This document shows, piece by piece, positions 1-52,436 of a DNA stretch of 52,436 nt. Within the stretch, counting starts at the first letter, position 1. Every line of letters starts with the position of its first letter. The notes under the pieces are model-generated. The model searched no databases, was not told the origin of the DNA, and was given only the letters and a program-made list of their open reading frames with translations. Where the stretch lies: the IMG/VR virus record IMGVR_UViG_3300025168_010295, positions 1 through 52,436 of that record; one strand, written 5' to 3'. The position numbers and the translations under genes were made by a program. This DNA comes from a virus.

Positions 1-978
1 GATCCATATACACCTATAGTAGGTTCTAGTTTTAGAGCTTTAGGATCGCTAGCAAGTTCACCTTTTATAGGTTTATTTGATAGCAGCCTAGCGCTAGTTT
101 CACCTCAACCTTCTTTTGGCGCTTTACCAAATAGTAATTACACTGTTGGAGCTGCTAGCGATAGTTATACTTATATTTTAGCTTCAGGTAAAAACCAGCA
201 AAATTTAAGCCCAAGGATAAGTACTGACTCTGGGGCAACGTGGAATTCACTTCCTTCACCTGTTTCAGGAACTTATAGAGCTGAAGACACAACAATGTCT
301 AAATCTGGTCAAGTTATGGTTTTAGAACCTGGAGGTAATAATAATTATATTTTTCTTTCTAATGATTATGGTAGTACATTTACTCAAGTAACATTACCTG
401 TTCCTGCAGGTTCTACTATAAACGCTAAAAGAATGGTATCTGTTTCTTCTGGTGGTAAATATATAATTGTTTCAGCTTATCTTACAAATCCTACTAATTC
501 AGGTGTGTTTGTAAGTGAAGACTATGGAGCAACATTTACAAATATTACAAGTTCTTTACCTTCACCTGTTTCAACGTCTGGGTATGACCAAGTTGTTGTT
601 TCTGGCGAAGGTCAATATCAATATTTACTTAGTCCAATTACTAATGAAAGTAAATATTCAAGTAATTATGGAGTTTCTTGGACAAATAAAAATTATGGTT
701 CTTCTGATTTTAGAGAATCATCCGCTGCTAGTGAATCTGGTCAATATGTATTGTTTCCAAGAAATACAACTACAGCTTTATATACTGATGACTTTGGCGC
801 AACAACAAGCACATCAAGTATAGGTGCTAACCAATTACGATCTTCTATTAGTAATTCAGGTCAATTTGCTATGTTTGTTACACTTACCGCTAATCAATAT
901 ATATCTACCAACTATTTAAGTAGCTTTTCAGCAATAGCTAGCACAAACATGTCAGACGGTGTACTTGTAGATGTATAG
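1..978 (+). CDS. Partial BNR/Asp-box repeat protein, probable tail fibre or spike
   Basis: The frame is open from base 1, so the 5' end lies outside the window; 325 residues are visible and the first internal ATG (295) is not the true start. Five Asp-box-like repeats (S-x-D-x-G-x-x-W/F) are seen: STDSGATW at 220-243, SNDYGSTF at 358-381, SEDYGATF at 514-537, SSNYGVSW at 658-681 and a weaker TDDFGATT at 784-807. They are spaced 41-52 residues apart. Such spacing is known from the blades of sialidase-like beta-propellers. No catalytic Arg triad or other sialidase active site can be recognised, so a binding role is more likely than an enzyme. A receptor-binding or fibre role is inferred from the phage setting and the Ser/Thr-rich composition. 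Confidence 0.75.
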   Translation, partial: DPYTPIVGSSFRALGSLASSPFIGLFDSSLALVSPQPSFGALPNSNYTVGAASDSYTYILASGKNQQNLSPRISTDSGATWNSLPSPVSGTYRAEDTTMSKSGQVMVLEPGGNNNYIFLSNDYGSTFTQVTLPVPAGSTINAKRMVSVSSGGKYIIVSAYLTNPTNSGVFVSEDYGATFTNITSSLPSPVSTSGYDQVVVSGEGQYQYLLSPITNESKYSSNYGVSWTNKNYGSSDFRESSAASESGQYVLFPRNTTTALYTDDFGATTSTSSIGANQLRSSISNSGQFAMFVTLTANQYISTNYLSSFSAIASTNMSDGVLVDV

Positions 979-1075
979 TTAGCTAATTTGTAAAAATCAC
1001 TAAAACCAAGTAAGTATATAGAATATAACCGGCCAGGGAAATGGCAAACCAAATAGTAATTTAAAACCAAAACCA

Positions 1076-1366
1076 ATGACACTATTTTACCAGACTCAAT
1101 CGTGGAGTAGTCAACCACAAGTAACTGAAGAAACCATTAACCTTTGGAAGCATGTATCTGAAAAGAAACACTGGCGTATAGTCCAGCTACCAAACGGTTT
1201 CTACCAGACAGAATACCTAGATCCTAATAAAGAAGATTCTTGGATCGACGTAACGAGACGCGAAACCATGGAAGGAGCTGAGCAAGCAATAGATGCATCA
1301 ATATCGCACTATGAAAAAAAGCTTGGTTACTTACGCGGACCACAAGTCGTTAAAACGTTTGAATAA
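1076..1366 (+). CDS. Hypothetical phage protein, 96 aa
   Basis: A small soluble protein with many aromatic residues (motifs LPNGFYQTEY, DSWIDVTRRETM) and a helical C-terminal half. It follows the fibre gene after a 97-base AT-rich leader with no convincing promoter or hairpin, and precedes groEL by 32 bases. The pattern of charged and aromatic residues looks like genuine coding sequence. I recognise no domain and assign no function. The ATG at 1076 is the first usable start, since an upstream ATG at 1040 gives only seven codons. Confidence 0.65.
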   Translation: MTLFYQTQSWSSQPQVTEETINLWKHVSEKKHWRIVQLPNGFYQTEYLDPNKEDSWIDVTRRETMEGAEQAIDASISHYEKKLGYLRGPQVVKTFE

Positions 1367-1398
1367 ATAAAATAATATAATCTAATCAAATCAAATAA

Positions 1399-2955
1399 AT
1401 GTCAGACGCTATAGTTAAAAACCTTAACTTTGGTAGCGAAGCCCGCACCAATGTATTTAAAGGTATTGATAAATTGACACAAGCTGTTAGCTCCACACTC
1501 GGGGCTAGCGGCAAATGTGTCATACTGGAAGATAACACCGGAAATCCAGTAATCACAAAAGACGGTGTTACAGTTGCAAACTCTATTATATTAAGAGACC
1601 CAGTAGAAAACATGGGTGCTACGCTTTTAAAGGAAGCTGCTAGAAAAACCGTTCAAGAAGCTGGCGATGGAACAACAACGGCTACGGTACTAGCGCACTC
1701 AATCTTAACAGAGGCTTACGAAATACTAGACATTCAAGGTTCTAGAAAAATGAAAGATGGTATAACATCTGCTGTCGATAAGGTTGTAAAATACCTAGAC
1801 AAAAACTCTGTTAAAGTTTCTGGGAATATAATAGATCAAGTAGCAACGATATCTACAAACAATGATACTAAGCTAGGTAAGATAATTGCTGATGCATTTA
1901 GAGGTGTAGATGAAACTGGTATTGTTACAATGGAGAGAACAGCCGAAAGCGATACTAAAGTAGAAATAGTAGATGGTGTTGAATATGATAAAGGCCTTAC
2001 GAATATGGCTTTTGTTACTAGCAAAACCTCTAAAACTGCTGAGCTTGAAAACCCTTTGATACTCCTTGTAGAATCACCAATTGAAAGTATTAGAAAAATA
2101 CAAAGCGTACTTGAGTATGTTATAAAAAATAACAAGGCGTTACTTATAGTTGCCGATTGCGAGCCAGCTGTTGTATCAGCTCTTGCAATGAACAAGAACA
2201 AAGGTAATATAAAAGTAAATATAATAAACGCACCTACGTACGGTATCAATAAAAAAGATATGCTATCAGATCTAGCTTTGCTAACTGGTGCTACAGTTAT
2301 AAACGAAGATCTTGGTGATGATGTAGATTTAATCACACCTGATATGCTAGGTACTTGTAAAAAAGTTATAACAAGCGAGATGGATACTATATTCCAAGTT
2401 AATCGCGATAACGAAGAAGTTGATAGTCTTGTTGAAGAAATTAAAAAAGAATTAGCTACAGCAAAAAATGCATTTGATAAAATCAAACTAGAAAAAAGAT
2501 TGTCTAGATTATCTGCAAAAGTTGCTATTGTAAAAGTTGGTGCAAACTCAGAGATTGAACTCAGTGAAAAAGCTGATAGAGTCGAAGATGCTATTTGCGC
2601 AACTAAAGCCGCGATAAAAGAAGGTATAGTATCTGGTGGTGGTATAGCGTTATTAAATGCGTCACTAGCAATAAAACCTAAAAACGAAAGCGAACAAGTT
2701 CTTTTAAAAGCCATACAAGCTCCGTTTAAAACTATATTGAAAAATGCTGGCATTAACGAATACGAGATGCCTAAGGTAAAAGGCAAAGGATTAGATGTGG
2801 TTACAGGAAATATGGTAAATATGATTAAGTCAGGTATTGTCGATCCTTTGCTAGTTACCAAGTCAGCGCTTAGAAACGCAGCTTCAGTAGCTACTACTAT
2901 TCTTTCAACCGATTGTGTAATCAATAATCTAAGGATAGATGAAAGCGATAGGTAA
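1399..2955 (+). CDS. groEL: Phage chaperonin GroEL (HSP60)
   Basis: Large-ring chaperonin subunit that binds unfolded protein and encloses it with a GroES lid under ATP hydrolysis. The product has 518 residues against about 545 in bacteria. Nucleotide-site motifs are in order: LGASGK (35-40), TKDGVTVA with Asp55, AGDGTTTATVL with Asp90, and the C-terminal GIVSGGGIALL block preceded by VEDAICATKAA with Asp397, matching GroEL Asp52, Asp87 and Asp398. The Gly-Gly-Met tail of bacterial GroEL is absent; the protein ends in RIDESDR. The start follows an A/T-only leader. groES begins inside its last codons (17 nt overlap), so the two are co-transcribed. It probably folds capsid or other phage proteins, as in phages that carry chaperonins. 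Sequence divergence argues against recent capture from a host. Confidence 0.97.
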   Translation: MSDAIVKNLNFGSEARTNVFKGIDKLTQAVSSTLGASGKCVILEDNTGNPVITKDGVTVANSIILRDPVENMGATLLKEAARKTVQEAGDGTTTATVLAHSILTEAYEILDIQGSRKMKDGITSAVDKVVKYLDKNSVKVSGNIIDQVATISTNNDTKLGKIIADAFRGVDETGIVTMERTAESDTKVEIVDGVEYDKGLTNMAFVTSKTSKTAELENPLILLVESPIESIRKIQSVLEYVIKNNKALLIVADCEPAVVSALAMNKNKGNIKVNIINAPTYGINKKDMLSDLALLTGATVINEDLGDDVDLITPDMLGTCKKVITSEMDTIFQVNRDNEEVDSLVEEIKKELATAKNAFDKIKLEKRLSRLSAKVAIVKVGANSEIELSEKADRVEDAICATKAAIKEGIVSGGGIALLNASLAIKPKNESEQVLLKAIQAPFKTILKNAGINEYEMPKVKGKGLDVVTGNMVNMIKSGIVDPLLVTKSALRNAASVATTILSTDCVINNLRIDESDR

Positions 2956-3199
2956 GAACTTAATTATAAAGATACAAAAAGAAGCGTCTACTAAAACAAA
3001 AGGTGGACTTATTTTAGCTGATATGCACAGAGAAGATATACGTTACAGAAAAGCTGAAGTATTAAATACTGGAAGCGAAGTTGTAGGTGTTAAAGACGGT
3101 GATCAGATATACTTTGATCGTCATGCTGGGCATGGCATAGAAATAGATAAAGAAAAGTTTCACGTTATAAAACTACAAGACGTTGTTGTAATACTATGA
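2939..3199 (+). CDS. groES: Phage co-chaperonin GroES
   Basis: Lid subunit for the chaperonin encoded just upstream. The 86 residues show the GroES pattern: an N-terminal strand (NLIIKI), a charged loop with KTKGGL at about residues 20-25 where the mobile loop contacts GroEL, KAEVLNTG matching the usual G-x-V-x-x-V-G strand, VKDGDQIYFDRHAG matching VKVGDxVxFxxYAG, and a closing KLQDVVVIL strand matching the DILAVI end. It overlaps groEL by 17 nt and the next gene by 4 nt (ATGA). The order groEL then groES is the reverse of the usual bacterial groES-groEL operon. Its length is close to family size (about 95). Confidence 0.92.
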   Translation: MKAIGKNLIIKIQKEASTKTKGGLILADMHREDIRYRKAEVLNTGSEVVGVKDGDQIYFDRHAGHGIEIDKEKFHVIKLQDVVVIL

Positions 3200-3645
3200 A
3201 GCGAAGACTAGAAGCTAGTGATATTAAAGATTTAAACATCTTAAAACACTATCGGATAATTCGCAAATGGGCTTGTAGAAATAACGGTTTAAACGATGCA
3301 GAACTAGAGTTGTTAATTTACTTGGACTGCATGGACCATTTTAGTAAAAAAGATTTTGAGATGGGTTGTTACTCATTTAGCTGGGACAACAGAAGATGGA
3401 ACAGGCTTCTGAAAGAAGGTTGGATAGTAGTATGGCGTGAAAGAAACAGGACAACGCAGAAGTATAACATATATAAGGTTTCGTTTAAATGTAAAAGGCT
3501 AATCAATACTATGTACAAGATTATGGTTGGCGAGGAAGATATTCCAATTAGTGAAAGACGAAACAAGATAATGCGCGGACAGACGTATACTGATAAGGTA
3601 TTAATTACATCTGTGTATAACGTAAACAAAGATAAAAATAGATAA
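3196..3645 (+). CDS. Putative winged-helix DNA-binding protein
   Basis: 149 residues, rich in Arg, Lys and Trp. The segment NDAELELLIYLDCM is a likely helix. It is followed by SFSWDNRRWNRLLKEGWIVVWRER and then NIYKVSFKCKRLI, which reads as a recognition helix and a beta wing as in MarR-type winged-helix proteins. It is coupled to groES by an ATGA overlap. A regulatory or structural DNA-binding role is possible; the family call rests on predicted secondary structure only, with no exact motif to cite. Confidence 0.6.
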   Translation: MKRRLEASDIKDLNILKHYRIIRKWACRNNGLNDAELELLIYLDCMDHFSKKDFEMGCYSFSWDNRRWNRLLKEGWIVVWRERNRTTQKYNIYKVSFKCKRLINTMYKIMVGEEDIPISERRNKIMRGQTYTDKVLITSVYNVNKDKNR

Positions 3646-3646
3646 T

Positions 3647-3937
3647 ATGGACTCTAAAAATCCTTTAAAAATTATTGACCCATTAACTGGTATGGAGATG
3701 ACAATGCAACCACCTATGCCAGCGAATCAAATGGGTGCGGCTAAACCTATGTTTAATCAAACAACTCAAAACGTAGCACAACAAGTATACGGAGGTTTAG
3801 ATCAAAGACAAATGTCTATGGGACAGCAAGCACCTGTGTTTATGAGCGCTAAGCAAGAAGAAGCGTTTGGCCCAGGTAGTAAAGTATATGAAAGTGGTAA
3901 TACAGCTATATACGAAGGTTTAAAAGAAAAAGAATAA
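3647..3937 (+). CDS. Hypothetical Gln/Met-rich protein, 96 aa
   Basis: Begins one base after the preceding stop. The sequence is rich in Gln, Met, Pro and Gly (for example MTMQPPMPANQMGAA and RQMSMGQQ) and probably unstructured apart from the C-terminal segment AIYEGLKEKE. No membrane helix or signal peptide. It lies in a run of very small, tightly packed genes. No function can be assigned. Confidence 0.65.
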   Translation: MDSKNPLKIIDPLTGMEMTMQPPMPANQMGAAKPMFNQTTQNVAQQVYGGLDQRQMSMGQQAPVFMSAKQEEAFGPGSKVYESGNTAIYEGLKEKE

Positions 3938-3947
3938 ATAAATAATT

Positions 3948-4151
3948 ATGCACGAAAATATAAGTAAGTTACTAGGCAAGCCTACGTTAGAAGGGCAAGT
4001 AGGAGAGTCTCATGTTTGGGACGGGCCATTAAATACTACTGGTTTTCCAATGGGTAGTGGTAGTAGTTCAGGTATTACAGGTATGCAATTAAAAAAATAT
4101 CCTTGCAAATACCAAGCTGGACCAATAACTCAAAGAGCTAAAGGATTTTAA
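3948..4151 (+). CDS. Hypothetical protein, 67 aa
   Basis: Starts after the leader AATAAATAATT with an ATG in the AATTATG context seen at many genes here. The product is short, rich in Gly and Ser (GSGSSSGITG near residue 40) and lacks hydrophobic segments. It ends one base before the start of the next small membrane protein. No recognised family. Confidence 0.6.
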   Translation: MHENISKLLGKPTLEGQVGESHVWDGPLNTTGFPMGSGSSSGITGMQLKKYPCKYQAGPITQRAKGF

Positions 4152-4152
4152 G

Positions 4153-4308
4153 ATGACTTTAGGAGATTTTAAACTTTATGTTATAAATACAACTACGCTA
4201 GGTATAACAACATTTGCAGAAATAGAAATGAGTTTAAAGGTATTGCTTTTATTAGTAACTATTGGTTACACAGTAAATAAATGGATAAAACTTAAAAACA
4301 ATAAGTAG
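4153..4308 (+). CDS. Small single-helix membrane protein, candidate holin-like or lysis accessory
   Basis: 51 residues from ATG 4153. A hydrophobic run (LKVLLLLVTIGYTV, about residues 28-41) is followed by a Lys-rich tail (NKWIKLKNNK). This is the layout of a small membrane-anchored protein with a cytoplasmic basic tail. Its stop codon shares one base with the GTG start of the endolysin gene (taGTG), so the two are translationally linked. That pairing suggests a lysis role such as a pinholin or membrane-targeting partner, although a three-helix holin lies 2.3 kb downstream. The role is inference; the reading frame and helix are seen directly. Confidence 0.6.
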   Translation: MTLGDFKLYVINTTTLGITTFAEIEMSLKVLLLLVTIGYTVNKWIKLKNNK

Positions 4309-4670
4309 TGTTTAAATACTTTACTTACGAAGAGTTCGATTCGCCTGACGTACAAGGTAGCGGGCAAATGATGAGTAAAGATATTATACTTATACTTGAA
4401 AGCGTTAGAGCTGAGCTAGGTAAACCTGTTGTTATAACATCAGGTTATCGCACTTCGGCACATAACGAAAAAGTAGGTGGGAAACCTAACTCATCTCATT
4501 TAAAAGGTCTAGCAGTTGATATAGCCTGCAAAGACAGTAGATACAGGTTTGAACTTGTAAGAGAATTAATGGAACACGGTATAGACCGTATAGGTATTGG
4601 TAATACTTTTATTCATATAGATATTGATGAAAGTAAATCACCTGATGTAATCTGGACATATGGCAACTGA
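4308..4670 (+). CDS. Peptidase M15-family endolysin (D-Ala-D-Ala carboxypeptidase/L,D-endopeptidase type)
   Basis: A zinc peptidase that cleaves peptidoglycan stem peptides at lysis. In 120 residues it shows the full M15 signature: SGYRT (45-49), SSHLKGLAVDIA giving ligands His64 and Asp71, and FIHIDID giving ligand His103. This is the usual size of the compact single-domain phage M15 endolysins; there is no wall-binding domain and no signal peptide, so export depends on a holin. The start is GTG at 4308, overlapping the stop of the single-helix protein. The 3' end overlaps the next gene by 11 nt. Confidence 0.92.
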   Translation: MFKYFTYEEFDSPDVQGSGQMMSKDIILILESVRAELGKPVVITSGYRTSAHNEKVGGKPNSSHLKGLAVDIACKDSRYRFELVRELMEHGIDRIGIGNTFIHIDIDESKSPDVIWTYGN

Positions 4671-4929
4671 TAAGAAAACACTTAAGTGTAACAAACCTCG
4701 GCGTACGCCAGATCACAAAACTAAATCGCACGTAGTTAGAGCTTGTTCTGCGGGTAAAGAAAAGATTATACGCTTTGGTCAGCAAGGTGTAACAACAGCA
4801 GGTAAGCCAAAGAGTGGTGAGTCTGCAAAACAAAAAGCACGTAGAGCTAGTTTTAAAGCTCGCCACGCAAAGAATATTAAAAAAGGTAAAATGTCTGCCG
4901 CCTATTGGGCTGACAAAGTAAAATGGTAA
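4660..4929 (+). CDS. Conserved small basic phage protein, 89 aa
   Basis: A Lys/Arg-rich protein whose C-terminal half (KARHAKNIKKGKMSAAYWA then DKVKW) and middle (EKIIRFGQQGV) look strongly constrained: Trp, Tyr and Gly sit among regularly spaced basic residues. It overlaps the endolysin gene by 11 nt. Similar short basic proteins are common in marine phages, but none known to me has an established function. DNA or RNA binding, or a minor virion component, would fit the charge. Confidence 0.7.
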   Translation: MATDKKTLKCNKPRRTPDHKTKSHVVRACSAGKEKIIRFGQQGVTTAGKPKSGESAKQKARRASFKARHAKNIKKGKMSAAYWADKVKW

Positions 4930-4931
4930 TT

Positions 4932-5183
4932 ATGCACAAAGGACATTACGGACAGTACACAGGCAACGCCAAATGGTCGAGAGATCACGCACACACTAAA
5001 GTAACTAAAGGAAACTACGATGCTGCTAAGAAAGATGATGAAGCACATATGCAATATCTTAAAGAAGATGTCATATATGATTCACGTCACGGAGGTAGCG
5101 ACAAGCAAATGACAGATGATGAGAAACATATTTCGAAGTTAGCTGGCGATTTAAAATACGATAACAAAAAGTTTAAAAAATAA
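4932..5183 (+). CDS. Hypothetical His/Lys-rich protein, 83 aa
   Basis: The start at 4932 is preferred over the in-frame ATG at 4923 because it follows TAATT, as many genes here do, and leaves the stop of the previous gene (4927-4929) intact. The product is hydrophilic with many His residues (MHKGHYGQY, RDHAHTKV, DSRHGG) and a charged C-terminus. It lies directly before the Met/His-rich repeat protein. No family recognised. Confidence 0.6.
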   Translation: MHKGHYGQYTGNAKWSRDHAHTKVTKGNYDAAKKDDEAHMQYLKEDVIYDSRHGGSDKQMTDDEKHISKLAGDLKYDNKKFKK

Positions 5184-5187
5184 TATT

Positions 5188-5649
5188 ATGCCTTACGGAA
5201 AAACACCAATGAAAAAGAAAGGATCAATGATGCAAATGGGTCATGATTCAGCTGCTAAAATGTATGGTAGCAAATCAGCTATGAAGATGGGACACGATTC
5301 AGCTATGAAGATGGGTCACGATTCAGCTATGAAAATGGGTCATGAAGGATCTGCAATGAAAAACCTTAATAAAGGTTATGGACAGCAAGTAAAATCACCT
5401 ATGAAAATGCAGGGTTCTTGGATGTCAAAACATTCAAAATCAGCTATGCATATGGGTCATTCACCTATGAAAATGGAATCTATTAAGCAAGAAAAGAAAA
5501 ACTTAATGCAAGATATGCCTGTTGATGACAAAGCATCTGCAATGCAAATGGGTCACAGTCCTATGAAAAAATACGACAGAGTTGTATTAGGTGGGAACAA
5601 AGGAGATAAGTCAAAAACCAAGCCAGGTAAAAAAGACTTTATGAAATAA
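5188..5649 (+). CDS. Met/His-rich repeat protein (MGH repeats)
   Basis: 153 residues, of which 26 are methionine by my count. The segment S-A-M-K-M-G-H-D/E recurs in tandem, and six MGH triplets are present (MQMGHDS, two KMGHDS, KMGHEG, HMGHSP, QMGHSP), together with five SPMK/TPMK-type motifs. The C-terminus is Lys-rich (KSKTKPGKKDFMK). There is no membrane helix. Met and His spaced in this way can bind copper or other soft metals, but that is inference; a flexible, highly charged virion or DNA-associated protein is equally possible. It starts four bases after the previous gene in the ATTATG context. Confidence 0.7.
   Translation: MPYGKTPMKKKGSMMQMGHDSAAKMYGSKSAMKMGHDSAMKMGHDSAMKMGHEGSAMKNLNKGYGQQVKSPMKMQGSWMSKHSKSAMHMGHSPMKMESIKQEKKNLMQDMPVDDKASAMQMGHSPMKKYDRVVLGGNKGDKSKTKPGKKDFMK
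5281..5328 (+). repeat. Two 24-base tandem repeats inside the Met/His-rich gene
   Basis: Bases 5281-5304 and 5305-5328 are identical except for one base (GGA/GGT third position). A third, diverged copy starts at 5329. Each encodes M-K-M-G-H-D-S-A. The near identity suggests recent expansion by slippage or unequal recombination. Confidence 0.9.
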
Positions 5650-5680
5650 AACAGAAAGGACTGTATAAACCTTAGCCAAA

Positions 5681-5712
5681 CACTAACACTAACACTAACA
5701 CTAACACTAACA
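5681..5712 (+). repeat. Five tandem copies of hexamer CACTAA in a 5' leader
   Basis: Exact copies occupy 5681-5686, 5687-5692, 5693-5698, 5699-5704 and 5705-5710, followed by CA. They end four bases before the ATG of the next gene, within a 67-base leader that has no other gene. The leader is C-containing and purine-poor just upstream of the start, unlike the A/T-only leaders elsewhere. A role in expression of the downstream gene, or simple slippage, are both possible. Confidence 0.9.
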
Positions 5713-5716
5713 AAAA

Positions 5717-6106
5717 ATGGCAAAGTATATTAAATTTAACTTAACAACTCCAGGTGGTACTACCGGTTCTGAACTATTGATTAATATTGATCAAATCACA
5801 AGACTTGTAACCGCCTCGACAACTACAACTGATATCTTTTTTGACAACGTTGTAACTGCTACAAAAAAATGGACTATAACACATACAGCACCTTTAGTTG
5901 CTAATGCCGTGTTAGATGCTATTCAAAGCGCAATGACTGCAAACCCAGGTGGCGTAAGATCTACAGTGGTAGGACCAATTAATACTGCACAAGTACCTGC
6001 TGCTCAAGGAGCTGGAGCTGCTGACGGTAGAGGTCCAAATGGTCAATTACTTATTACGCAACCGCAAGTTAATGTAACATTTACATCAGCTGCATTTACT
6101 GCATAA
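5717..6106 (+). CDS. Hypothetical Ala/Thr-rich protein, possible virion component
   Basis: 129 residues, acidic to neutral, rich in Thr, Ala and Val, with a beta-rich N-terminal part (KYIKFNLTTPGG, ELLINIDQITRLV) and a Gly/Ala-rich C-terminal stretch. Composition resembles the capsid and fibre proteins of this phage. It follows the hexamer-repeat leader and is the first of a new run of genes. No family recognised; a decoration or other structural role is a guess from composition. Confidence 0.65.
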   Translation: MAKYIKFNLTTPGGTTGSELLINIDQITRLVTASTTTTDIFFDNVVTATKKWTITHTAPLVANAVLDAIQSAMTANPGGVRSTVVGPINTAQVPAAQGAGAADGRGPNGQLLITQPQVNVTFTSAAFTA

Positions 6107-6107
6107 T

Positions 6108-6263
6108 ATGAAATCTAGAGGTTTAGGAGACGATATAGAAAAGTTTACTAAAGCTACTGGAGTAAAAACCGTAGTAGATAAAGTCGCAGAGGGTTTAAAT
6201 ATCCCCTGCGGCTGTTCTGCTCGTAAAGAATGGTTTAATAAAAAGTTCCCTTATACAAACTAA
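6108..6263 (+). CDS. Small cysteine-containing phage protein, 51 aa
   Basis: The frame runs ATG 6108 to TAA 6261-6263, the last base being shared with the next ATG. The product starts MKSRGLGDDIEKFTKATG and carries a compact CGC motif (IPCGCSARKEW) in its second half. A Cys-Gly-Cys turn next to Trp and basic residues could bind metal, but a full ligand set is missing. It is an alpha-helical soluble micro-protein of unknown role, in a gapless gene run. Confidence 0.6.
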   Translation: MKSRGLGDDIEKFTKATGVKTVVDKVAEGLNIPCGCSARKEWFNKKFPYTN

Positions 6264-6571
6264 TGGCATTTAAACTGGACAAACCACCTTATTCAGGTGA
6301 TAATACACCTATCTACCGAGTGAATATGGAAGATGGAGTTCTTGGTAAAGCTAATAATAATGGAACTGTAATCTTAAGACAAGGCATGACGCCTGAACAA
6401 GAAGATAAAGTTATTGACCACGAGATGGTTCATATAGATCAAATGCTTAGAGGTGATTTAGATTATGACGATAAGTATGTATATTGGAAAGGTAGAAAAA
6501 TACCTAGGTCTAGCATGAAAGAAGGGGCAAAGAATTTGCCTTGGGAAAAAGAAGCATACGATAAAGCATGA
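6263..6571 (+). CDS. Small zincin-like protein with HEMVH motif
   Basis: 102 residues. H-E-M-V-H at positions 53-57 matches the HExxH zinc-binding and catalytic motif of metallopeptidases, placed in a predicted helix (KVIDHEMVHIDQM). A downstream Glu in the C-terminal LPWEKEAY segment could be the third ligand. It is much shorter than typical zincins and has no signal peptide. It starts on the shared base of the previous stop and overlaps the holin gene by 4 nt (ATGA). Possible jobs are virion or cell-wall processing linked to the neighbouring lysis genes. Activity is not proven by the motif alone. Confidence 0.6.
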   Translation: MAFKLDKPPYSGDNTPIYRVNMEDGVLGKANNNGTVILRQGMTPEQEDKVIDHEMVHIDQMLRGDLDYDDKYVYWKGRKIPRSSMKEGAKNLPWEKEAYDKA

Positions 6572-6963
6572 AAAAAATTCTTCAATTTATAACTGGAGGT
6601 CTCGTTAAAGATATAGGTCAAATAATAGATGATCTAGTAACTACCGATGAAGAAAGACTTGCAGCTAAGCAAAAAGTTGAAGAGCTGCTAGAGCAAGCAG
6701 ATAAAGATGCTCAAGATGAAGTAACTAAAAGATGGGAGTCAGATATGAACTCTGATTCTTTTTTATCTAAGAATATAAGGCCAATGGTTCTTATATACCT
6801 TACTTTTATATTTACTGTACTATCTTTTTTTGATGGTAATGTAGGTGGGTTTAAAGTATCAGAAGAATATATACCAATATTCCAATCATTACTAATAACT
6901 GTGTATGGTGCTTATTTTGTAGGTCGTACGTGGGAAAAATCAAAAAAAATAAATAATAAATAA
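6568..6963 (+). CDS. Holin-like protein of the three-helix/gene-transfer-agent type
   Basis: 131 residues. An N-terminal amphipathic segment and a charged helical region (EERLAAKQKVEELLEQ) are followed by RWESDMNSDSFLSKNIRP and hydrophobic segments MVLIYLTFIFTVLSFF and YIPIFQSLLITVYGAYFV. The W-E-x-D-M followed by S-K-x-x-R-P ahead of paired helices is characteristic of GTA-holin-type (3TM) proteins as I know them. It would form the membrane lesion that releases the M15 endolysin. Translation is coupled to the previous gene by ATGA. Confidence 0.8.
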   Translation: MKKILQFITGGLVKDIGQIIDDLVTTDEERLAAKQKVEELLEQADKDAQDEVTKRWESDMNSDSFLSKNIRPMVLIYLTFIFTVLSFFDGNVGGFKVSEEYIPIFQSLLITVYGAYFVGRTWEKSKKINNK

Positions 6964-6965
6964 TT

Positions 6966-7517
6966 ATGGGACAATTCGGTAATCAACCTGATTTCGCTAC
7001 AAACAATGTTAAGGCAATAACACCTAGTGACACTATTAGCTCAGCAAACAACCTAGGCGGATCACTTATATACGTAGGTGATAACACCACAACTGGTACT
7101 AATATGAATGTTATAGTATCAGGCGTAATAGGAGGTTTTGGTGTGCAAACTTTAGCTACAGTACCACCTAACCAAGCTGTAGGTACTGGGTATACTACTA
7201 ATGCTGGACCTTTAGCTACAACAACAAACGGCTCAGGTACTAACTGTACTGTAAGTATAACTGCTGTAGCAGGTGCTATAACTAACGTTAAAATCACAGC
7301 CGCTGGTGTTGGCTACGAAGCTGGTGACACTGTAACAGTAACACAAGGTGGTGGTGCTAGCGGTACATTTACAGTAACAGCTTTATCTGCTCTACCTCCA
7401 ACAGCTGCTAATGCAGTTTTGTTTAGAGGCTTACAAACAGGTGGATTTTTACCTGTAACTGTAGATTATGTACTTGCAACAGGAACAACAGTAGAACAAC
7501 TTATAGCAGCTCAGTAA
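6966..7517 (+). CDS. Beta-rich virion protein with GxGYxxGD module
   Basis: 183 residues rich in Gly, Thr, Ala and Val. Residues from about 73 (GTGY) to 140 hold a repeated beta module: G-x-G-Y, a TTNGSG turn, a strand with GAITNVKI, then GVGYEAGDTVTV and GTFTVTAL. The same module occurs inside the two nozzle-like proteins at 22248 and 26226. The gene sits just before the long tail fibre, so a fibre tip, baseplate or capsid decoration role is likely. Starts in the AATTATG context. Confidence 0.7.
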   Translation: MGQFGNQPDFATNNVKAITPSDTISSANNLGGSLIYVGDNTTTGTNMNVIVSGVIGGFGVQTLATVPPNQAVGTGYTTNAGPLATTTNGSGTNCTVSITAVAGAITNVKITAAGVGYEAGDTVTVTQGGGASGTFTVTALSALPPTAANAVLFRGLQTGGFLPVTVDYVLATGTTVEQLIAAQ

Positions 7518-7518
7518 C

Positions 7519-7665
7519 ATGGCGATAGGCTTAGGTGTAGGTAATGACATACCCGGAAATCTTTTAGGCAACAACGCGGCGCCTCCTCCAGTTTTTAGAA
7601 TATTAGCAGAGAACGGAGATTTTCTTATATCTGAGATAGATAACAAATTTATTATAGTAGAATAA
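7519..7665 (+). CDS. Hypothetical micro-protein, 48 aa
   Basis: The frame runs ATG 7519 to TAA 7663-7665, one base after the previous stop. The product has a Gly/Pro-rich N-terminal part (GNNAAPPPVFRILAE) and a C-terminal pair of strands (GDFLISEIDNKFIIVE). The second half resembles the short beta repeats of fibre-associated proteins. It fills the gap between two structural genes exactly. Confidence 0.55.
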   Translation: MAIGLGVGNDIPGNLLGNNAAPPPVFRILAENGDFLISEIDNKFIIVE

Positions 7666-7673
7666 TACACATT

Positions 7674-9917
7674 ATGGCAAATTTAAAATTTTCACAATTT
7701 ACAGAACAGACTGATACTTCTAACGTTCAGTTTATAGTTGGATACAACGGTGCTACTAATGTACGTATATCTCCTGATAATATAAACGGAGCATACTTAC
7801 CTTTAGCTGGCGGTACTATAACAGGTCCGGTAATATTTAGCGACAACAGTCAACTACAATTAGGTACTAATAATGATATGAGAATATACCACGATCCTTC
7901 TGGAAGTGGTACTAACATATTTAATTCTACTTTAGGTAATTTAAAATTTATTCAAGGGCAAGACAATGGTCTTATTGAATTTGAAAATGACAATGGTGCT
8001 GGTAATACAGAGTCTTATTTTATTTTAAATGGTTCTGATGAAACAATACGAGCTTATAAAACTTTAAAATCAGGTACTACTAATCTAGCATTAGAAGCAA
8101 ACAACGCTGGGTTTGTAGAAATAAGAAGTGCTAACGGAACTACGCCTGGTACTTTGCAACTTAATTGTGAGCAAAACTCTCATGGTATAAAAATACAAGG
8201 TCCACCACATAGCGCTGGTGCTAACTACACTTTAGTATTTCCTACTACAGACGGTGGTACTGGTGAATTTTTACAAACTAATGGTAGTGGTGTTTTAACT
8301 TGGGCTGCGGCTGGTACGGGTACTGTTACGTCTGTTACAACTGGAAATGCTAATACTATAACAATAGGTGGAACAGCTGCTGCTCCTACTGTAGCTGCTA
8401 ATACAGCGGCTGTAACAAACGGAAGTGCAAACTTAGCTACAGGTGATCAAATTTATGATTTTGTTATAGCACAAGGTTATACCACAAACGTGGGTACAGT
8501 TACTAGCGTTGGACTTGCGATGCCAGCTGCTTTTTCAGTTGCTAGCTCTCCTGTAACAACGTCAGGAACTTTAACTGTAACAGGTGCTGGTACAACATCT
8601 CAATATATAAGAGGTGATGGTACGCTAGCTACTCTACCTGGAGGTTTTACTTCTTTTGATATTACAGGAGGTTCTGGTTCAGCGCAAACAATAACTAACG
8701 GTAACACTGTTACACTAGCACAAGGTACAGGTATATCAACTGTGGCTGGAGCTACTGACACTGTAACAATAACTAATACTTTACCTTTTAACAGTTTAAC
8801 ATTAGCTGGTGATTCAGGTGCTTCACAAAGTATTACTAACAATAATACAATTACACTTGCAGGTGGAACTGGTTTAAGTAGTGTAGCAAGTGCAACTGAC
8901 ACTGTAACGTTTAATGCAAATGTAGATGGTACGCAATCAGTTGCTGCAAATACATCTACAACAACCGCTGCTAGAACATATAAAGTTCAAGTAGATTCTT
9001 CAGATAATCTTGTTGTAAACGTACCTTGGACTTCTGGAAGCAGTGGTATTGCAGGTAGTTTAGCTGATGAACAAATTGCTTTTGGTAATGGCACAGATAC
9101 TATTGCTGGTAGTGATGATATTAAATGGAATGGTAATACACTTGCCTTAGGTGGAAGTACGGGTAACGGTATCTTATCCGCTGTACTTGTTACTGGTGAT
9201 GCTTTTACTTGTAACAACAATATGAACCTAGGAACTGTTATACAGCACCAAGGTGACCCTAACACTAAATTTGGTTTTCCAGCTAATGATACTTTCAGTA
9301 TAGAGACAAATGGTCTTGAAAGATTACGAATAGCAAGTGCTGGTCAAATAGGTATTGGAGGTACTAATTATGGAACATCAGGTTACGTACTTACATCTAA
9401 TGGAGCTAGCGCTGCGCCGTCTTGGCAAGCTGCTGGAGGAGGTAATCAGTTTGCAAGTGGTCTTTACATAGGTGGTACAGCAGCAGCTAATTTATTAGAG
9501 GATTACGAAAAAGGCACTTTCACACCAACAATTACATCTAGCGTGGTAACAAATGGCGGGCTTTTACCCCAAAATGGCACACACTACGGATATTACGAAA
9601 GAGTTGGAGATTTTGTTACAGTAAGTTTTGAACTTAATTTTTTTGGCTCGCCTTCAGCTGTAACTGTTGATTGGACACTTACAAGTTTAGACAACTTACC
9701 TTTTACCGTTAGGTCACCAGATGCTGGTGGTTCAAATAATCCATCATTTATAACATACAATAGTACAGGCGCTTATAGGTTTGATTTTGGTGGTTTTTGC
9801 CAACGAAGCACAACAATAATAAGATTTGGCGAAGCAGGTTCAACTACACAAACATTTTCACTATCACAATTTGCAAGTGGATTTGTTTCAGGAACAGTAA
9901 CATATAAGGTAATTTAA
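7674..9917 (+). CDS. Long tail fibre protein
   Basis: 747 residues, Gly/Thr/Ser/Ala-rich. The N-terminal motif LPLAGGTITGPVIFSD matches the LPLxGGTxTG fibre motif. The central part holds GTVTSV segments and two 44-residue repeats (residues 325-368 and 372-415). LLEDYEKGTFTPT at about residue 608 resembles the entry to C-terminal receptor-binding domains found in other phage fibres, followed by a beta-rich head of about 130 residues. It probably forms a trimeric fibre that contacts the host surface. The protein has no enzyme motif. It starts nine bases after the previous stop. Confidence 0.85.
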   Translation: MANLKFSQFTEQTDTSNVQFIVGYNGATNVRISPDNINGAYLPLAGGTITGPVIFSDNSQLQLGTNNDMRIYHDPSGSGTNIFNSTLGNLKFIQGQDNGLIEFENDNGAGNTESYFILNGSDETIRAYKTLKSGTTNLALEANNAGFVEIRSANGTTPGTLQLNCEQNSHGIKIQGPPHSAGANYTLVFPTTDGGTGEFLQTNGSGVLTWAAAGTGTVTSVTTGNANTITIGGTAAAPTVAANTAAVTNGSANLATGDQIYDFVIAQGYTTNVGTVTSVGLAMPAAFSVASSPVTTSGTLTVTGAGTTSQYIRGDGTLATLPGGFTSFDITGGSGSAQTITNGNTVTLAQGTGISTVAGATDTVTITNTLPFNSLTLAGDSGASQSITNNNTITLAGGTGLSSVASATDTVTFNANVDGTQSVAANTSTTTAARTYKVQVDSSDNLVVNVPWTSGSSGIAGSLADEQIAFGNGTDTIAGSDDIKWNGNTLALGGSTGNGILSAVLVTGDAFTCNNNMNLGTVIQHQGDPNTKFGFPANDTFSIETNGLERLRIASAGQIGIGGTNYGTSGYVLTSNGASAAPSWQAAGGGNQFASGLYIGGTAAANLLEDYEKGTFTPTITSSVVTNGGLLPQNGTHYGYYERVGDFVTVSFELNFFGSPSAVTVDWTLTSLDNLPFTVRSPDAGGSNNPSFITYNSTGAYRFDFGGFCQRSTTIIRFGEAGSTTQTFSLSQFASGFVSGTVTYKVI
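8646..8918 (+). repeat. Two 44-residue tandem repeats in the tail fibre gene
   Basis: Copies at 8646-8777 and 8787-8918, separated by nine bases. They share the pattern GSxQxITNxNTxTLAxGTGxSxVAxATDTVT in the translated frame. Divergence at the DNA level shows the duplication is old. Confidence 0.85.
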
Positions 9918-9929
9918 AAATAAATAACA

Positions 9930-10190
9930 ATGTCATTAGAAAAAAAACGAAAATTAGATAAATTAGAAATTGTAGGAGATTTTAAGATACTACAAGCAAG
10001 ATACCTAATAGAAGTAACAGAAACTATTGGAGAAGAAACTAAAATTATATCTTCTTCAACCGAAAGAGAAAGCTATACACCTGATACAGATGCAGCTAGT
10101 TTACCTTTAGAGTTAGAAAAACACGCTGTTATTGAATGGACAGATGAAGTTATCGCCGCGTATAACGATTATATAAACTCAACAATTTAA
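9930..10190 (+). CDS. Hypothetical protein downstream of tail fibre, 86 aa
   Basis: A soluble, acidic protein with a Lys-rich N-terminus (MSLEKKRKLDKLEIVGDFKI) and the C-terminal motif VIEWTDEVIAAYNDYI. The next gene has a similar SWTKEAI segment in its second half, so the two may be related small fibre-associated proteins or assembly factors. The start follows AAATAACA. Role unknown. Confidence 0.6.
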   Translation: MSLEKKRKLDKLEIVGDFKILQARYLIEVTETIGEETKIISSSTERESYTPDTDAASLPLELEKHAVIEWTDEVIAAYNDYINSTI

Positions 10191-10192
10191 AA

Positions 10193-10537
10193 ATGGCAAC
10201 AACATGTAATTGGAATTGTAAAACAGTAGACGTACATCCAACAGTAGAAAATCATACAGACGTAGTTTACAATGTTTATTGGAAAGTGATAGGCGTTTCA
10301 GATCAATTAGATTCAGAAGGAAAACCTTACAGGTATGCTATTAGCAATACACAGCTTGTTTCTTTAAACAATCAAAATGAATTTATTCCTTTTAATGATC
10401 TTACAAATGAAATATTAGTATCATGGACTAAAGAAGCTATAGGCGAAGAACAAGTGACTTCTATAGAAGCTAGTATACAGCAAGCTATTGATTTAGAAAT
10501 AAATCCTACTTCTGTAACTATGACAATAGCAGATTAA
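10193..10537 (+). CDS. Conserved fibre-associated hypothetical protein, 114 aa
   Basis: Starts two bases after the previous stop. The N-terminal part (TCNWNCKTVDVHPTVENHTD then VVYNVYWKV) looks like a small beta domain with Cys and Trp conserved in appearance; the second half is helical (SIEASIQQAIDLEI). Proteins of this kind are often found next to tail fibre genes in marine phages, as far as I can recall, which suggests a baseplate or fibre-attachment role. No catalytic motif. Confidence 0.65.
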   Translation: MATTCNWNCKTVDVHPTVENHTDVVYNVYWKVIGVSDQLDSEGKPYRYAISNTQLVSLNNQNEFIPFNDLTNEILVSWTKEAIGEEQVTSIEASIQQAIDLEINPTSVTMTIAD

Positions 10538-10605
10538 ATAAAAAGTAGATTAAAAAATTATAGTGTAACTATATTATTATAAATTAATTAATTAAATTAA
10601 ATCAA
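10538..10605 (+). promoter_or_regulatory. AT-only intergenic leader, candidate promoter region
   Basis: 68 bases that contain almost only A and T, with a small inverted repeat TATAG-TGTAA-CTATA and a repeated AATTAATTAATTAAATTAAAT stretch (shown in part) before the ATG at 10606. It is the first real gap before the packaging and capsid genes, so a promoter here is plausible. I see no match to the Bacteroidetes TAnnTTTG element, and the promoter call is a guess from position. Confidence 0.25.
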
Positions 10606-10875
10606 ATGGCAAAAATTACTGAAGATCAATTAGAAAAAGTAAAAGACTTAAACTCTAAACTAAACGAAACTGTTACTAGAATAGGTTTATTAGAATCAAA
10701 CAAGCACGCACTTTTACACGAAATAGCTGGTGTTAATAAAGATTTAGAAGAGTTTAAATCAGAGCTAGAGAAAGAATACGGAAGTATTAATATTGATATG
10801 GCTACAGGCGAGTACACTGAGATCGAAAAAGAAGAAGATGAAGGTGAATCAGCTGTAGTAAAAGCAGAAGACTAA
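10606..10875 (+). CDS. Coiled-coil protein upstream of terminase, 89 aa
   Basis: Highly charged and helical. Heptad-like spacing of Leu, Val and Ile runs from about residue 8 to 60 (QLEKVKDLNSKLNETV, ESNKHALLHEIAGV), then an acidic tail (EKEEDEGESAVVKAED). It opens the packaging/capsid gene run. It could be a chaperone or scaffold for terminase or portal; no homologous family is recognised. Confidence 0.65.
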   Translation: MAKITEDQLEKVKDLNSKLNETVTRIGLLESNKHALLHEIAGVNKDLEEFKSELEKEYGSINIDMATGEYTEIEKEEDEGESAVVKAED

Positions 10876-10876
10876 A

Positions 10877-11104
10877 ATGGATTCTGTTATAAGAAAGATC
10901 AGTATTGGTTCTGATTATAAAAATGATGCAATGCATTATTCCGTAGGTCAACAAGTTTATGGCGGCCATGAGATCGCATATATTTTATTTGAAGATACAG
11001 ATCGTTCTTATAATATTCATATAAAGAAAAACAACGAGGTATTGCCATGGAAGAAATTTAATTCTAACATGGCGGTATCTGTTGAGTATGATTTAGAATA
11101 TTAA
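10877..11104 (+). CDS. Hypothetical protein, 75 aa
   Basis: A beta-rich small protein with a regular pattern (IRKISIGSDYKNDAMHYSVG, VLPWKKFNSNM, VSVEYDLEY). Trp, Gly and Phe positions look constrained. Its stop shares a base with the ATG of the next gene (taATG). It is placed between the coiled-coil protein and the GroES-like protein. Function unknown. Confidence 0.6.
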   Translation: MDSVIRKISIGSDYKNDAMHYSVGQQVYGGHEIAYILFEDTDRSYNIHIKKNNEVLPWKKFNSNMAVSVEYDLEY

Positions 11105-11709
11105 TGAAAAGTGTATATGATTTTATCATAAAGCCTGTAGGTAATGTTTATGATAATTCTATAGATGTAGACGGCGAAGAGCTTTTATTAAATACTAGTA
11201 TTGAAAAATATAGATTTGTAAATAATAAAGCTATTGTTGTTTCTACACCTCTTGCTTTTAATACATCTATAGAAGAAGGAGATGAAATTATAGTTCATCA
11301 TAATGTCTTTAGAAGATATTATAATATGAAAGGTAAAGAAGTTAATAGTAGTAAGTTTTTTAAAGACGATCTTTACTTTTGTCAAATAGATCAAATATAT
11401 TTATATAAAAAAATATATAAGTGGTACGCGTTTGCAGACAGATGCTTTGCTATGCCACTTAAAAATAATAATGATCTAGAACTAGATAAAGAGCAAAAGC
11501 TTATTGGTATACTAAAATATGGTAATAAGTCCTTAGAAGCTAAGGGAATAAGCGAGGGTGATACTATTGGGTTTACGCCTAACAGTGAGTTTGAATTTAT
11601 TGTAAATGACCAAAGGCTTTATTGTATGAAATCAAATGATATTGTAATTAAATATGAGCACCAAGAAAACCAAGTTGAATATAATCCAAGCTGGGCAAAA
11701 AGCAGTTGA
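11104..11709 (+). CDS. Putative tandem GroES-like-fold protein
   Basis: 201 residues that read as two GroES-like units. Unit 1 (about 5-102): FIIKPVG, KAIVVSTPL, EEGDEIIVHH with Gly-Asp at 59-60, and closing strand LYFCQIDQIYLYK. Unit 2 (about 112-185): DRCFAMPLK, KLIGILKYG, SEGDTIGFTPNSEFEF with Gly-Asp at 152-153, and RLYCMKSNDIVIKY. GroES itself runs DRVLVKPL, GxVxxVG, VGDxVxFxxYxGxE, EYLxxxxxDIxAV, the same order and spacing. This is pattern matching by eye. The gene is unlinked from the groEL/groES pair and lies by the terminase genes. It may serve as a double-length co-chaperonin or use the fold for another purpose. The C-terminal 56 nt overlap the next gene in another frame. Confidence 0.6.
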   Translation: MKSVYDFIIKPVGNVYDNSIDVDGEELLLNTSIEKYRFVNNKAIVVSTPLAFNTSIEEGDEIIVHHNVFRRYYNMKGKEVNSSKFFKDDLYFCQIDQIYLYKKIYKWYAFADRCFAMPLKNNNDLELDKEQKLIGILKYGNKSLEAKGISEGDTIGFTPNSEFEFIVNDQRLYCMKSNDIVIKYEHQENQVEYNPSWAKSS

Positions 11710-11926
11710 GGAATTAATTAAGGTAGCTAAAGAACCTATTGTAGATTCAGATGATGACATCTCAGCTGATCGTTTAAAAAACGCAGCTGCAACAAAAAAG
11801 TTAGCTATATTCGATGCGTTCGAAATACTTAATCGTATTGAAGAAGAAAGAAGTATGCTTGAGGATAAATCAGGTGATAGCAAACAAAAATCTTTTCAAG
11901 GTTTTGCAGAAGGTAGATCTAAATAA
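11654..11926 (+). CDS. Probable terminase small subunit or terminase-associated protein, 90 aa
   Basis: A helical protein beginning MSTKKTKLNIIQAGQKAVEE, with a central DDDISADRLKNAAATKKLA segment and a helix AIFDAFEILNRIEEER. It lies directly before and shares one base with the large terminase gene (taATG), the usual place of the small subunit, which recognises phage DNA. No clear HTH is visible, so the assignment rests on position and size. It overlaps the preceding gene by 56 nt; the start is kept because the N-terminal helix would be lost with the next Met. Confidence 0.55.
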   Translation: MSTKKTKLNIIQAGQKAVEELIKVAKEPIVDSDDDISADRLKNAAATKKLAIFDAFEILNRIEEERSMLEDKSGDSKQKSFQGFAEGRSK

Positions 11927-14136
11927 TGTATAGTCAAAGTTTACTTACTGTACTTACAGATCACATAAAACCTCACGTGCTTAAAAGAAATAACAAAAGC
12001 AAAAAGTGGGAGTATGGCTATAACAAAGAACACGATATAATTGTTATAAGCAAAACTGGTCAAATAGGTGATATATATGAAATACAAAACCTTAAAATAG
12101 CTTTACCACCGTTTAAAGGTAAAATAAATAAGGATAAAGACAAATGGTCTAGAGAAGAATATCCTAAAGAATTAAATAAAATAAAAAGTGTATTTGAATG
12201 GGGTAAATACCCAGAGCACTTTAAAGAAAGATGGTATGAGTATATTGACGAAGAGTTTAAACGCCGTGACGAAGGCCATTGGTTTAATAACAAAGGTATT
12301 ACTACTTATCTTACTGGTACTCACTACATGTACTTGCAGTGGAGTAAAATTGATGTTGGGGCAGCAGACTTTAGGGAGTCAAACAGATTATTCTTTATAT
12401 TCTGGGAAGCTTGCAAAGCAGACTCAAGATGCTATGGTATGTGCTACCTCAAAAACAGAAGGTCTGGTTTTAGCTTCATGGCATCAGGGGAAACTGTTAA
12501 CCTTGCAACAATATCAAGCGATGCAAGATTCGGTATCTTATCAAAATCAGGGGCTGATGCTAAAAAAATGTTTACCGACAAGGTAGTACCAATATCAATT
12601 AACTACCCTTTCTTTTTTAAACCAATACAAGACGGTATGGACCGTCCTAAAACAGAGTTAGCATACAGAGTACCAGCATCAAAGCTAACTCGTAGAAAGC
12701 TAGATCAAGGTGAAACACCTGACGAAGTAGTAGGTCTTGATACAACTATTGACTGGAAGAATACAGGTGATAACAGTTATGATGGTGAAAAACTAAAACT
12801 GTTAGTGCACGATGAATCAGGTAAATGGGAAAGACCTGACAATATACTTAATAACTGGAGGGTTACAAAAACAACGCTTAGATTAGGTAGTAGAATTGTA
12901 GGTAAGTGTATGATGGGTTCTACAAGTAACTCGCTAGATAAAGGTGGAGAAAACTTTAAAAGATTATATTATGCATCAGATGTTACCAGTAGAAACCGCA
13001 ATGGACAGACTAGCTCAGGACTATATTCTTTGTTTATACCTATGGAATGGAACTACGAAGGATTCATTGATACTTATGGACACCCTGTCTTTGATACGCC
13101 GTCAAAATCAGTTGAAGGCTCAGACGGTTCACAAATTGAAGTAGGTGTTATAAACCATTGGGAAAATGAAGTTGATGGTTTAAAAGGTGATCAAGATAGT
13201 TTAAACGAATACTACCGACAGTTTCCTCGTACTGAGCAACACGCTTTTAGAGATGAAACAAAAGAATCTTTATTTAATCTAACTAAGATATACGAGCAAA
13301 TAGATTACAATGAAGATATAAAAACCGGAGGACTTGTAACTAAAGGTTCTTTCCAATGGGCTAAAGGTCATAAAGATACATTTGTAGAATTTATGCCACA
13401 TAAAGACGGTAGGTTTTTAGTTTCATGGGTACCGCCTGTTAATTTACAAAACCGTTTAATAATTAAAAATGGAGTTAAATACCCTGGTAATGAACATTGT
13501 GGTGCTTTTGGTTGTGACTCTTATGATATATCAGGAACAGTAGATAACAAAGGTTCTAAAGGTGCTTTGCATGGTCTTACTAAATTTAGTATGGAAGATG
13601 TACCACCTAATAAATTTTTCTTAGAATATGTAGCTCGACCACAGACTGCTGAGATATTTTTTGAAGAAGTACTTATGGCTTGCGTTTTTTATGGCATGCC
13701 TATACTTTGTGAAAACAATAAACCAAGATTATTATACCATTTTAAACGTAGAGGTTATAGAGGATTTAGTATGAATCGCCCAGATAAAACATATAATAAA
13801 TTATCTATAACTGAAAAAGAAATCGGAGGTATACCAAACTCCTCTGAAGATATTAAGCAAGCGCATGCTGCTGCTATTGAATCTTATATAGAAGATTTTA
13901 TCGGATTAAAAGAAACTACATATGGTGATATGTATTTTCAGCGCACACTAGAAGACTGGGCAAAATTTAATATAAACAATAGAACTAAGTTTGATGCAAC
14001 AATTAGTTCTGGCCTAGCGCTTATGGCTTGTAATAAAAATAGATACACACCAGTTTTCAAAGTTGAAAAAAATGTTGTACCTTTAGGTTTCAAGAAATAT
14101 GATAATAAAGGTGGTATTTCAAAAATAATAAAATAG
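11926..14136 (+). CDS. Terminase large subunit
   Basis: DNA-packaging motor: ATPase plus headful or site-specific nuclease. 736 residues. The likely Walker A is KNRRSGFS (176-183), a variant that lacks the usual GK-S/T, in a CYLKNRRSGFSFMASGE context. Walker B with the catalytic acid is LLVHDE (292-297). The C-terminal RNase H-like nuclease begins at AFGCDSYD (527-534) with a candidate metal-binding Asp531 and continues with KGSKGALHG. The N-terminal 60 residues hold a cluster of basic residues. The gene begins on the last base of its small partner and ends directly against the portal gene. Confidence 0.9.
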   Translation: MYSQSLLTVLTDHIKPHVLKRNNKSKKWEYGYNKEHDIIVISKTGQIGDIYEIQNLKIALPPFKGKINKDKDKWSREEYPKELNKIKSVFEWGKYPEHFKERWYEYIDEEFKRRDEGHWFNNKGITTYLTGTHYMYLQWSKIDVGAADFRESNRLFFIFWEACKADSRCYGMCYLKNRRSGFSFMASGETVNLATISSDARFGILSKSGADAKKMFTDKVVPISINYPFFFKPIQDGMDRPKTELAYRVPASKLTRRKLDQGETPDEVVGLDTTIDWKNTGDNSYDGEKLKLLVHDESGKWERPDNILNNWRVTKTTLRLGSRIVGKCMMGSTSNSLDKGGENFKRLYYASDVTSRNRNGQTSSGLYSLFIPMEWNYEGFIDTYGHPVFDTPSKSVEGSDGSQIEVGVINHWENEVDGLKGDQDSLNEYYRQFPRTEQHAFRDETKESLFNLTKIYEQIDYNEDIKTGGLVTKGSFQWAKGHKDTFVEFMPHKDGRFLVSWVPPVNLQNRLIIKNGVKYPGNEHCGAFGCDSYDISGTVDNKGSKGALHGLTKFSMEDVPPNKFFLEYVARPQTAEIFFEEVLMACVFYGMPILCENNKPRLLYHFKRRGYRGFSMNRPDKTYNKLSITEKEIGGIPNSSEDIKQAHAAAIESYIEDFIGLKETTYGDMYFQRTLEDWAKFNINNRTKFDATISSGLALMACNKNRYTPVFKVEKNVVPLGFKKYDNKGGISKIIK

Positions 14137-16557
14137 ATGATTTATACTAACGTTAATAGTTCTTTCCCAAGTCAGGTAGTACCAGACGCAGAGAAAAGTA
14201 CTTTAGAATATGGCTTAGCTGTAGGAAGAGCTGTGGAAAACGAATGGTTCAGAGGCGATAGAGGTCTTGGAGATGGCGGAAGGTTTGGAAACAATTGGAG
14301 GTATTTTAACAATCTAAAGCTATACGCTCGTGGAGAACAAAGTGTTCAAAAATATAAAGATGAATTATCTATAAACGGTGATTTATCTTACCTTAATTTA
14401 GACTGGAAGCCAGTAGCTGTATTATCTAAATTTGTGGATATTGTAGTAAATGGCATGACAGATAGAGGTTATGAAATAAAATCTTTTGCAACAGATCCAT
14501 TTTCAATATCACAAAGAACTGATCACGCGACTGCTTTGTCTGAAGATGCTTTTGCTGCTGATATAATATCTAGTGCAGAACAATCTTTTGGTATTGATTT
14601 AAAAAGAACTAATGTATCTGAAGAGCAATTACCAAAAAGCAAGGAAGAGCTAGAATTACACATGCAGCTATCTTATAAGCAAGCTATTGAAATTGCAGAA
14701 GAAGAAGCTATTAGCAATATTTTAAATTATAATAAATACGATGAAACTAAAAAGCGTTTAGCTTATGACTTAACAGTACTTGGTATCGCAGCTGTTAAAA
14801 CTAATTTTAATTTAGCAAATGGAGTTACTGTAGACCACGTAGATCCTGCTAATTTAGTATACTCGTATACTGATGATCCTAATTTTGAAGACATATATTA
14901 TGTTGGTGAAGTAAAAAGCGTTAGCTTAGAAGAAATTAAAAAACAATTTCCTTACTTAACACAAGATGAATTAGAACAAATAGAAAAATATCCCGGTGAT
15001 ATAAGTTACACTAGAAATTATTATAATCAGAATAACGATAATGATACTATACAGGTTTTATATTTTGAATATAAGACTTATCAAAATCAAGTATTTAAAA
15101 TAAAACAAACAGATCAAGGTCTTGAAAAAGCTCTTGAAAAAGACGATACATTTGACCCGCCAGAAACTGATAACTTTAATAAAGTTCATAGAGCTATAGA
15201 AGTTTTATATAGTGGCGCTAAAATTCTAGGTCATAAAAAAATGCTTAAATGGGAGCTAGCTAAAAACATGACTAGACCTTATAGCGATCAAACTAAAGTA
15301 GAGATGAATTACAGTATTTCTGCACCTAGAATGTACAAAGGTCGTATAGAATCTTTAGTAAGTAAATGTGTGGGCTTTGCTGATATGATACAGCTGACGC
15401 ACCTTAAACTGCAGCAAGTTTTAGCACGTATGGTGCCAGACGGCGTTTATGTAGACGTAGATGGTTTAGCTGAAGTTGATCTTGGTAATGGTACAAACTA
15501 TAATCCAGCTGAGGCTTTAAACATGTACTTCCAAACTGGTAGTATAGTTGGTAGAAGTTTAACTCAAGATGGTGATCCTAATAGAGGTAAGGTACCAATA
15601 CAAGAACTTCAGACTTCATCGGGTATGGCTAAAATACAATCATTAACGCAAACATATCAATATTATTTACAAATGATACGAGATGTAACTGGCCTTAATG
15701 AAGCTAGAGATGGTAGTAAGCCAGATAAAGATTCATTGGTAGGTTTACAAAAATTAGCAGCAGCAGCTTCTAATACAGCTACAAAACATATATTACAATC
15801 ACTTATGTATCTAACTGTAAGAACTGCTGAAAATATTAGTTTACGCGTTGCTGATATGTTAGAATTTCCATTATTGAAACAAGCTTTAATGAATAGTATT
15901 AGCACTTTTAATGTAGATACTTTAGAGCAAATAGAAAAACTAAACCTACATGAGTTTGGTATATTCTTAGAATTAGAACCTGAAGAAGAAGATAAAGCAG
16001 GTTTAGAAAGAAATATACAAATTGCTTTACAAAACGGAGGTATTGATTTAGAAGATGCTATAGATATTAGACAGATATCTAATATTAAATTAGCTAATCA
16101 AATGCTTAAAATAAAACGTAAGCAAAAGCAAGAAGCAACTAGAAAAGCTCAGCTTGAAAATATACAAGCGCAAGCACAAGCTAATGCTCAATCTGCTGAA
16201 CAGTCAACATTAGCTGAACTGCAAAAACAACAAGCTCTTACTGAAACTAAATTACAATTAGAGCAAGGTAAATCTCAGTTTGAAATACAACGCATGCAAA
16301 CAGAAGCTGAAATTAAAAAACAGCTTATGGCAGAAAAGTTTCAATATGATATGCAATTAGCTAGAATTGATGTAGAAGCAGAAAAAGCAAAAGAACAAGA
16401 TATAGAAGATCGTAAAGACGAACGTGCTAGAATTATAGGTACACAGCAATCAGAAATGATTTCACAGCGTAAAAACGATGAACTGCCTAAGAATTTTGAG
16501 TCAGCTGGGTTTGACTCACTAGGAGGATTTGGACTTGAACAGTTTGAGCCTCGTTGA
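14137..16557 (+). CDS. Portal protein
   Basis: 806 residues, directly after the terminase gene with no gap. The portal forms the dodecameric ring at one capsid vertex through which DNA enters and to which the tail attaches. The N-terminal and middle region is mixed alpha/beta with acidic loops (DPANLVYSYTDDPNFED). A DVTGLNEARDGSKPDKDSLV segment at about residues 514-533 resembles the VTGLxxxxxG motif seen in podovirus-type portals. A long Gln/Ala/Glu-rich coiled coil (about 660-780) forms the C-terminal part, consistent with a barrel inside the head. The call rests on position, size and these features. Confidence 0.82.
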   Translation: MIYTNVNSSFPSQVVPDAEKSTLEYGLAVGRAVENEWFRGDRGLGDGGRFGNNWRYFNNLKLYARGEQSVQKYKDELSINGDLSYLNLDWKPVAVLSKFVDIVVNGMTDRGYEIKSFATDPFSISQRTDHATALSEDAFAADIISSAEQSFGIDLKRTNVSEEQLPKSKEELELHMQLSYKQAIEIAEEEAISNILNYNKYDETKKRLAYDLTVLGIAAVKTNFNLANGVTVDHVDPANLVYSYTDDPNFEDIYYVGEVKSVSLEEIKKQFPYLTQDELEQIEKYPGDISYTRNYYNQNNDNDTIQVLYFEYKTYQNQVFKIKQTDQGLEKALEKDDTFDPPETDNFNKVHRAIEVLYSGAKILGHKKMLKWELAKNMTRPYSDQTKVEMNYSISAPRMYKGRIESLVSKCVGFADMIQLTHLKLQQVLARMVPDGVYVDVDGLAEVDLGNGTNYNPAEALNMYFQTGSIVGRSLTQDGDPNRGKVPIQELQTSSGMAKIQSLTQTYQYYLQMIRDVTGLNEARDGSKPDKDSLVGLQKLAAAASNTATKHILQSLMYLTVRTAENISLRVADMLEFPLLKQALMNSISTFNVDTLEQIEKLNLHEFGIFLELEPEEEDKAGLERNIQIALQNGGIDLEDAIDIRQISNIKLANQMLKIKRKQKQEATRKAQLENIQAQAQANAQSAEQSTLAELQKQQALTETKLQLEQGKSQFEIQRMQTEAEIKKQLMAEKFQYDMQLARIDVEAEKAKEQDIEDRKDERARIIGTQQSEMISQRKNDELPKNFESAGFDSLGGFGLEQFEPR

Positions 16558-16590
16558 AAATAAACCCCATTAATTTTATATTATTATATT

Positions 16591-17793
16591 ATGTCAGAAG
16601 AAATAAAACAAGAAGGAGAATTTAAAATAAAATCTCATTCTAAGCCTAAGAATTTAGGTGATAATCAAGGTCAAAATGAAATTACTAAAGTTAACATGAA
16701 AGAACCTTTAGTGAAATTAGAACCTAGTGTTACAAAAGTTGTAATACCAAACGAAGAAATAAAAGAAGAAGATGCCGTTCAAACACAAGAGACAAATGAT
16801 AGCGATGCTATTGTCGAAGAGTCCAAAGACAGTAGCGACAGCAAAGAAGTGGTTGAAGAAGTACGGACCTCCGAAGATGAAGTAGAATCTCCTATAAAAT
16901 TAGTAGATAATACAGAAGAAGAAGTACAAGAAGAAATTGTAAAAGAAGTAGAACAAGCTGTAAAAGAGCAAAGAGTTTTACCTGAAAATATTGAAAAGCT
17001 AGTTGCCTTTATGGAGGAAACTGGCGGAACTGTACAAGACTATGTTAGGCTTAACGCAGATTATACCAATGTTGATAACCAAACTTTAATACGAGAATAT
17101 TATAAACAAACAAAACCACATTTAGATTCTGAAGACGTAAGTCTTCTATTAGAAGATTTTGATTATGATGAAGATATCGACGAACCAAAAGACATACGCA
17201 AAAGAAAAATTGCGTTTAAAGAGGAGGTTGCCAAAGCTAAGGGATTTCTTGAAGATCTTAAGGGAAAGTATTACGACGAGATCAAGTTGAGACCGGGCGT
17301 AACCCAAGAACAAAAGAAAGCAACAGAGTTTTTCAACCGATACAACGAAGAGCAGCAAGCTGTAAAAGCTAAGCATGGAGATTTTATTGACCGCACTAAA
17401 AAATTATTAAATAATGATTTCGAAGGTTTCGATTTTAAAGTTAGTGATAAAAAATTTAGATACGGTATTAAAAACCCAGCACAGGTAGCTGAAAATCAAT
17501 CTGATATTACAAACTTCATTAAGACGTTCTTAAATGACAAAGGTGAAATAACAGATACTAAAGGTTACCACAAAGCTATATACGCAGCTCGTAACGCTGA
17601 TACAATAGCACAACATTTTTATGAGCAAGGCAAAGCTGATGCTGTTAAAGATGTTATGGCTAAATCTAAAAACATAAGCAATGAGCCTAGGCAAACAAAC
17701 TCAGGTGAAGTTTATATTGGTGGATTAAAAGTAAAAGCAATAAGCGGTGCTGATTCTTCAAAATTAAAAATCAAAACTAAAAAATTTAACTAA
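16591..17793 (+). CDS. Probable scaffolding protein
   Basis: 400 residues between portal and major capsid protein. The N-terminal 140 residues are very acidic and low-complexity (long Glu/Val/Asp runs such as KEVVEEVRTSEDEVESP), the rest is helical and charged, and the C-terminus is basic (GADSSKLKIKTKKFN). This is the typical make-up of phage scaffolding proteins, whose basic C-terminus binds capsid subunits. There is no sign of a protease catalytic triad. Start follows a TTATTATATTATG leader almost the same as the one at 19379. Confidence 0.78.
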   Translation: MSEEIKQEGEFKIKSHSKPKNLGDNQGQNEITKVNMKEPLVKLEPSVTKVVIPNEEIKEEDAVQTQETNDSDAIVEESKDSSDSKEVVEEVRTSEDEVESPIKLVDNTEEEVQEEIVKEVEQAVKEQRVLPENIEKLVAFMEETGGTVQDYVRLNADYTNVDNQTLIREYYKQTKPHLDSEDVSLLLEDFDYDEDIDEPKDIRKRKIAFKEEVAKAKGFLEDLKGKYYDEIKLRPGVTQEQKKATEFFNRYNEEQQAVKAKHGDFIDRTKKLLNNDFEGFDFKVSDKKFRYGIKNPAQVAENQSDITNFIKTFLNDKGEITDTKGYHKAIYAARNADTIAQHFYEQGKADAVKDVMAKSKNISNEPRQTNSGEVYIGGLKVKAISGADSSKLKIKTKKFN

Positions 17794-17807
17794 CTAAAAC
17801 AAAAATT

Positions 17808-19304
17808 ATGGCTTTAACTCCACAATTTGGTAGTTTAATACCTTCGGCAACTCAACAACTGTTGGCGAGTAACTACCTACAATTTAACGCAGCTGGAGCT
17901 GGTGGTGCAACTTTTGCACAACAGTATCTACCTGAGATTTACGAACAAGAAGTAGAGCGTTACGGAAACCGTACACTATCTGGATTCTTACGTATGGTTG
18001 GCGCTGAAATGCCAATGACATCTGATCAAGTAATTTGGTCTGAACAAAATAGATTACATATCAGTTATACTGGATTTGGTATTGGAGCAGATGCTGCAAA
18101 CGCTAACCTTATTACAGTACCTAACACTGTGAGAAACGTTGTTTCTATCAATGATACTGTAGTTCTATTAAACCCTGCGACTGGTGCTGAGCAAAAATGT
18201 ATTGTAACTGCTTCTACAACTGTAGCTGCTGGTGGTGCTCCTGGAAACGGTGGTACATTTACTGTAGCTCCTTTTGTTGGAACTGGTCTTGTTGCTGCTG
18301 GATTTGTAGCTGCTGCTGTTGCTGTTGGGGCTCAAGCTAGTCTTAAGGTGTTTGTATATGGTTCTGCATATGTAAAAGGTAGTAACCTTGGTGGTGCTGC
18401 TGCTGGAACAGGCGTACAAGCTGCTAACACAAGAGTATCTGTAACTCCTCAGTTAACTCAATTTTCTAACTCTCCAATTATCATAAGAGATCAATACACT
18501 ATTAGTGGTTCTGATATGGCACAGATTGGTTGGGTAGAAGTTGCTACTGAAGATGGTACTTCTGGATTCTTATGGTATTTAAAGGCTGAATCTGAAACTC
18601 GCTTGCGTTTTGAAGATTACCTAGAAATGGCATTAGTAGAAGGTGAGTATAATCAAGGTGGTGCTGCAGGTGCTACGGCTACTTTGCCTGGTACTGAAGG
18701 TTTATTTGCTGCTATTCAATCTCGTGGTAACGTAGAAGTAGGATTTACTGCTGCTAACGGACTAGATGAGTTTGATAACATTCTTAAAAACCTAGATACT
18801 CAAGGAGCTATTGAAGAAAACATGTTGTTTTTACAGCGTCAGACTTCACTAGACTTTGACGATATGCTATCTGCAATCTCTGCTGGTTCAGCTGGAGGTA
18901 CTGCATTTGGTCTTTTCGAAAATTCTGAAGAAATGGCATTGAACTTAGGATTCTCTGGATTCCGTCGTGGTTCTTACGATTTCTATAAGACTGATTGGAA
19001 ATATCTAAACGATGCTTCTACTCGTGGTGGTGTTGCTGGAATTAGTTCAATCGAAGGTGTATTAGTTCCTGCTGGAACTTCTACAGTCTACGATCAAATT
19101 CTAGGATCTAACATCCGTCGTCCGTTTTTACACGTACGATATAGAGCTTCTGAAAGCGATGATCGTCGTATGAAGTCTTGGTTGACTGGTTCAGCTGGTG
19201 GTGCTTTTACTTCAACTCTTGACGCAATGGAAGTAAACTTCCTATCTGAAAGATGTTTAGTAACTCAAGGTGCTAATAACTTTGTACTATTCAAAGGAAT
19301 CTAA
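17808..19304 (+). CDS. Major capsid protein
   Basis: 498 residues, Gly/Ala/Thr-rich, placed after portal and scaffold and followed by a strong hairpin terminator, all as expected for the most abundant virion protein. It has a helical N-terminal part (PEIYEQEVERYGNRTLSGF), a long beta-rich central insertion (about 100-215) that is Ala/Gly/Val-rich, and a conserved-looking C-terminal part (FLHVRYRASESDDRRMKSWL, VNFLSERCLVTQGANNFV). A HK97-type fold is assumed. Codons are enriched for G/C-ending forms (CGT, AAC, TTC) relative to neighbours, which fits strong expression. Confidence 0.88.
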   Translation: MALTPQFGSLIPSATQQLLASNYLQFNAAGAGGATFAQQYLPEIYEQEVERYGNRTLSGFLRMVGAEMPMTSDQVIWSEQNRLHISYTGFGIGADAANANLITVPNTVRNVVSINDTVVLLNPATGAEQKCIVTASTTVAAGGAPGNGGTFTVAPFVGTGLVAAGFVAAAVAVGAQASLKVFVYGSAYVKGSNLGGAAAGTGVQAANTRVSVTPQLTQFSNSPIIIRDQYTISGSDMAQIGWVEVATEDGTSGFLWYLKAESETRLRFEDYLEMALVEGEYNQGGAAGATATLPGTEGLFAAIQSRGNVEVGFTAANGLDEFDNILKNLDTQGAIEENMLFLQRQTSLDFDDMLSAISAGSAGGTAFGLFENSEEMALNLGFSGFRRGSYDFYKTDWKYLNDASTRGGVAGISSIEGVLVPAGTSTVYDQILGSNIRRPFLHVRYRASESDDRRMKSWLTGSAGGAFTSTLDAMEVNFLSERCLVTQGANNFVLFKGI

Positions 19305-19316
19305 TGATTCAATTTT

Positions 19317-19356
19317 AATAATAACCCCTGTCTTCGGGCGGGGGATATTATTTTTT
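19317..19356 (+). terminator. Rho-independent terminator after major capsid gene
   Basis: Stem CCCCTGTC/GGCGGGGG (19325-19332 with 19337-19344, two G-U pairs) closed by a UUCG tetraloop (19333-19336). It is extended by AATAATA pairing with TATTATT across one A-A mismatch, then a run of T. It lies 13 bases after the capsid stop. Confidence 0.9.
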
Positions 19357-19378
19357 AACTATTTAATTTTATTATATT

Positions 19379-20206
19379 ATGGCTAAAGAAGCTAAAGCAG
19401 TAGAAACAAATGAGGTTGCAACTCAAGAAACAGTTAAGGCTAACACTGTAGAACAAAAGCCGAGTAAACCTGAATGGGAAATTAAAGATCGTGTATATTT
19501 TTTAACAGGAAATAAATCTCCTTTAACACTTAAAATCCCAGGAAGACATACAAGAAAGCATGCATTATTATACTTTGACGAGACCAATGGTAAGCAACGA
19601 GAAATTAGGTATGCAACAAATCAAGATTCACCACTTGTTGATGAGCAAAAAGGTGAAGTAACTTTAGGTCATATTATGTTTAGAGACGGTACACTAACTG
19701 TTCCTAAGCAACAACAAAACCTACAAAAATTACTTTCATTATATCACCCTTTGAAAAATAGATTATATCAAGAATATAGCGCTATTGAACAAGCTACTGA
19801 TGAGCTCGATGAATTAGAACTACAAATCGACGCTTTAAACGCAGCTACATCTATGGATATAGATCAAGTAGAAGCTATTATGCGTGTAGAAGTTGGTTCT
19901 AGAGTATCTCAGATGAGTTCTAAAGAACTTAAACGCGACTTGCTATTGTTTGCTAAAAAGAATCCTTCTTTATTTGTAGAACTTGCTAATGATGAAAACG
20001 TACAACTACGTAACGTGGCAATTGTAGCAACTGAAAATGGAGTGATTATACTTTCGCAAGATCAAAGAACATTTACTTGGGGTAGCAATGGAAGAAAACT
20101 AATGAACGTACCGTTTGATGAAAACCCTTACTCAGCAATGGCTGCATGGTTTAAAACAGACGAAGGCGTAGAAGTTTATAAATCAATAGAGAAAAAACTT
20201 CTCTAA
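19379..20206 (+). CDS. Conserved virion-associated hypothetical protein, 275 aa
   Basis: Follows the capsid gene and its terminator. The N-terminal 30 residues are low-complexity, then a folded part with GNKSPLTLKIPGRHTRKHALL, REIRYATNQDSPLVDEQ and TLGHIMFRDGTLTVPKQQQ, a helical coil (about 130-180) and a mixed C-terminal domain (KKNPSLFVELANDENVQLRN). I recall similar proteins beside the capsid gene in marine phages, with no known function. A head-completion, decoration or inner-capsid role would fit. Its leader matches that of the scaffold gene. Confidence 0.7.
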   Translation: MAKEAKAVETNEVATQETVKANTVEQKPSKPEWEIKDRVYFLTGNKSPLTLKIPGRHTRKHALLYFDETNGKQREIRYATNQDSPLVDEQKGEVTLGHIMFRDGTLTVPKQQQNLQKLLSLYHPLKNRLYQEYSAIEQATDELDELELQIDALNAATSMDIDQVEAIMRVEVGSRVSQMSSKELKRDLLLFAKKNPSLFVELANDENVQLRNVAIVATENGVIILSQDQRTFTWGSNGRKLMNVPFDENPYSAMAAWFKTDEGVEVYKSIEKKLL

Positions 20207-20221
20207 CGTGTAATAATATAC

Positions 20222-20245
20222 AAGGGCGTGTAATGCGCCCTTTAT
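20222..20245 (+). terminator. Probable terminator hairpin
   Basis: Perfect 7-bp stem AAGGGCG/CGCCCTT (20222-20228 with 20236-20242) around a 7-base loop, followed by a short T/A run. It lies between two structural genes. The T tract is weak, so it may act as an attenuator or RNA-processing or stability element. Confidence 0.65.
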
Positions 20246-20261
20246 ATAAATAAAAATATCA

Positions 20262-21017
20262 ATGGCAATAAACGTAAATACTGTTTATACAACAGTGTTG
20301 TCTATTCTTAACAAAGAACAACGAGGCTATATAACACCAGAAGAGTTTAATAAGCTAGGCACACAGGTACAGTTAGAAATTTTTGAAAACTATTTTGAAG
20401 ATCTCAATCAGCAATTACGCGTGCCGCAAACTGATAGTGAATACGCTAACAGACAAAAAAATATTGACAATTGTATATCTATATTTAAAACTATAGGTAA
20501 TACTACATATAACGGAGCTGGTGGTTATTTTTTACCACCGTCTGATCTACATAGAATAGGTACAGTTATATATAAAGACGAGAAAGAATTACAACGCGTA
20601 GAGCGCAATGACTTCTTAAATATTAATCTTTCTCCACTTACAAAACCTACAATACAATTCCCCGTTTATTTATACGAGCAAACAGTTCAAGGAACTGGTG
20701 GTTCAAATACAGGTGAAACACATATATTTGTAAAGCCAACAACAATTGTTAACGCTGCAGACATAACGGTTAGTTACATACGTAAACCTGCTGATGTTGT
20801 TTGGAATTTTATAGGATTAAATGGTCAAAATCCTTGGACTTCAGGACCTTATATATATAATTCAGCTACATCTACTCAATTTGAGTTAGATAACACAGAG
20901 CAAACAGAAGTCATACTTCGTATACTCGCTTATGCAGGTGTTGTAATTAGAGATCCGCAGATAGTTCAAGCAGCATCTCAAGCTGTTCAAGCTGAAGAAG
21001 TAAACTCAAAAAGTTAA
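20262..21017 (+). CDS. Putative head-tail connector/adaptor protein, 251 aa
   Basis: Helical N-terminal part (INVNTVYTTVLSILNKEQRG, EEFNKLGTQVQLEIFENYF) with a YFLPPSDLHRIGTV segment and a beta middle. The C-terminal helix EVILRILAYAGVVIRDPQIV leads into an Ala/Gln-rich tail. The N-terminal repeat of VYxxVLxILNKxQRGYITPxEF is a pattern I associate with connector-region proteins of marine podoviruses. Position between capsid and nozzle genes supports a ring protein that joins portal and tail. Confidence 0.55.
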   Translation: MAINVNTVYTTVLSILNKEQRGYITPEEFNKLGTQVQLEIFENYFEDLNQQLRVPQTDSEYANRQKNIDNCISIFKTIGNTTYNGAGGYFLPPSDLHRIGTVIYKDEKELQRVERNDFLNINLSPLTKPTIQFPVYLYEQTVQGTGGSNTGETHIFVKPTTIVNAADITVSYIRKPADVVWNFIGLNGQNPWTSGPYIYNSATSTQFELDNTEQTEVILRILAYAGVVIRDPQIVQAASQAVQAEEVNSKS

Positions 21018-21020
21018 GAT

Positions 21021-22241
21021 ATGTCAATGATGCAAGAAAATAATAGGCAATACTACGAAGGAGCTCAAAGCTTTGTCAGTGACGCGGGTGGTACTGCTGG
21101 TCAAGTATTTACAACTACATTTGATACAGATCTAATATTCAATGCGGTGTCTTCTGCGACGCCAAGTTATGCTTTAAATAATTTTAAACTATACACTAGC
21201 CCTACAGGAGCAGCAAGCACATATACAGAATACACTAGTCCATATACAGTTTCTGTAAATGCGATAACAATAACAGGGGCTCTTCCTGCTAACACAGTTG
21301 TAGTTGTACAATTAAAAAAATTAGACGGTGGTAATTACGGTAATACTATAGGTGAAAAAGCATTTGGTAATATAGTAGAAGAAAATTATGGCTCTTATGC
21401 TTATGCTAGATTAGGTGATCTTGTTAATAACTTTTTAGTAGCTTATGTAGGTCCTGGTAAACTTATACCTAGTGTTAAACGTACTGATGTAATGTTTCAT
21501 GTTAAAAGAGCAATACAAGAATTTAGTTATGACACCCTTAGAAGTGTAAACGCTCAAGAGCTTACAGTTCCTAAAAATTTAAGCGTAGTGCTACCGCAAG
21601 ACTATGTTAATTATGTAGAAGTTTCTTGGTCAGATACTCAAGGAGTTAAACATATTATATACCCTACTAGACTAACTAGTAATCCATCTGAAATGCCTTT
21701 ACAAGATAATCAGGGTGTTCCAATTCAAGATGCGTTTAATGAAAACGTAGAAGTAAGTTCTATTATAGAAAAAAGATGGAAAAACAATTCGCTTTCAGAG
21801 CTTGATCAAATAGAACAAAACAGTTTAATATCTTATGATTACTACTATGCTAACGGAGGTAACATGTATGGCTACGGTCAGTTGTATGGATTAGAACCAG
21901 AACTTGCTAATGTCAATGGATCATTTACTATAAACGAAAGAGAAGGTAAGTTTTCTTTTTCAGCAAACTTAGTAGATAAAATTATTTTATTAGAATATAT
22001 ATCTGATGGTTTATCTAATGATTTAGATACTAAAGTACCTAAAATGGCTGAACAAGCTGTATATGCTTACGTGATGCATGCTGTTCTTGCTAGTCGTATA
22101 AACCAGCCAGAATATATAATACAAAGACTTAAGAAAGAAGCTAGCGCAAAATTACGAAATGCAAAGATTAGATTATCAAATATTAAATCTAACGAAATAG
22201 TTCAGGTTATGCGTGGTAAGTCTAAATGGATAAAACACTAG
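21021..22241 (+). CDS. Putative tail adaptor/tubular protein, 406 aa
   Basis: A two-part protein. The N-terminal 110 residues are a beta domain (FTTTFDTDLIFNA, YTVSVNAITITGALPANTV). The rest is a mixed alpha/beta domain with KRTDVMFHVKRAIQEFSYDTL, VVLPQDYVNYVEVSW and a C-terminal helical, basic part (RLKKEASAKLRNAKIRLS). The VLPQDYVNYV motif resembles the core of gatekeeper/adaptor-type tail proteins. Starts three bases after the previous stop; the next gene follows after six bases. Confidence 0.55.
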   Translation: MSMMQENNRQYYEGAQSFVSDAGGTAGQVFTTTFDTDLIFNAVSSATPSYALNNFKLYTSPTGAASTYTEYTSPYTVSVNAITITGALPANTVVVVQLKKLDGGNYGNTIGEKAFGNIVEENYGSYAYARLGDLVNNFLVAYVGPGKLIPSVKRTDVMFHVKRAIQEFSYDTLRSVNAQELTVPKNLSVVLPQDYVNYVEVSWSDTQGVKHIIYPTRLTSNPSEMPLQDNQGVPIQDAFNENVEVSSIIEKRWKNNSLSELDQIEQNSLISYDYYYANGGNMYGYGQLYGLEPELANVNGSFTINEREGKFSFSANLVDKIILLEYISDGLSNDLDTKVPKMAEQAVYAYVMHAVLASRINQPEYIIQRLKKEASAKLRNAKIRLSNIKSNEIVQVMRGKSKWIKH

Positions 22242-22247
22242 AATTAA

Positions 22248-25200
22248 ATGCCAGATATTCAAAATAACTTTGTACAGTCTAAAATGAATCAAGATCTTGA
22301 CGATCGATTGATTCCACCAGGCGAGTACAGATCAGCACAAAACGTGGCTATTAGTAGATCACAGGGTGAAGACGTTGGGGCATTAGAAAATATAGAAGGA
22401 AACTCTATTGTTGCTAATCCTTTACTACCTACAGATCCTAATCTAGATGTTATAGGTTATTTTGTAGATCCTTCTGAAAACAATGTATATTTATTTTACA
22501 CTGATTATGTAGACACTTCTTCTGATTTTATTAGTAATTTTGCCCCATCAACTGCTAAATGTATTATTTATCAATATAATAATTTAGGTGCAGGTACTTG
22601 GAGTAAATTAGTAGAAGGTAGATTTTTAAATTTTTCTAAAAATAGTCCTATATATGGCGTTAGTATTATAGAAAATTTATTATTTTTTACTGATTATAGA
22701 AACCAACCAAGAAAAATAAATGTAAATATAGCAGCAAATGATGATTCTTATTATCAAAATGAAGATCAAATATCTGTAGCTAAATTTGCACCAGTAAACC
22801 CCGTTAGATTTGTAGACATGGCTTACAATAATAAGCTTAAATCTACTATATCAAATCCTTCACAAGAATTTTTACCGATAAATATAGCTTCAACAATTAA
22901 TGGTACTCAAAGTGTAACTAACCAAGTTACTATAAATTCAACAGGTTTTGTTCCTAGTGTAGGTTCTAAAATAGTAAGTATTGGAGCACCTATTTTAAAC
23001 GATAAAATTGTTACTGCATCTACAGCAACTTTAATTACGTTTTCTCCAGCTGTATCATCAACTTCTGTAACTGACGTCAAGGATATAGCTTTTCAACAGC
23101 CAAACCCAGATTATAATGCTGATTGGGCTGGTGATCCAGATTATGTAAAAGATAGGTTTATACGTTTTAGTTATAGATTTAAATTTGATGATGGTGAATA
23201 TTCTATAATGGCACCGTTTAGTCAGTCTTGTTTTGTACCTAAACAATCAGGTTATTTTGTTTCTTCACAACCAGACACTACCGGTAATTTTGCAAAAAAT
23301 GACGCAGAGCAAACTTATAGAAGTACTGTAGTTTCTTTTATGGAAAACAACGCTACTGATGTTGATTTAAATATAGAAATGCCTTCTAATAATATAGAAA
23401 CAAGCCTACGTGTTTCAGCTGTAGAAATATTGTATAAAGAATCTGATCAAATTTCTATTAAATCTGTAGAAACAATACCTATTGAAGAGGTTAATAAAAA
23501 CATGATTAGTATAGACAAGCTAAATAATAATGGTAATATTAATATTTTTACATATAAATATTTATCTACTAAACCATACAAAGTATTACCTGAAGATCAA
23601 ACAACAAGAGTTTATGATAAAGTTCCTGTTAGAGCGTTTTCTCAAGAGACAAGTAGTAATAGAATAATATACGGAAACTACATTGACAAGCATAGTTCTC
23701 CTGATTTTTTAAATTACGGATTAGGATTTGCAGATAAAACTCAAGTAAACACAGGTTCTCCTGATGCTAATGTTATTTATAGTCAAATAGAATATCCAAA
23801 CCATACGCTTAAACAAAATAGAAATTATCAATTAGGAGTAGTCTTAGCTGATAAATACGGAAGATCTTCTACAACTATATTATCTTCTAAAGATGTTTCA
23901 AGTTCTGAAAACACAGTACAATACGGTAGTTCTACTATATATGTACCTTATAAATCTTGGTCATCTCCGTCAGCATCAAGCGGCGTTACTTCAAGTTTAT
24001 ACAAATGGCCTGGTGATAGTTTATCTGTTTTATTCGATAATAAAAAAGGTAGTTTAAACGCTGTACCAGTAGATAAAGAAGATGGTTATCCTGGTGTTTA
24101 CGTACCAATAGGCGCTGCAGAAACAATAGTAGTATTAAATGGAGGTGTTGGGTATTCTAGCGCTAATAATGTTACTACTACTGGAGGTACTAATGCAACT
24201 GGTCACGTTACAACAGGTAGTGGTTTAACTGTAAATATAACCGTAACAGGTAGCGCTATAACTAGCGTTGAAATAGCTAAAATGGGTGAAGGTTATTCAG
24301 ATGGCGATGCAATAAATATAGATGGAGTTCCAGGTGCTAATGGAACTGCTACAATAACAGGTATAAGCGAACCTAATTTACTTGGTTGGTACTCGTATAA
24401 ATTTGTAGTAAGACAAACAGAACAAGATTATTACAATGTATATGTGCCTGGTATTTTATCAGGTTATCCTTTTGAATCTCTAGCAACTTTAAAACAACCA
24501 TTTGAAATAAATGAAACTTCTAATATAGTTTTGTTTAATGATAATATAAATAAAATACCTAGAGATTTATCTGAAGTAGGTCCTGATCAAAAAATATTTC
24601 AAAGTAGCGTTAGACTTTTTGGTAGAGTAGAACCTTTTGATAGTGAATCTTCTACTTTTTCTGTTCAATATAACCCTCCTTCAACTCCAGTTTTTGCTGC
24701 TAGTGTATCTACTTTAGCTGAAACTAATTATAAAAACAACGCAGGTGTTGATTTAACTTATGAATCATTTTATAATAGCGAATCAAACCCATATATAGCA
24801 AGACTTACTACAGCTAAAAAAATAGGTAAAATAAATCAAACTAGTGGAACTTTTGGATTAGCTTTAAGTGTTTTTGAAACAGCACCTGTAGAATCTGTTT
24901 TAGATATATACTGGGAAACTACATCTGTAGGATTAGTTGAAGATCTTAATTTAGAAGTTAAACAATCTCAAAGTGCTGGCGGAGTTGTTTCTTTATCATC
25001 TACAACAGCTGCTCAAAATGAGAGCAGCCCTATAAACGCCGCTGTTTTTGGTGATTCTGGTTCTTTAATTACTCCTTTAAATTCTTCTGGCACATTAGTA
25101 ACTGGTCAAAACTTTTCTATAATATCTGCTACTAGAAATACTTTAGGTGGTAATAGTATTCCTTTGTTAGCTAAAAGCGCAACTAATGCGGATGTAACAC

Positions 25201-26192
25201 CTTTTACGTTGGTTAGTAGTGGTAGTGGTTTTTATGTACAAACAAATGGGTTTTTTGATATTTCACCTATAGCTGCAGAAAATAATTATGCTTTAGTTAT
25301 ACGTGTTCAAGACAATTCAACTCTTGTGTTTGTTGATTTTACAATTAATTGGACATTAACTAATACCGCACCTTCTTTTGGTACCGCGCCAGGTCCTTAT
25401 ATTATATCTAATTTAGGTGAAATACCTAATTCAGATTACAGCGCTAACGCTGTTAACGGTGTAAATACAGGTGCTAGTTCTATTCAACAAAAAGAAGATT
25501 TAAGTTTTTCTATAGCTGCAAATACTGTTGTAAACGCCTCAAGTGCTATTGATACAACTGGTAACAACTATGGATTTAGTATATTATCTGAGGGAACTTC
25601 TTTATCTTTAACAGGAAATCCTGATTTGCCACCAGATAGCACTTATACAATACCTGTTATAGTAACTGATGCAGGTGGTTTAACTGCTACTACTAATGCT
25701 AGTGTTGTAGTTTCTAGTGGACAAACTGTAACTTTTAGTTTAAACGTGCAAAACAATACAACTTCACATACAGGTGATTTAGATATGCAGGTTATTTTTG
25801 AATATAACACTAATTCAAGTACTTTAATTGCTTCTGTATCAGGAATTAATTCTTTTAATAGTGCTATTCAATTAGTTAATATAAACCCATGGACACCTAC
25901 TACTGGTGGTACTACAAAAATAGTATGTAAAGTAAATAGACAAACAGGTGGAGATCCGCTTCAAGTTCCAGCTAATACTAAAATGGTTATACAACTTTTA
26001 AAAGCACCTGGACAACCTTCAGAATCTATTATAGGTACTACAACTTTAACTGCTGGTAATAACGTAAATCAACCATCTCAAGGTGTTATACAATTATCAC
26101 CATTACCAAATGGCACAGATATACAAGGAACTGATTTAACTACAAATCCAGGACTTGGTTGGGAAATAAAAGTATCTTTAGAAAATGCTTAA
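22248..26192 (+). CDS. Nozzle/tail stabilisation-like protein with added beta modules
   Basis: 1314 residues. The N-terminal part (NFVQSKMNQDLDDRLIPPGE then YRSAQNVAISRS and GEDVGALENIEGN) is a pattern I know from tail stabilisation and nozzle proteins of short-tailed phages. The first 600 residues probably form a beta-propeller tube. A beta module shared with two other virion proteins is inserted at about residues 633-706 (GVGYSS to GEGYSDGDAINI). Near the C-terminus, about 1130-1160, IPVIVTDAGGLTATTNASVV resembles the end of Ig- or cadherin-like domains, with a weaker copy at about 1014-1045. No enzyme motif. Six bases follow the preceding gene. Confidence 0.65.
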   Translation: MPDIQNNFVQSKMNQDLDDRLIPPGEYRSAQNVAISRSQGEDVGALENIEGNSIVANPLLPTDPNLDVIGYFVDPSENNVYLFYTDYVDTSSDFISNFAPSTAKCIIYQYNNLGAGTWSKLVEGRFLNFSKNSPIYGVSIIENLLFFTDYRNQPRKINVNIAANDDSYYQNEDQISVAKFAPVNPVRFVDMAYNNKLKSTISNPSQEFLPINIASTINGTQSVTNQVTINSTGFVPSVGSKIVSIGAPILNDKIVTASTATLITFSPAVSSTSVTDVKDIAFQQPNPDYNADWAGDPDYVKDRFIRFSYRFKFDDGEYSIMAPFSQSCFVPKQSGYFVSSQPDTTGNFAKNDAEQTYRSTVVSFMENNATDVDLNIEMPSNNIETSLRVSAVEILYKESDQISIKSVETIPIEEVNKNMISIDKLNNNGNINIFTYKYLSTKPYKVLPEDQTTRVYDKVPVRAFSQETSSNRIIYGNYIDKHSSPDFLNYGLGFADKTQVNTGSPDANVIYSQIEYPNHTLKQNRNYQLGVVLADKYGRSSTTILSSKDVSSSENTVQYGSSTIYVPYKSWSSPSASSGVTSSLYKWPGDSLSVLFDNKKGSLNAVPVDKEDGYPGVYVPIGAAETIVVLNGGVGYSSANNVTTTGGTNATGHVTTGSGLTVNITVTGSAITSVEIAKMGEGYSDGDAINIDGVPGANGTATITGISEPNLLGWYSYKFVVRQTEQDYYNVYVPGILSGYPFESLATLKQPFEINETSNIVLFNDNINKIPRDLSEVGPDQKIFQSSVRLFGRVEPFDSESSTFSVQYNPPSTPVFAASVSTLAETNYKNNAGVDLTYESFYNSESNPYIARLTTAKKIGKINQTSGTFGLALSVFETAPVESVLDIYWETTSVGLVEDLNLEVKQSQSAGGVVSLSSTTAAQNESSPINAAVFGDSGSLITPLNSSGTLVTGQNFSIISATRNTLGGNSIPLLAKSATNADVTPFTLVSSGSGFYVQTNGFFDISPIAAENNYALVIRVQDNSTLVFVDFTINWTLTNTAPSFGTAPGPYIISNLGEIPNSDYSANAVNGVNTGASSIQQKEDLSFSIAANTVVNASSAIDTTGNNYGFSILSEGTSLSLTGNPDLPPDSTYTIPVIVTDAGGLTATTNASVVVSSGQTVTFSLNVQNNTTSHTGDLDMQVIFEYNTNSSTLIASVSGINSFNSAIQLVNINPWTPTTGGTTKIVCKVNRQTGGDPLQVPANTKMVIQLLKAPGQPSESIIGTTTLTAGNNVNQPSQGVIQLSPLPNGTDIQGTDLTTNPGLGWEIKVSLENA

Positions 26193-26225
26193 TAAAAATA
26201 ATAAAAAATAAGTGATAATAATATA

Positions 26226-28229
26226 ATGGCTATAGTAAAAGAAGTATTATACTATAATTCGTTCTGGTTAAAACAGTTACAGCAAGATGATGCTACTTTA
26301 GCAAGTCAAGTACCTGTATATCCAGGTGGATATCCTTATAACGCATCAGGTACTTTTGCGAGGCAAGTTATTGGTATAGCTTCTTTCACAGCAGGTTCAG
26401 GTTACGGATTGTCGAACAATACAGCGACAACAGGTGGTAGTGGAACTGGTTTAACAGTTGATATTATTTCTATAAACAGTGGAGCTATAAACAAAATTAA
26501 AATAAGAAACAACGGTAGCGGTTATTCAGATGGTGATGTTTTAACTATTACAGCAGGTACTAGTGGTACTATCACCCTTAGAGTATTAAACATGTCTGGA
26601 TCAACAGGAGTTTCTTATAATTTTCCTGGTGCTATAAGTATAGACAGCAACAAAGGTAATTTTATAGTTGAAGAATCTAGAATACGAGGTGGCTATAATA
26701 ATACACAAGTAGGTTTAGGTGCTAAAGCTTATTTTGCAGAAGAAGAATCATTACAACAAGATAGATTTAATTCACTTATATACTCTGGTATATTTAATTC
26801 TAGAACAGGTATAAATAATACAAATCAATTTTCTATAGGTGAAGATATTACTAAATCAGCACCACCCGCATATGGTTCTATACAAAAACTTCATGCTAAT
26901 GATAGTAATTTAATTGTTCTTCAAGAAAACAAGATTAACAGAGCTCTTATAGATAAAGATGCTATATATTCTGCTGAAGGAAATGCTACAATAACCTCTA
27001 GATTTCAAGTTATTGGTGAGCTTGTACCTTATAACGGTGATTTTGGTATTAGTAGAAACCCTGAAAGTTTTGCTAGTTACGGTTTTCAAAGGTACTTTGT
27101 AGACAAAGATCGTAATAGTGTACTTAGATTATCTAAAGATGGACTTACAGAAATATCTAGATACGGTATGCTAGACTTTTTTAGAGATGAACTTACTAAT
27201 TTGTCTGAAGCAACACGAGTTATTATTGGTAGTTTGCAAACTCCTTATTCTATAACTGTAGCAGCTTTTAGCGCGAAAACTCTTTCAATAGCTCAAATAT
27301 CAAATGCTTTAAGTAACGTACAAAAAGGTATGCAACTTTGGGTTAATGGTGTATTACAACCAGATATATACGTAACACAAGTATCTGGCCAAACTGTTAC
27401 TTTTAATAAAACTATTAGCGTCGGTACTGGTAATGGAGTAGCTTTTGTAGCGCCTACAACTAGCAAAATAGTTGGTGGGTATGATATACATAATAAAAAC
27501 TATATAACATCTATACAACAAAAACCAACATGGGCTGTTCCAATAGCAGATGATCAAACTACAGGTAGTAATGCTAATTATAAAACACTAGCATTTGACG
27601 AGCTTGTAAATGGTTGGACTAGTTTTTATACTTACAAACCTTCATTTTCTTTTAGTTTAAAAAATAAATATTACACAACTAAAGATCAAGAAATATACCA
27701 ACAATATTCACCTTTAACTGGTAACAATAGAGGAACGTTTTATGGTTTTAGAAAAGAATCTAATATAGAATTTGTATTTAATCAAAACTCTTCTGTGGCT
27801 AAAAACTTTTTAACAGTAAACTATGAAGGTGATAACGGTTGGCAAGTAAATAGTTTTATATCTGATGCGCAAAGATTTGATTATGGATCTCAAAATCCAT
27901 TAGATAATTACCAAAGCACTAATGATACAGCTCCGTTAGTACCAAGTTACTATGGAGGTGCTTTTGATTCACAAGGTAATACATATGCAACAGCTATATT
28001 AGTACCACCTGTATTTAGATATGGTTTTGATCGTAAAGAAAATAAATACTATGCAGTGTTAAAAAATAATAGTGCAGCCACAAACGGTGAAGTGTTATAC
28101 GGAAAACAAATATCAGGTATAAAAGGTAGATATGCTACTGTAACAATATCTACAGACACAATAACAGATGTAGGTGGCGCAAAAGAATTATGGTCAGTGG
28201 GATCAAGATACGCAGTATCAAGTTATTAA
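26226..28229 (+). CDS. Second nozzle-like tail protein
   Basis: 667 residues, beta-rich. Residues 57-122 carry the GxGYxxGD module found in two other virion proteins. The middle part (SAPPAYGSIQKLHANDSNLI, VLQENKINRALIDKDAIYS, ESFASYGFQRYFVDKDR) resembles the second half of podovirus nozzle proteins, where beta-propeller blades line the channel. Together with the preceding gene it may make up a nozzle that is one chain in other phages. It follows a 33-base A/T-only leader. Confidence 0.6.
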   Translation: MAIVKEVLYYNSFWLKQLQQDDATLASQVPVYPGGYPYNASGTFARQVIGIASFTAGSGYGLSNNTATTGGSGTGLTVDIISINSGAINKIKIRNNGSGYSDGDVLTITAGTSGTITLRVLNMSGSTGVSYNFPGAISIDSNKGNFIVEESRIRGGYNNTQVGLGAKAYFAEEESLQQDRFNSLIYSGIFNSRTGINNTNQFSIGEDITKSAPPAYGSIQKLHANDSNLIVLQENKINRALIDKDAIYSAEGNATITSRFQVIGELVPYNGDFGISRNPESFASYGFQRYFVDKDRNSVLRLSKDGLTEISRYGMLDFFRDELTNLSEATRVIIGSLQTPYSITVAAFSAKTLSIAQISNALSNVQKGMQLWVNGVLQPDIYVTQVSGQTVTFNKTISVGTGNGVAFVAPTTSKIVGGYDIHNKNYITSIQQKPTWAVPIADDQTTGSNANYKTLAFDELVNGWTSFYTYKPSFSFSLKNKYYTTKDQEIYQQYSPLTGNNRGTFYGFRKESNIEFVFNQNSSVAKNFLTVNYEGDNGWQVNSFISDAQRFDYGSQNPLDNYQSTNDTAPLVPSYYGGAFDSQGNTYATAILVPPVFRYGFDRKENKYYAVLKNNSAATNGEVLYGKQISGIKGRYATVTISTDTITDVGGAKELWSVGSRYAVSSY

Positions 28230-28239
28230 ATTAAATTAT

Positions 28240-28650
28240 ATGGAATTAAACGTACGCAGATTAGCGGACAGTGATTGGGATACATTATGTGAATGGTGGG
28301 ATGCGTGGCCTGAATGGGTTAATCCACCTAAAGATTTTTTACCTGATAACGGTACTGGTGGACTTATGGTTTACAAACAAAATACATTGATAGCAGCAGG
28401 GTTTATATATTATACTAATTCTAAAGCAGCTTTATTTGAATGGGTTATATCTAACCCTAAATATAGAGAAGCTGATAGAAAACAAGCTATAGAGCTTTTA
28501 ATAAACGCAGCTGAAGAAGTTTGTAAAGCTAATGGTGTAAACTATATGTTTACTATAGGTAGAACAAAACCTTTGATAGAAACACATCGAAAATTAAACT
28601 GGGTGGTTGATGATAAACCATCTTATGAAATAACTAAAAAAATAAATTAG
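28240..28650 (+). CDS. GNAT-like acetyltransferase
   Basis: 136 residues from ATG 28240; an in-frame ATG at 28174 lies inside the preceding gene, and 28240 follows the usual ATTATATG context. The layout matches GNAT N-acetyltransferases: N-terminal beta-alpha (MELNVRRLADSDWDTLCEWW), central strands GGLMVYKQNTLIAAGFIYY and KAALFEWVISNPKYREADR, helix QAIELLINAAEEVC, and a strand plus helix ending in HRKLNWVVDDK. The acetyl-CoA loop Q/RxxGxG/A is degenerate (EADRKQA), so activity is uncertain. It is embedded between tail and internal virion genes, so it may modify a virion or cell-surface protein or be packaged. Confidence 0.65.
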   Translation: MELNVRRLADSDWDTLCEWWDAWPEWVNPPKDFLPDNGTGGLMVYKQNTLIAAGFIYYTNSKAALFEWVISNPKYREADRKQAIELLINAAEEVCKANGVNYMFTIGRTKPLIETHRKLNWVVDDKPSYEITKKIN

Positions 28651-28651
28651 C

Positions 28652-29467
28652 ATGGGAGTAGTAACGGCAATAGCAGCAGGTGTTTCCGCGATAGGCGGAG
28701 CAGTTGCGTCTAATCAAGCAAAGCAAGCCGCTAAAGGAGCGAGGAATGATAAAGCTAGAGCTGAAGCTGAGCTTAGATCTTTAAAAAACTCTAGGCAAGA
28801 CGTGATAAATCCTTATTCTTCTACAAAAGATTTAAGTGAACTTGCTAGAGATTTATCAGGTCAACTAACAAATCCTTTTGCACAGTTAGGTGTAGCAACG
28901 CAAGCAGCTGAAATACAGATGGAACAAACTGATATTGCTCTTGCTAATACTTTAGACACACTTATGGCTACTGGTGCTAGCGCAGGTGGAGCAACAGCTC
29001 TTGCTCAAGCAGCGTTGCAGTCTAAGAAAAATATTGCAGCTAACATAGAACAACAAGAAGCTCAAAACGAAAAACTACGAGCACAAGGTGAACAAGCTTT
29101 ACAAGCTCAAAAAATATCTGAGCAACAAAGACTTCAGTCTATTGCTATATCAGAAGGGCAACGAATTCAAGCCGCGGATGCTGCTGGCCAACAGTTTGAG
29201 TTTCAAACACAAGAAAATAGAATTAATGCAGATCTTGACAGAGCTGCAGGTACGCAAGCACAAGCACAAGCTAATCAAGCTTCTGCAAACCAAGCGCAAG
29301 CGTCTGCACTAACAGGTGCTGTTGGTGGTATTACAGGTATGTTAGGCACGGCTGTTGGTGGCGGGGCTTTTAATAGGTCTGCTCCAAGTGCTGTAAATCC
29401 AAATTCTGATAAATTAGCAGGCCTTATAACTGGGGCTATTAATCCTCTTTATGGAATAAAATTTTAA
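28652..29467 (+). CDS. Internal virion protein (small, Ala/Gln-rich)
   Basis: 271 residues. A Gly/Ala-rich hydrophobic N-terminus (VVTAIAAGVSAIGGAVASN) is followed by long Ala/Gln/Glu coiled coils (QAEIQMEQTDIALANTL, NIEQQEAQNEKLRAQGEQ) and a Gly-rich C-terminal segment (GAVGGITGMLGTAVGGGAF). This is the make-up of T7 gp14-like internal core proteins, which can insert in the host envelope during DNA ejection. It is the first of three such genes in a row and starts one base after the previous stop. Confidence 0.72.
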   Translation: MGVVTAIAAGVSAIGGAVASNQAKQAAKGARNDKARAEAELRSLKNSRQDVINPYSSTKDLSELARDLSGQLTNPFAQLGVATQAAEIQMEQTDIALANTLDTLMATGASAGGATALAQAALQSKKNIAANIEQQEAQNEKLRAQGEQALQAQKISEQQRLQSIAISEGQRIQAADAAGQQFEFQTQENRINADLDRAAGTQAQAQANQASANQAQASALTGAVGGITGMLGTAVGGGAFNRSAPSAVNPNSDKLAGLITGAINPLYGIKF

Positions 29468-29473
29468 TTAATA

Positions 29474-31087
29474 ATGAGTTATAGAAATCCACAGATAATC
29501 GTTGATCGATCAGCAGAAATATACGCGGGTCTTGCTAATGCAGGAACTAATTTTTTTAATTCTTATATGAAAGCTAGCAATGCTGTTAAAGATGCTACTG
29601 CTAAACGAAACGCAGGTATGCTTAAGGCTATTAACAAGTCTACAGAAAAGTATGAAAACAGAATTGAAAAAGGAATTGACGCGAATAAAATAGATGACCC
29701 TACTTTAATAGAGCAAGTACAAGCTGCAGCTGAAAAAATGTTAAATGGTTCTGACGGAAAAATAGGTGTTATTAGAAAAGATGCTATGCTAAACATGGGG
29801 TTAGTAAATGATCCGGCTCTTAGTAAACAATATAGAAAAGATATTAGAGAATATAAAGCTTGGCAATCAAGAGCTATACAAAACGCTGGTGGCTATGAAG
29901 CTCAAGTGGAAGATTACGATGCTCAAGTAAATTCGTCTACGCTTGGAACTACAAAGCAAATAGCTGGTCAAGGTACAGAAAGATTTATAAACCTTACAGC
30001 GCTTCAAACTTTAAGACAAAGAGAAATTGAAGGTGTTGATGTGTCAAGAACAGTTACAAAAGATGGTGATATAATTATATCGGGTAAGATGGATATGGAT
30101 AGCGCTGCTTTTAAACAATATTTAGATGATGAACTTATAGAAGTAGATAAAAATACAGGTGAAATAAAAGGTTTAAATATTGATGTAAAAAATGGTACTG
30201 CTTCTTTTGAGTGGAGAAGCAATGCTAAAAATCCAGTTAAAAATTTACTTATAGATTTAATACCTACGTTTGATCAATCTAAAGCTTCTATTGCAGCTGG
30301 TATAGAAAATAAAGATGGTAAAGTAACAGAGTCTCTATACGTAGGAGGAGAAAAAGGAAGAAAAACTCAAACAATTTCAGCTGGAAAAGGTCGTGTGTAT
30401 GATGAAACAAAAATATATATTAATACTGATGTAGTAAAAGATAATGATGTTTTTAACAAACAAGCTACAGCTTTTGCAGAAGGCGTTAGAACATCGTCTA
30501 AAGATCAACAAATAGATATACTTAATAGAATTGGTGTACCTCTTGAAGATCAAGAAAAGTATTTAAATGATCCCGCTTCTCAAGCTGACATAATTACAGA
30601 AGCATTAATTAATGATAACATAAAAAGACTTACTGGTTCACCTGATGTTAAAAAAGATGGTGATAAATTTTATATAACTGAATACAGCAAAGATAGAGCT
30701 AAACCTAAACCAGGAGCTACAGAAATAAAAGATGCTAAAGATTTAAAAGACGCTAAAACAAGATTAGATATTGTAGATACTCTTCTTGAAGTAGAAGACG
30801 CTATACCTGTGTTACCAGATGTTTTTCCAACAAGTTGGTTTAATTCTAATGAAGGTGAAGTAGCAAAACAAAGTATAATTGATATTGTAGAAAGAAGCGG
30901 TGGAAATATTATTGGAGACGTGATAGACGATGGCTCACGAGGTTTCAAAATCAAAGTAGACTACGACGGTAGAAAAAGAACTTTGTCAACAAATGATTTT
31001 AGAAATAAAAATATATTAAAATCTAGACTTAAAGACGCTATAGGAGCAGGTGTTGAAAACATTTATGATGATATTAATATTGATTAA
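29474..31087 (+). CDS. Internal virion protein (middle)
   Basis: 537 residues, starting in the TTAATAATG context. The N-terminal part is helical and charged (IVDRSAEIYAGLANAGTNFF, KAINKSTEKYENRIEKGID); the middle and C-terminal parts are mixed alpha/beta (KKDGDKFYITEYSKDRAK, GSRGFKIKVDYDGRKRTL). No transglycosylase catalytic motif is visible. It lies between the small Ala/Gln-rich protein and the giant protein, matching the order of internal core proteins in short-tailed phages. Function is inferred from order. Confidence 0.6.
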   Translation: MSYRNPQIIVDRSAEIYAGLANAGTNFFNSYMKASNAVKDATAKRNAGMLKAINKSTEKYENRIEKGIDANKIDDPTLIEQVQAAAEKMLNGSDGKIGVIRKDAMLNMGLVNDPALSKQYRKDIREYKAWQSRAIQNAGGYEAQVEDYDAQVNSSTLGTTKQIAGQGTERFINLTALQTLRQREIEGVDVSRTVTKDGDIIISGKMDMDSAAFKQYLDDELIEVDKNTGEIKGLNIDVKNGTASFEWRSNAKNPVKNLLIDLIPTFDQSKASIAAGIENKDGKVTESLYVGGEKGRKTQTISAGKGRVYDETKIYINTDVVKDNDVFNKQATAFAEGVRTSSKDQQIDILNRIGVPLEDQEKYLNDPASQADIITEALINDNIKRLTGSPDVKKDGDKFYITEYSKDRAKPKPGATEIKDAKDLKDAKTRLDIVDTLLEVEDAIPVLPDVFPTSWFNSNEGEVAKQSIIDIVERSGGNIIGDVIDDGSRGFKIKVDYDGRKRTLSTNDFRNKNILKSRLKDAIGAGVENIYDDINID

Positions 31088-31098
31088 AATTAAATATA

Positions 31099-34000
31099 AT
31101 GGCTAGAAATAAAGAGCAAGTTGATCAATTAAAAAAATTAGTAGATCAATTAAGATCTGAAAATTTATCTACAGACGAAATACAAGCTAAGGTTGATGAA
31201 CAAAAAGCTTTGTTTGATGCTGAGCAAACAACTACTGTAGAAGTTACAGACGAAATACAAACTGACTCTACAGAGGGAAAGACAAACGATGTTGCAACAG
31301 TGGATGCGGCTGTGACATCGGAACCGGACACAGCATCCGAGAGTACGGAATCAGAGCCGGACGATATTTTATCGGGATTAGAAAAAATTAAAGACGTACG
31401 TGAAATAGATAAACGTATTGATAAAATAACATCTACTAAAGCCACTAAGTTTTTTGAAGCAGGAGAAATAAGTCCTTTAGATTCTCCAAAACGGATAGCT
31501 CAATATAAAGAATTAATCAATAGAAGAAACAATATAATAGGTGACGCTTATAAACTAGGTCAAACTCAGACTTACCAGCAAAAAGACTTTGATCCTATGA
31601 GTGCTGCTGAAATACAAACTGAAAGAGAGGGAGCTCCAGAAGGAGGAGTTAAACTAGCTTACGTTCCTTTTACTGTAGACGGTGAAGTTGTCGGTACTAC
31701 TATGGAGCCAGTTGGATTACAAGAGGTAGTAGTAACAGCTGAACAATATAAAGAGCGTGAAAGACAAGTACAAAGTGAAGCTTATATTAATTTTCTAGAA
31801 CAATCTGGTTTATCAACAGAACCACTATCTCGAGAAAAGTTTGAAGCTGAAAAAGAAAAAGAAGGTAATATAACAGAAATAAAAACTATGCCTTATAGAG
31901 GTTTAGATTTACTTCAATCTTTTGAAAACATAGGAGCTTCTTTATCTGGGCTTCAACAAACAACACAAGAAAAAGAAGATTTTAAAAATCAATATGAAGA
32001 TTATCTTTCTTTAATGAAAGACGAAAAAGTTAGTTTAGAGCGAGAAGTTCCTGGACTTTTATCTAGCACTGGTGCTGTAATTTCCAATACGCTTTTACAA
32101 ATTGGAGGTACTGATGATAGAGCTCTTTTAAATTTAGCTTATCTTACAAATTCTATATCTTCTGATACTTATAGAAATATATTTGGTGTAAATCTTGGTG
32201 ATAAACTAAAAGAACAGGCTGTTAAAGGACTTGGTGTTATAGATACTAAAATAAATTATTTAAATTCATTAACAGGTGATGTTGCGCAGTTTACAGATAT
32301 ACCAGATGTTGAAGGTGTAAAAAAAGTAACTTCAGGTTTAGCCGCTACTTTAAATGCTGTATCTAGTTTTGGCGCTACAGTAGCTACAGCTATACCAACT
32401 AGTGGCTACTCTATATATAGCGATATGATTGCTAATAATATTAAATCTTATAATGATGCTAAAGCTCAAAGATTTGGTATTGACGTTGTTGAACTTGCTA
32501 AACGCGGAGAAACAGAAATTGTAATACCTGCTACGTTAGGAAGTATAGGTGCTCAATTAGAAAAACTTGGTATAAAAGGAGTTGGAAGAGCTATAAGTAA
32601 AATGTCTCCAGGCGCTATGCAAACTGTTTTTGCTTTATTTAATTCAGGTACAACAGAAAGCGTTACTGAATGGTCACAAAATCAACTTGAAACATACAAT
32701 GAAGCTTTAGGAAAAGGTCTTACAAATAGCGAGGCTATTGACCTTGTTGTTAAAGAAATGACTTCTAAACAAAGTATAGAAAGCGCTTTGCAAGGATTTG
32801 CTGGAGGTGGTGGTGCAATGCTTAGTTCTAGTTTAATAAAATCAGCTAGCAGTTTACGCACTCCTTCTGAAAACAAAAGAGTATCTAATCTTATAAACAA
32901 ACTAAACGAATTAGAAAATAGTAAGTATAGAAAAAATTTAAACGCTGATGATATTGCTCAAATAAACACAGCTCAAGAACAAATAAGAGTTGATCTAAGA
33001 GATATTGTATTAAGTAATAACGAATTAACAACAACTTTAACACCAGCACAAATTCAACAAGTAGATATAGCCTCTGATTATTTAACTTCTTCTACTAGTA
33101 GAATAAACGAAATAGAAGCTAGTGATAAATACAGCGAGCAAGACAAAGAAAATATTATAGCTAGTATAAATCAAAAAAGAAAAATAGCTAGCGATGTAAT
33201 ATATGATATACGTAACGAAGCAGAAAAATTAGAAGCACAAGTATTTACTATAAAAGATTTATCTAAGTTTGTTAAAGGTGTTAAAGTAGAGGAAGCTAAA
33301 GATGATGCTGAAGCTTTAAAATTTGTTGATGAAAATAATTTAGAAATAAAAGCTTCTACGGAGCAAGGCTATATACTACAAAATCCTGAAACAGGTGAGC
33401 AGACGATAGTTATAAATAAAGAGACCGCTCAAAACCAACAAGCTGTAAACGTAGCCGCTCATGAATTTTTACATGCTATATTATATTCTACAATAAAAAA
33501 TAATCCTAAGGCAGCTACAAATCTTGGTAAATCTCTAATGGCTGAGTTAAATAAAATAGACATAGACCAAATAGAAGATAGTGACTTTAAAAAACGTATG
33601 AAGCAATATGCTGAAAAACCTATTGACCAACAAATGGAAGAGGCTATTACGTTGTTTTCTGATGCTTTAGTTACAGGGGATATAAATTTTAAAGAAAATA
33701 TAGCTACTAGAATAGGTGATAGATTTCGTAGACTTGCTCAAAAGTTTGGTGTTAAAATAAAATTTAACAATGGTAGAGATGTATATAACTTTGTAAAAGA
33801 TTATAACAAAAGTATTGAAAAAGGTGAATTATCTATAGCTCAAGTACGGGCAGCCGCTGAAGGTGTTGAAGGTGAATTAGTTACACCAGCTGAACAACAA
33901 GCTGATGAGCAAATAATTAAAGAATCAAGATCTGAAGAAGCTTCTAATCGTGTTCAAGAAATATACGATGAGCAAGGTGAAGCTGGAACTTTTGAAATTA

Positions 34001-37000
34001 TAGAACAGTTTAAACCTATTACAAGTAGAATAGTAGAGCGTAGAAGTGAAGCGCCTAGCTTTGATCGTCAATTACTTACAGACGAAATAGAAACTGGTCG
34101 GCGTGGTATTATAGATCTTATTAAAGAATATAATCCAGAATCAGGTGTACCGCTAGCGGCTTATATAAATAAGTTTCTACCAGCTCGAGCAATTGAAGCA
34201 TCGAAAAGAGTTCTTGGTGAAGAGTTTACAGAAGATGTCACTGAAGTAAGAGGTGTTGCGGCTGAAGAAGTTGTGACTGAAACTGCTATTAAACCAGAGG
34301 CAAAAGCTATTGATCCGTTTAGGATTATGCCTAATGTAAGAGAAAATGCGGTAACAGAAGTACAAGAAAGCATTGCAGATAAAGACGTAGACGTTACTAC
34401 GGTTACATATAAGGAGCTTAAAGATGTTGCACCATACCAAACAGTGGCAGACTTTTTTAACATACCTGTAAGCAGAATAAAAAATCCTAAAGATAATTTG
34501 CGTAAGTCAGATGACGTAGCAAATATACAGCGTTGGATATTAAAAAACGAACCTACATTAAAGAATTTATTTACTGAAGCTAACAGAGATGTAATTGAAG
34601 TAACTGAAGGTAATAGAGTTATACGTCAAGGTGGTGAACCCACTGCTATACCTAGAAATCTACTAAATAAGTTCTATACTAAAGGTGATCGTGTTGGTAA
34701 TAACTTTCAATGGAAACTTAAGCCTTACGATCGTACAGCTTTCTTAGAAGCTGTAGGTATTAAAGACGGTAAGGTTGATCCTAACTTTACACCACGTGCT
34801 GCAGAAGCTCAAACTATTAAAGGTATACTAGATATGTATACTAGAAACTTAGGCAACGTAGCTGCAAGAGATATTATAGAAGGTCGCGAAGATATTGCAC
34901 CCGCTGAAAGAGCTAGAGTACAAGCTGAGGTTGCCAAAGGCAAGCCAAGAATAATGCTTAGTCGATCACAAGAAAACGCTTTTATATATTCACCGACATC
35001 TGAAAATGATTTTGCTCAAGATATAAAAGGTTATTCTGAGATAGTAAAAGAAGCTCGTCAAACACCTATAAACATGCAAACTTTAGTTGGTGTAAACAAA
35101 TTTTTAAATAATTCTGTATCTTCAAGGTTAGTTAGTAAATTACCAAAAGAACTTTGGTTAAGTCTTACGGGTTCAACTGAAAGTGCTTTAACAGAACAAA
35201 CAAAAAAAGAATTAAAAGATCTTGGTATACAAGGTAAACCTTTTACAGTAGGTGAAACTACTTTAAGAAAATTGACTGGTAATTTTCCTTTTTTAAATAA
35301 AGGTGAAGCGGAAGCTTGGATAGCTAAGCAAGAAGCTAATGGAATAATTTTTCCAGAAGCTAGTAATAATATAAAAGCTTTATATAAAAGATTTAATTAT
35401 AAAGCTAAAAAAAATAATTTAGAAAAATTACTAAAAGATCCTAAATTTATTGCTGAACAAAATGCTTCTCTTGAAGGTTTAAAAGAAATATGGTTAATTA
35501 TTCAAAAAGAAATTTCAAAAAATCCTACAGTTATTATACCACTTGCAGCTGCTATATTTTCATCAACTAGCGCTTATCAAGGTACTACAATGCGCGTGGC
35601 AGCTCCTGTTAGGTTTTTTGAAAAAGGTTATAGAGATAATCCATTTGTAGAAGAACACACGTTACCAGCTAGTAGTTTAGCTAAAAAATTATTAGTTGAA
35701 GCTATTAATGGCAATATAAACAAAGTATGGCCTGATGTAACTAGAAATTTTCAACAAGGTGCTTTACTAGAAACTTCTGATAAAAAATTAAAAGGATATG
35801 GACCTGGAGAGTTTAGGTTTGATTATACTTCTGTAACTCCAGATGGGTGGAGAATAACAGATAATGTTTGGGCCAGATACTTTAATACAAATGTTGCTGA
35901 AAACCGTTTTGGTATAGATACAAACAATATAATAACAGAAGCTGGTTTAAGTATATTTGATTTGTACGGTGTAAATGCTTCTGGAAATATAGTATCAAAC
36001 GTTTTTAATTTAACACAACAAAAAGCAGCTCAAGTAAATAACAATAAAGTTCCTAAAAACTTTAGGGTTATGGCTAGCAAGTCTATGCCAAATGTTTTAG
36101 AAAACATGTCTAATCTAGACGCTGACGCTAAGCAAGCTAATAAAGAGTTTTACGATAGTGTTGATCTTAATAAAGAGTTTAACGATATACTAGAAGTTAA
36201 AACAGGTATTGCATCTGAGAAAAGATACAAGCGTGTTAAAGCAGAAGTAGTTGGAGCTAACAAAGGTAGGTTCCAGTTTTTTATACCTCCGTCAGCTGAA
36301 GACTTTACAGGTTTGTTATACTCAACACTTACTAAAGGTAAACTTGGTGATGCTCAAATGGCTTGGTACAAAAAAAACTTGCTAGATCCGTATGGTAAAG
36401 CAATGAACGAATTATCATCAGCTCGTATAGCTATGATGAACGATTATAAAGCTTTGAAAAAAGAGCTTAAGCTTGTACCAAAAGATTTACGTAAGAAAGT
36501 TCCAGGCGAACCGTTTACTCAAGAGCAAGCTGTAAGAGTTTATATATGGCAGAAGCAAGGTATGTCTGTTCCAGGTATAAGTGAAACTGATATGCAAGAC
36601 TTATCTGATTTTGTAGAAGGTAAAGAAGATTTAAAAACTTTTGCAGATCAACTAATGTATATACAAAAAGGTGATCAATACGCTGGACCTAAAGAAGGTT
36701 GGCCAGCTGGTACGATTACAACTGATATGCTTGAAGGTCTTAACACTATTAAGCGAGCTAAAGCTTTAGAACAATGGCAGACTAATGCAGATGAAATATT
36801 CAGCGAAGAAAATCTAAACAAACTAGAAGCCGCGTATGGTAAACCATATCGCTTAGCTATGGAGAATATGCTACAGCGTATGAAGTCTGGTCGTAACAGA
36901 AACTTCCAAGGCGATACGCTTACAGGTAGATTTACTGACTGGGTTACAGGTAGTATTGGTACTATAATGTTCTTCAACACAAGATCAGCATTGCTACAAA

Positions 37001-38172
37001 CTATATCTAGTATTAACTTTGTTAACTTCACTGATAACAATATACTAGCTGCAGGTAAAGCTTTTGCAAACCAGAAACAATTTTGGTCTGACTTTATGAC
37101 GCTTATGAACTCTGACTTCTTAAAAGAACGTCGTGGTGGTTTACGTATCAACGTAAGTGAAGCTGATATTGCAGACATGGCTAAAAAAGGTGGAGCTAAA
37201 GGTGTTATAAATAAACTACTTGAGTTTGGTTTTACGCCTACACAAATAGCAGATAGCTTTGCTATAGCATCAGGTGGCTCAGCGTTTTATCGTAATCGTA
37301 TTAAGACTTATAAAAAACAAGGTATGACAGATGCTGAAGCTGAAGCTCAAGCGTTTGTAGACTTTAGAGAGACAGCGGAAGAGTCTCAGCAGTCGTCAAG
37401 ACCTGATAGAATATCTATGCAACAAGCAGGTCCATTAGGACGTCTTGTATTAGCTTTTGCTAACACACCAGCTCAGTATGCTAGACTTATAAAGAAAGCG
37501 GCTAGCGATCTTAAGAATGGTCGAGGTGATGCTAAGACTAATATAAGTAAGATTATATACTACGGTGTAGCACAGAACTTATTGTTTAACGCGCTGCAAC
37601 AAGCTTTGTTTGCGTTTGCATTTGATGATGACGAAGAAGATACAGAAGAGCAGCAGAAAAAATATGTTGGTATAGCCAACGGTATGATGGATTCATTGCT
37701 AAGAGGTATGGGAATTGGCGGTGCTGTAGTTTCAGTAGGTAAAAACTCTATCATACGTATTATAAACGAGATGGAAAAGAAACAGCCTAAGCTTGAAAAA
37801 GTAGGTTATGAAATTACTAAACTATCTCCACCTATATCTGCTAAGCTATCACGTATAAATCAAGCTGCAAGATCTTATCAATGGGATAAAAAAGATATGA
37901 TGGAAAAAGGTTGGAGCTTAGATAACCCAGCTTACTTAGCAAGCGCTAATGTTATAGCAGCGCTTACCAACATACCACTTGACAGAGCTGTAAAGAAAAC
38001 TAACAACGTAGTACAAGCTACCTCACAAGATCTAGAAACTTGGGAACGCTTAGCTTTACTAGGTGGTTGGCAAGACTGGGAAATCGGTATTGACGAAGAA
38101 AAACCTAGTAACAAACCACAGCCTAGAAAAACAAAATCAAGAACTAAAAAACGTAAAACTAGAAAAAGATAA
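31099..38172 (+). CDS. Giant internal virion protein with HEFLH metallopeptidase motif
   Basis: 2357 residues, the longest gene in the window. The N-terminal 95 residues are charged and low-complexity. HEFLH at residues 788-792 (VNVAAHEFLHAIL) fits a zincin HExxH in a helix; a C-terminal ligand cannot be assigned by eye. Long helical regions fill the middle. The C-terminal 350 residues hold a RPDRISMQQAGPLGRLVLAF-type block, a hydrophobic helix (NLLFNALQQALFAFAFDD), a NPAYLASANVIAALTNIPLD segment and a Lys/Arg tail. This size and position fit a protein packaged in the head and ejected with DNA, like T7 gp16 but with a peptidase in place of a visible transglycosylase. The start follows an A/T-only leader. 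Confidence 0.7.
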   Translation: MARNKEQVDQLKKLVDQLRSENLSTDEIQAKVDEQKALFDAEQTTTVEVTDEIQTDSTEGKTNDVATVDAAVTSEPDTASESTESEPDDILSGLEKIKDVREIDKRIDKITSTKATKFFEAGEISPLDSPKRIAQYKELINRRNNIIGDAYKLGQTQTYQQKDFDPMSAAEIQTEREGAPEGGVKLAYVPFTVDGEVVGTTMEPVGLQEVVVTAEQYKERERQVQSEAYINFLEQSGLSTEPLSREKFEAEKEKEGNITEIKTMPYRGLDLLQSFENIGASLSGLQQTTQEKEDFKNQYEDYLSLMKDEKVSLEREVPGLLSSTGAVISNTLLQIGGTDDRALLNLAYLTNSISSDTYRNIFGVNLGDKLKEQAVKGLGVIDTKINYLNSLTGDVAQFTDIPDVEGVKKVTSGLAATLNAVSSFGATVATAIPTSGYSIYSDMIANNIKSYNDAKAQRFGIDVVELAKRGETEIVIPATLGSIGAQLEKLGIKGVGRAISKMSPGAMQTVFALFNSGTTESVTEWSQNQLETYNEALGKGLTNSEAIDLVVKEMTSKQSIESALQGFAGGGGAMLSSSLIKSASSLRTPSENKRVSNLINKLNELENSKYRKNLNADDIAQINTAQEQIRVDLRDIVLSNNELTTTLTPAQIQQVDIASDYLTSSTSRINEIEASDKYSEQDKENIIASINQKRKIASDVIYDIRNEAEKLEAQVFTIKDLSKFVKGVKVEEAKDDAEALKFVDENNLEIKASTEQGYILQNPETGEQTIVINKETAQNQQAVNVAAHEFLHAILYSTIKNNPKAATNLGKSLMAELNKIDIDQIEDSDFKKRMKQYAEKPIDQQMEEAITLFSDALVTGDINFKENIATRIGDRFRRLAQKFGVKIKFNNGRDVYNFVKDYNKSIEKGELSIAQVRAAAEGVEGELVTPAEQQADEQIIKESRSEEASNRVQEIYDEQGEAGTFEIIEQFKPITSRIVERRSEAPSFDRQLLTDEIETGRRGIIDLIKEYNPESGVPLAAYINKFLPARAIEASKRVLGEEFTEDVTEVRGVAAEEVVTETAIKPEAKAIDPFRIMPNVRENAVTEVQESIADKDVDVTTVTYKELKDVAPYQTVADFFNIPVSRIKNPKDNLRKSDDVANIQRWILKNEPTLKNLFTEANRDVIEVTEGNRVIRQGGEPTAIPRNLLNKFYTKGDRVGNNFQWKLKPYDRTAFLEAVGIKDGKVDPNFTPRAAEAQTIKGILDMYTRNLGNVAARDIIEGREDIAPAERARVQAEVAKGKPRIMLSRSQENAFIYSPTSENDFAQDIKGYSEIVKEARQTPINMQTLVGVNKFLNNSVSSRLVSKLPKELWLSLTGSTESALTEQTKKELKDLGIQGKPFTVGETTLRKLTGNFPFLNKGEAEAWIAKQEANGIIFPEASNNIKALYKRFNYKAKKNNLEKLLKDPKFIAEQNASLEGLKEIWLIIQKEISKNPTVIIPLAAAIFSSTSAYQGTTMRVAAPVRFFEKGYRDNPFVEEHTLPASSLAKKLLVEAINGNINKVWPDVTRNFQQGALLETSDKKLKGYGPGEFRFDYTSVTPDGWRITDNVWARYFNTNVAENRFGIDTNNIITEAGLSIFDLYGVNASGNIVSNVFNLTQQKAAQVNNNKVPKNFRVMASKSMPNVLENMSNLDADAKQANKEFYDSVDLNKEFNDILEVKTGIASEKRYKRVKAEVVGANKGRFQFFIPPSAEDFTGLLYSTLTKGKLGDAQMAWYKKNLLDPYGKAMNELSSARIAMMNDYKALKKELKLVPKDLRKKVPGEPFTQEQAVRVYIWQKQGMSVPGISETDMQDLSDFVEGKEDLKTFADQLMYIQKGDQYAGPKEGWPAGTITTDMLEGLNTIKRAKALEQWQTNADEIFSEENLNKLEAAYGKPYRLAMENMLQRMKSGRNRNFQGDTLTGRFTDWVTGSIGTIMFFNTRSALLQTISSINFVNFTDNNILAAGKAFANQKQFWSDFMTLMNSDFLKERRGGLRINVSEADIADMAKKGGAKGVINKLLEFGFTPTQIADSFAIASGGSAFYRNRIKTYKKQGMTDAEAEAQAFVDFRETAEESQQSSRPDRISMQQAGPLGRLVLAFANTPAQYARLIKKAASDLKNGRGDAKTNISKIIYYGVAQNLLFNALQQALFAFAFDDDEEDTEEQQKKYVGIANGMMDSLLRGMGIGGAVVSVGKNSIIRIINEMEKKQPKLEKVGYEITKLSPPISAKLSRINQAARSYQWDKKDMMEKGWSLDNPAYLASANVIAALTNIPLDRAVKKTNNVVQATSQDLETWERLALLGGWQDWEIGIDEEKPSNKPQPRKTKSRTKKRKTRKR

Positions 38173-38174
38173 TT

Positions 38175-38333
38175 ATGGCAAAGTCACCATTGTACGGAAA
38201 GATAAGCGGACCTTGTAAGGCTGCAGCAAAAAAGAAATTTAAAGTATGGCCATCGGCGTACGCTTCAGGGTGGGGCGTTCGTTGTACCAAAGCTGGTGGA
38301 CCAAGTAAGTTTGGTAATAAGAAAAAGAAATAA
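38175..38333 (+). CDS. Small basic protein with VWPSAYASGWG motif, 52 aa
   Basis: The frame runs ATG 38175 to TAA 38331-38333. Lys-rich, with the motif KVWPSAYASGWGVRCTKAGG and two Cys residues. I recall the K-V-W-P-S-A-Y-A-S-G string from many short phage proteins, usually of the DUF5872 kind; its role is unknown. It is the first of a chain of tiny basic genes, starting in the TAATTATG context directly after the giant virion gene. Confidence 0.7.
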   Translation: MAKSPLYGKISGPCKAAAKKKFKVWPSAYASGWGVRCTKAGGPSKFGNKKKK

Positions 38334-38335
38334 TT

Positions 38336-38461
38336 ATGGATAAGAATTTAAAATCAGTGGTTGCTGAATTAAAAAAAGCATCACGCATGCACGCTGCTCA
38401 AGCTAAGAAAATTGAAGGGCATATTAAAGCTATGAATCAAATGAGTAAGAAAAAGAAGTAA
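38336..38461 (+). CDS. Small basic helical protein, 41 aa
   Basis: The frame runs ATG 38336 to TAA 38459-38461, with TAATTATG in front and a shared base with the next ATG. The product is a single Lys/Ala-rich amphipathic helix (VVAELKKASRMHAAQAKKIE) with a Lys-only tail. No family recognised. Confidence 0.55.
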   Translation: MDKNLKSVVAELKKASRMHAAQAKKIEGHIKAMNQMSKKKK

Positions 38462-38646
38462 TGGCTAAGGCTTATAGAGGTGTTTTAAAAGCTCGTATAA
38501 ATAAATTATACGGAGGCGACGTTACTTGTAGCAAAGTTAAGAAATTAAAATCTCGTGATGATGCTACAAAAAGAGACACTCAATTAGCTAATTGGTTTAT
38601 AAACATGCAAGACTGTAATGGCAGATCCAAAAAAAGGAACAGGTAA
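38461..38646 (+). CDS. Small basic protein, 61 aa
   Basis: Begins on the last base of the previous stop. Lys/Arg-rich with two Cys residues (DVTCSKVKKL, INMQDCNGRSKK). A C-x(n)-C pair might form a disulphide in the virion. It overlaps the next gene by 29 nt. Unknown function. Confidence 0.6.
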   Translation: MAKAYRGVLKARINKLYGGDVTCSKVKKLKSRDDATKRDTQLANWFINMQDCNGRSKKRNR

Positions 38647-38905
38647 AAAACCTAAAGGTTCATCACGTAGATTATATACAGACGAAAATCCTAAAGATAC
38701 TGTCAAAATAAAATTTGCTACAGAATCAGATGCTAGAGCTACGTGTAGTAAGGTTATGAATATAAAAAAACCTTTTGCTAGAAAAATACAGATACTAACC
38801 GTAATGGAGCAGCGCTCTAGATTTGGTAAAAAACCTAAGCAAGCAGCGATAGCTAAAGCTTGCAAAAATAAAGTAAGAAAAAAACATGGCAAAGAAAAGA
38901 CTTGA
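38618..38905 (+). CDS. Conserved small basic phage protein (DUF5824-like), 95 aa
   Basis: Lys-rich with the block SSRRLYTDENPKDTVKIKFA and KPFARKIQILTVMEQRS, a pattern I associate with the DUF5824 group of phage proteins; I cannot verify the family by search. It overlaps both neighbours (29 nt and 20 nt), showing tight coupling. Possibly a DNA-condensing or packaged protein by charge; no direct evidence. Confidence 0.65.
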   Translation: MADPKKGTGKKPKGSSRRLYTDENPKDTVKIKFATESDARATCSKVMNIKKPFARKIQILTVMEQRSRFGKKPKQAAIAKACKNKVRKKHGKEKT

Positions 38906-39122
38906 ATGGAAAGACTCTGACGCACCAGATGCTGACGGTAAGTTTAGAGATTTAAACTGCGGTGACCTAGCTGACTGGTTAATTAAAAGCCGTAAAGGAA
39001 ATAAGAAAAAAATTGTTGGTAGTTTAAACCAACAAATTGCTTTTAACAAAAAGAAAAAACCTACGTATGCTAAAAAAATGGAGTGCGCTAGAAACAAAGC
39101 AATGAAAAAACTAGATAAATAA
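38886..39122 (+). CDS. Small basic protein with CGDLADWL motif, 78 aa
   Basis: Residues 20-40 read KFRDLNCGDLADWLIKSRKG, followed by a Lys-rich tail ending in KKLDK and one further Cys (MECARNKAM). The segment resembles the Leu-x-Asp-Trp-x motif of the next gene's C-terminus, so the two may be related. It overlaps the previous gene by 20 nt and shares one base with the next ATG. Confidence 0.6.
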   Translation: MAKKRLEWKDSDAPDADGKFRDLNCGDLADWLIKSRKGNKKKIVGSLNQQIAFNKKKKPTYAKKMECARNKAMKKLDK

Positions 39123-39397
39123 TGTATACACAAAGCTCACCGTTCCAAAAGAAATCTAAAGTAAAAGGTGGTGGAACTAAAAAAGTTTGTCTACCTGCTT
39201 CAAAAGTAAGATCAATGAGCAAAGCTGAAAGAGATAAAGTTGTTAGAGCTAAAAGATCTGCAGCTGCGTCTGGTAAGTATAAACGCTCTAGTAAATCAAA
39301 CGTTAAAGGCGCTCGTAAGAAAGGCGCTACCCTACGTGATTGGTTTGAAAAAGAAAATTGGATTAACGTTGCAACAGGAAAGCCATGCGGAGATTAA
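39122..39397 (+). CDS. Small basic protein with TLRDWFEKENW motif, 91 aa
   Basis: A Lys/Ser/Arg-rich N-terminal 60 residues (KVRSMSKAERDKVVRAKRSA) and a compact C-terminal motif ATLRDWFEKENWINVATGKP ending in CGD. The C-terminal W-F/x-x-E-x-W...CG pattern is one I link to DUF5872-type proteins in phages and other marine sequences. It is the last clear gene of the plus-strand arm. Function unknown; nucleic-acid binding would suit the charge. Confidence 0.65.
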   Translation: MYTQSSPFQKKSKVKGGGTKKVCLPASKVRSMSKAERDKVVRAKRSAAASGKYKRSSKSNVKGARKKGATLRDWFEKENWINVATGKPCGD

Positions 39398-39462
39398 TAG
39401 ATAAGTTACAAGCAGCTTGGAATAGTTTACTATACAAGCTTATGTTTAAGAAATATAGATAA
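39385..39462 (+). CDS. Possible 25-residue amphipathic peptide
   Basis: The frame runs ATG 39385 to TAA 39460-39462, overlapping the preceding gene by 13 nt. The peptide (MRRLIDKLQAAWNSLLYKLM plus five residues) is a single amphipathic helix with basic and aromatic residues. Tight overlap and clean helical periodicity support it, but at this length chance cannot be excluded. Confidence 0.35.
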   Translation: MRRLIDKLQAAWNSLLYKLMFKKYR

Positions 39463-39509
39463 GGAACAATATAAAAATGGGCGTACCATACCCAAAAGTT
39501 CCTGTAACC

Positions 39510-39545
39510 GAAGGGGATCTCATCGCGAGGTCCCCTTCTTTTTTT
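39510..39545 (+). terminator. Strong Rho-independent terminator at the convergent junction
   Basis: A 12-pair stem (39510-39521 with 39527-39538, one G-U pair) around loop ATCGC, followed by seven T bases. It stops plus-strand transcription four bases before the end of the oppositely oriented nrdA gene (39550). There is no U tract on the minus strand, so it mainly serves the virion arm. Confidence 0.93.
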
Positions 39546-39549
39546 ACAG

Positions 39550-41313
39550 TTATCCGTCGCAAGCAGCACAGTCAGGATCCATAGCTTGTTTAGCAATGTC
39601 ACCGCGTAGTACTGATTCAGTACGCATATAGTATAAGGTCTTGATACCTTTCTTCCAAGCATCCATATGCACTTGGTTAATCCACTTAGGTGTAGCCTCA
39701 GAGGGAAACGCTAGGTTTAAACTAACTGATTGATCTATATACTGTTGACGTATACCAGCTTGATTAACAAGCTCTAGTTGATTAATTTCTTTGAAAGTTT
39801 TAAACACGTTTTTAACTTTATCAAAGCCTGTAGTTTCTAAATCATCTTGCTCAGATAATACCACTAGCTTTTTATTAACATAGCCGTAGTCATCTAATGG
39901 TAGGTCTTGTACGCTACCACCGTCAGCCATTATCTTATCCCAAACCTCTTTAGTATTTAATCCAGCTTTACGTAAAACCTTTTCTAGTTCTTTGTTTTTC
40001 CTAATGAACGTACCCTTCGCGCTTTGTTCAGTGAAAACATTAGCGGCCCAAGGCTCAATACCAGGACTAACATTACCGGCAAGCTTACTATTAGACACAG
40101 TAGGAGCAATAGCCCTAAGATGAGTATTACGAAGCCCAGTGCCAACGCACCACAAAGGTTCACCATAAAGTTCAGCGAGATCTCTACTCGCTCGCTCAGA
40201 TTCGATTTTAATCTGGCTAAATATTCTTCTAGTTTCATATTGTGCTGTTAATCCCTCGAAGGGTATTCCGTTTTTTTGTAAGTACGTGTGCCAGCCCAAT
40301 ACTCCAAGGCCAAGCGCTCTACCTTTTTCCGCTGATCTAACTGAATTCGCAAAGCCAACCTTGCCTTTCGCTTTCTGTATAAACTCTTCAAGTACTCCGT
40401 CCAAGAACCAAATAGCATCGTATATAAGGTTTGTATTCTTCCACTCTTCATATCTTGATATATTTAAACTTGATAAGCAGCAAACAAAGCTATGGCTTTC
40501 ATCTGTGTGTAATGTAATCTCACTACAGATATTCGTCATGTGTACTTTTAAGGCGTTGTCTTTGTATGCTTTTGGATTTGCTTTGTTAGTATTTCCTTTA
40601 AACATAACATACGGTTCTCCAGTTGCTTTTCGTTTTCTAATAAGTTTACTCCATCGAGCTCTAGCGTCTGCATCTCCTTGTTCAAGACGCCGCATAAACT
40701 TATCACCAACAACTGCGCATTGATGTAAGTTAAGCGACTGTCTGTTAACATCTCCTTTAGGTTCTCTGATCTCAAGCCACTCTTCAAAATCATCGTGCTC
40801 AATGTTAATATTAACTGAGGCAGCTCCTCGTCTAACCGATCCTTGATTTGTAGCAAGTATTGTTGAGTCATATATTTTGCAGAAAGGTACGACTCCGTCT
40901 GATGTTCCATTGCCTGTAATTTTAGCGCCAGCGGGTCTGATTTGATTTATACCAATGCCAACTCCACCGCCGTGCTTAGCGAGCAACATCATCTCTAAGT
41001 TCTTACCTCCTATATCGTGTATGCTATCTGCTACATCAATACCAAAGCAACTAATAGGTAAGCCACGATCAGTGCCTGTATTACTAAGTACAGGGCTAGC
41101 AAGGTTAAGCCAACCTTTCCAGATATAATCAAAAAACGTTTCACTAAGCTCTGGCCTTTCGAGTCTACGCGCAACTGTTTTACATACTCTTTGGTATGCG
41201 TCTCTTGGTGTTTCATCATATAGTAAATATCCTCCTGATATAGTTTTTTTATATACATCTGTATCACCCCACTCAGGGTAATCTATAGATTTTTTCCACT
41301 CGTTTTTCCACAT
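39550..41313 (-). CDS. nrdA: Ribonucleotide reductase class I, large (alpha) subunit
   Basis: Converts ribonucleoside diphosphates to deoxy forms for phage DNA synthesis, with NrdB (41902-42870). In 587 residues the catalytic set is present: Cys89 in LPISCFG (E. coli Cys225), Asn261-Cys263-Glu265 in TNICSEI (Asn437, Cys439, Glu441), Cys278 in FVCCLSSLN (Cys462), the radical-path pair Tyr561-Tyr562, and the C-terminal Cys582-x-x-Cys585 that accepts electrons from thioredoxin or glutaredoxin. It is shorter than the cellular enzyme (about 750) and begins without an ATP-cone, so overall activity control by dATP is probably lost. The start ATG is overlapped by the zinc-finger micro-gene. Confidence 0.96.
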   Translation of the reverse strand: MWKNEWKKSIDYPEWGDTDVYKKTISGGYLLYDETPRDAYQRVCKTVARRLERPELSETFFDYIWKGWLNLASPVLSNTGTDRGLPISCFGIDVADSIHDIGGKNLEMMLLAKHGGGVGIGINQIRPAGAKITGNGTSDGVVPFCKIYDSTILATNQGSVRRGAASVNINIEHDDFEEWLEIREPKGDVNRQSLNLHQCAVVGDKFMRRLEQGDADARARWSKLIRKRKATGEPYVMFKGNTNKANPKAYKDNALKVHMTNICSEITLHTDESHSFVCCLSSLNISRYEEWKNTNLIYDAIWFLDGVLEEFIQKAKGKVGFANSVRSAEKGRALGLGVLGWHTYLQKNGIPFEGLTAQYETRRIFSQIKIESERASRDLAELYGEPLWCVGTGLRNTHLRAIAPTVSNSKLAGNVSPGIEPWAANVFTEQSAKGTFIRKNKELEKVLRKAGLNTKEVWDKIMADGGSVQDLPLDDYGYVNKKLVVLSEQDDLETTGFDKVKNVFKTFKEINQLELVNQAGIRQQYIDQSVSLNLAFPSEATPKWINQVHMDAWKKGIKTLYYMRTESVLRGDIAKQAMDPDCAACDG

Positions 41314-41443
41314 AATTATTGCTATTTGTTTTTGCGTGTTTCATCGCATATTCTAAATGTTTTTTTTCCCAGTGTTCTCTATAATCTCTACCGTTATAAA
41401 ATGTTTCGTCACATTGGCTGCATTTAATTGATTTGTATTTCAT
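41273..41443 (-). CDS. C2H2 zinc-finger micro-protein, 56 aa
   Basis: The frame runs from ATG at 41443 to TGA at 41275-41273 on the minus strand. Residues 8-29 are C-S-Q-C-x12-H-x4-H (Cys8, Cys11, His24, His29), which is the exact spacing of a classical C2H2 finger, with Phe and aromatic core residues in between. A basic tail follows (KHAKTN, EKRVEKIYR). The ATG overlaps the stop of the membrane-protein gene (ATGA) and the end runs 41 nt into nrdA in another frame. A nucleic-acid-binding or regulatory role is likely but the target is unknown. Confidence 0.7.
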   Translation of the reverse strand: MKYKSIKCSQCDETFYNGRDYREHWEKKHLEYAMKHAKTNSNNYVEKRVEKIYRLP

Positions 41444-41616
41444 TTAAAAAATAGTAACGCGTAAGCCATCATAACATTTATATTAACCATAACTAAATTC
41501 CATTGTTTAGCAACCCAAACTTGTGGTAAAGAAAATAAACCTGCTAAAAAATATATTACAACACCTGGTGTTTCAGGTAATAAATGGGGAGCGGTTATAA
41601 AAAAACCAGTCCCCAT
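41440..41616 (-). CDS. Two-helix membrane protein, 58 aa
   Basis: From ATG 41616. Two hydrophobic segments (GVVIYFLAGLFSLPQVWVA and LVMVNINVMMAYALLFF) around a short AKQWN turn indicate an inner-membrane hairpin. A longer reading from 41718 would overlap the coiled-coil gene by 92 nt; the shorter start lies 11 bases after that gene's stop and is preferred. It couples to the zinc-finger gene by ATGA. Function unknown; it sits between the two RNR subunit genes. Confidence 0.6.
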   Translation of the reverse strand: MGTGFFITAPHLLPETPGVVIYFLAGLFSLPQVWVAKQWNLVMVNINVMMAYALLFFK

Positions 41617-41626
41617 ATAACCAAGC

Positions 41627-41866
41627 CTATTCGCTAGCCTCTCCGTAGGAGAAAGCTTTCTCTCCTTCACTAGATTCTTCAGCCACTTTCTTTTTAAGTT
41701 CGGCGATTGCATCTTCATAACCTGGTAATTGTTTTAATACTTGATGATGCCCTGACACCATTGTGCTTAGTCTATCATTTTCATTTATTAACTGTTGCAG
41801 TACGTTAGTCACTGCAGCCATACGTTTTTCTAACGCATCTGTTCTACTCTGTTTCTGACCTTTCAT
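41627..41866 (-). CDS. Coiled-coil protein, 79 aa
   Basis: Helical throughout with heptad-like hydrophobic spacing (ALEKRMAAVTNVLQQLINEN, DRLSTMVSGHHQVLKQL) and an acidic C-terminus (EESSEGEKAFSYGEASE). It begins 35 bases after the nrdB stop. No family recognised. It may be a small oligomerising partner for the membrane protein that follows. Confidence 0.6.
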   Translation of the reverse strand: MKGQKQSRTDALEKRMAAVTNVLQQLINENDRLSTMVSGHHQVLKQLPGYEDAIAELKKKVAEESSEGEKAFSYGEASE

Positions 41867-41901
41867 ATAATTGTTCTATTAATTCTTGTTCACTAATTAG
41901 T

Positions 41902-42870
41902 TTACCAAATATCTTCGAAGTCCTCACCTTCGTTAGCTTTCGAATAATCTGTCGGCCGTACCGCGAAAAAATCAGTATGAGTGAGCCCGCCGGTAAGATG
42001 ATAGAACCAATCAAGATTATCTGCTGCAGCCTTGTCATACGTGAAGTACGAATCAAGGTTAGTGTAACCAAGTTCAACCAGTTTTTCATTTGTTCTTTTC
42101 TTTATAAAGTGTTTTAAATCGTTTGACTTAATACCTTCAATGTCACCCATCTCAAACATCTTGTCTATATATTTGTACTCAAGATCAACCATAGTCTCTG
42201 CAGCTTTAATAATATCTTTTTTACAAAGATCTTTTAGTTGATTGTTCTCTGCGCACATATCACGGTATAGTTTACAACCCATTTTGCTATGCAGGCTTTC
42301 GTCACGCACAGACCATTTCATCTGTTGCCCTATTCCTTTAAGCATGTTACGCAGCTGAAAAGAATATAGAACAGCGAAAGCAGAATACAAACTAACCCCT
42401 TCAGCGAAGGCGGAAAAAACAGCAAGGCTACGAGCAATGCCACGTGGGTCATTACCGTCATAACCAACCAGGTTATCAAATCTATTCGCGGTTGCTTCCT
42501 CATGAAGGAAGGCTTCAAAGTTTTCAAGTCCAAGTGTTTCATTTAAATAGCTATATGCGACAGCGTGTATCGTTTCTTGCGAACCAAACATCATTGCCAT
42601 TTGTTGTATCTCGTGTTTAGGAAACCAACCTACTACTTTCTGCGTCCAATAATCTGACACAGCACATTCAGTCTGAGCAAAGCCTAGTAGTATATTTCCC
42701 ACTAGGTTTTTCTCTTCGTCTGTTAGTTTCTCTTTCCAGTCTTTAACATCGCCTTGCATTGGTATCTCGGTGTGTAACCAAAAAGCCTGCGCTTGCTTAA
42801 GCCAACCTTCAGTATAGTACTCTGGGTACTCAAACGGTTTATACGCTACGCGCTCGTCAAACAGTCCCAT
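41902..42870 (-). CDS. nrdB: Ribonucleotide reductase class I, small (beta) subunit
   Basis: Provides the tyrosyl radical for NrdA. In 322 residues the di-iron ligands are present: Glu68 in QTECAVSDY (Asp84 in E. coli NrdB), Glu99 and His102 in SQETIHAVAY with radical Tyr106 four residues on, Glu157 in AEGVSLY, and Glu191 with His194 in RDESLHSK. The C-terminal EGEDFEDIW is the tail that docks on NrdA. The presence of Tyr106 indicates a standard tyrosyl-radical enzyme, not a Tyr-less variant. The start shares a base with the stop of the preceding micro-gene (taATG). It is separated from nrdA by three small genes. Confidence 0.96.
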   Translation of the reverse strand: MGLFDERVAYKPFEYPEYYTEGWLKQAQAFWLHTEIPMQGDVKDWKEKLTDEEKNLVGNILLGFAQTECAVSDYWTQKVVGWFPKHEIQQMAMMFGSQETIHAVAYSYLNETLGLENFEAFLHEEATANRFDNLVGYDGNDPRGIARSLAVFSAFAEGVSLYSAFAVLYSFQLRNMLKGIGQQMKWSVRDESLHSKMGCKLYRDMCAENNQLKDLCKKDIIKAAETMVDLEYKYIDKMFEMGDIEGIKSNDLKHFIKKRTNEKLVELGYTNLDSYFTYDKAAADNLDWFYHLTGGLTHTDFFAVRPTDYSKANEGEDFEDIW

Positions 42871-43034
42871 TACTTATAAGTTTCAAAAGCAACGTCAATA
42901 AAAGGCAGATAAAAAACGTAAGCGGTTTGTGTTGTTTCTTCATAAGTTCTGATTCCAAATAATATACCCGGGTAAAACCCAAATGATAACGTCCAGTTCT
43001 TTCTAACGTCCTTGCCCTCTGTATTTTTTGACAT
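42870..43034 (-). CDS. Conserved micro-protein with FYPGILFGIRTY motif, 54 aa
   Basis: ATG 43034 to TAA 42872-42870 on the minus strand. The product has an unusual dense motif SFGFYPGILFGIRTYEETTQ followed by hydrophobic YVFYLPFIDVAF. The Gly/aromatic-rich middle might pass along or anchor to a membrane. It overlaps the upstream micro-gene by 32 nt and shares a base with nrdB. I have the impression of the same motif in other marine phages, without a known function. Confidence 0.6.
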   Translation of the reverse strand: MSKNTEGKDVRKNWTLSFGFYPGILFGIRTYEETTQTAYVFYLPFIDVAFETYK

Positions 43035-43137
43035 AATTTTTAGATTTTTTATTATTACTGTTTCTAGTTTTAGCGTGTACCCCTGGTCTACTTATTTTAG
43101 GAGACTCCATGTGTACTGATAAATTTACTCTAGCCAT
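43003..43137 (-). CDS. Small basic micro-protein, 44 aa
   Basis: ATG 43137 to TAG 43005-43003. The motif MESPKISRPGVHAKTRNSNN and the end KYRGQGR are Lys/Arg/Ser-rich and look strongly constrained: I recall SRPGVHAKT in short phage proteins. It overlaps the upstream gene by 8 nt and the downstream one by 32 nt in different frames. Nucleic-acid binding is a possibility from charge. Too short for a domain call. Confidence 0.6.
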   Translation of the reverse strand: MARVNLSVHMESPKISRPGVHAKTRNSNNKKSKNYVKKYRGQGR

Positions 43138-43303
43138 ATACTTTTATATTATACTTATCATGTTCGTGTACAATGTCTTTATATTTGACATATCCTTTTT
43201 GATCCCAAGACCACTTAACAAACTTATCGATCTGACGCTCAGCATACTTCTGCCTAGCTACTTGTTTCGCAAGTCTAGGATTAGGCGTATTGTTTCGTCG
43301 CAT
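43130..43303 (-). CDS. Small basic protein, 57 aa
   Basis: ATG 43303 to TAG 43132-43130. Starts MRRNNTPNPRLAKQVARQKY and continues with a RQIDKFVKWSWDQKGYVKYK segment. It begins inside the last codons of the endonuclease gene (46 nt overlap) behind an AAGGA purine block, and ends 8 nt into the next gene. The overlap and basic/aromatic pattern support it as real. No known domain. Confidence 0.6.
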   Translation of the reverse strand: MRRNNTPNPRLAKQVARQKYAERQIDKFVKWSWDQKGYVKYKDIVHEHDKYNIKVYG

Positions 43304-43734
43304 TCCTTTTGATTTTGTGGTTTATATAATGTAACTCCATGCAGATGATCAACTACGTATCTTTTGAACATCTTCCAGCGTAGTGGAAATGATTCATTAG
43401 CTCTACCTTTAGTTTCAATAATAAAACCTTGGCCAATAAAATCAGGCGTATACTTTATGTTCAGTATCTTTTTGCTACCTCTATTTTTGTACTCACCTTT
43501 ACCATTACCGCATCGTTCATAAGACTCATTAGGAAAATCAAAGCCAGAGAATATCTCGTATGTTTGTCCTTCGTATACAGCGTGTATCTTAGCTTTCTTC
43601 AAAGCCATATACATATACCGCTCAAGGCCAGAGGCAAAGTTAATACCATCGTATGATATCTTCCTTGCTTGTACTGGTCCTTTCTTTTTGCTACGTTTTT
43701 TAAACTTTTTCCTTATCATAGTGTAGTCCGTCAT
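43258..43734 (-). CDS. PD-(D/E)XK endonuclease
   Basis: 158 residues. A PD-(D/E)XK fold is indicated by Glu38 in SGLERYMY, then TPDF with Asp98, then IIETKG with Glu107 and Lys109: the E...D...ExK set of this nuclease class. The N-terminus is very basic (RKKFKKRSKKKG). It resembles the small T7 endonuclease I / DUF1064 type rather than a restriction enzyme, so resolution of branched replication intermediates or degradation of host DNA is likely. It overlaps the previous gene by 35 nt; the alternative Met at 43719 is also usable. Confidence 0.8.
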   Translation of the reverse strand: MTDYTMIRKKFKKRSKKKGPVQARKISYDGINFASGLERYMYMALKKAKIHAVYEGQTYEIFSGFDFPNESYERCGNGKGEYKNRGSKKILNIKYTPDFIGQGFIIETKGRANESFPLRWKMFKRYVVDHLHGVTLYKPQNQKECDETIRLILDLRNK

Positions 43735-43996
43735 TACCGTTCTGACCGATGATGTTCATACGTTTCAGCATAGCCTCTTCGATCTCATCACCTAAACAGT
43801 ATCGTGCTGCTTCAATATAAAGCAACGCGTCCATTAGTTCTTCTTGCACATCGACTAAAAACCTATCTAAGTCCTTAACTTCGTTTTTAATCTCACCCAT
43901 CATTGTAGCACCGTACTTTTCTTGACCAACAAGACTACGTTGATCCATCTTAGCTAGTACTCTACGTACAACTTCATCTTTAGTTTTAATTTGCAT
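43700..43996 (-). CDS. MazG-like / phosphohydrolase-like protein, 98 aa
   Basis: Start taken at 43996 (MQIKTKDEV), which leaves an 11 nt overlap with the upstream gene; a longer frame to 44041 would overlap by 56 nt. Helical, with RSLVGQEKYGATMMGEIKNE and DVQEELMDALLYIEAARY. The EE-x-x-D spacing and the preceding basic KYG segment match all-alpha NTP pyrophosphohydrolases (MazG and related). It lies next to a true MazG domain, so it may be a second, divergent dNTP hydrolase. Catalytic activity is not certain because only one acidic motif is clear. Confidence 0.6.
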   Translation of the reverse strand: MQIKTKDEVVRRVLAKMDQRSLVGQEKYGATMMGEIKNEVKDLDRFLVDVQEELMDALLYIEAARYCLGDEIEEAMLKRMNIIGQNGNDGLHYDKEKV

Positions 43997-44756
43997 CTTT
44001 AACAAATGTACCGTTAACCATTTTACCTGTGCGCTTGGCAATCACATCATATGCAGACTTTATACAGTCTTCAATAAACATATCTTCAAACTTAGCGATG
44101 CTTGTGAGCACAACAATCATATCACCTATAGCATCTTGTATCTCTGCTTTATCGTTACTAAGTAAAGCTTCTGCAAGCTCACCTGATTCTTCCATAAGCT
44201 TTAAGTACTGGGTTTTGCTATCGCCTTTATCGTATATGCCTTTATCAGTAGCCCAACTACGTATATCATCAAAAATATTACCTGGTTTTTCTATAGCTGG
44301 TTCAGCTAAGAACGCTTCATAATAAGCTTTGTTATATATATAACTACGATCTTCGTTATACATAGACATCTTAGCATTAGACATTATCCATGGTATTGTT
44401 TGTTCGTTAATCTCGAACTGGCCGTGACCAAAGCCACTTATATTTACCCGCCATTGTAAACCTATGTTATCCATTAAATGTCCTTTGAGTTTGTTTAAAG
44501 GTACTGGAAATGTTGAGGTTTGTTCTGTTGCGTTTATCTTCATTTTATTAAATAAATTTTTATACAATTTCCTGTCTGTCTTATAGCCATAAGACTTTTG
44601 AAGTTCTATTTCGCGGTCTGATATATAATCTATATCGTCTGACTGCTCAAGAACTTCATACTCATTCTCCTTATATCCTTGTATAAGGGTTACGCGAGTA
44701 TTAAGATCACGTGTTACGCCTATCTTTTTACCCGGTATGTGATACAAATAATACAT
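43986..44756 (-). CDS. GIY-YIG-like/MazG fusion: putative nucleotide pyrophosphohydrolase
   Basis: 256 residues in three parts. Residues 1-70 read MYYLYHIPGKKIGVTRDLN, with YLY, KIGVT, Arg21 and Glu51 placed as in GIY-YIG nucleases, although the motif is degenerate. The middle part (about 75-160) is unassigned. Residues 165-256 are a MazG domain with Glu189-Glu190-x-x-Glu193 and Glu205-x-x-Asp208 (MEESGELAEA, EIQDAIGD), which bind metal and hydrolyse NTPs or dNTPs. MazG proteins are known in marine phages and may lower (p)ppGpp or unusual nucleotides. Followed by an 11 nt overlap with a second MazG-like gene. The first part is a low-confidence call. Confidence 0.72.
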   Translation of the reverse strand: MYYLYHIPGKKIGVTRDLNTRVTLIQGYKENEYEVLEQSDDIDYISDREIELQKSYGYKTDRKLYKNLFNKMKINATEQTSTFPVPLNKLKGHLMDNIGLQWRVNISGFGHGQFEINEQTIPWIMSNAKMSMYNEDRSYIYNKAYYEAFLAEPAIEKPGNIFDDIRSWATDKGIYDKGDSKTQYLKLMEESGELAEALLSNDKAEIQDAIGDMIVVLTSIAKFEDMFIEDCIKSAYDVIAKRTGKMVNGTFVKDAN

Positions 44757-45410
44757 CTAATTTAATTTATCGTTATACAAATGTAAGTTGTGCGCATGGT
44801 GGTAATACCAGCCGGTTTGAATAGACAATCTGTCTGCAACCATTTCTTGCAACGATGCAAACTGATACTGATCATTGCAGAAACCGTACCAGAGATCATT
44901 AGATCGCATATAGACGGACATACAAAGCTTATCATCAATGATACTAAACTGAACTGCATACGTACATGGCGTGTCGTGTCTGTAATCGTATATTTCTTTA
45001 CCATCGTATATACTTACCGCAGCTTGCCTAGTACTTTTATTTTTCTTAATTATGTCTACTACTTTACCTAACTGGTTTTCTCTGTTCCATTGCCAACCAT
45101 AATTAGAGTTGACATTGCCGTTAGCATCTGCCATACGTTTCCATATCTCAGGTACCTTACCATACAGCTCACCCAACTTACTTATGTTTCTGTTACCAGA
45201 TAAATACCAAGCCCATTCGGCTGCAGCATATTTCTGATTCCATTTTCTATATCCCGCTTTTATCTTCTTATCAGAAGGGTTGTGAATATAAAACCCAACA
45301 TTAAACAAAGCTTTAGTGTTATCAAAGTCTACACCTTTGTCTTTAATTTTGATGTAAAAATAATCAAAAGCTTCGCTTGCTGTTTTAAAATTACTTTTCG
45401 TGCTTATCAT
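44757..45410 (-). CDS. Thymidylate synthase-family enzyme, dCMP hydroxymethylase-like
   Basis: 217 residues. Thymidylate synthase landmarks are in place: NSNYGWQW (101-108), Arg128 in STRQAAVS, nucleophile Cys149 in DTPCTYAVQF, and RSND at 169-172 leading to the nucleotide-binding stretch. In E. coli ThyA that stretch is RSCDVFLGLPFN with Asn177; here it is RSNDLWYGFCND with Asp180 in the Asn177 place. T4 dCMP hydroxymethylase (gp42) reads RSNDVVFGFRND, and Asn-to-Asp at this site is known to favour dCMP over dUMP. So it may methylate or hydroxymethylate dCMP. It is shorter than ThyA (264). It overlaps the upstream gene by 20 nt; the next begins directly after its stop. Confidence 0.8.
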   Translation of the reverse strand: MISTKSNFKTASEAFDYFYIKIKDKGVDFDNTKALFNVGFYIHNPSDKKIKAGYRKWNQKYAAAEWAWYLSGNRNISKLGELYGKVPEIWKRMADANGNVNSNYGWQWNRENQLGKVVDIIKKNKSTRQAAVSIYDGKEIYDYRHDTPCTYAVQFSIIDDKLCMSVYMRSNDLWYGFCNDQYQFASLQEMVADRLSIQTGWYYHHAHNLHLYNDKLN

Positions 45411-45651
45411 AATAATATTTATAAAACTTATAAATGTTCTCCCATATCATATCTTTAATATAGACATGAGGCGACCTGTTTATTTTACCGTTTAATGTTA
45501 TATCTATATACCATTCAGCCGGACCTTTAGCAAAAGGTGATATGTATATCTTGTTTCGTATACACCATAGCCTAGCCTCGTACTCTTCATCGGTTGGGTT
45601 ATAGCTACCCATATCCCACTCTTTGCTTTTCTTATGCCAAGCAGCTGCCAT
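45391..45651 (-). CDS. Conserved hypothetical protein, 86 aa
   Basis: A Trp/Tyr/Lys-rich protein with KKSKEWDMGSYNPTDEEYEA, RLWCIRNKIYISP and GPAEWYIDITLNGKINRSP. The single Cys and dense aromatics look constrained. It starts one base upstream of the end of the primase-helicase gene (45652) and overlaps the thymidylate synthase-like gene by 20 nt, within the nucleotide and replication operon. No family recognised. Confidence 0.6.
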   Translation of the reverse strand: MAAAWHKKSKEWDMGSYNPTDEEYEARLWCIRNKIYISPFAKGPAEWYIDITLNGKINRSPHVYIKDMIWENIYKFYKYYYDKHEK

Positions 45652-47364
45652 TTATTCCCATGGCATTTTTTCACCATCAGCAATTGCATGCTGTACATGT
45701 GGTGCAAACCTACCCGAGGCTGGTTGCCATTTGAAATGAGCTTCAGCACCGTTCTCACCTAAGTTTTGAAACTTTACTTTAAGTATCTTTGCTTTAACGG
45801 TTTTCTCTTCATAGTCTCTGTGAACTAATATACCGTGGTAACTAGCATCGTACCATTCGCCACCACCTTTAATGTTATACATAGTAGGTTCTTCAATCTT
45901 ACCGTCTTTGTCTTTGTACATCTTGGTTGGGTGCGCCACAATAAACACTAGTACATCATACTTTTTAGCAAACATTTCTATCTTAGTTAGATACTCCATT
46001 GTGTAACGATTAATGTCTTCCGTTTTGCAGTCTACATCTCTAACTTTATTAAACGGATCTATAACAAGGCATTTAATACCTTTACGTTTAACAAGCTCAG
46101 CACCTTTACGTAGTACAGACTCAAGCGTGTAACGTTCCATATCGATAAAGAAAAAGTTATCATTAACATGTTCAGCTACTTGTCGCCACTTATCTGTACC
46201 AATATCACGTTTAGAAGGCATGTCGCCCCAAACTTTACGCATTAACTTATGAGCGTGTAAATATGTCGGCGCATTTTCTGGACTAGCAAATGCTGTCTTC
46301 CAACTATAATTAGCGTTGTACCCAACAACCATCTGGTCGACAAAGTCACTCTTGCCGGAACTAGGGATGCCAGTGACAGTAATAAATTGACCAGTGTAAG
46401 TTGAAAAGATATCATCAAAATTCGGTAAGCCAATTTGATATCCTGGTTTAAAGCCATTAGTAACAAAGTCGGTAACTTCATTTTCAATATCCCTGAATGT
46501 CGTAACATTCTCAAGCGGTACTGGTCTTGCTTTTGTAATACGCTCTGCCAGTTTTTCTTTTCCATACTTAATTAGATATTCATTAGCGTCTTTACAATCT
46601 TCAAAGTCTGCTAAGAAACAAACCTCAGCACCTAATCTCCTAACTAGTTCTTGTTGTAAAGCCTGACCAGCATCATCTGAGTCAACAGCTAGTATTACTT
46701 TTTCTTTATCGTCAAAATAATCAATACAATTATCCAGATAATCTAGGTTGTTTGTATTAAGCGTTGCACCATTTGGTACTGACAATGCATTTTTAATACC
46801 AGCTTCATGCAAAGCTAGCACGTCCATTTCACCTTCAGTTATTACACAATGATCGTAACCAACAATGCTATTGATATTATAAAATACTTTTTCAGCTCCT
46901 TTGTAAAGCTTAAAGTTTTTTCTACCATCTCTGTATTTAACATTGATAAGCTGATCACCTATAATATAATTAAACTGAATTGTATTCTCGGTCTTACCGG
47001 TCTGTGGCATCCACTCAGGACCTTGACTAACGTTTAAGTCGTCAAGTGTCCTTTGTGATATACCTCGTGATTCAAACCATTCAGTTACTTTGTCTTTAAC
47101 GGGGTTAAGCTTAACGACATCAGGTCTAGTATAAACCTTCTCACTAGCGCCTTTACGCTGATAAGTATGTAACTGAAAAGTTGTATTACAATTGTGACAA
47201 GTACCGAGACCACGTTCCCAATCATAGCTAGCACATTCTGCTTTCTGATTTTTGGGTTGTCTAGTGTGAGAGCAAAGCGGGCATATACCCTGTGCTTTGC
47301 CTTCTTTAAGACTGTATTGATTGAACTCGTCAATCATATATCCATTGATCTCTGTTGTCTGCAT
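45652..47364 (-). CDS. DNA primase-helicase (T7 gp4-like)
   Basis: 570 residues that both prime and unwind DNA at the fork. N-terminal zinc ribbon: Cys28, Cys31 (CPLC) and Cys56, Cys59 (CHNC). TOPRIM primase centre: ITEGEMDVLAL (175-185) with Glu177 and VDSDDAG (227-233). C-terminal RecA-like helicase: Walker A GIPSSGKS (332-339), Walker B LVIDPFN (433-439), and a AHPTKM segment that fits the H4 region. Domain order and length match T7 gp4 (566). It lies upstream of the thymidylate synthase-like gene in the minus-strand replication operon. Confidence 0.95.
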   Translation of the reverse strand: MQTTEINGYMIDEFNQYSLKEGKAQGICPLCSHTRQPKNQKAECASYDWERGLGTCHNCNTTFQLHTYQRKGASEKVYTRPDVVKLNPVKDKVTEWFESRGISQRTLDDLNVSQGPEWMPQTGKTENTIQFNYIIGDQLINVKYRDGRKNFKLYKGAEKVFYNINSIVGYDHCVITEGEMDVLALHEAGIKNALSVPNGATLNTNNLDYLDNCIDYFDDKEKVILAVDSDDAGQALQQELVRRLGAEVCFLADFEDCKDANEYLIKYGKEKLAERITKARPVPLENVTTFRDIENEVTDFVTNGFKPGYQIGLPNFDDIFSTYTGQFITVTGIPSSGKSDFVDQMVVGYNANYSWKTAFASPENAPTYLHAHKLMRKVWGDMPSKRDIGTDKWRQVAEHVNDNFFFIDMERYTLESVLRKGAELVKRKGIKCLVIDPFNKVRDVDCKTEDINRYTMEYLTKIEMFAKKYDVLVFIVAHPTKMYKDKDGKIEEPTMYNIKGGGEWYDASYHGILVHRDYEEKTVKAKILKVKFQNLGENGAEAHFKWQPASGRFAPHVQHAIADGEKMPWE

Positions 47365-47436
47365 TTAATCTTCTATTAGTGTAACATTACCATCACTGTC
47401 TGTGTTGATGTTAATGTAGTCGTTTTCATCTATCAT
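47365..47436 (-). CDS. Possible acidic micro-peptide, 23 aa
   Basis: The frame runs from ATG 47436 to TAA 47367-47365 on the minus strand and fills the gap between the SSB-like gene and the primase-helicase gene. The product starts MIDENDYININTDSDGNVTL and is strongly acidic. Its ATG shares a base with the preceding stop (taATG), the same coupling seen at neighbours. It is too short to be certain. Confidence 0.4.
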   Translation of the reverse strand: MIDENDYININTDSDGNVTLIED

Positions 47437-47744
47437 TAAAATGGTAGATCTTCTTCAACAGCTGCCGGCTGTGGCGCTTGCTGCGGTTGATCATCACGCG
47501 GCGCTGCGGCTACGTTATCACCGTTAGTCCATACTACCTGTACATTACCAAGGTAAGTCTTCTTTTCTTTAGCGTCTCGCTCTTCTTTTGTTTGTGCGAC
47601 AACGATAGGACCTTGATTACCAAACTGATCTGATTCGTCATTAATAGTTATTGTTATTGGTAAGTATTTACCTTTCTTACCTGGAATAATTTTATCCTTA
47701 GGTATTTCAGATAGGTTAATACTTGCTTTAATTATACTTGCCAT
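47436..47744 (-). CDS. SSB-like single-stranded DNA-binding protein
   Basis: 102 residues with an OB-like beta part (SIIKASINLSEIPKDKII, KYLPITITIND, KKTYLGNVQVVW), a Pro/Gln-rich linker and the acidic end AVEEDLPF, which matches the DDDIPF-type tail by which bacterial and T7 SSBs recruit partners. It is smaller than E. coli SSB (178), and the Trp and aromatic set is limited. The order SSB-like, then primase-helicase fits replication. Start shares a base with the stop of the upstream gene (taATG). Confidence 0.75.
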   Translation of the reverse strand: MASIIKASINLSEIPKDKIIPGKKGKYLPITITINDESDQFGNQGPIVVAQTKEERDAKEKKTYLGNVQVVWTNGDNVAAAPRDDQPQQAPQPAAVEEDLPF

Positions 47745-47923
47745 TATGCGTAGTTATTGATTTGGTTAAACATGCGCTGCAACTGATCTTTAGTAGCGTT
47801 GCTATTGCGTCGTAGATTATCTACTGCTTTAACATGATTTTGATTAGCATAAAAATTATTTACACTTGTTTCCATTCCTGTTATTGTACAAACTTTAGTT
47901 TGATTTTTTCTAGCTCGTGCCAT
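47744..47923 (-). CDS. Small phage protein with CTITG motif, 59 aa
   Basis: ATG 47923 to TAA 47746-47744 on the minus strand. Reads MARARKNQTKVCTITGMETS with NNFYANQNHVKAVDNLRR and a helical end. The C-T-I-T-G-M followed by N-N-F-Y resembles short proteins with a CxxxG turn seen near recombination genes of marine phages, as I recall. It has a single Cys, so no zinc site. It fills the gap between exonuclease and SSB-like genes exactly. Confidence 0.55.
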   Translation of the reverse strand: MARARKNQTKVCTITGMETSVNNFYANQNHVKAVDNLRRNSNATKDQLQRMFNQINNYA

Positions 47924-47934
47924 AATAATTGGTT

Positions 47935-48663
47935 TTAAAGGGTTTCGTTAATAAAAAATTGTGAAGGATCAAAACCTTCTTGTCTATAAAATAATTGGTA
48001 CTGTTCAACTGCTTTCTTTACTTTATCAGCTCCACGCTGTAAAAACTCAGGTGAGCAATCGAATACACCAATTTGATGTGTTGTCTTATCTATTGCAATA
48101 AACAACATCTCGTAACCAAACAACTGTTGGTATATGTAAGCTTGACTGTCGTAGTTATATTTAGATGCTGACCATCTAAACTTATTAAGGTCTGCTGTTG
48201 TCTTCAAATCAATGATAAGTTTCTCATCATGGTTTAATATATCAGCTTTACCTTTCCACAACTCGTTCTCTAGCTCACCAATACCAGGTACTTCGTAGTC
48301 GCAATTACCTCTGATAAGACCATTGCAAATATCATTTGACAATATCTTATCTGTCATCAGTTCGATCATATCGACTTCAGACTGAAGCAAGCACAACTCA
48401 CCACCTGATATCTCTTTGTACGCTTTAGTATTCCTGTTAGACGATTCTACAACCTTAAAGTTTTTAAGTTTTTCAGGTTCTAGTATCGCCGTGTGGAAAT
48501 ACCCACCAATTAAAAAGGCAGGTATTTGCTTTGACGGTTTACCTAAAGCTAAAGGATCTTTTAAAAGTGTAGATATATCAGAGTTACTAAGGTACTGCTT
48601 ACCGAAGTCGCCATAGTAATGCTCATCAATCTTAAGCTTTTCAATAATCTCATTCTTGCTCAT
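47935..48663 (-). CDS. RecB-family PD-(D/E)XK exonuclease
   Basis: 242 residues. The conserved core reads ELWKGKADIL with Asp141, then IIDLKTT with Asp152 and Lys154, then YDSQAYIYQ with Gln174 (the QxxxY motif of RecB/Cas4/lambda-type exonucleases). His57 in GGYFHTAIL fits the upstream His of the same family. It likely resects double-stranded DNA ends. It overlaps the ERF-type annealing gene by 14 nt, so the pair forms a recombination module of the exonuclease plus annealase kind. Confidence 0.85.
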   Translation of the reverse strand: MSKNEIIEKLKIDEHYYGDFGKQYLSNSDISTLLKDPLALGKPSKQIPAFLIGGYFHTAILEPEKLKNFKVVESSNRNTKAYKEISGGELCLLQSEVDMIELMTDKILSNDICNGLIRGNCDYEVPGIGELENELWKGKADILNHDEKLIIDLKTTADLNKFRWSASKYNYDSQAYIYQQLFGYEMLFIAIDKTTHQIGVFDCSPEFLQRGADKVKKAVEQYQLFYRQEGFDPSQFFINETL

Positions 48664-49204
48664 ACTTTTTAAGTTGCGCTTTAGCCGGTATAGATACTTT
48701 GTACTTTGTGTTGATAGCCTTCATTGTGCCACCAGCCTTGATGTACTCCACTGCTTTCTTAAAAGCATCGGTATTTATATCCAACATTGGTTTAGATTTA
48801 GCCTCGGCTTTTCCGTGGTCGTTTGACGCATCTGAGTCTTGCGTGTCATCTATTAGGAATAAATTTCCTAATGCGTATTTCTTCCCATAACTTGAAGCAG
48901 AACCAAACTGCTGCGGTACTTGCATACCTTTCTGCCCTAGATCAACCCCGACAACTGCTTTTGCAGATATCGATGCTTCACCATCAGAGATAGTTGCAGT
49001 CGACTCAATCATAGGTACGCTATCAAATAACGTTAGCACCTCTTCATTTATCGTGACTGATACTCCTAACTCTAGTAGAAAGGGTTTTGTTGCTTCAAGA
49101 ATGTCTTCGGCTGATCGGAAGTAATATTTGCCGAATGAATTAAACCTACTTTTTTTCGATTTAAATTTTGTCTGGATAGTAGCCAGCTTTTCATTTAGTG
49201 TCAT
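48650..49204 (-). CDS. ERF-family single-strand annealing protein
   Basis: 184 residues. The conserved ERF core appears as YYFRSAEDILEATKPFLLEL and FGSASSYGKKYALGNLFLID, matching the S-Y-x-x-K/R-Y-A-L block of phage ERF recombinases, followed by an acidic DDTQDSDASND segment. The C-terminal 50 residues are Lys/Ala-rich (AIKYKVSIP-type helix). ERF proteins anneal complementary single strands produced by the adjacent exonuclease. Start at 49204 follows a 63-base gap, so this gene may open a transcription unit. Confidence 0.85.
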   Translation of the reverse strand: MTLNEKLATIQTKFKSKKSRFNSFGKYYFRSAEDILEATKPFLLELGVSVTINEEVLTLFDSVPMIESTATISDGEASISAKAVVGVDLGQKGMQVPQQFGSASSYGKKYALGNLFLIDDTQDSDASNDHGKAEAKSKPMLDINTDAFKKAVEYIKAGGTMKAINTKYKVSIPAKAQLKKYEQE

Positions 49205-49267
49205 AGGTATATTGGTATTTACTTATTAATATAATTACACATAAAAATACAGTTTTACAATTATAAC
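49205..49267 (-). promoter_or_regulatory. AT-rich gap upstream of the recombination genes, candidate promoter
   Basis: 63 bases without a gene inside an otherwise gapless minus-strand block, nearly all A and T. It might hold a promoter for the annealing/exonuclease/SSB/primase run. I see no consensus for host TAnnTTTG or for any phage element, and this is a positional guess. Confidence 0.2.
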
Positions 49268-50023
49268 TTACAGATAGTCAATCACTTGCGAATGATCAAC
49301 GCTATCAATTAATTTCTGTACGGCTTGCTTTTTTAGCTCACTTACACGCACGTAATTGCTTGTACCTTCTATGTTTAGTTTAGCTGCAATATCTTTAGCT
49401 TGATGCTTATCGCAGTCGAGTCCGTAGCTTAATCTGAGCACCTCATACTCTTTTTCATTTAGGTGCTTTTGAAGTAAGCCTTTGAGATAAATATTTAGTA
49501 GAGCTATATTATATGGCTCTGATTTATCTGCTATTTGATGTATCATCATTTCGCCTTCGTCATTTGCTGGTTGCGCATCTATAGATAAAAATATAGAATT
49601 AAAAAACATTGCAACCATTTTATGATCTTTAGGGTTTTTACGTATTTCGTTCATCTTATGCTCAGGTATGCGTATGTCGCCTCTGTGCATATCAATACGC
49701 CTACGTATAGCGCCTTTGATACGTTTGCTGAAGAAACTTTTTAAAGTCTTTTCTAAGTCATCAGAATCATCTAGCTTTTCCCAAAGTAGTTTGTCAACTG
49801 ATTTAGTAAGTGCTTCGCCACCTATTTGTATAAGATCGTTTATACTAAGCACACCTGATGCTTGTTGTGTGGTTGAAAACTTACGTGCTAGATTTTCTAC
49901 AAGTGGCATGAACTGTATTATAAGCTCAACGCGACTGTAGTCTTTAAACTCCTTATGTTCAGGCATAGAGGCTTTTAAATCTTCTTTGTACCTTATATAG
50001 TTCTGTACGTTATACTTTTTCAT
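49268..50023 (-). CDS. RNA polymerase sigma factor (sigma-70 family, phage)
   Basis: 251 residues. Region 2 is visible as VELIIQFMPLVENLARKFS, INDLIQIGGEALTKSV and SFFSKRIKGAIRRRID, the pattern that binds core polymerase and the -10 element. Region 4 with its helix-turn-helix reads LNEKEYEVLRLSYGLD, then HQAKDIAAKLNIEGTSNYVR and VSELKKQAVQKL, which would contact the -35 element. Region 1.1 and most of region 3 are reduced. It overlaps the HTH gene upstream by 14 nt. It likely redirects host RNA polymerase to phage late promoters on the opposite arm. Confidence 0.85.
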   Translation of the reverse strand: MKKYNVQNYIRYKEDLKASMPEHKEFKDYSRVELIIQFMPLVENLARKFSTTQQASGVLSINDLIQIGGEALTKSVDKLLWEKLDDSDDLEKTLKSFFSKRIKGAIRRRIDMHRGDIRIPEHKMNEIRKNPKDHKMVAMFFNSIFLSIDAQPANDEGEMMIHQIADKSEPYNIALLNIYLKGLLQKHLNEKEYEVLRLSYGLDCDKHQAKDIAAKLNIEGTSNYVRVSELKKQAVQKLIDSVDHSQVIDYL

Positions 50024-50645
50024 CTTCTTTTAGTTGCTGATTTAATAATTCTTTTTCTTTTTTAAGCTCATTACCTATATTACGATATATAGTTCTTGCC
50101 GAGCAATTAAAATACTTAGCAAGCTTATCTATAGTAATAAGATCTTGCATTTCATTTAGAATTAGCATAGCATCGTATATATCATCTTGTGTAACAGTCT
50201 TAGCTCTACCCATAATACTACCAACAATGTGTAGCTTTTCGGATGGTGTTAGCTGGCAAGTATCTTTAAAAATAATCTTACGCATTTTATTACGTGGAGG
50301 TTCTTCTAAATCATACATGCTTACATCATAGATAATATTTTTTAATAGTTGTTCTGAAACAGTAAATGTTACAAAACCATTTTTCTTGTTGCAAATGTTT
50401 GTAGCTACATATTCAAACTCATCTTGATCCATTGCAGGATTAAGATACCATATAACTAACAGGTGCCATTTTAAAGAACGATACGTTGTAATCTTAGCTT
50501 TAGTTCTAAACAGATCGTAGCACTGATGTGTACCATTATAGTACACAGTGCCCCAATCATGCAACTCATCAGGATAATCACTGATAGGATCTCGGCGGTA
50601 TATAATACGGTTGCTATCTAAAAATTTGGTATTTCGGTATGACAT
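50010..50645 (-). CDS. Putative HTH regulator, 211 aa
   Basis: A C-terminal helix-turn-helix is suggested by LITIDKLAKYFNCSARTIYR (about residues 170-189), with basic residues after it. The N-terminal 130 residues are a mixed alpha/beta domain with many aromatics (DELHDWGTVYYNGTHQCYDL). It sits directly upstream of the sigma gene with a 14 nt overlap, so both are made together. A role in early-to-late switching is inferred from this pairing. Confidence 0.65.
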   Translation of the reverse strand: MSYRNTKFLDSNRIIYRRDPISDYPDELHDWGTVYYNGTHQCYDLFRTKAKITTYRSLKWHLLVIWYLNPAMDQDEFEYVATNICNKKNGFVTFTVSEQLLKNIIYDVSMYDLEEPPRNKMRKIIFKDTCQLTPSEKLHIVGSIMGRAKTVTQDDIYDAMLILNEMQDLITIDKLAKYFNCSARTIYRNIGNELKKEKELLNQQLKEDEKV

Positions 50646-50652
50646 TAGCCTA

Positions 50653-50778
50653 TTACTTATTACTATTAGGGGCTGTTGTCACAGTCCCGTGTGGTTCTAA
50701 CGTACATATAATAATATGCTCGTTTATAAAATCATCTTCTTCTCTAAGCCTCATAAATAATTCTTTTGTTTTACTCAT
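50653..50778 (-). CDS. Small acidic protein, 41 aa
   Basis: ATG 50778 to TAA 50655-50653 on the minus strand. Starts MSKTKELFMRLREEDDFINE and continues with HIIICTLEPHG. Its ATG overlaps the stop of the 63-residue frame upstream (ATGA), and the next gene begins after seven bases. Helix plus strand; unknown role. Confidence 0.55.
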   Translation of the reverse strand: MSKTKELFMRLREEDDFINEHIIICTLEPHGTVTTAPNSNK

Positions 50779-50966
50779 TTAAAAAATGTTATTAGTTTGA
50801 GTCGTTTGTTATATTTATGAAATAAATTAACTTTATTTTTATTAATGTTTAACACTAATGCGTCATTAAGTATTTCATACTTTAGATTCCAAATGTTAGT
50901 TTCCAGATACCTTACGTGGCGCCTTCTTCTTTTGAAATGTTTTAACTTTTTTTGTAATATTCCCAT
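50775..50966 (-). CDS. Possible basic protein, 63 aa
   Basis: A Lys/Arg/Asn-rich frame (KLKHFKRRRRHVRYLETNIW and YNKRLKLITFFK) that ends coupled by ATGA to the next gene. For 71 bases it shares DNA with another frame (50896-51006) that also looks coding. One of the two may be spurious; coupling at its 3' end supports it, the A/T-driven composition weakens it. Confidence 0.35.
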   Translation of the reverse strand: MGILQKKLKHFKRRRRHVRYLETNIWNLKYEILNDALVLNINKNKVNLFHKYNKRLKLITFFK

Positions 50967-51006
50967 AATTAACTGATATAATGTGTTCGTATATTTTTTT
51001 ACTCAT
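50896..51006 (-). CDS. Small basic protein, 36 aa
   Basis: ATG 51006 to TAA 50898-50896. Reads MSKKIYEHIISVNYGN then ITKKVKTFQKKKAPRKVSGN. The Lys-rich second half and N-terminal amphipathic stretch look like short phage proteins I have seen. Its ATG overlaps the preceding stop by 8 nt (ATGAGTAA). It overlaps the 63-residue frame; I favour this one as coding in the shared part. Confidence 0.5.
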   Translation of the reverse strand: MSKKIYEHIISVNYGNITKKVKTFQKKKAPRKVSGN

Positions 51007-51085
51007 AGTGTTTGTCTAATAAAATGTGTGCTACTTCTTCTGAAATAAGATTATCGTTGTATAATTTCCATATTAGTTTACTCAT
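50999..51085 (-). CDS. Possible 28-residue peptide downstream of ligase
   Basis: ATG 51085 lies inside the ligase stop region (ATGAGTAA overlap, 8 nt) and the frame ends in the same ATGAGTAA pattern for the next gene, at 50999. The product MSKLIWKLYNDNLISEEVAH plus eight residues is an amphipathic helix. The repeated coupling pattern on both sides supports it; its length limits confidence. Confidence 0.45.
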   Translation of the reverse strand: MSKLIWKLYNDNLISEEVAHILLDKHYE

Positions 51086-51908
51086 AATTTCTAATTGTTT
51101 TGTATAGCGGGTGTCTGTAGCTACCAGCTTTAGTACGTTCGAAGTATGTAAATGTAGCAATTTTACCGATATAGTCGTGAATATTTTCTAGTATATAACG
51201 ACGATCTGAGTAGTTGTAACCTTTACCTATTGGACAACCGAACTTATTACCATCATCATCTACCATCAAGAACTTACCAATAAGACCTGTAAACTTGCCT
51301 TTACCAGCTTCATAGCCAATAATAGTAGCTTCGGTGTCACTGAAGTCTTTGAATTTTTGTAAGTTGTAGCTACGTTTTTGCTCATACGGACCATTTAGTC
51401 TTAGTATAGAACCTTCGTAGTTTTGTTTTAGAAACTCACTGTGCATTACTTTGGCTCCATCGTAGCTAATACACCATAGTGTTTCAACTGATATGACTGA
51501 ATCTGACCACAGGTTTTTACTTGACAATAGCCAGTTAAGTCTGTCTTCGTAACTAGGACCTTCAGCTATCATATCGTATACATGGTATTGTATTAGTTTA
51601 TGTGCGTTTAGACGATCCTTATCAGTCGGTTTTTGTTTTCTGACCAATGATATGATTTGCTCGAAATCGTTTCTTAGATCGTGATTATACAACTCACCAT
51701 CAAGTACAGCATTAGGTTGCTGATCAAAGAACTTTTCAAGATCTATCTTGATATGTTGTAAGTTGTGAAACTCTTTGCCAGTACGTGAGTACGCACCATT
51801 TTTAGTAAATATACAGCGCACGCCATCGAGCTTAGGTTGTATAAAAACCTTCTCTGAAAAGTCTATTTTGTTTTCATTTACTTTATGCGCTAGCATGGGT
51901 TTTATCAT
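51078..51908 (-). CDS. ATP-dependent DNA ligase
   Basis: Seals nicks after replication and recombination. 276 residues with nucleotidyltransferase motifs: I with nucleophile Lys26 (QPKLDGVR), III at Glu72 (DGEL) and HVYDM (109-113), IV with Glu165 (YEGSILRL) and V with Lys185 and Lys187 (LQKFKDF). The C-terminal OB part is present (ATIIGYEAGKGKFTGLIG and FTYFERTKAGSYRHP). Shorter than T7 ligase (359), as in other minimal phage ligases. It overlaps the UVR-motif gene by 4 nt. Confidence 0.94.
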   Translation of the reverse strand: MIKPMLAHKVNENKIDFSEKVFIQPKLDGVRCIFTKNGAYSRTGKEFHNLQHIKIDLEKFFDQQPNAVLDGELYNHDLRNDFEQIISLVRKQKPTDKDRLNAHKLIQYHVYDMIAEGPSYEDRLNWLLSSKNLWSDSVISVETLWCISYDGAKVMHSEFLKQNYEGSILRLNGPYEQKRSYNLQKFKDFSDTEATIIGYEAGKGKFTGLIGKFLMVDDDGNKFGCPIGKGYNYSDRRYILENIHDYIGKIATFTYFERTKAGSYRHPLYKTIRNYE

Positions 51909-52150
51909 AATTTTCCGTATTTAGTTTGTAATCTTTCTATTTTTCTTTTAATTATAGCTGCTTTCTCATATTCCTCTTTGTCTTCATACGTTGACAATAG
52001 GGTCATAAGTCGCGCTAGTTCTCCTACCATTATTTCTTCATCTGTTGCCGATGGAAACTGAGTAATCTCAAGGTCACCTGAATCAAATAAAGTTTTAATA
52101 ATTTTATCAGCAATTTTATCTGCTAGATAATCTAGTTCTTTTTCTGTCAT
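51905..52150 (-). CDS. UVR-motif-like small protein, 81 aa
   Basis: Helical, acidic N-terminus (LDYLADKIADKIIKTLFDSG) and a C-terminal helical hairpin LLSTYEDKEEYEKAAIIKRK followed by IERLQ. The D-x-E-x-Y-E-x-A-x-x-x-R-x-x-I-x-x-L pattern is that of the UvrB/UvrC interaction (UVR) motif. Without any other UvrB or UvrC domain, a repair role is unclear; it may bind host UvrB or UvrC or be an unrelated helical hairpin. Coupled by 4 nt overlap (ATGA) to the ligase gene. Confidence 0.6.
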   Translation of the reverse strand: MTEKELDYLADKIADKIIKTLFDSGDLEITQFPSATDEEIMVGELARLMTLLSTYEDKEEYEKAAIIKRKIERLQTKYGKL

Positions 52151-52436
52151 ACTAATTCTTCTTTATTGTATTTTTTAAGCACTGCGTCTGGTTTACCTAC
52201 AAATATAACATCTTTGTCACGTGTATCATATATAGACATATAAGTTTCTTCACCTTCTTTAGGAAACAAAGTATATATATAATCCACCCAACCTTCATCG
52301 TCATCAATAGGTGATAAATATAAACCACCTGGTCTATCTTTAAAGTGTTTTATAAACTGAGCTGCAAAACAACCTACACCATTTGCATATTTATTAAGCT
52401 CTGGATCTCTGCCTAAACCGTTTCCTATGCTAAGAC
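52147..52436 (-). CDS. Partial conserved phage protein, 5' end beyond window
   Basis: The frame is open from the right edge to TGA 52149-52147 and overlaps the next ATG by 4 nt (ATGA). The visible 95 residues include NKYANGVGCFAAQFIKHFKD then RPGGLYLSPIDD, a Cys/Gly/Phe motif that looks constrained, and DYIYTLFPKEGEETYMSIYD. It is a small mixed alpha/beta protein. I recall related sequences in other marine phages but no function. Start codon and N-terminus are not in the window. Confidence 0.6.
   Translation of the reverse strand, partial: LSIGNGLGRDPELNKYANGVGCFAAQFIKHFKDRPGGLYLSPIDDDEGWVDYIYTLFPKEGEETYMSIYDTRDKDVIFVGKPDAVLKKYNKEELV

Follow-up and report, generated by a model that had tools for sequence, protein, structure and literature searches.

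What use does a tailed phage have for its own groEL and groES, and with which lid would such a chaperonin work? The question is raised by a groEL–groES pair in an IMG/VR virus record of 52,436 bases, without tRNA genes, the whole of which was analysed and is referred to here as the window (Table 1). It covers most of the genome of a tailed phage that probably infects marine Bacteroidota. Its leaders are rich in A+T and few have a Shine-Dalgarno motif, and the hosts of the isolated relatives are Flavobacteriaceae; from this combination we infer a Bacteroidota host, probably of the class Flavobacteriia. The portal and TerL proteins of the window are homologous to those of phi38:1, and the two phages belong to one lineage.

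Table 1. Features of the window, with positions, strand and supporting matches
Feature	Position	Strand	Match or remark
BNR/Asp-box fibre-like ORF	left contig end, open there		near groEL-groES pair
groEL, group I chaperonin, 518 aa	1399..2955	+	PF00118 E 9.9e-56; phrog_5725 E 1.1e-136
groEL end/groES start overlap, 17 nt	2939..2955	+	kept in 80/81 loci
groES, single-domain co-chaperonin, 86 aa	2939..3199	+	PF00166 E 1.4e-11
M15 peptidase/endolysin	4308-4670		near groEL-groES pair
Holin	6568-6963		near groEL-groES pair
Second co-chaperonin, 201 aa, two tandem GroES-like domains (Cpn20-like; predicted)	11104..11709	+	phrog_13932 E 1.7e-21
Terminase large subunit (TerL)	11926..14136	+	phrog_6681 E 1.5e-162; fixed neighbour of tandem co-chaperonin
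Portal protein	14137..16557	+	phrog_6547 E 1e-143
Virion structural protein, probable major capsid protein	17808..19304	+	phrog_13704 E 2.9e-85

Both genes of the pair are intact and under purifying selection, with dN/dS of 0.05–0.23 among close relatives for groEL and groES and likewise for the tandem co-chaperonin gene described below. The Pfam Cpn60_TCP1 match spans residues 26–509 of GroEL and thus the full-length domain, while GroES scores 44.7 bits against Pfam Cpn10 (cut-off 21.1), has GroES/Cpn10 chains as its nearest solved relatives and carries a mobile-loop motif, TKTKGGLILAD, with the Gly-Gly-hydrophobic triplet (in GGLIL) at the aligned position. An earlier, sequence-only reading of this DNA had described a complete pair in inverted order with a 17-nt overlap, and a GroEL that keeps the ATP-site aspartates and lacks the Gly-Gly-Met tail. 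All of this is borne out: groEL comes first, the overlap is common to both frames, and the protein ends in NNLRIDESDR. The overlap is exactly 17 nt in all but one of 81 loci (the window included; GroEL identity 70–100%), which rules out a chance arrangement of open reading frames; in the lone exception, L062, the genes share 1 nt (TAATG). Among more distant relatives they overlap by 17, 14 or 4 nt or not at all, and groES may lie ∼3 kb away. The 17-nt overlap is a lineage trait, not a requirement.

The same reading had called such a pair rare in phages, which does not hold. An IMG/VR scan returned 418 stretches that encode relatives, the best 80 of the 418 at 70–100% identity. Among 17 IMG/VR records sampled through TerL, GroEL was found in 15 and single GroES, above the cut-off, in the same 15, in each case in the order groEL–groES (15/15); the two records lacking both, of 42 and 39 kb, are fragmentary. 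The pair is therefore conserved in related phages.

Residues were mapped with Acinetobacter GroEL as the reference and are given in E. coli numbering. D52, D87, D398, GDGTT, K51 and D495 are all kept, and since the ATP-site residues are preserved the protein is expected, on sequence grounds, to be an active ATPase. The groove that receives substrate and GroES is altered (Y199L, L234Q, V263A, V264M), with L237 and I230 kept, and is still largely hydrophobic. The alignment is co-linear with the apical domain of bacterial GroEL and a groES is encoded beside the gene; the protein may thus work with a separate lid of the GroES type. Residues R452, E461, S463 and V464, which make the ring–ring contacts, are not kept and small deletions lie nearby, so that a ring formed by this protein may be either single or double.

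A second co-chaperonin, overlooked in the sequence-only reading, is encoded next to the terminase and portal genes. Its profile, phrog_13932, is labelled co-chaperonin GroES, and the tandem gene is so labelled in both PHROGs and RefSeq. An initial structure model built from close relatives only was of moderate quality (pLDDT 74.7); an AF2 monomer model based on a diverse alignment of 93 sequences reached pLDDT 87.0 and pTM 0.78. When this model was compared with the PDB by Foldseek, the first hit, covering the full length of the protein, was Chlamydomonas Cpn20 (7ekq_R, E 1.5e-5, 207 columns), with 13–14% identity in the structural match, and ranks 1–35 were all GroES, Cpn10, Cpn20 or gp31, after which the match probability falls. 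The protein is thus predicted to consist of two GroES-like domains arranged head to tail. Against a profile of phage single GroES proteins the C half matches with a probability of 94.7 (E 6e-8), while the match of the N half is in register but weak (probability 36, E 4e-4). Direct profile comparison of the two halves was insignificant, and neither Pfam nor the PDB gave a GroES match when searched with the sequence of the tandem protein of the window. The C half does exceed the Pfam Cpn10 cut-off in phi18:3, phi19:3 and phi38:1. In the N half a long stretch resembles a mobile loop and includes a hydrophobic triplet (ELLLNTS). The corresponding loop of the C half is longer in Pachyviridae, e.g. 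phi19:3, and short in the window clade, where it may consequently be unable to bind GroEL.

The location of this gene also bears on the claim that the chaperonin genes lie by the lysis and fibre genes and not by the capsid gene. The first part stands for the groEL–groES pair; a separation of the whole set from the head module is not supported, one of its co-chaperonins lying beside terminase and portal. The neighbourhood is stable: of 140 loci sampled through TerL, 122 have the tandem gene on the upstream side of TerL, and for 16 of the remaining 18 the contig leaves under ∼600 bases ahead of the TerL match. Tandem and TerL distances are correlated (r = 0.857, n = 111; 0 of 1000 permutations gave as high a value). 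A 90-aa ORF (11654–11926), possibly a small terminase subunit, sits between the tandem gene, which it overlaps, and TerL; an ORF of similar size is found at this position in MW202828 and Pachyviridae.

The tandem gene is present in all 17 of the TerL-sampled records and in all 15 records sampled through GroEL. A comparison was made of ten named genomes, complete or nearly so (phi19:3, phi18:3, phi13:2, phi46:3, Gundel_1, phi38:1, Calle_1, MW202828, Panino and elemoF), which are related and hence not independent draws. Nine of them encode both the tandem protein and single GroES, and one, Gundel_1, encodes neither; a repeated search for the tandem gene in Gundel_1 was likewise negative. GroEL is encoded by five of the ten, which indicates that the two lids belong together even where the host supplies GroEL. 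Four Pachyviridae (phi19:3, phi18:3, phi13:2 and phi46:3) have both lids and no GroEL, so the tandem protein is not strictly coupled to a GroEL of the phage; with two co-chaperonins and no chaperonin of their own, their lids presumably act on host GroEL. In phi19:3 (NC_021789) the single co-chaperonin is found at 32116–32370 and the tandem one at 45084–45686.

Two-domain (Cpn20-type) co-chaperonins are known from chloroplasts and apicoplasts. In Chlamydomonas, Cpn20/23 and Cpn10 combine into functional hetero-oligomers that contain seven GroES domains (PMC5780408), and plastid Cpn20 with Cpn10 (PDB 7ekq) resembles the window in having two head-to-tail GroES-like domains alongside single-domain co-chaperonins and a group I chaperonin. 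In contrast to the plastid protein, the tandem protein of the window is phage-borne and its C-half loop is shortened; together with the low identity given above, this is consistent with a fusion that is probably independent of plastid Cpn20.

The window encodes a group I chaperonin and a set of two lids, and the explanation that we favour, with confidence balanced about evenly for and against, is that the two co-chaperonins share one seven-domain lid that serves to fold virion proteins. The phage would bring GroEL as an ATP-driven folding chamber; translation of groES, starting within the end of groEL, would be coupled to it through the overlap; and the 20-kDa tandem co-chaperonin would be made from the gene upstream of the terminase. 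Single- and two-domain co-chaperonins could then combine into one lid, e.g. three tandem proteins and one single, which would cap the phage GroEL while virion proteins are folded late in infection. A shared lid is favoured by the arithmetic (2 × 3 + 1 = 7), by the plastid precedent and by the paired occurrence of the lids even where there is no phage GroEL. The terminase, portal and capsid neighbourhood suggests virion proteins as the likely clients, the probable major capsid protein (which has a weak SU10_MCP match, E 0.013, under the cut-off) being a candidate. The groove changes L234Q and V264M, the short C-half loop, the weak GroES match of the N half and the lack of a Pfam or PDB sequence match for the tandem protein of the window count against a shared lid, as does the fact that its structural support comes from a monomer model.

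The two lids may instead work apart, with single GroES as the general lid of phage GroEL and the tandem protein forming a six- or eight-domain lid of its own for a head or packaging client. We consider this rather unlikely, although several observations are in line with it. The tandem gene is fixed beside terminase and portal whereas single groES accompanies groEL in those lineages that encode GroEL, and the separation of the two genes by ∼8 kb in the window could reflect separate lids for separate clients. Concatemers of six or eight domains can work with GroEL (PMC5780408), and T4 gp31, which serves the capsid protein, is among the structural matches of the tandem protein. However, separate lids do not by themselves explain the joint presence or absence of the two genes in 10/10 genomes, those without GroEL included.

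Doubtful to a greater degree is a GroES fold repurposed for another task, e.g. in assembly or packaging at the portal or terminase, which would cap nothing and leave an ordinary GroEL–GroES pair to act by itself. The strict terminase neighbourhood and co-divergence with TerL speak for such a role, as do the poor sequence match to GroES and the shortened C-half loop in the window clade. On the other hand, the N half retains its mobile-loop-like stretch with the hydrophobic triplet, and its joint occurrence with single GroES is strict.

The descent of GroEL was followed in a maximum-likelihood tree of 68 rows, which is unrooted, such that a position outside a group means not nested in it rather than older. 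A first quick tree had long branches, most of which were broken when 15 relatives sampled via the terminase gene, and not via groEL, were added. In the 68-row tree, 24 phage GroELs form a single clade outside every bacterial phylum. One side of a branch (99/95) holds the window clade, the 15 TerL-sampled GroELs, MW202828, Panino and Elemovirus, and phi38:1 GroEL joins this window-side phage group (100/95). On the opposite side (100/96) are all of the bacterial phyla, together with a small number of captured phage GroELs that nest inside them, and immuto GroEL sits between the phage and bacterial sides. GroEL of the window is thus not nested within one host clade. A recent capture of a host groE operon, later rearranged and with no specific role, would agree with the best cellular matches being Flavobacteriaceae (∼43% identity) and with captures seen elsewhere in the tree (Vibrio phage GroELs in Gammaproteobacteria; in Bacteroidia, those of SJC03 and of a 735-kb phage), but is very improbable here, being rejected by the position of the window clade and its 18 relatives as one clade and by AU tests (p = 0.0008 with the phage clade forced to join Flavobacteriaceae and 0.02 with all Bacteroidota), with the purifying selection on the genes also against it. 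Several apparent phage GroEL matches are bacterial chromosome contigs and were used solely as bacterial references. Four entries filed as phage, L090 (MT835992), L093 (CAKLQH020000021), H4 and H19, carry ordinary bacterial groES–groEL operons with chromosomal neighbours or are Salmonella genome contigs; misfiled in this way, they inflate counts of phage GroEL.

It is tentatively proposed, as a possibility somewhat short of an even chance, that marine Bacteroidota phages independently evolved a plastid-like mixed seven-domain cap, and that the lid pair came first, as retained alongside host GroEL in Pachyviridae, phage GroEL being added in some lineages to give a dedicated virion-folding chamber. 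The order of groEL and groES is reportedly tied to GroEL phylogeny, a link that Marine et al. are said to have drawn in 2017 in ISME J. Phage GroEL in the phi38:1-like group (PMC5332604; Marine et al. 2017, ISME J 11:2479, cited in PMC7185714) and a swapped gene order are already known. For these marine flavophages, which are like the window in lineage and in having a divergent phage GroEL, the available passages of Nishimura et al. (2017, PMC5332604) give GroEL in 36 of 78 group 2 genomes, and those passages describe neither a tandem co-chaperonin nor its joint occurrence with single GroES. A literature search, which lacked most subscription papers and is hence weak, found no paper on the two-domain build of the tandem protein or on the way in which it is paired with single GroES. 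The order in phi38:1 is groES-X-groEL, whereas that of the window is groEL-groES. The ORF between groES and groEL in phi38:1, gp006 (L085 3825–4097), is a conserved 90-aa ORF of no known family that is also found in Calle_1.

Compared with other phage systems, T4 gp31 is, like the lids of the window, a phage co-chaperonin of GroES fold, and the role in head folding is likely to be alike. However, gp31 is single-domain and uses host GroEL, while the window has two co-chaperonins, the second of them two-domain, together with a phage GroEL, and so falls outside the gp31 type; the GroEL-less Pachyviridae are nearer to the T4 case. EL gp146 and the OBP chaperonin are, as in the window, phage-encoded GroEL relatives, yet no co-chaperonin is known that they require or bind (PMC7185714, PMC5934643), unlike the window with its two.

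Our results suggest that these phages control the composition of the lid, and not GroEL alone, when redirecting folding, since the tandem protein is always accompanied by single GroES in complete genomes, sometimes without phage GroEL. They also bear on the symmetry question posed by Cpn20-type lids, namely how domains that come in pairs can close a ring of seven-fold symmetry. The tandem co-chaperonin, a core gene in a marine phage group that is widespread, offers an independent system for the study of mixed lids in phages that can be cultivated (Elemovirus, phi38:1, phi19:3).

Two further ORFs of the window may encode virion components. The small protein of ORF 5188–5649, with no match in a PHROGs search, is built of repeated Met/His-rich units (SAMKMGHD...) and possibly binds metal or is virion-internal. 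A 2357-aa protein (31099–38172) has a Peptidase_M78 (IrrE-like) match at residues 748–888 (E 5.6e-5) and is possibly an internal or ejected virion protein.
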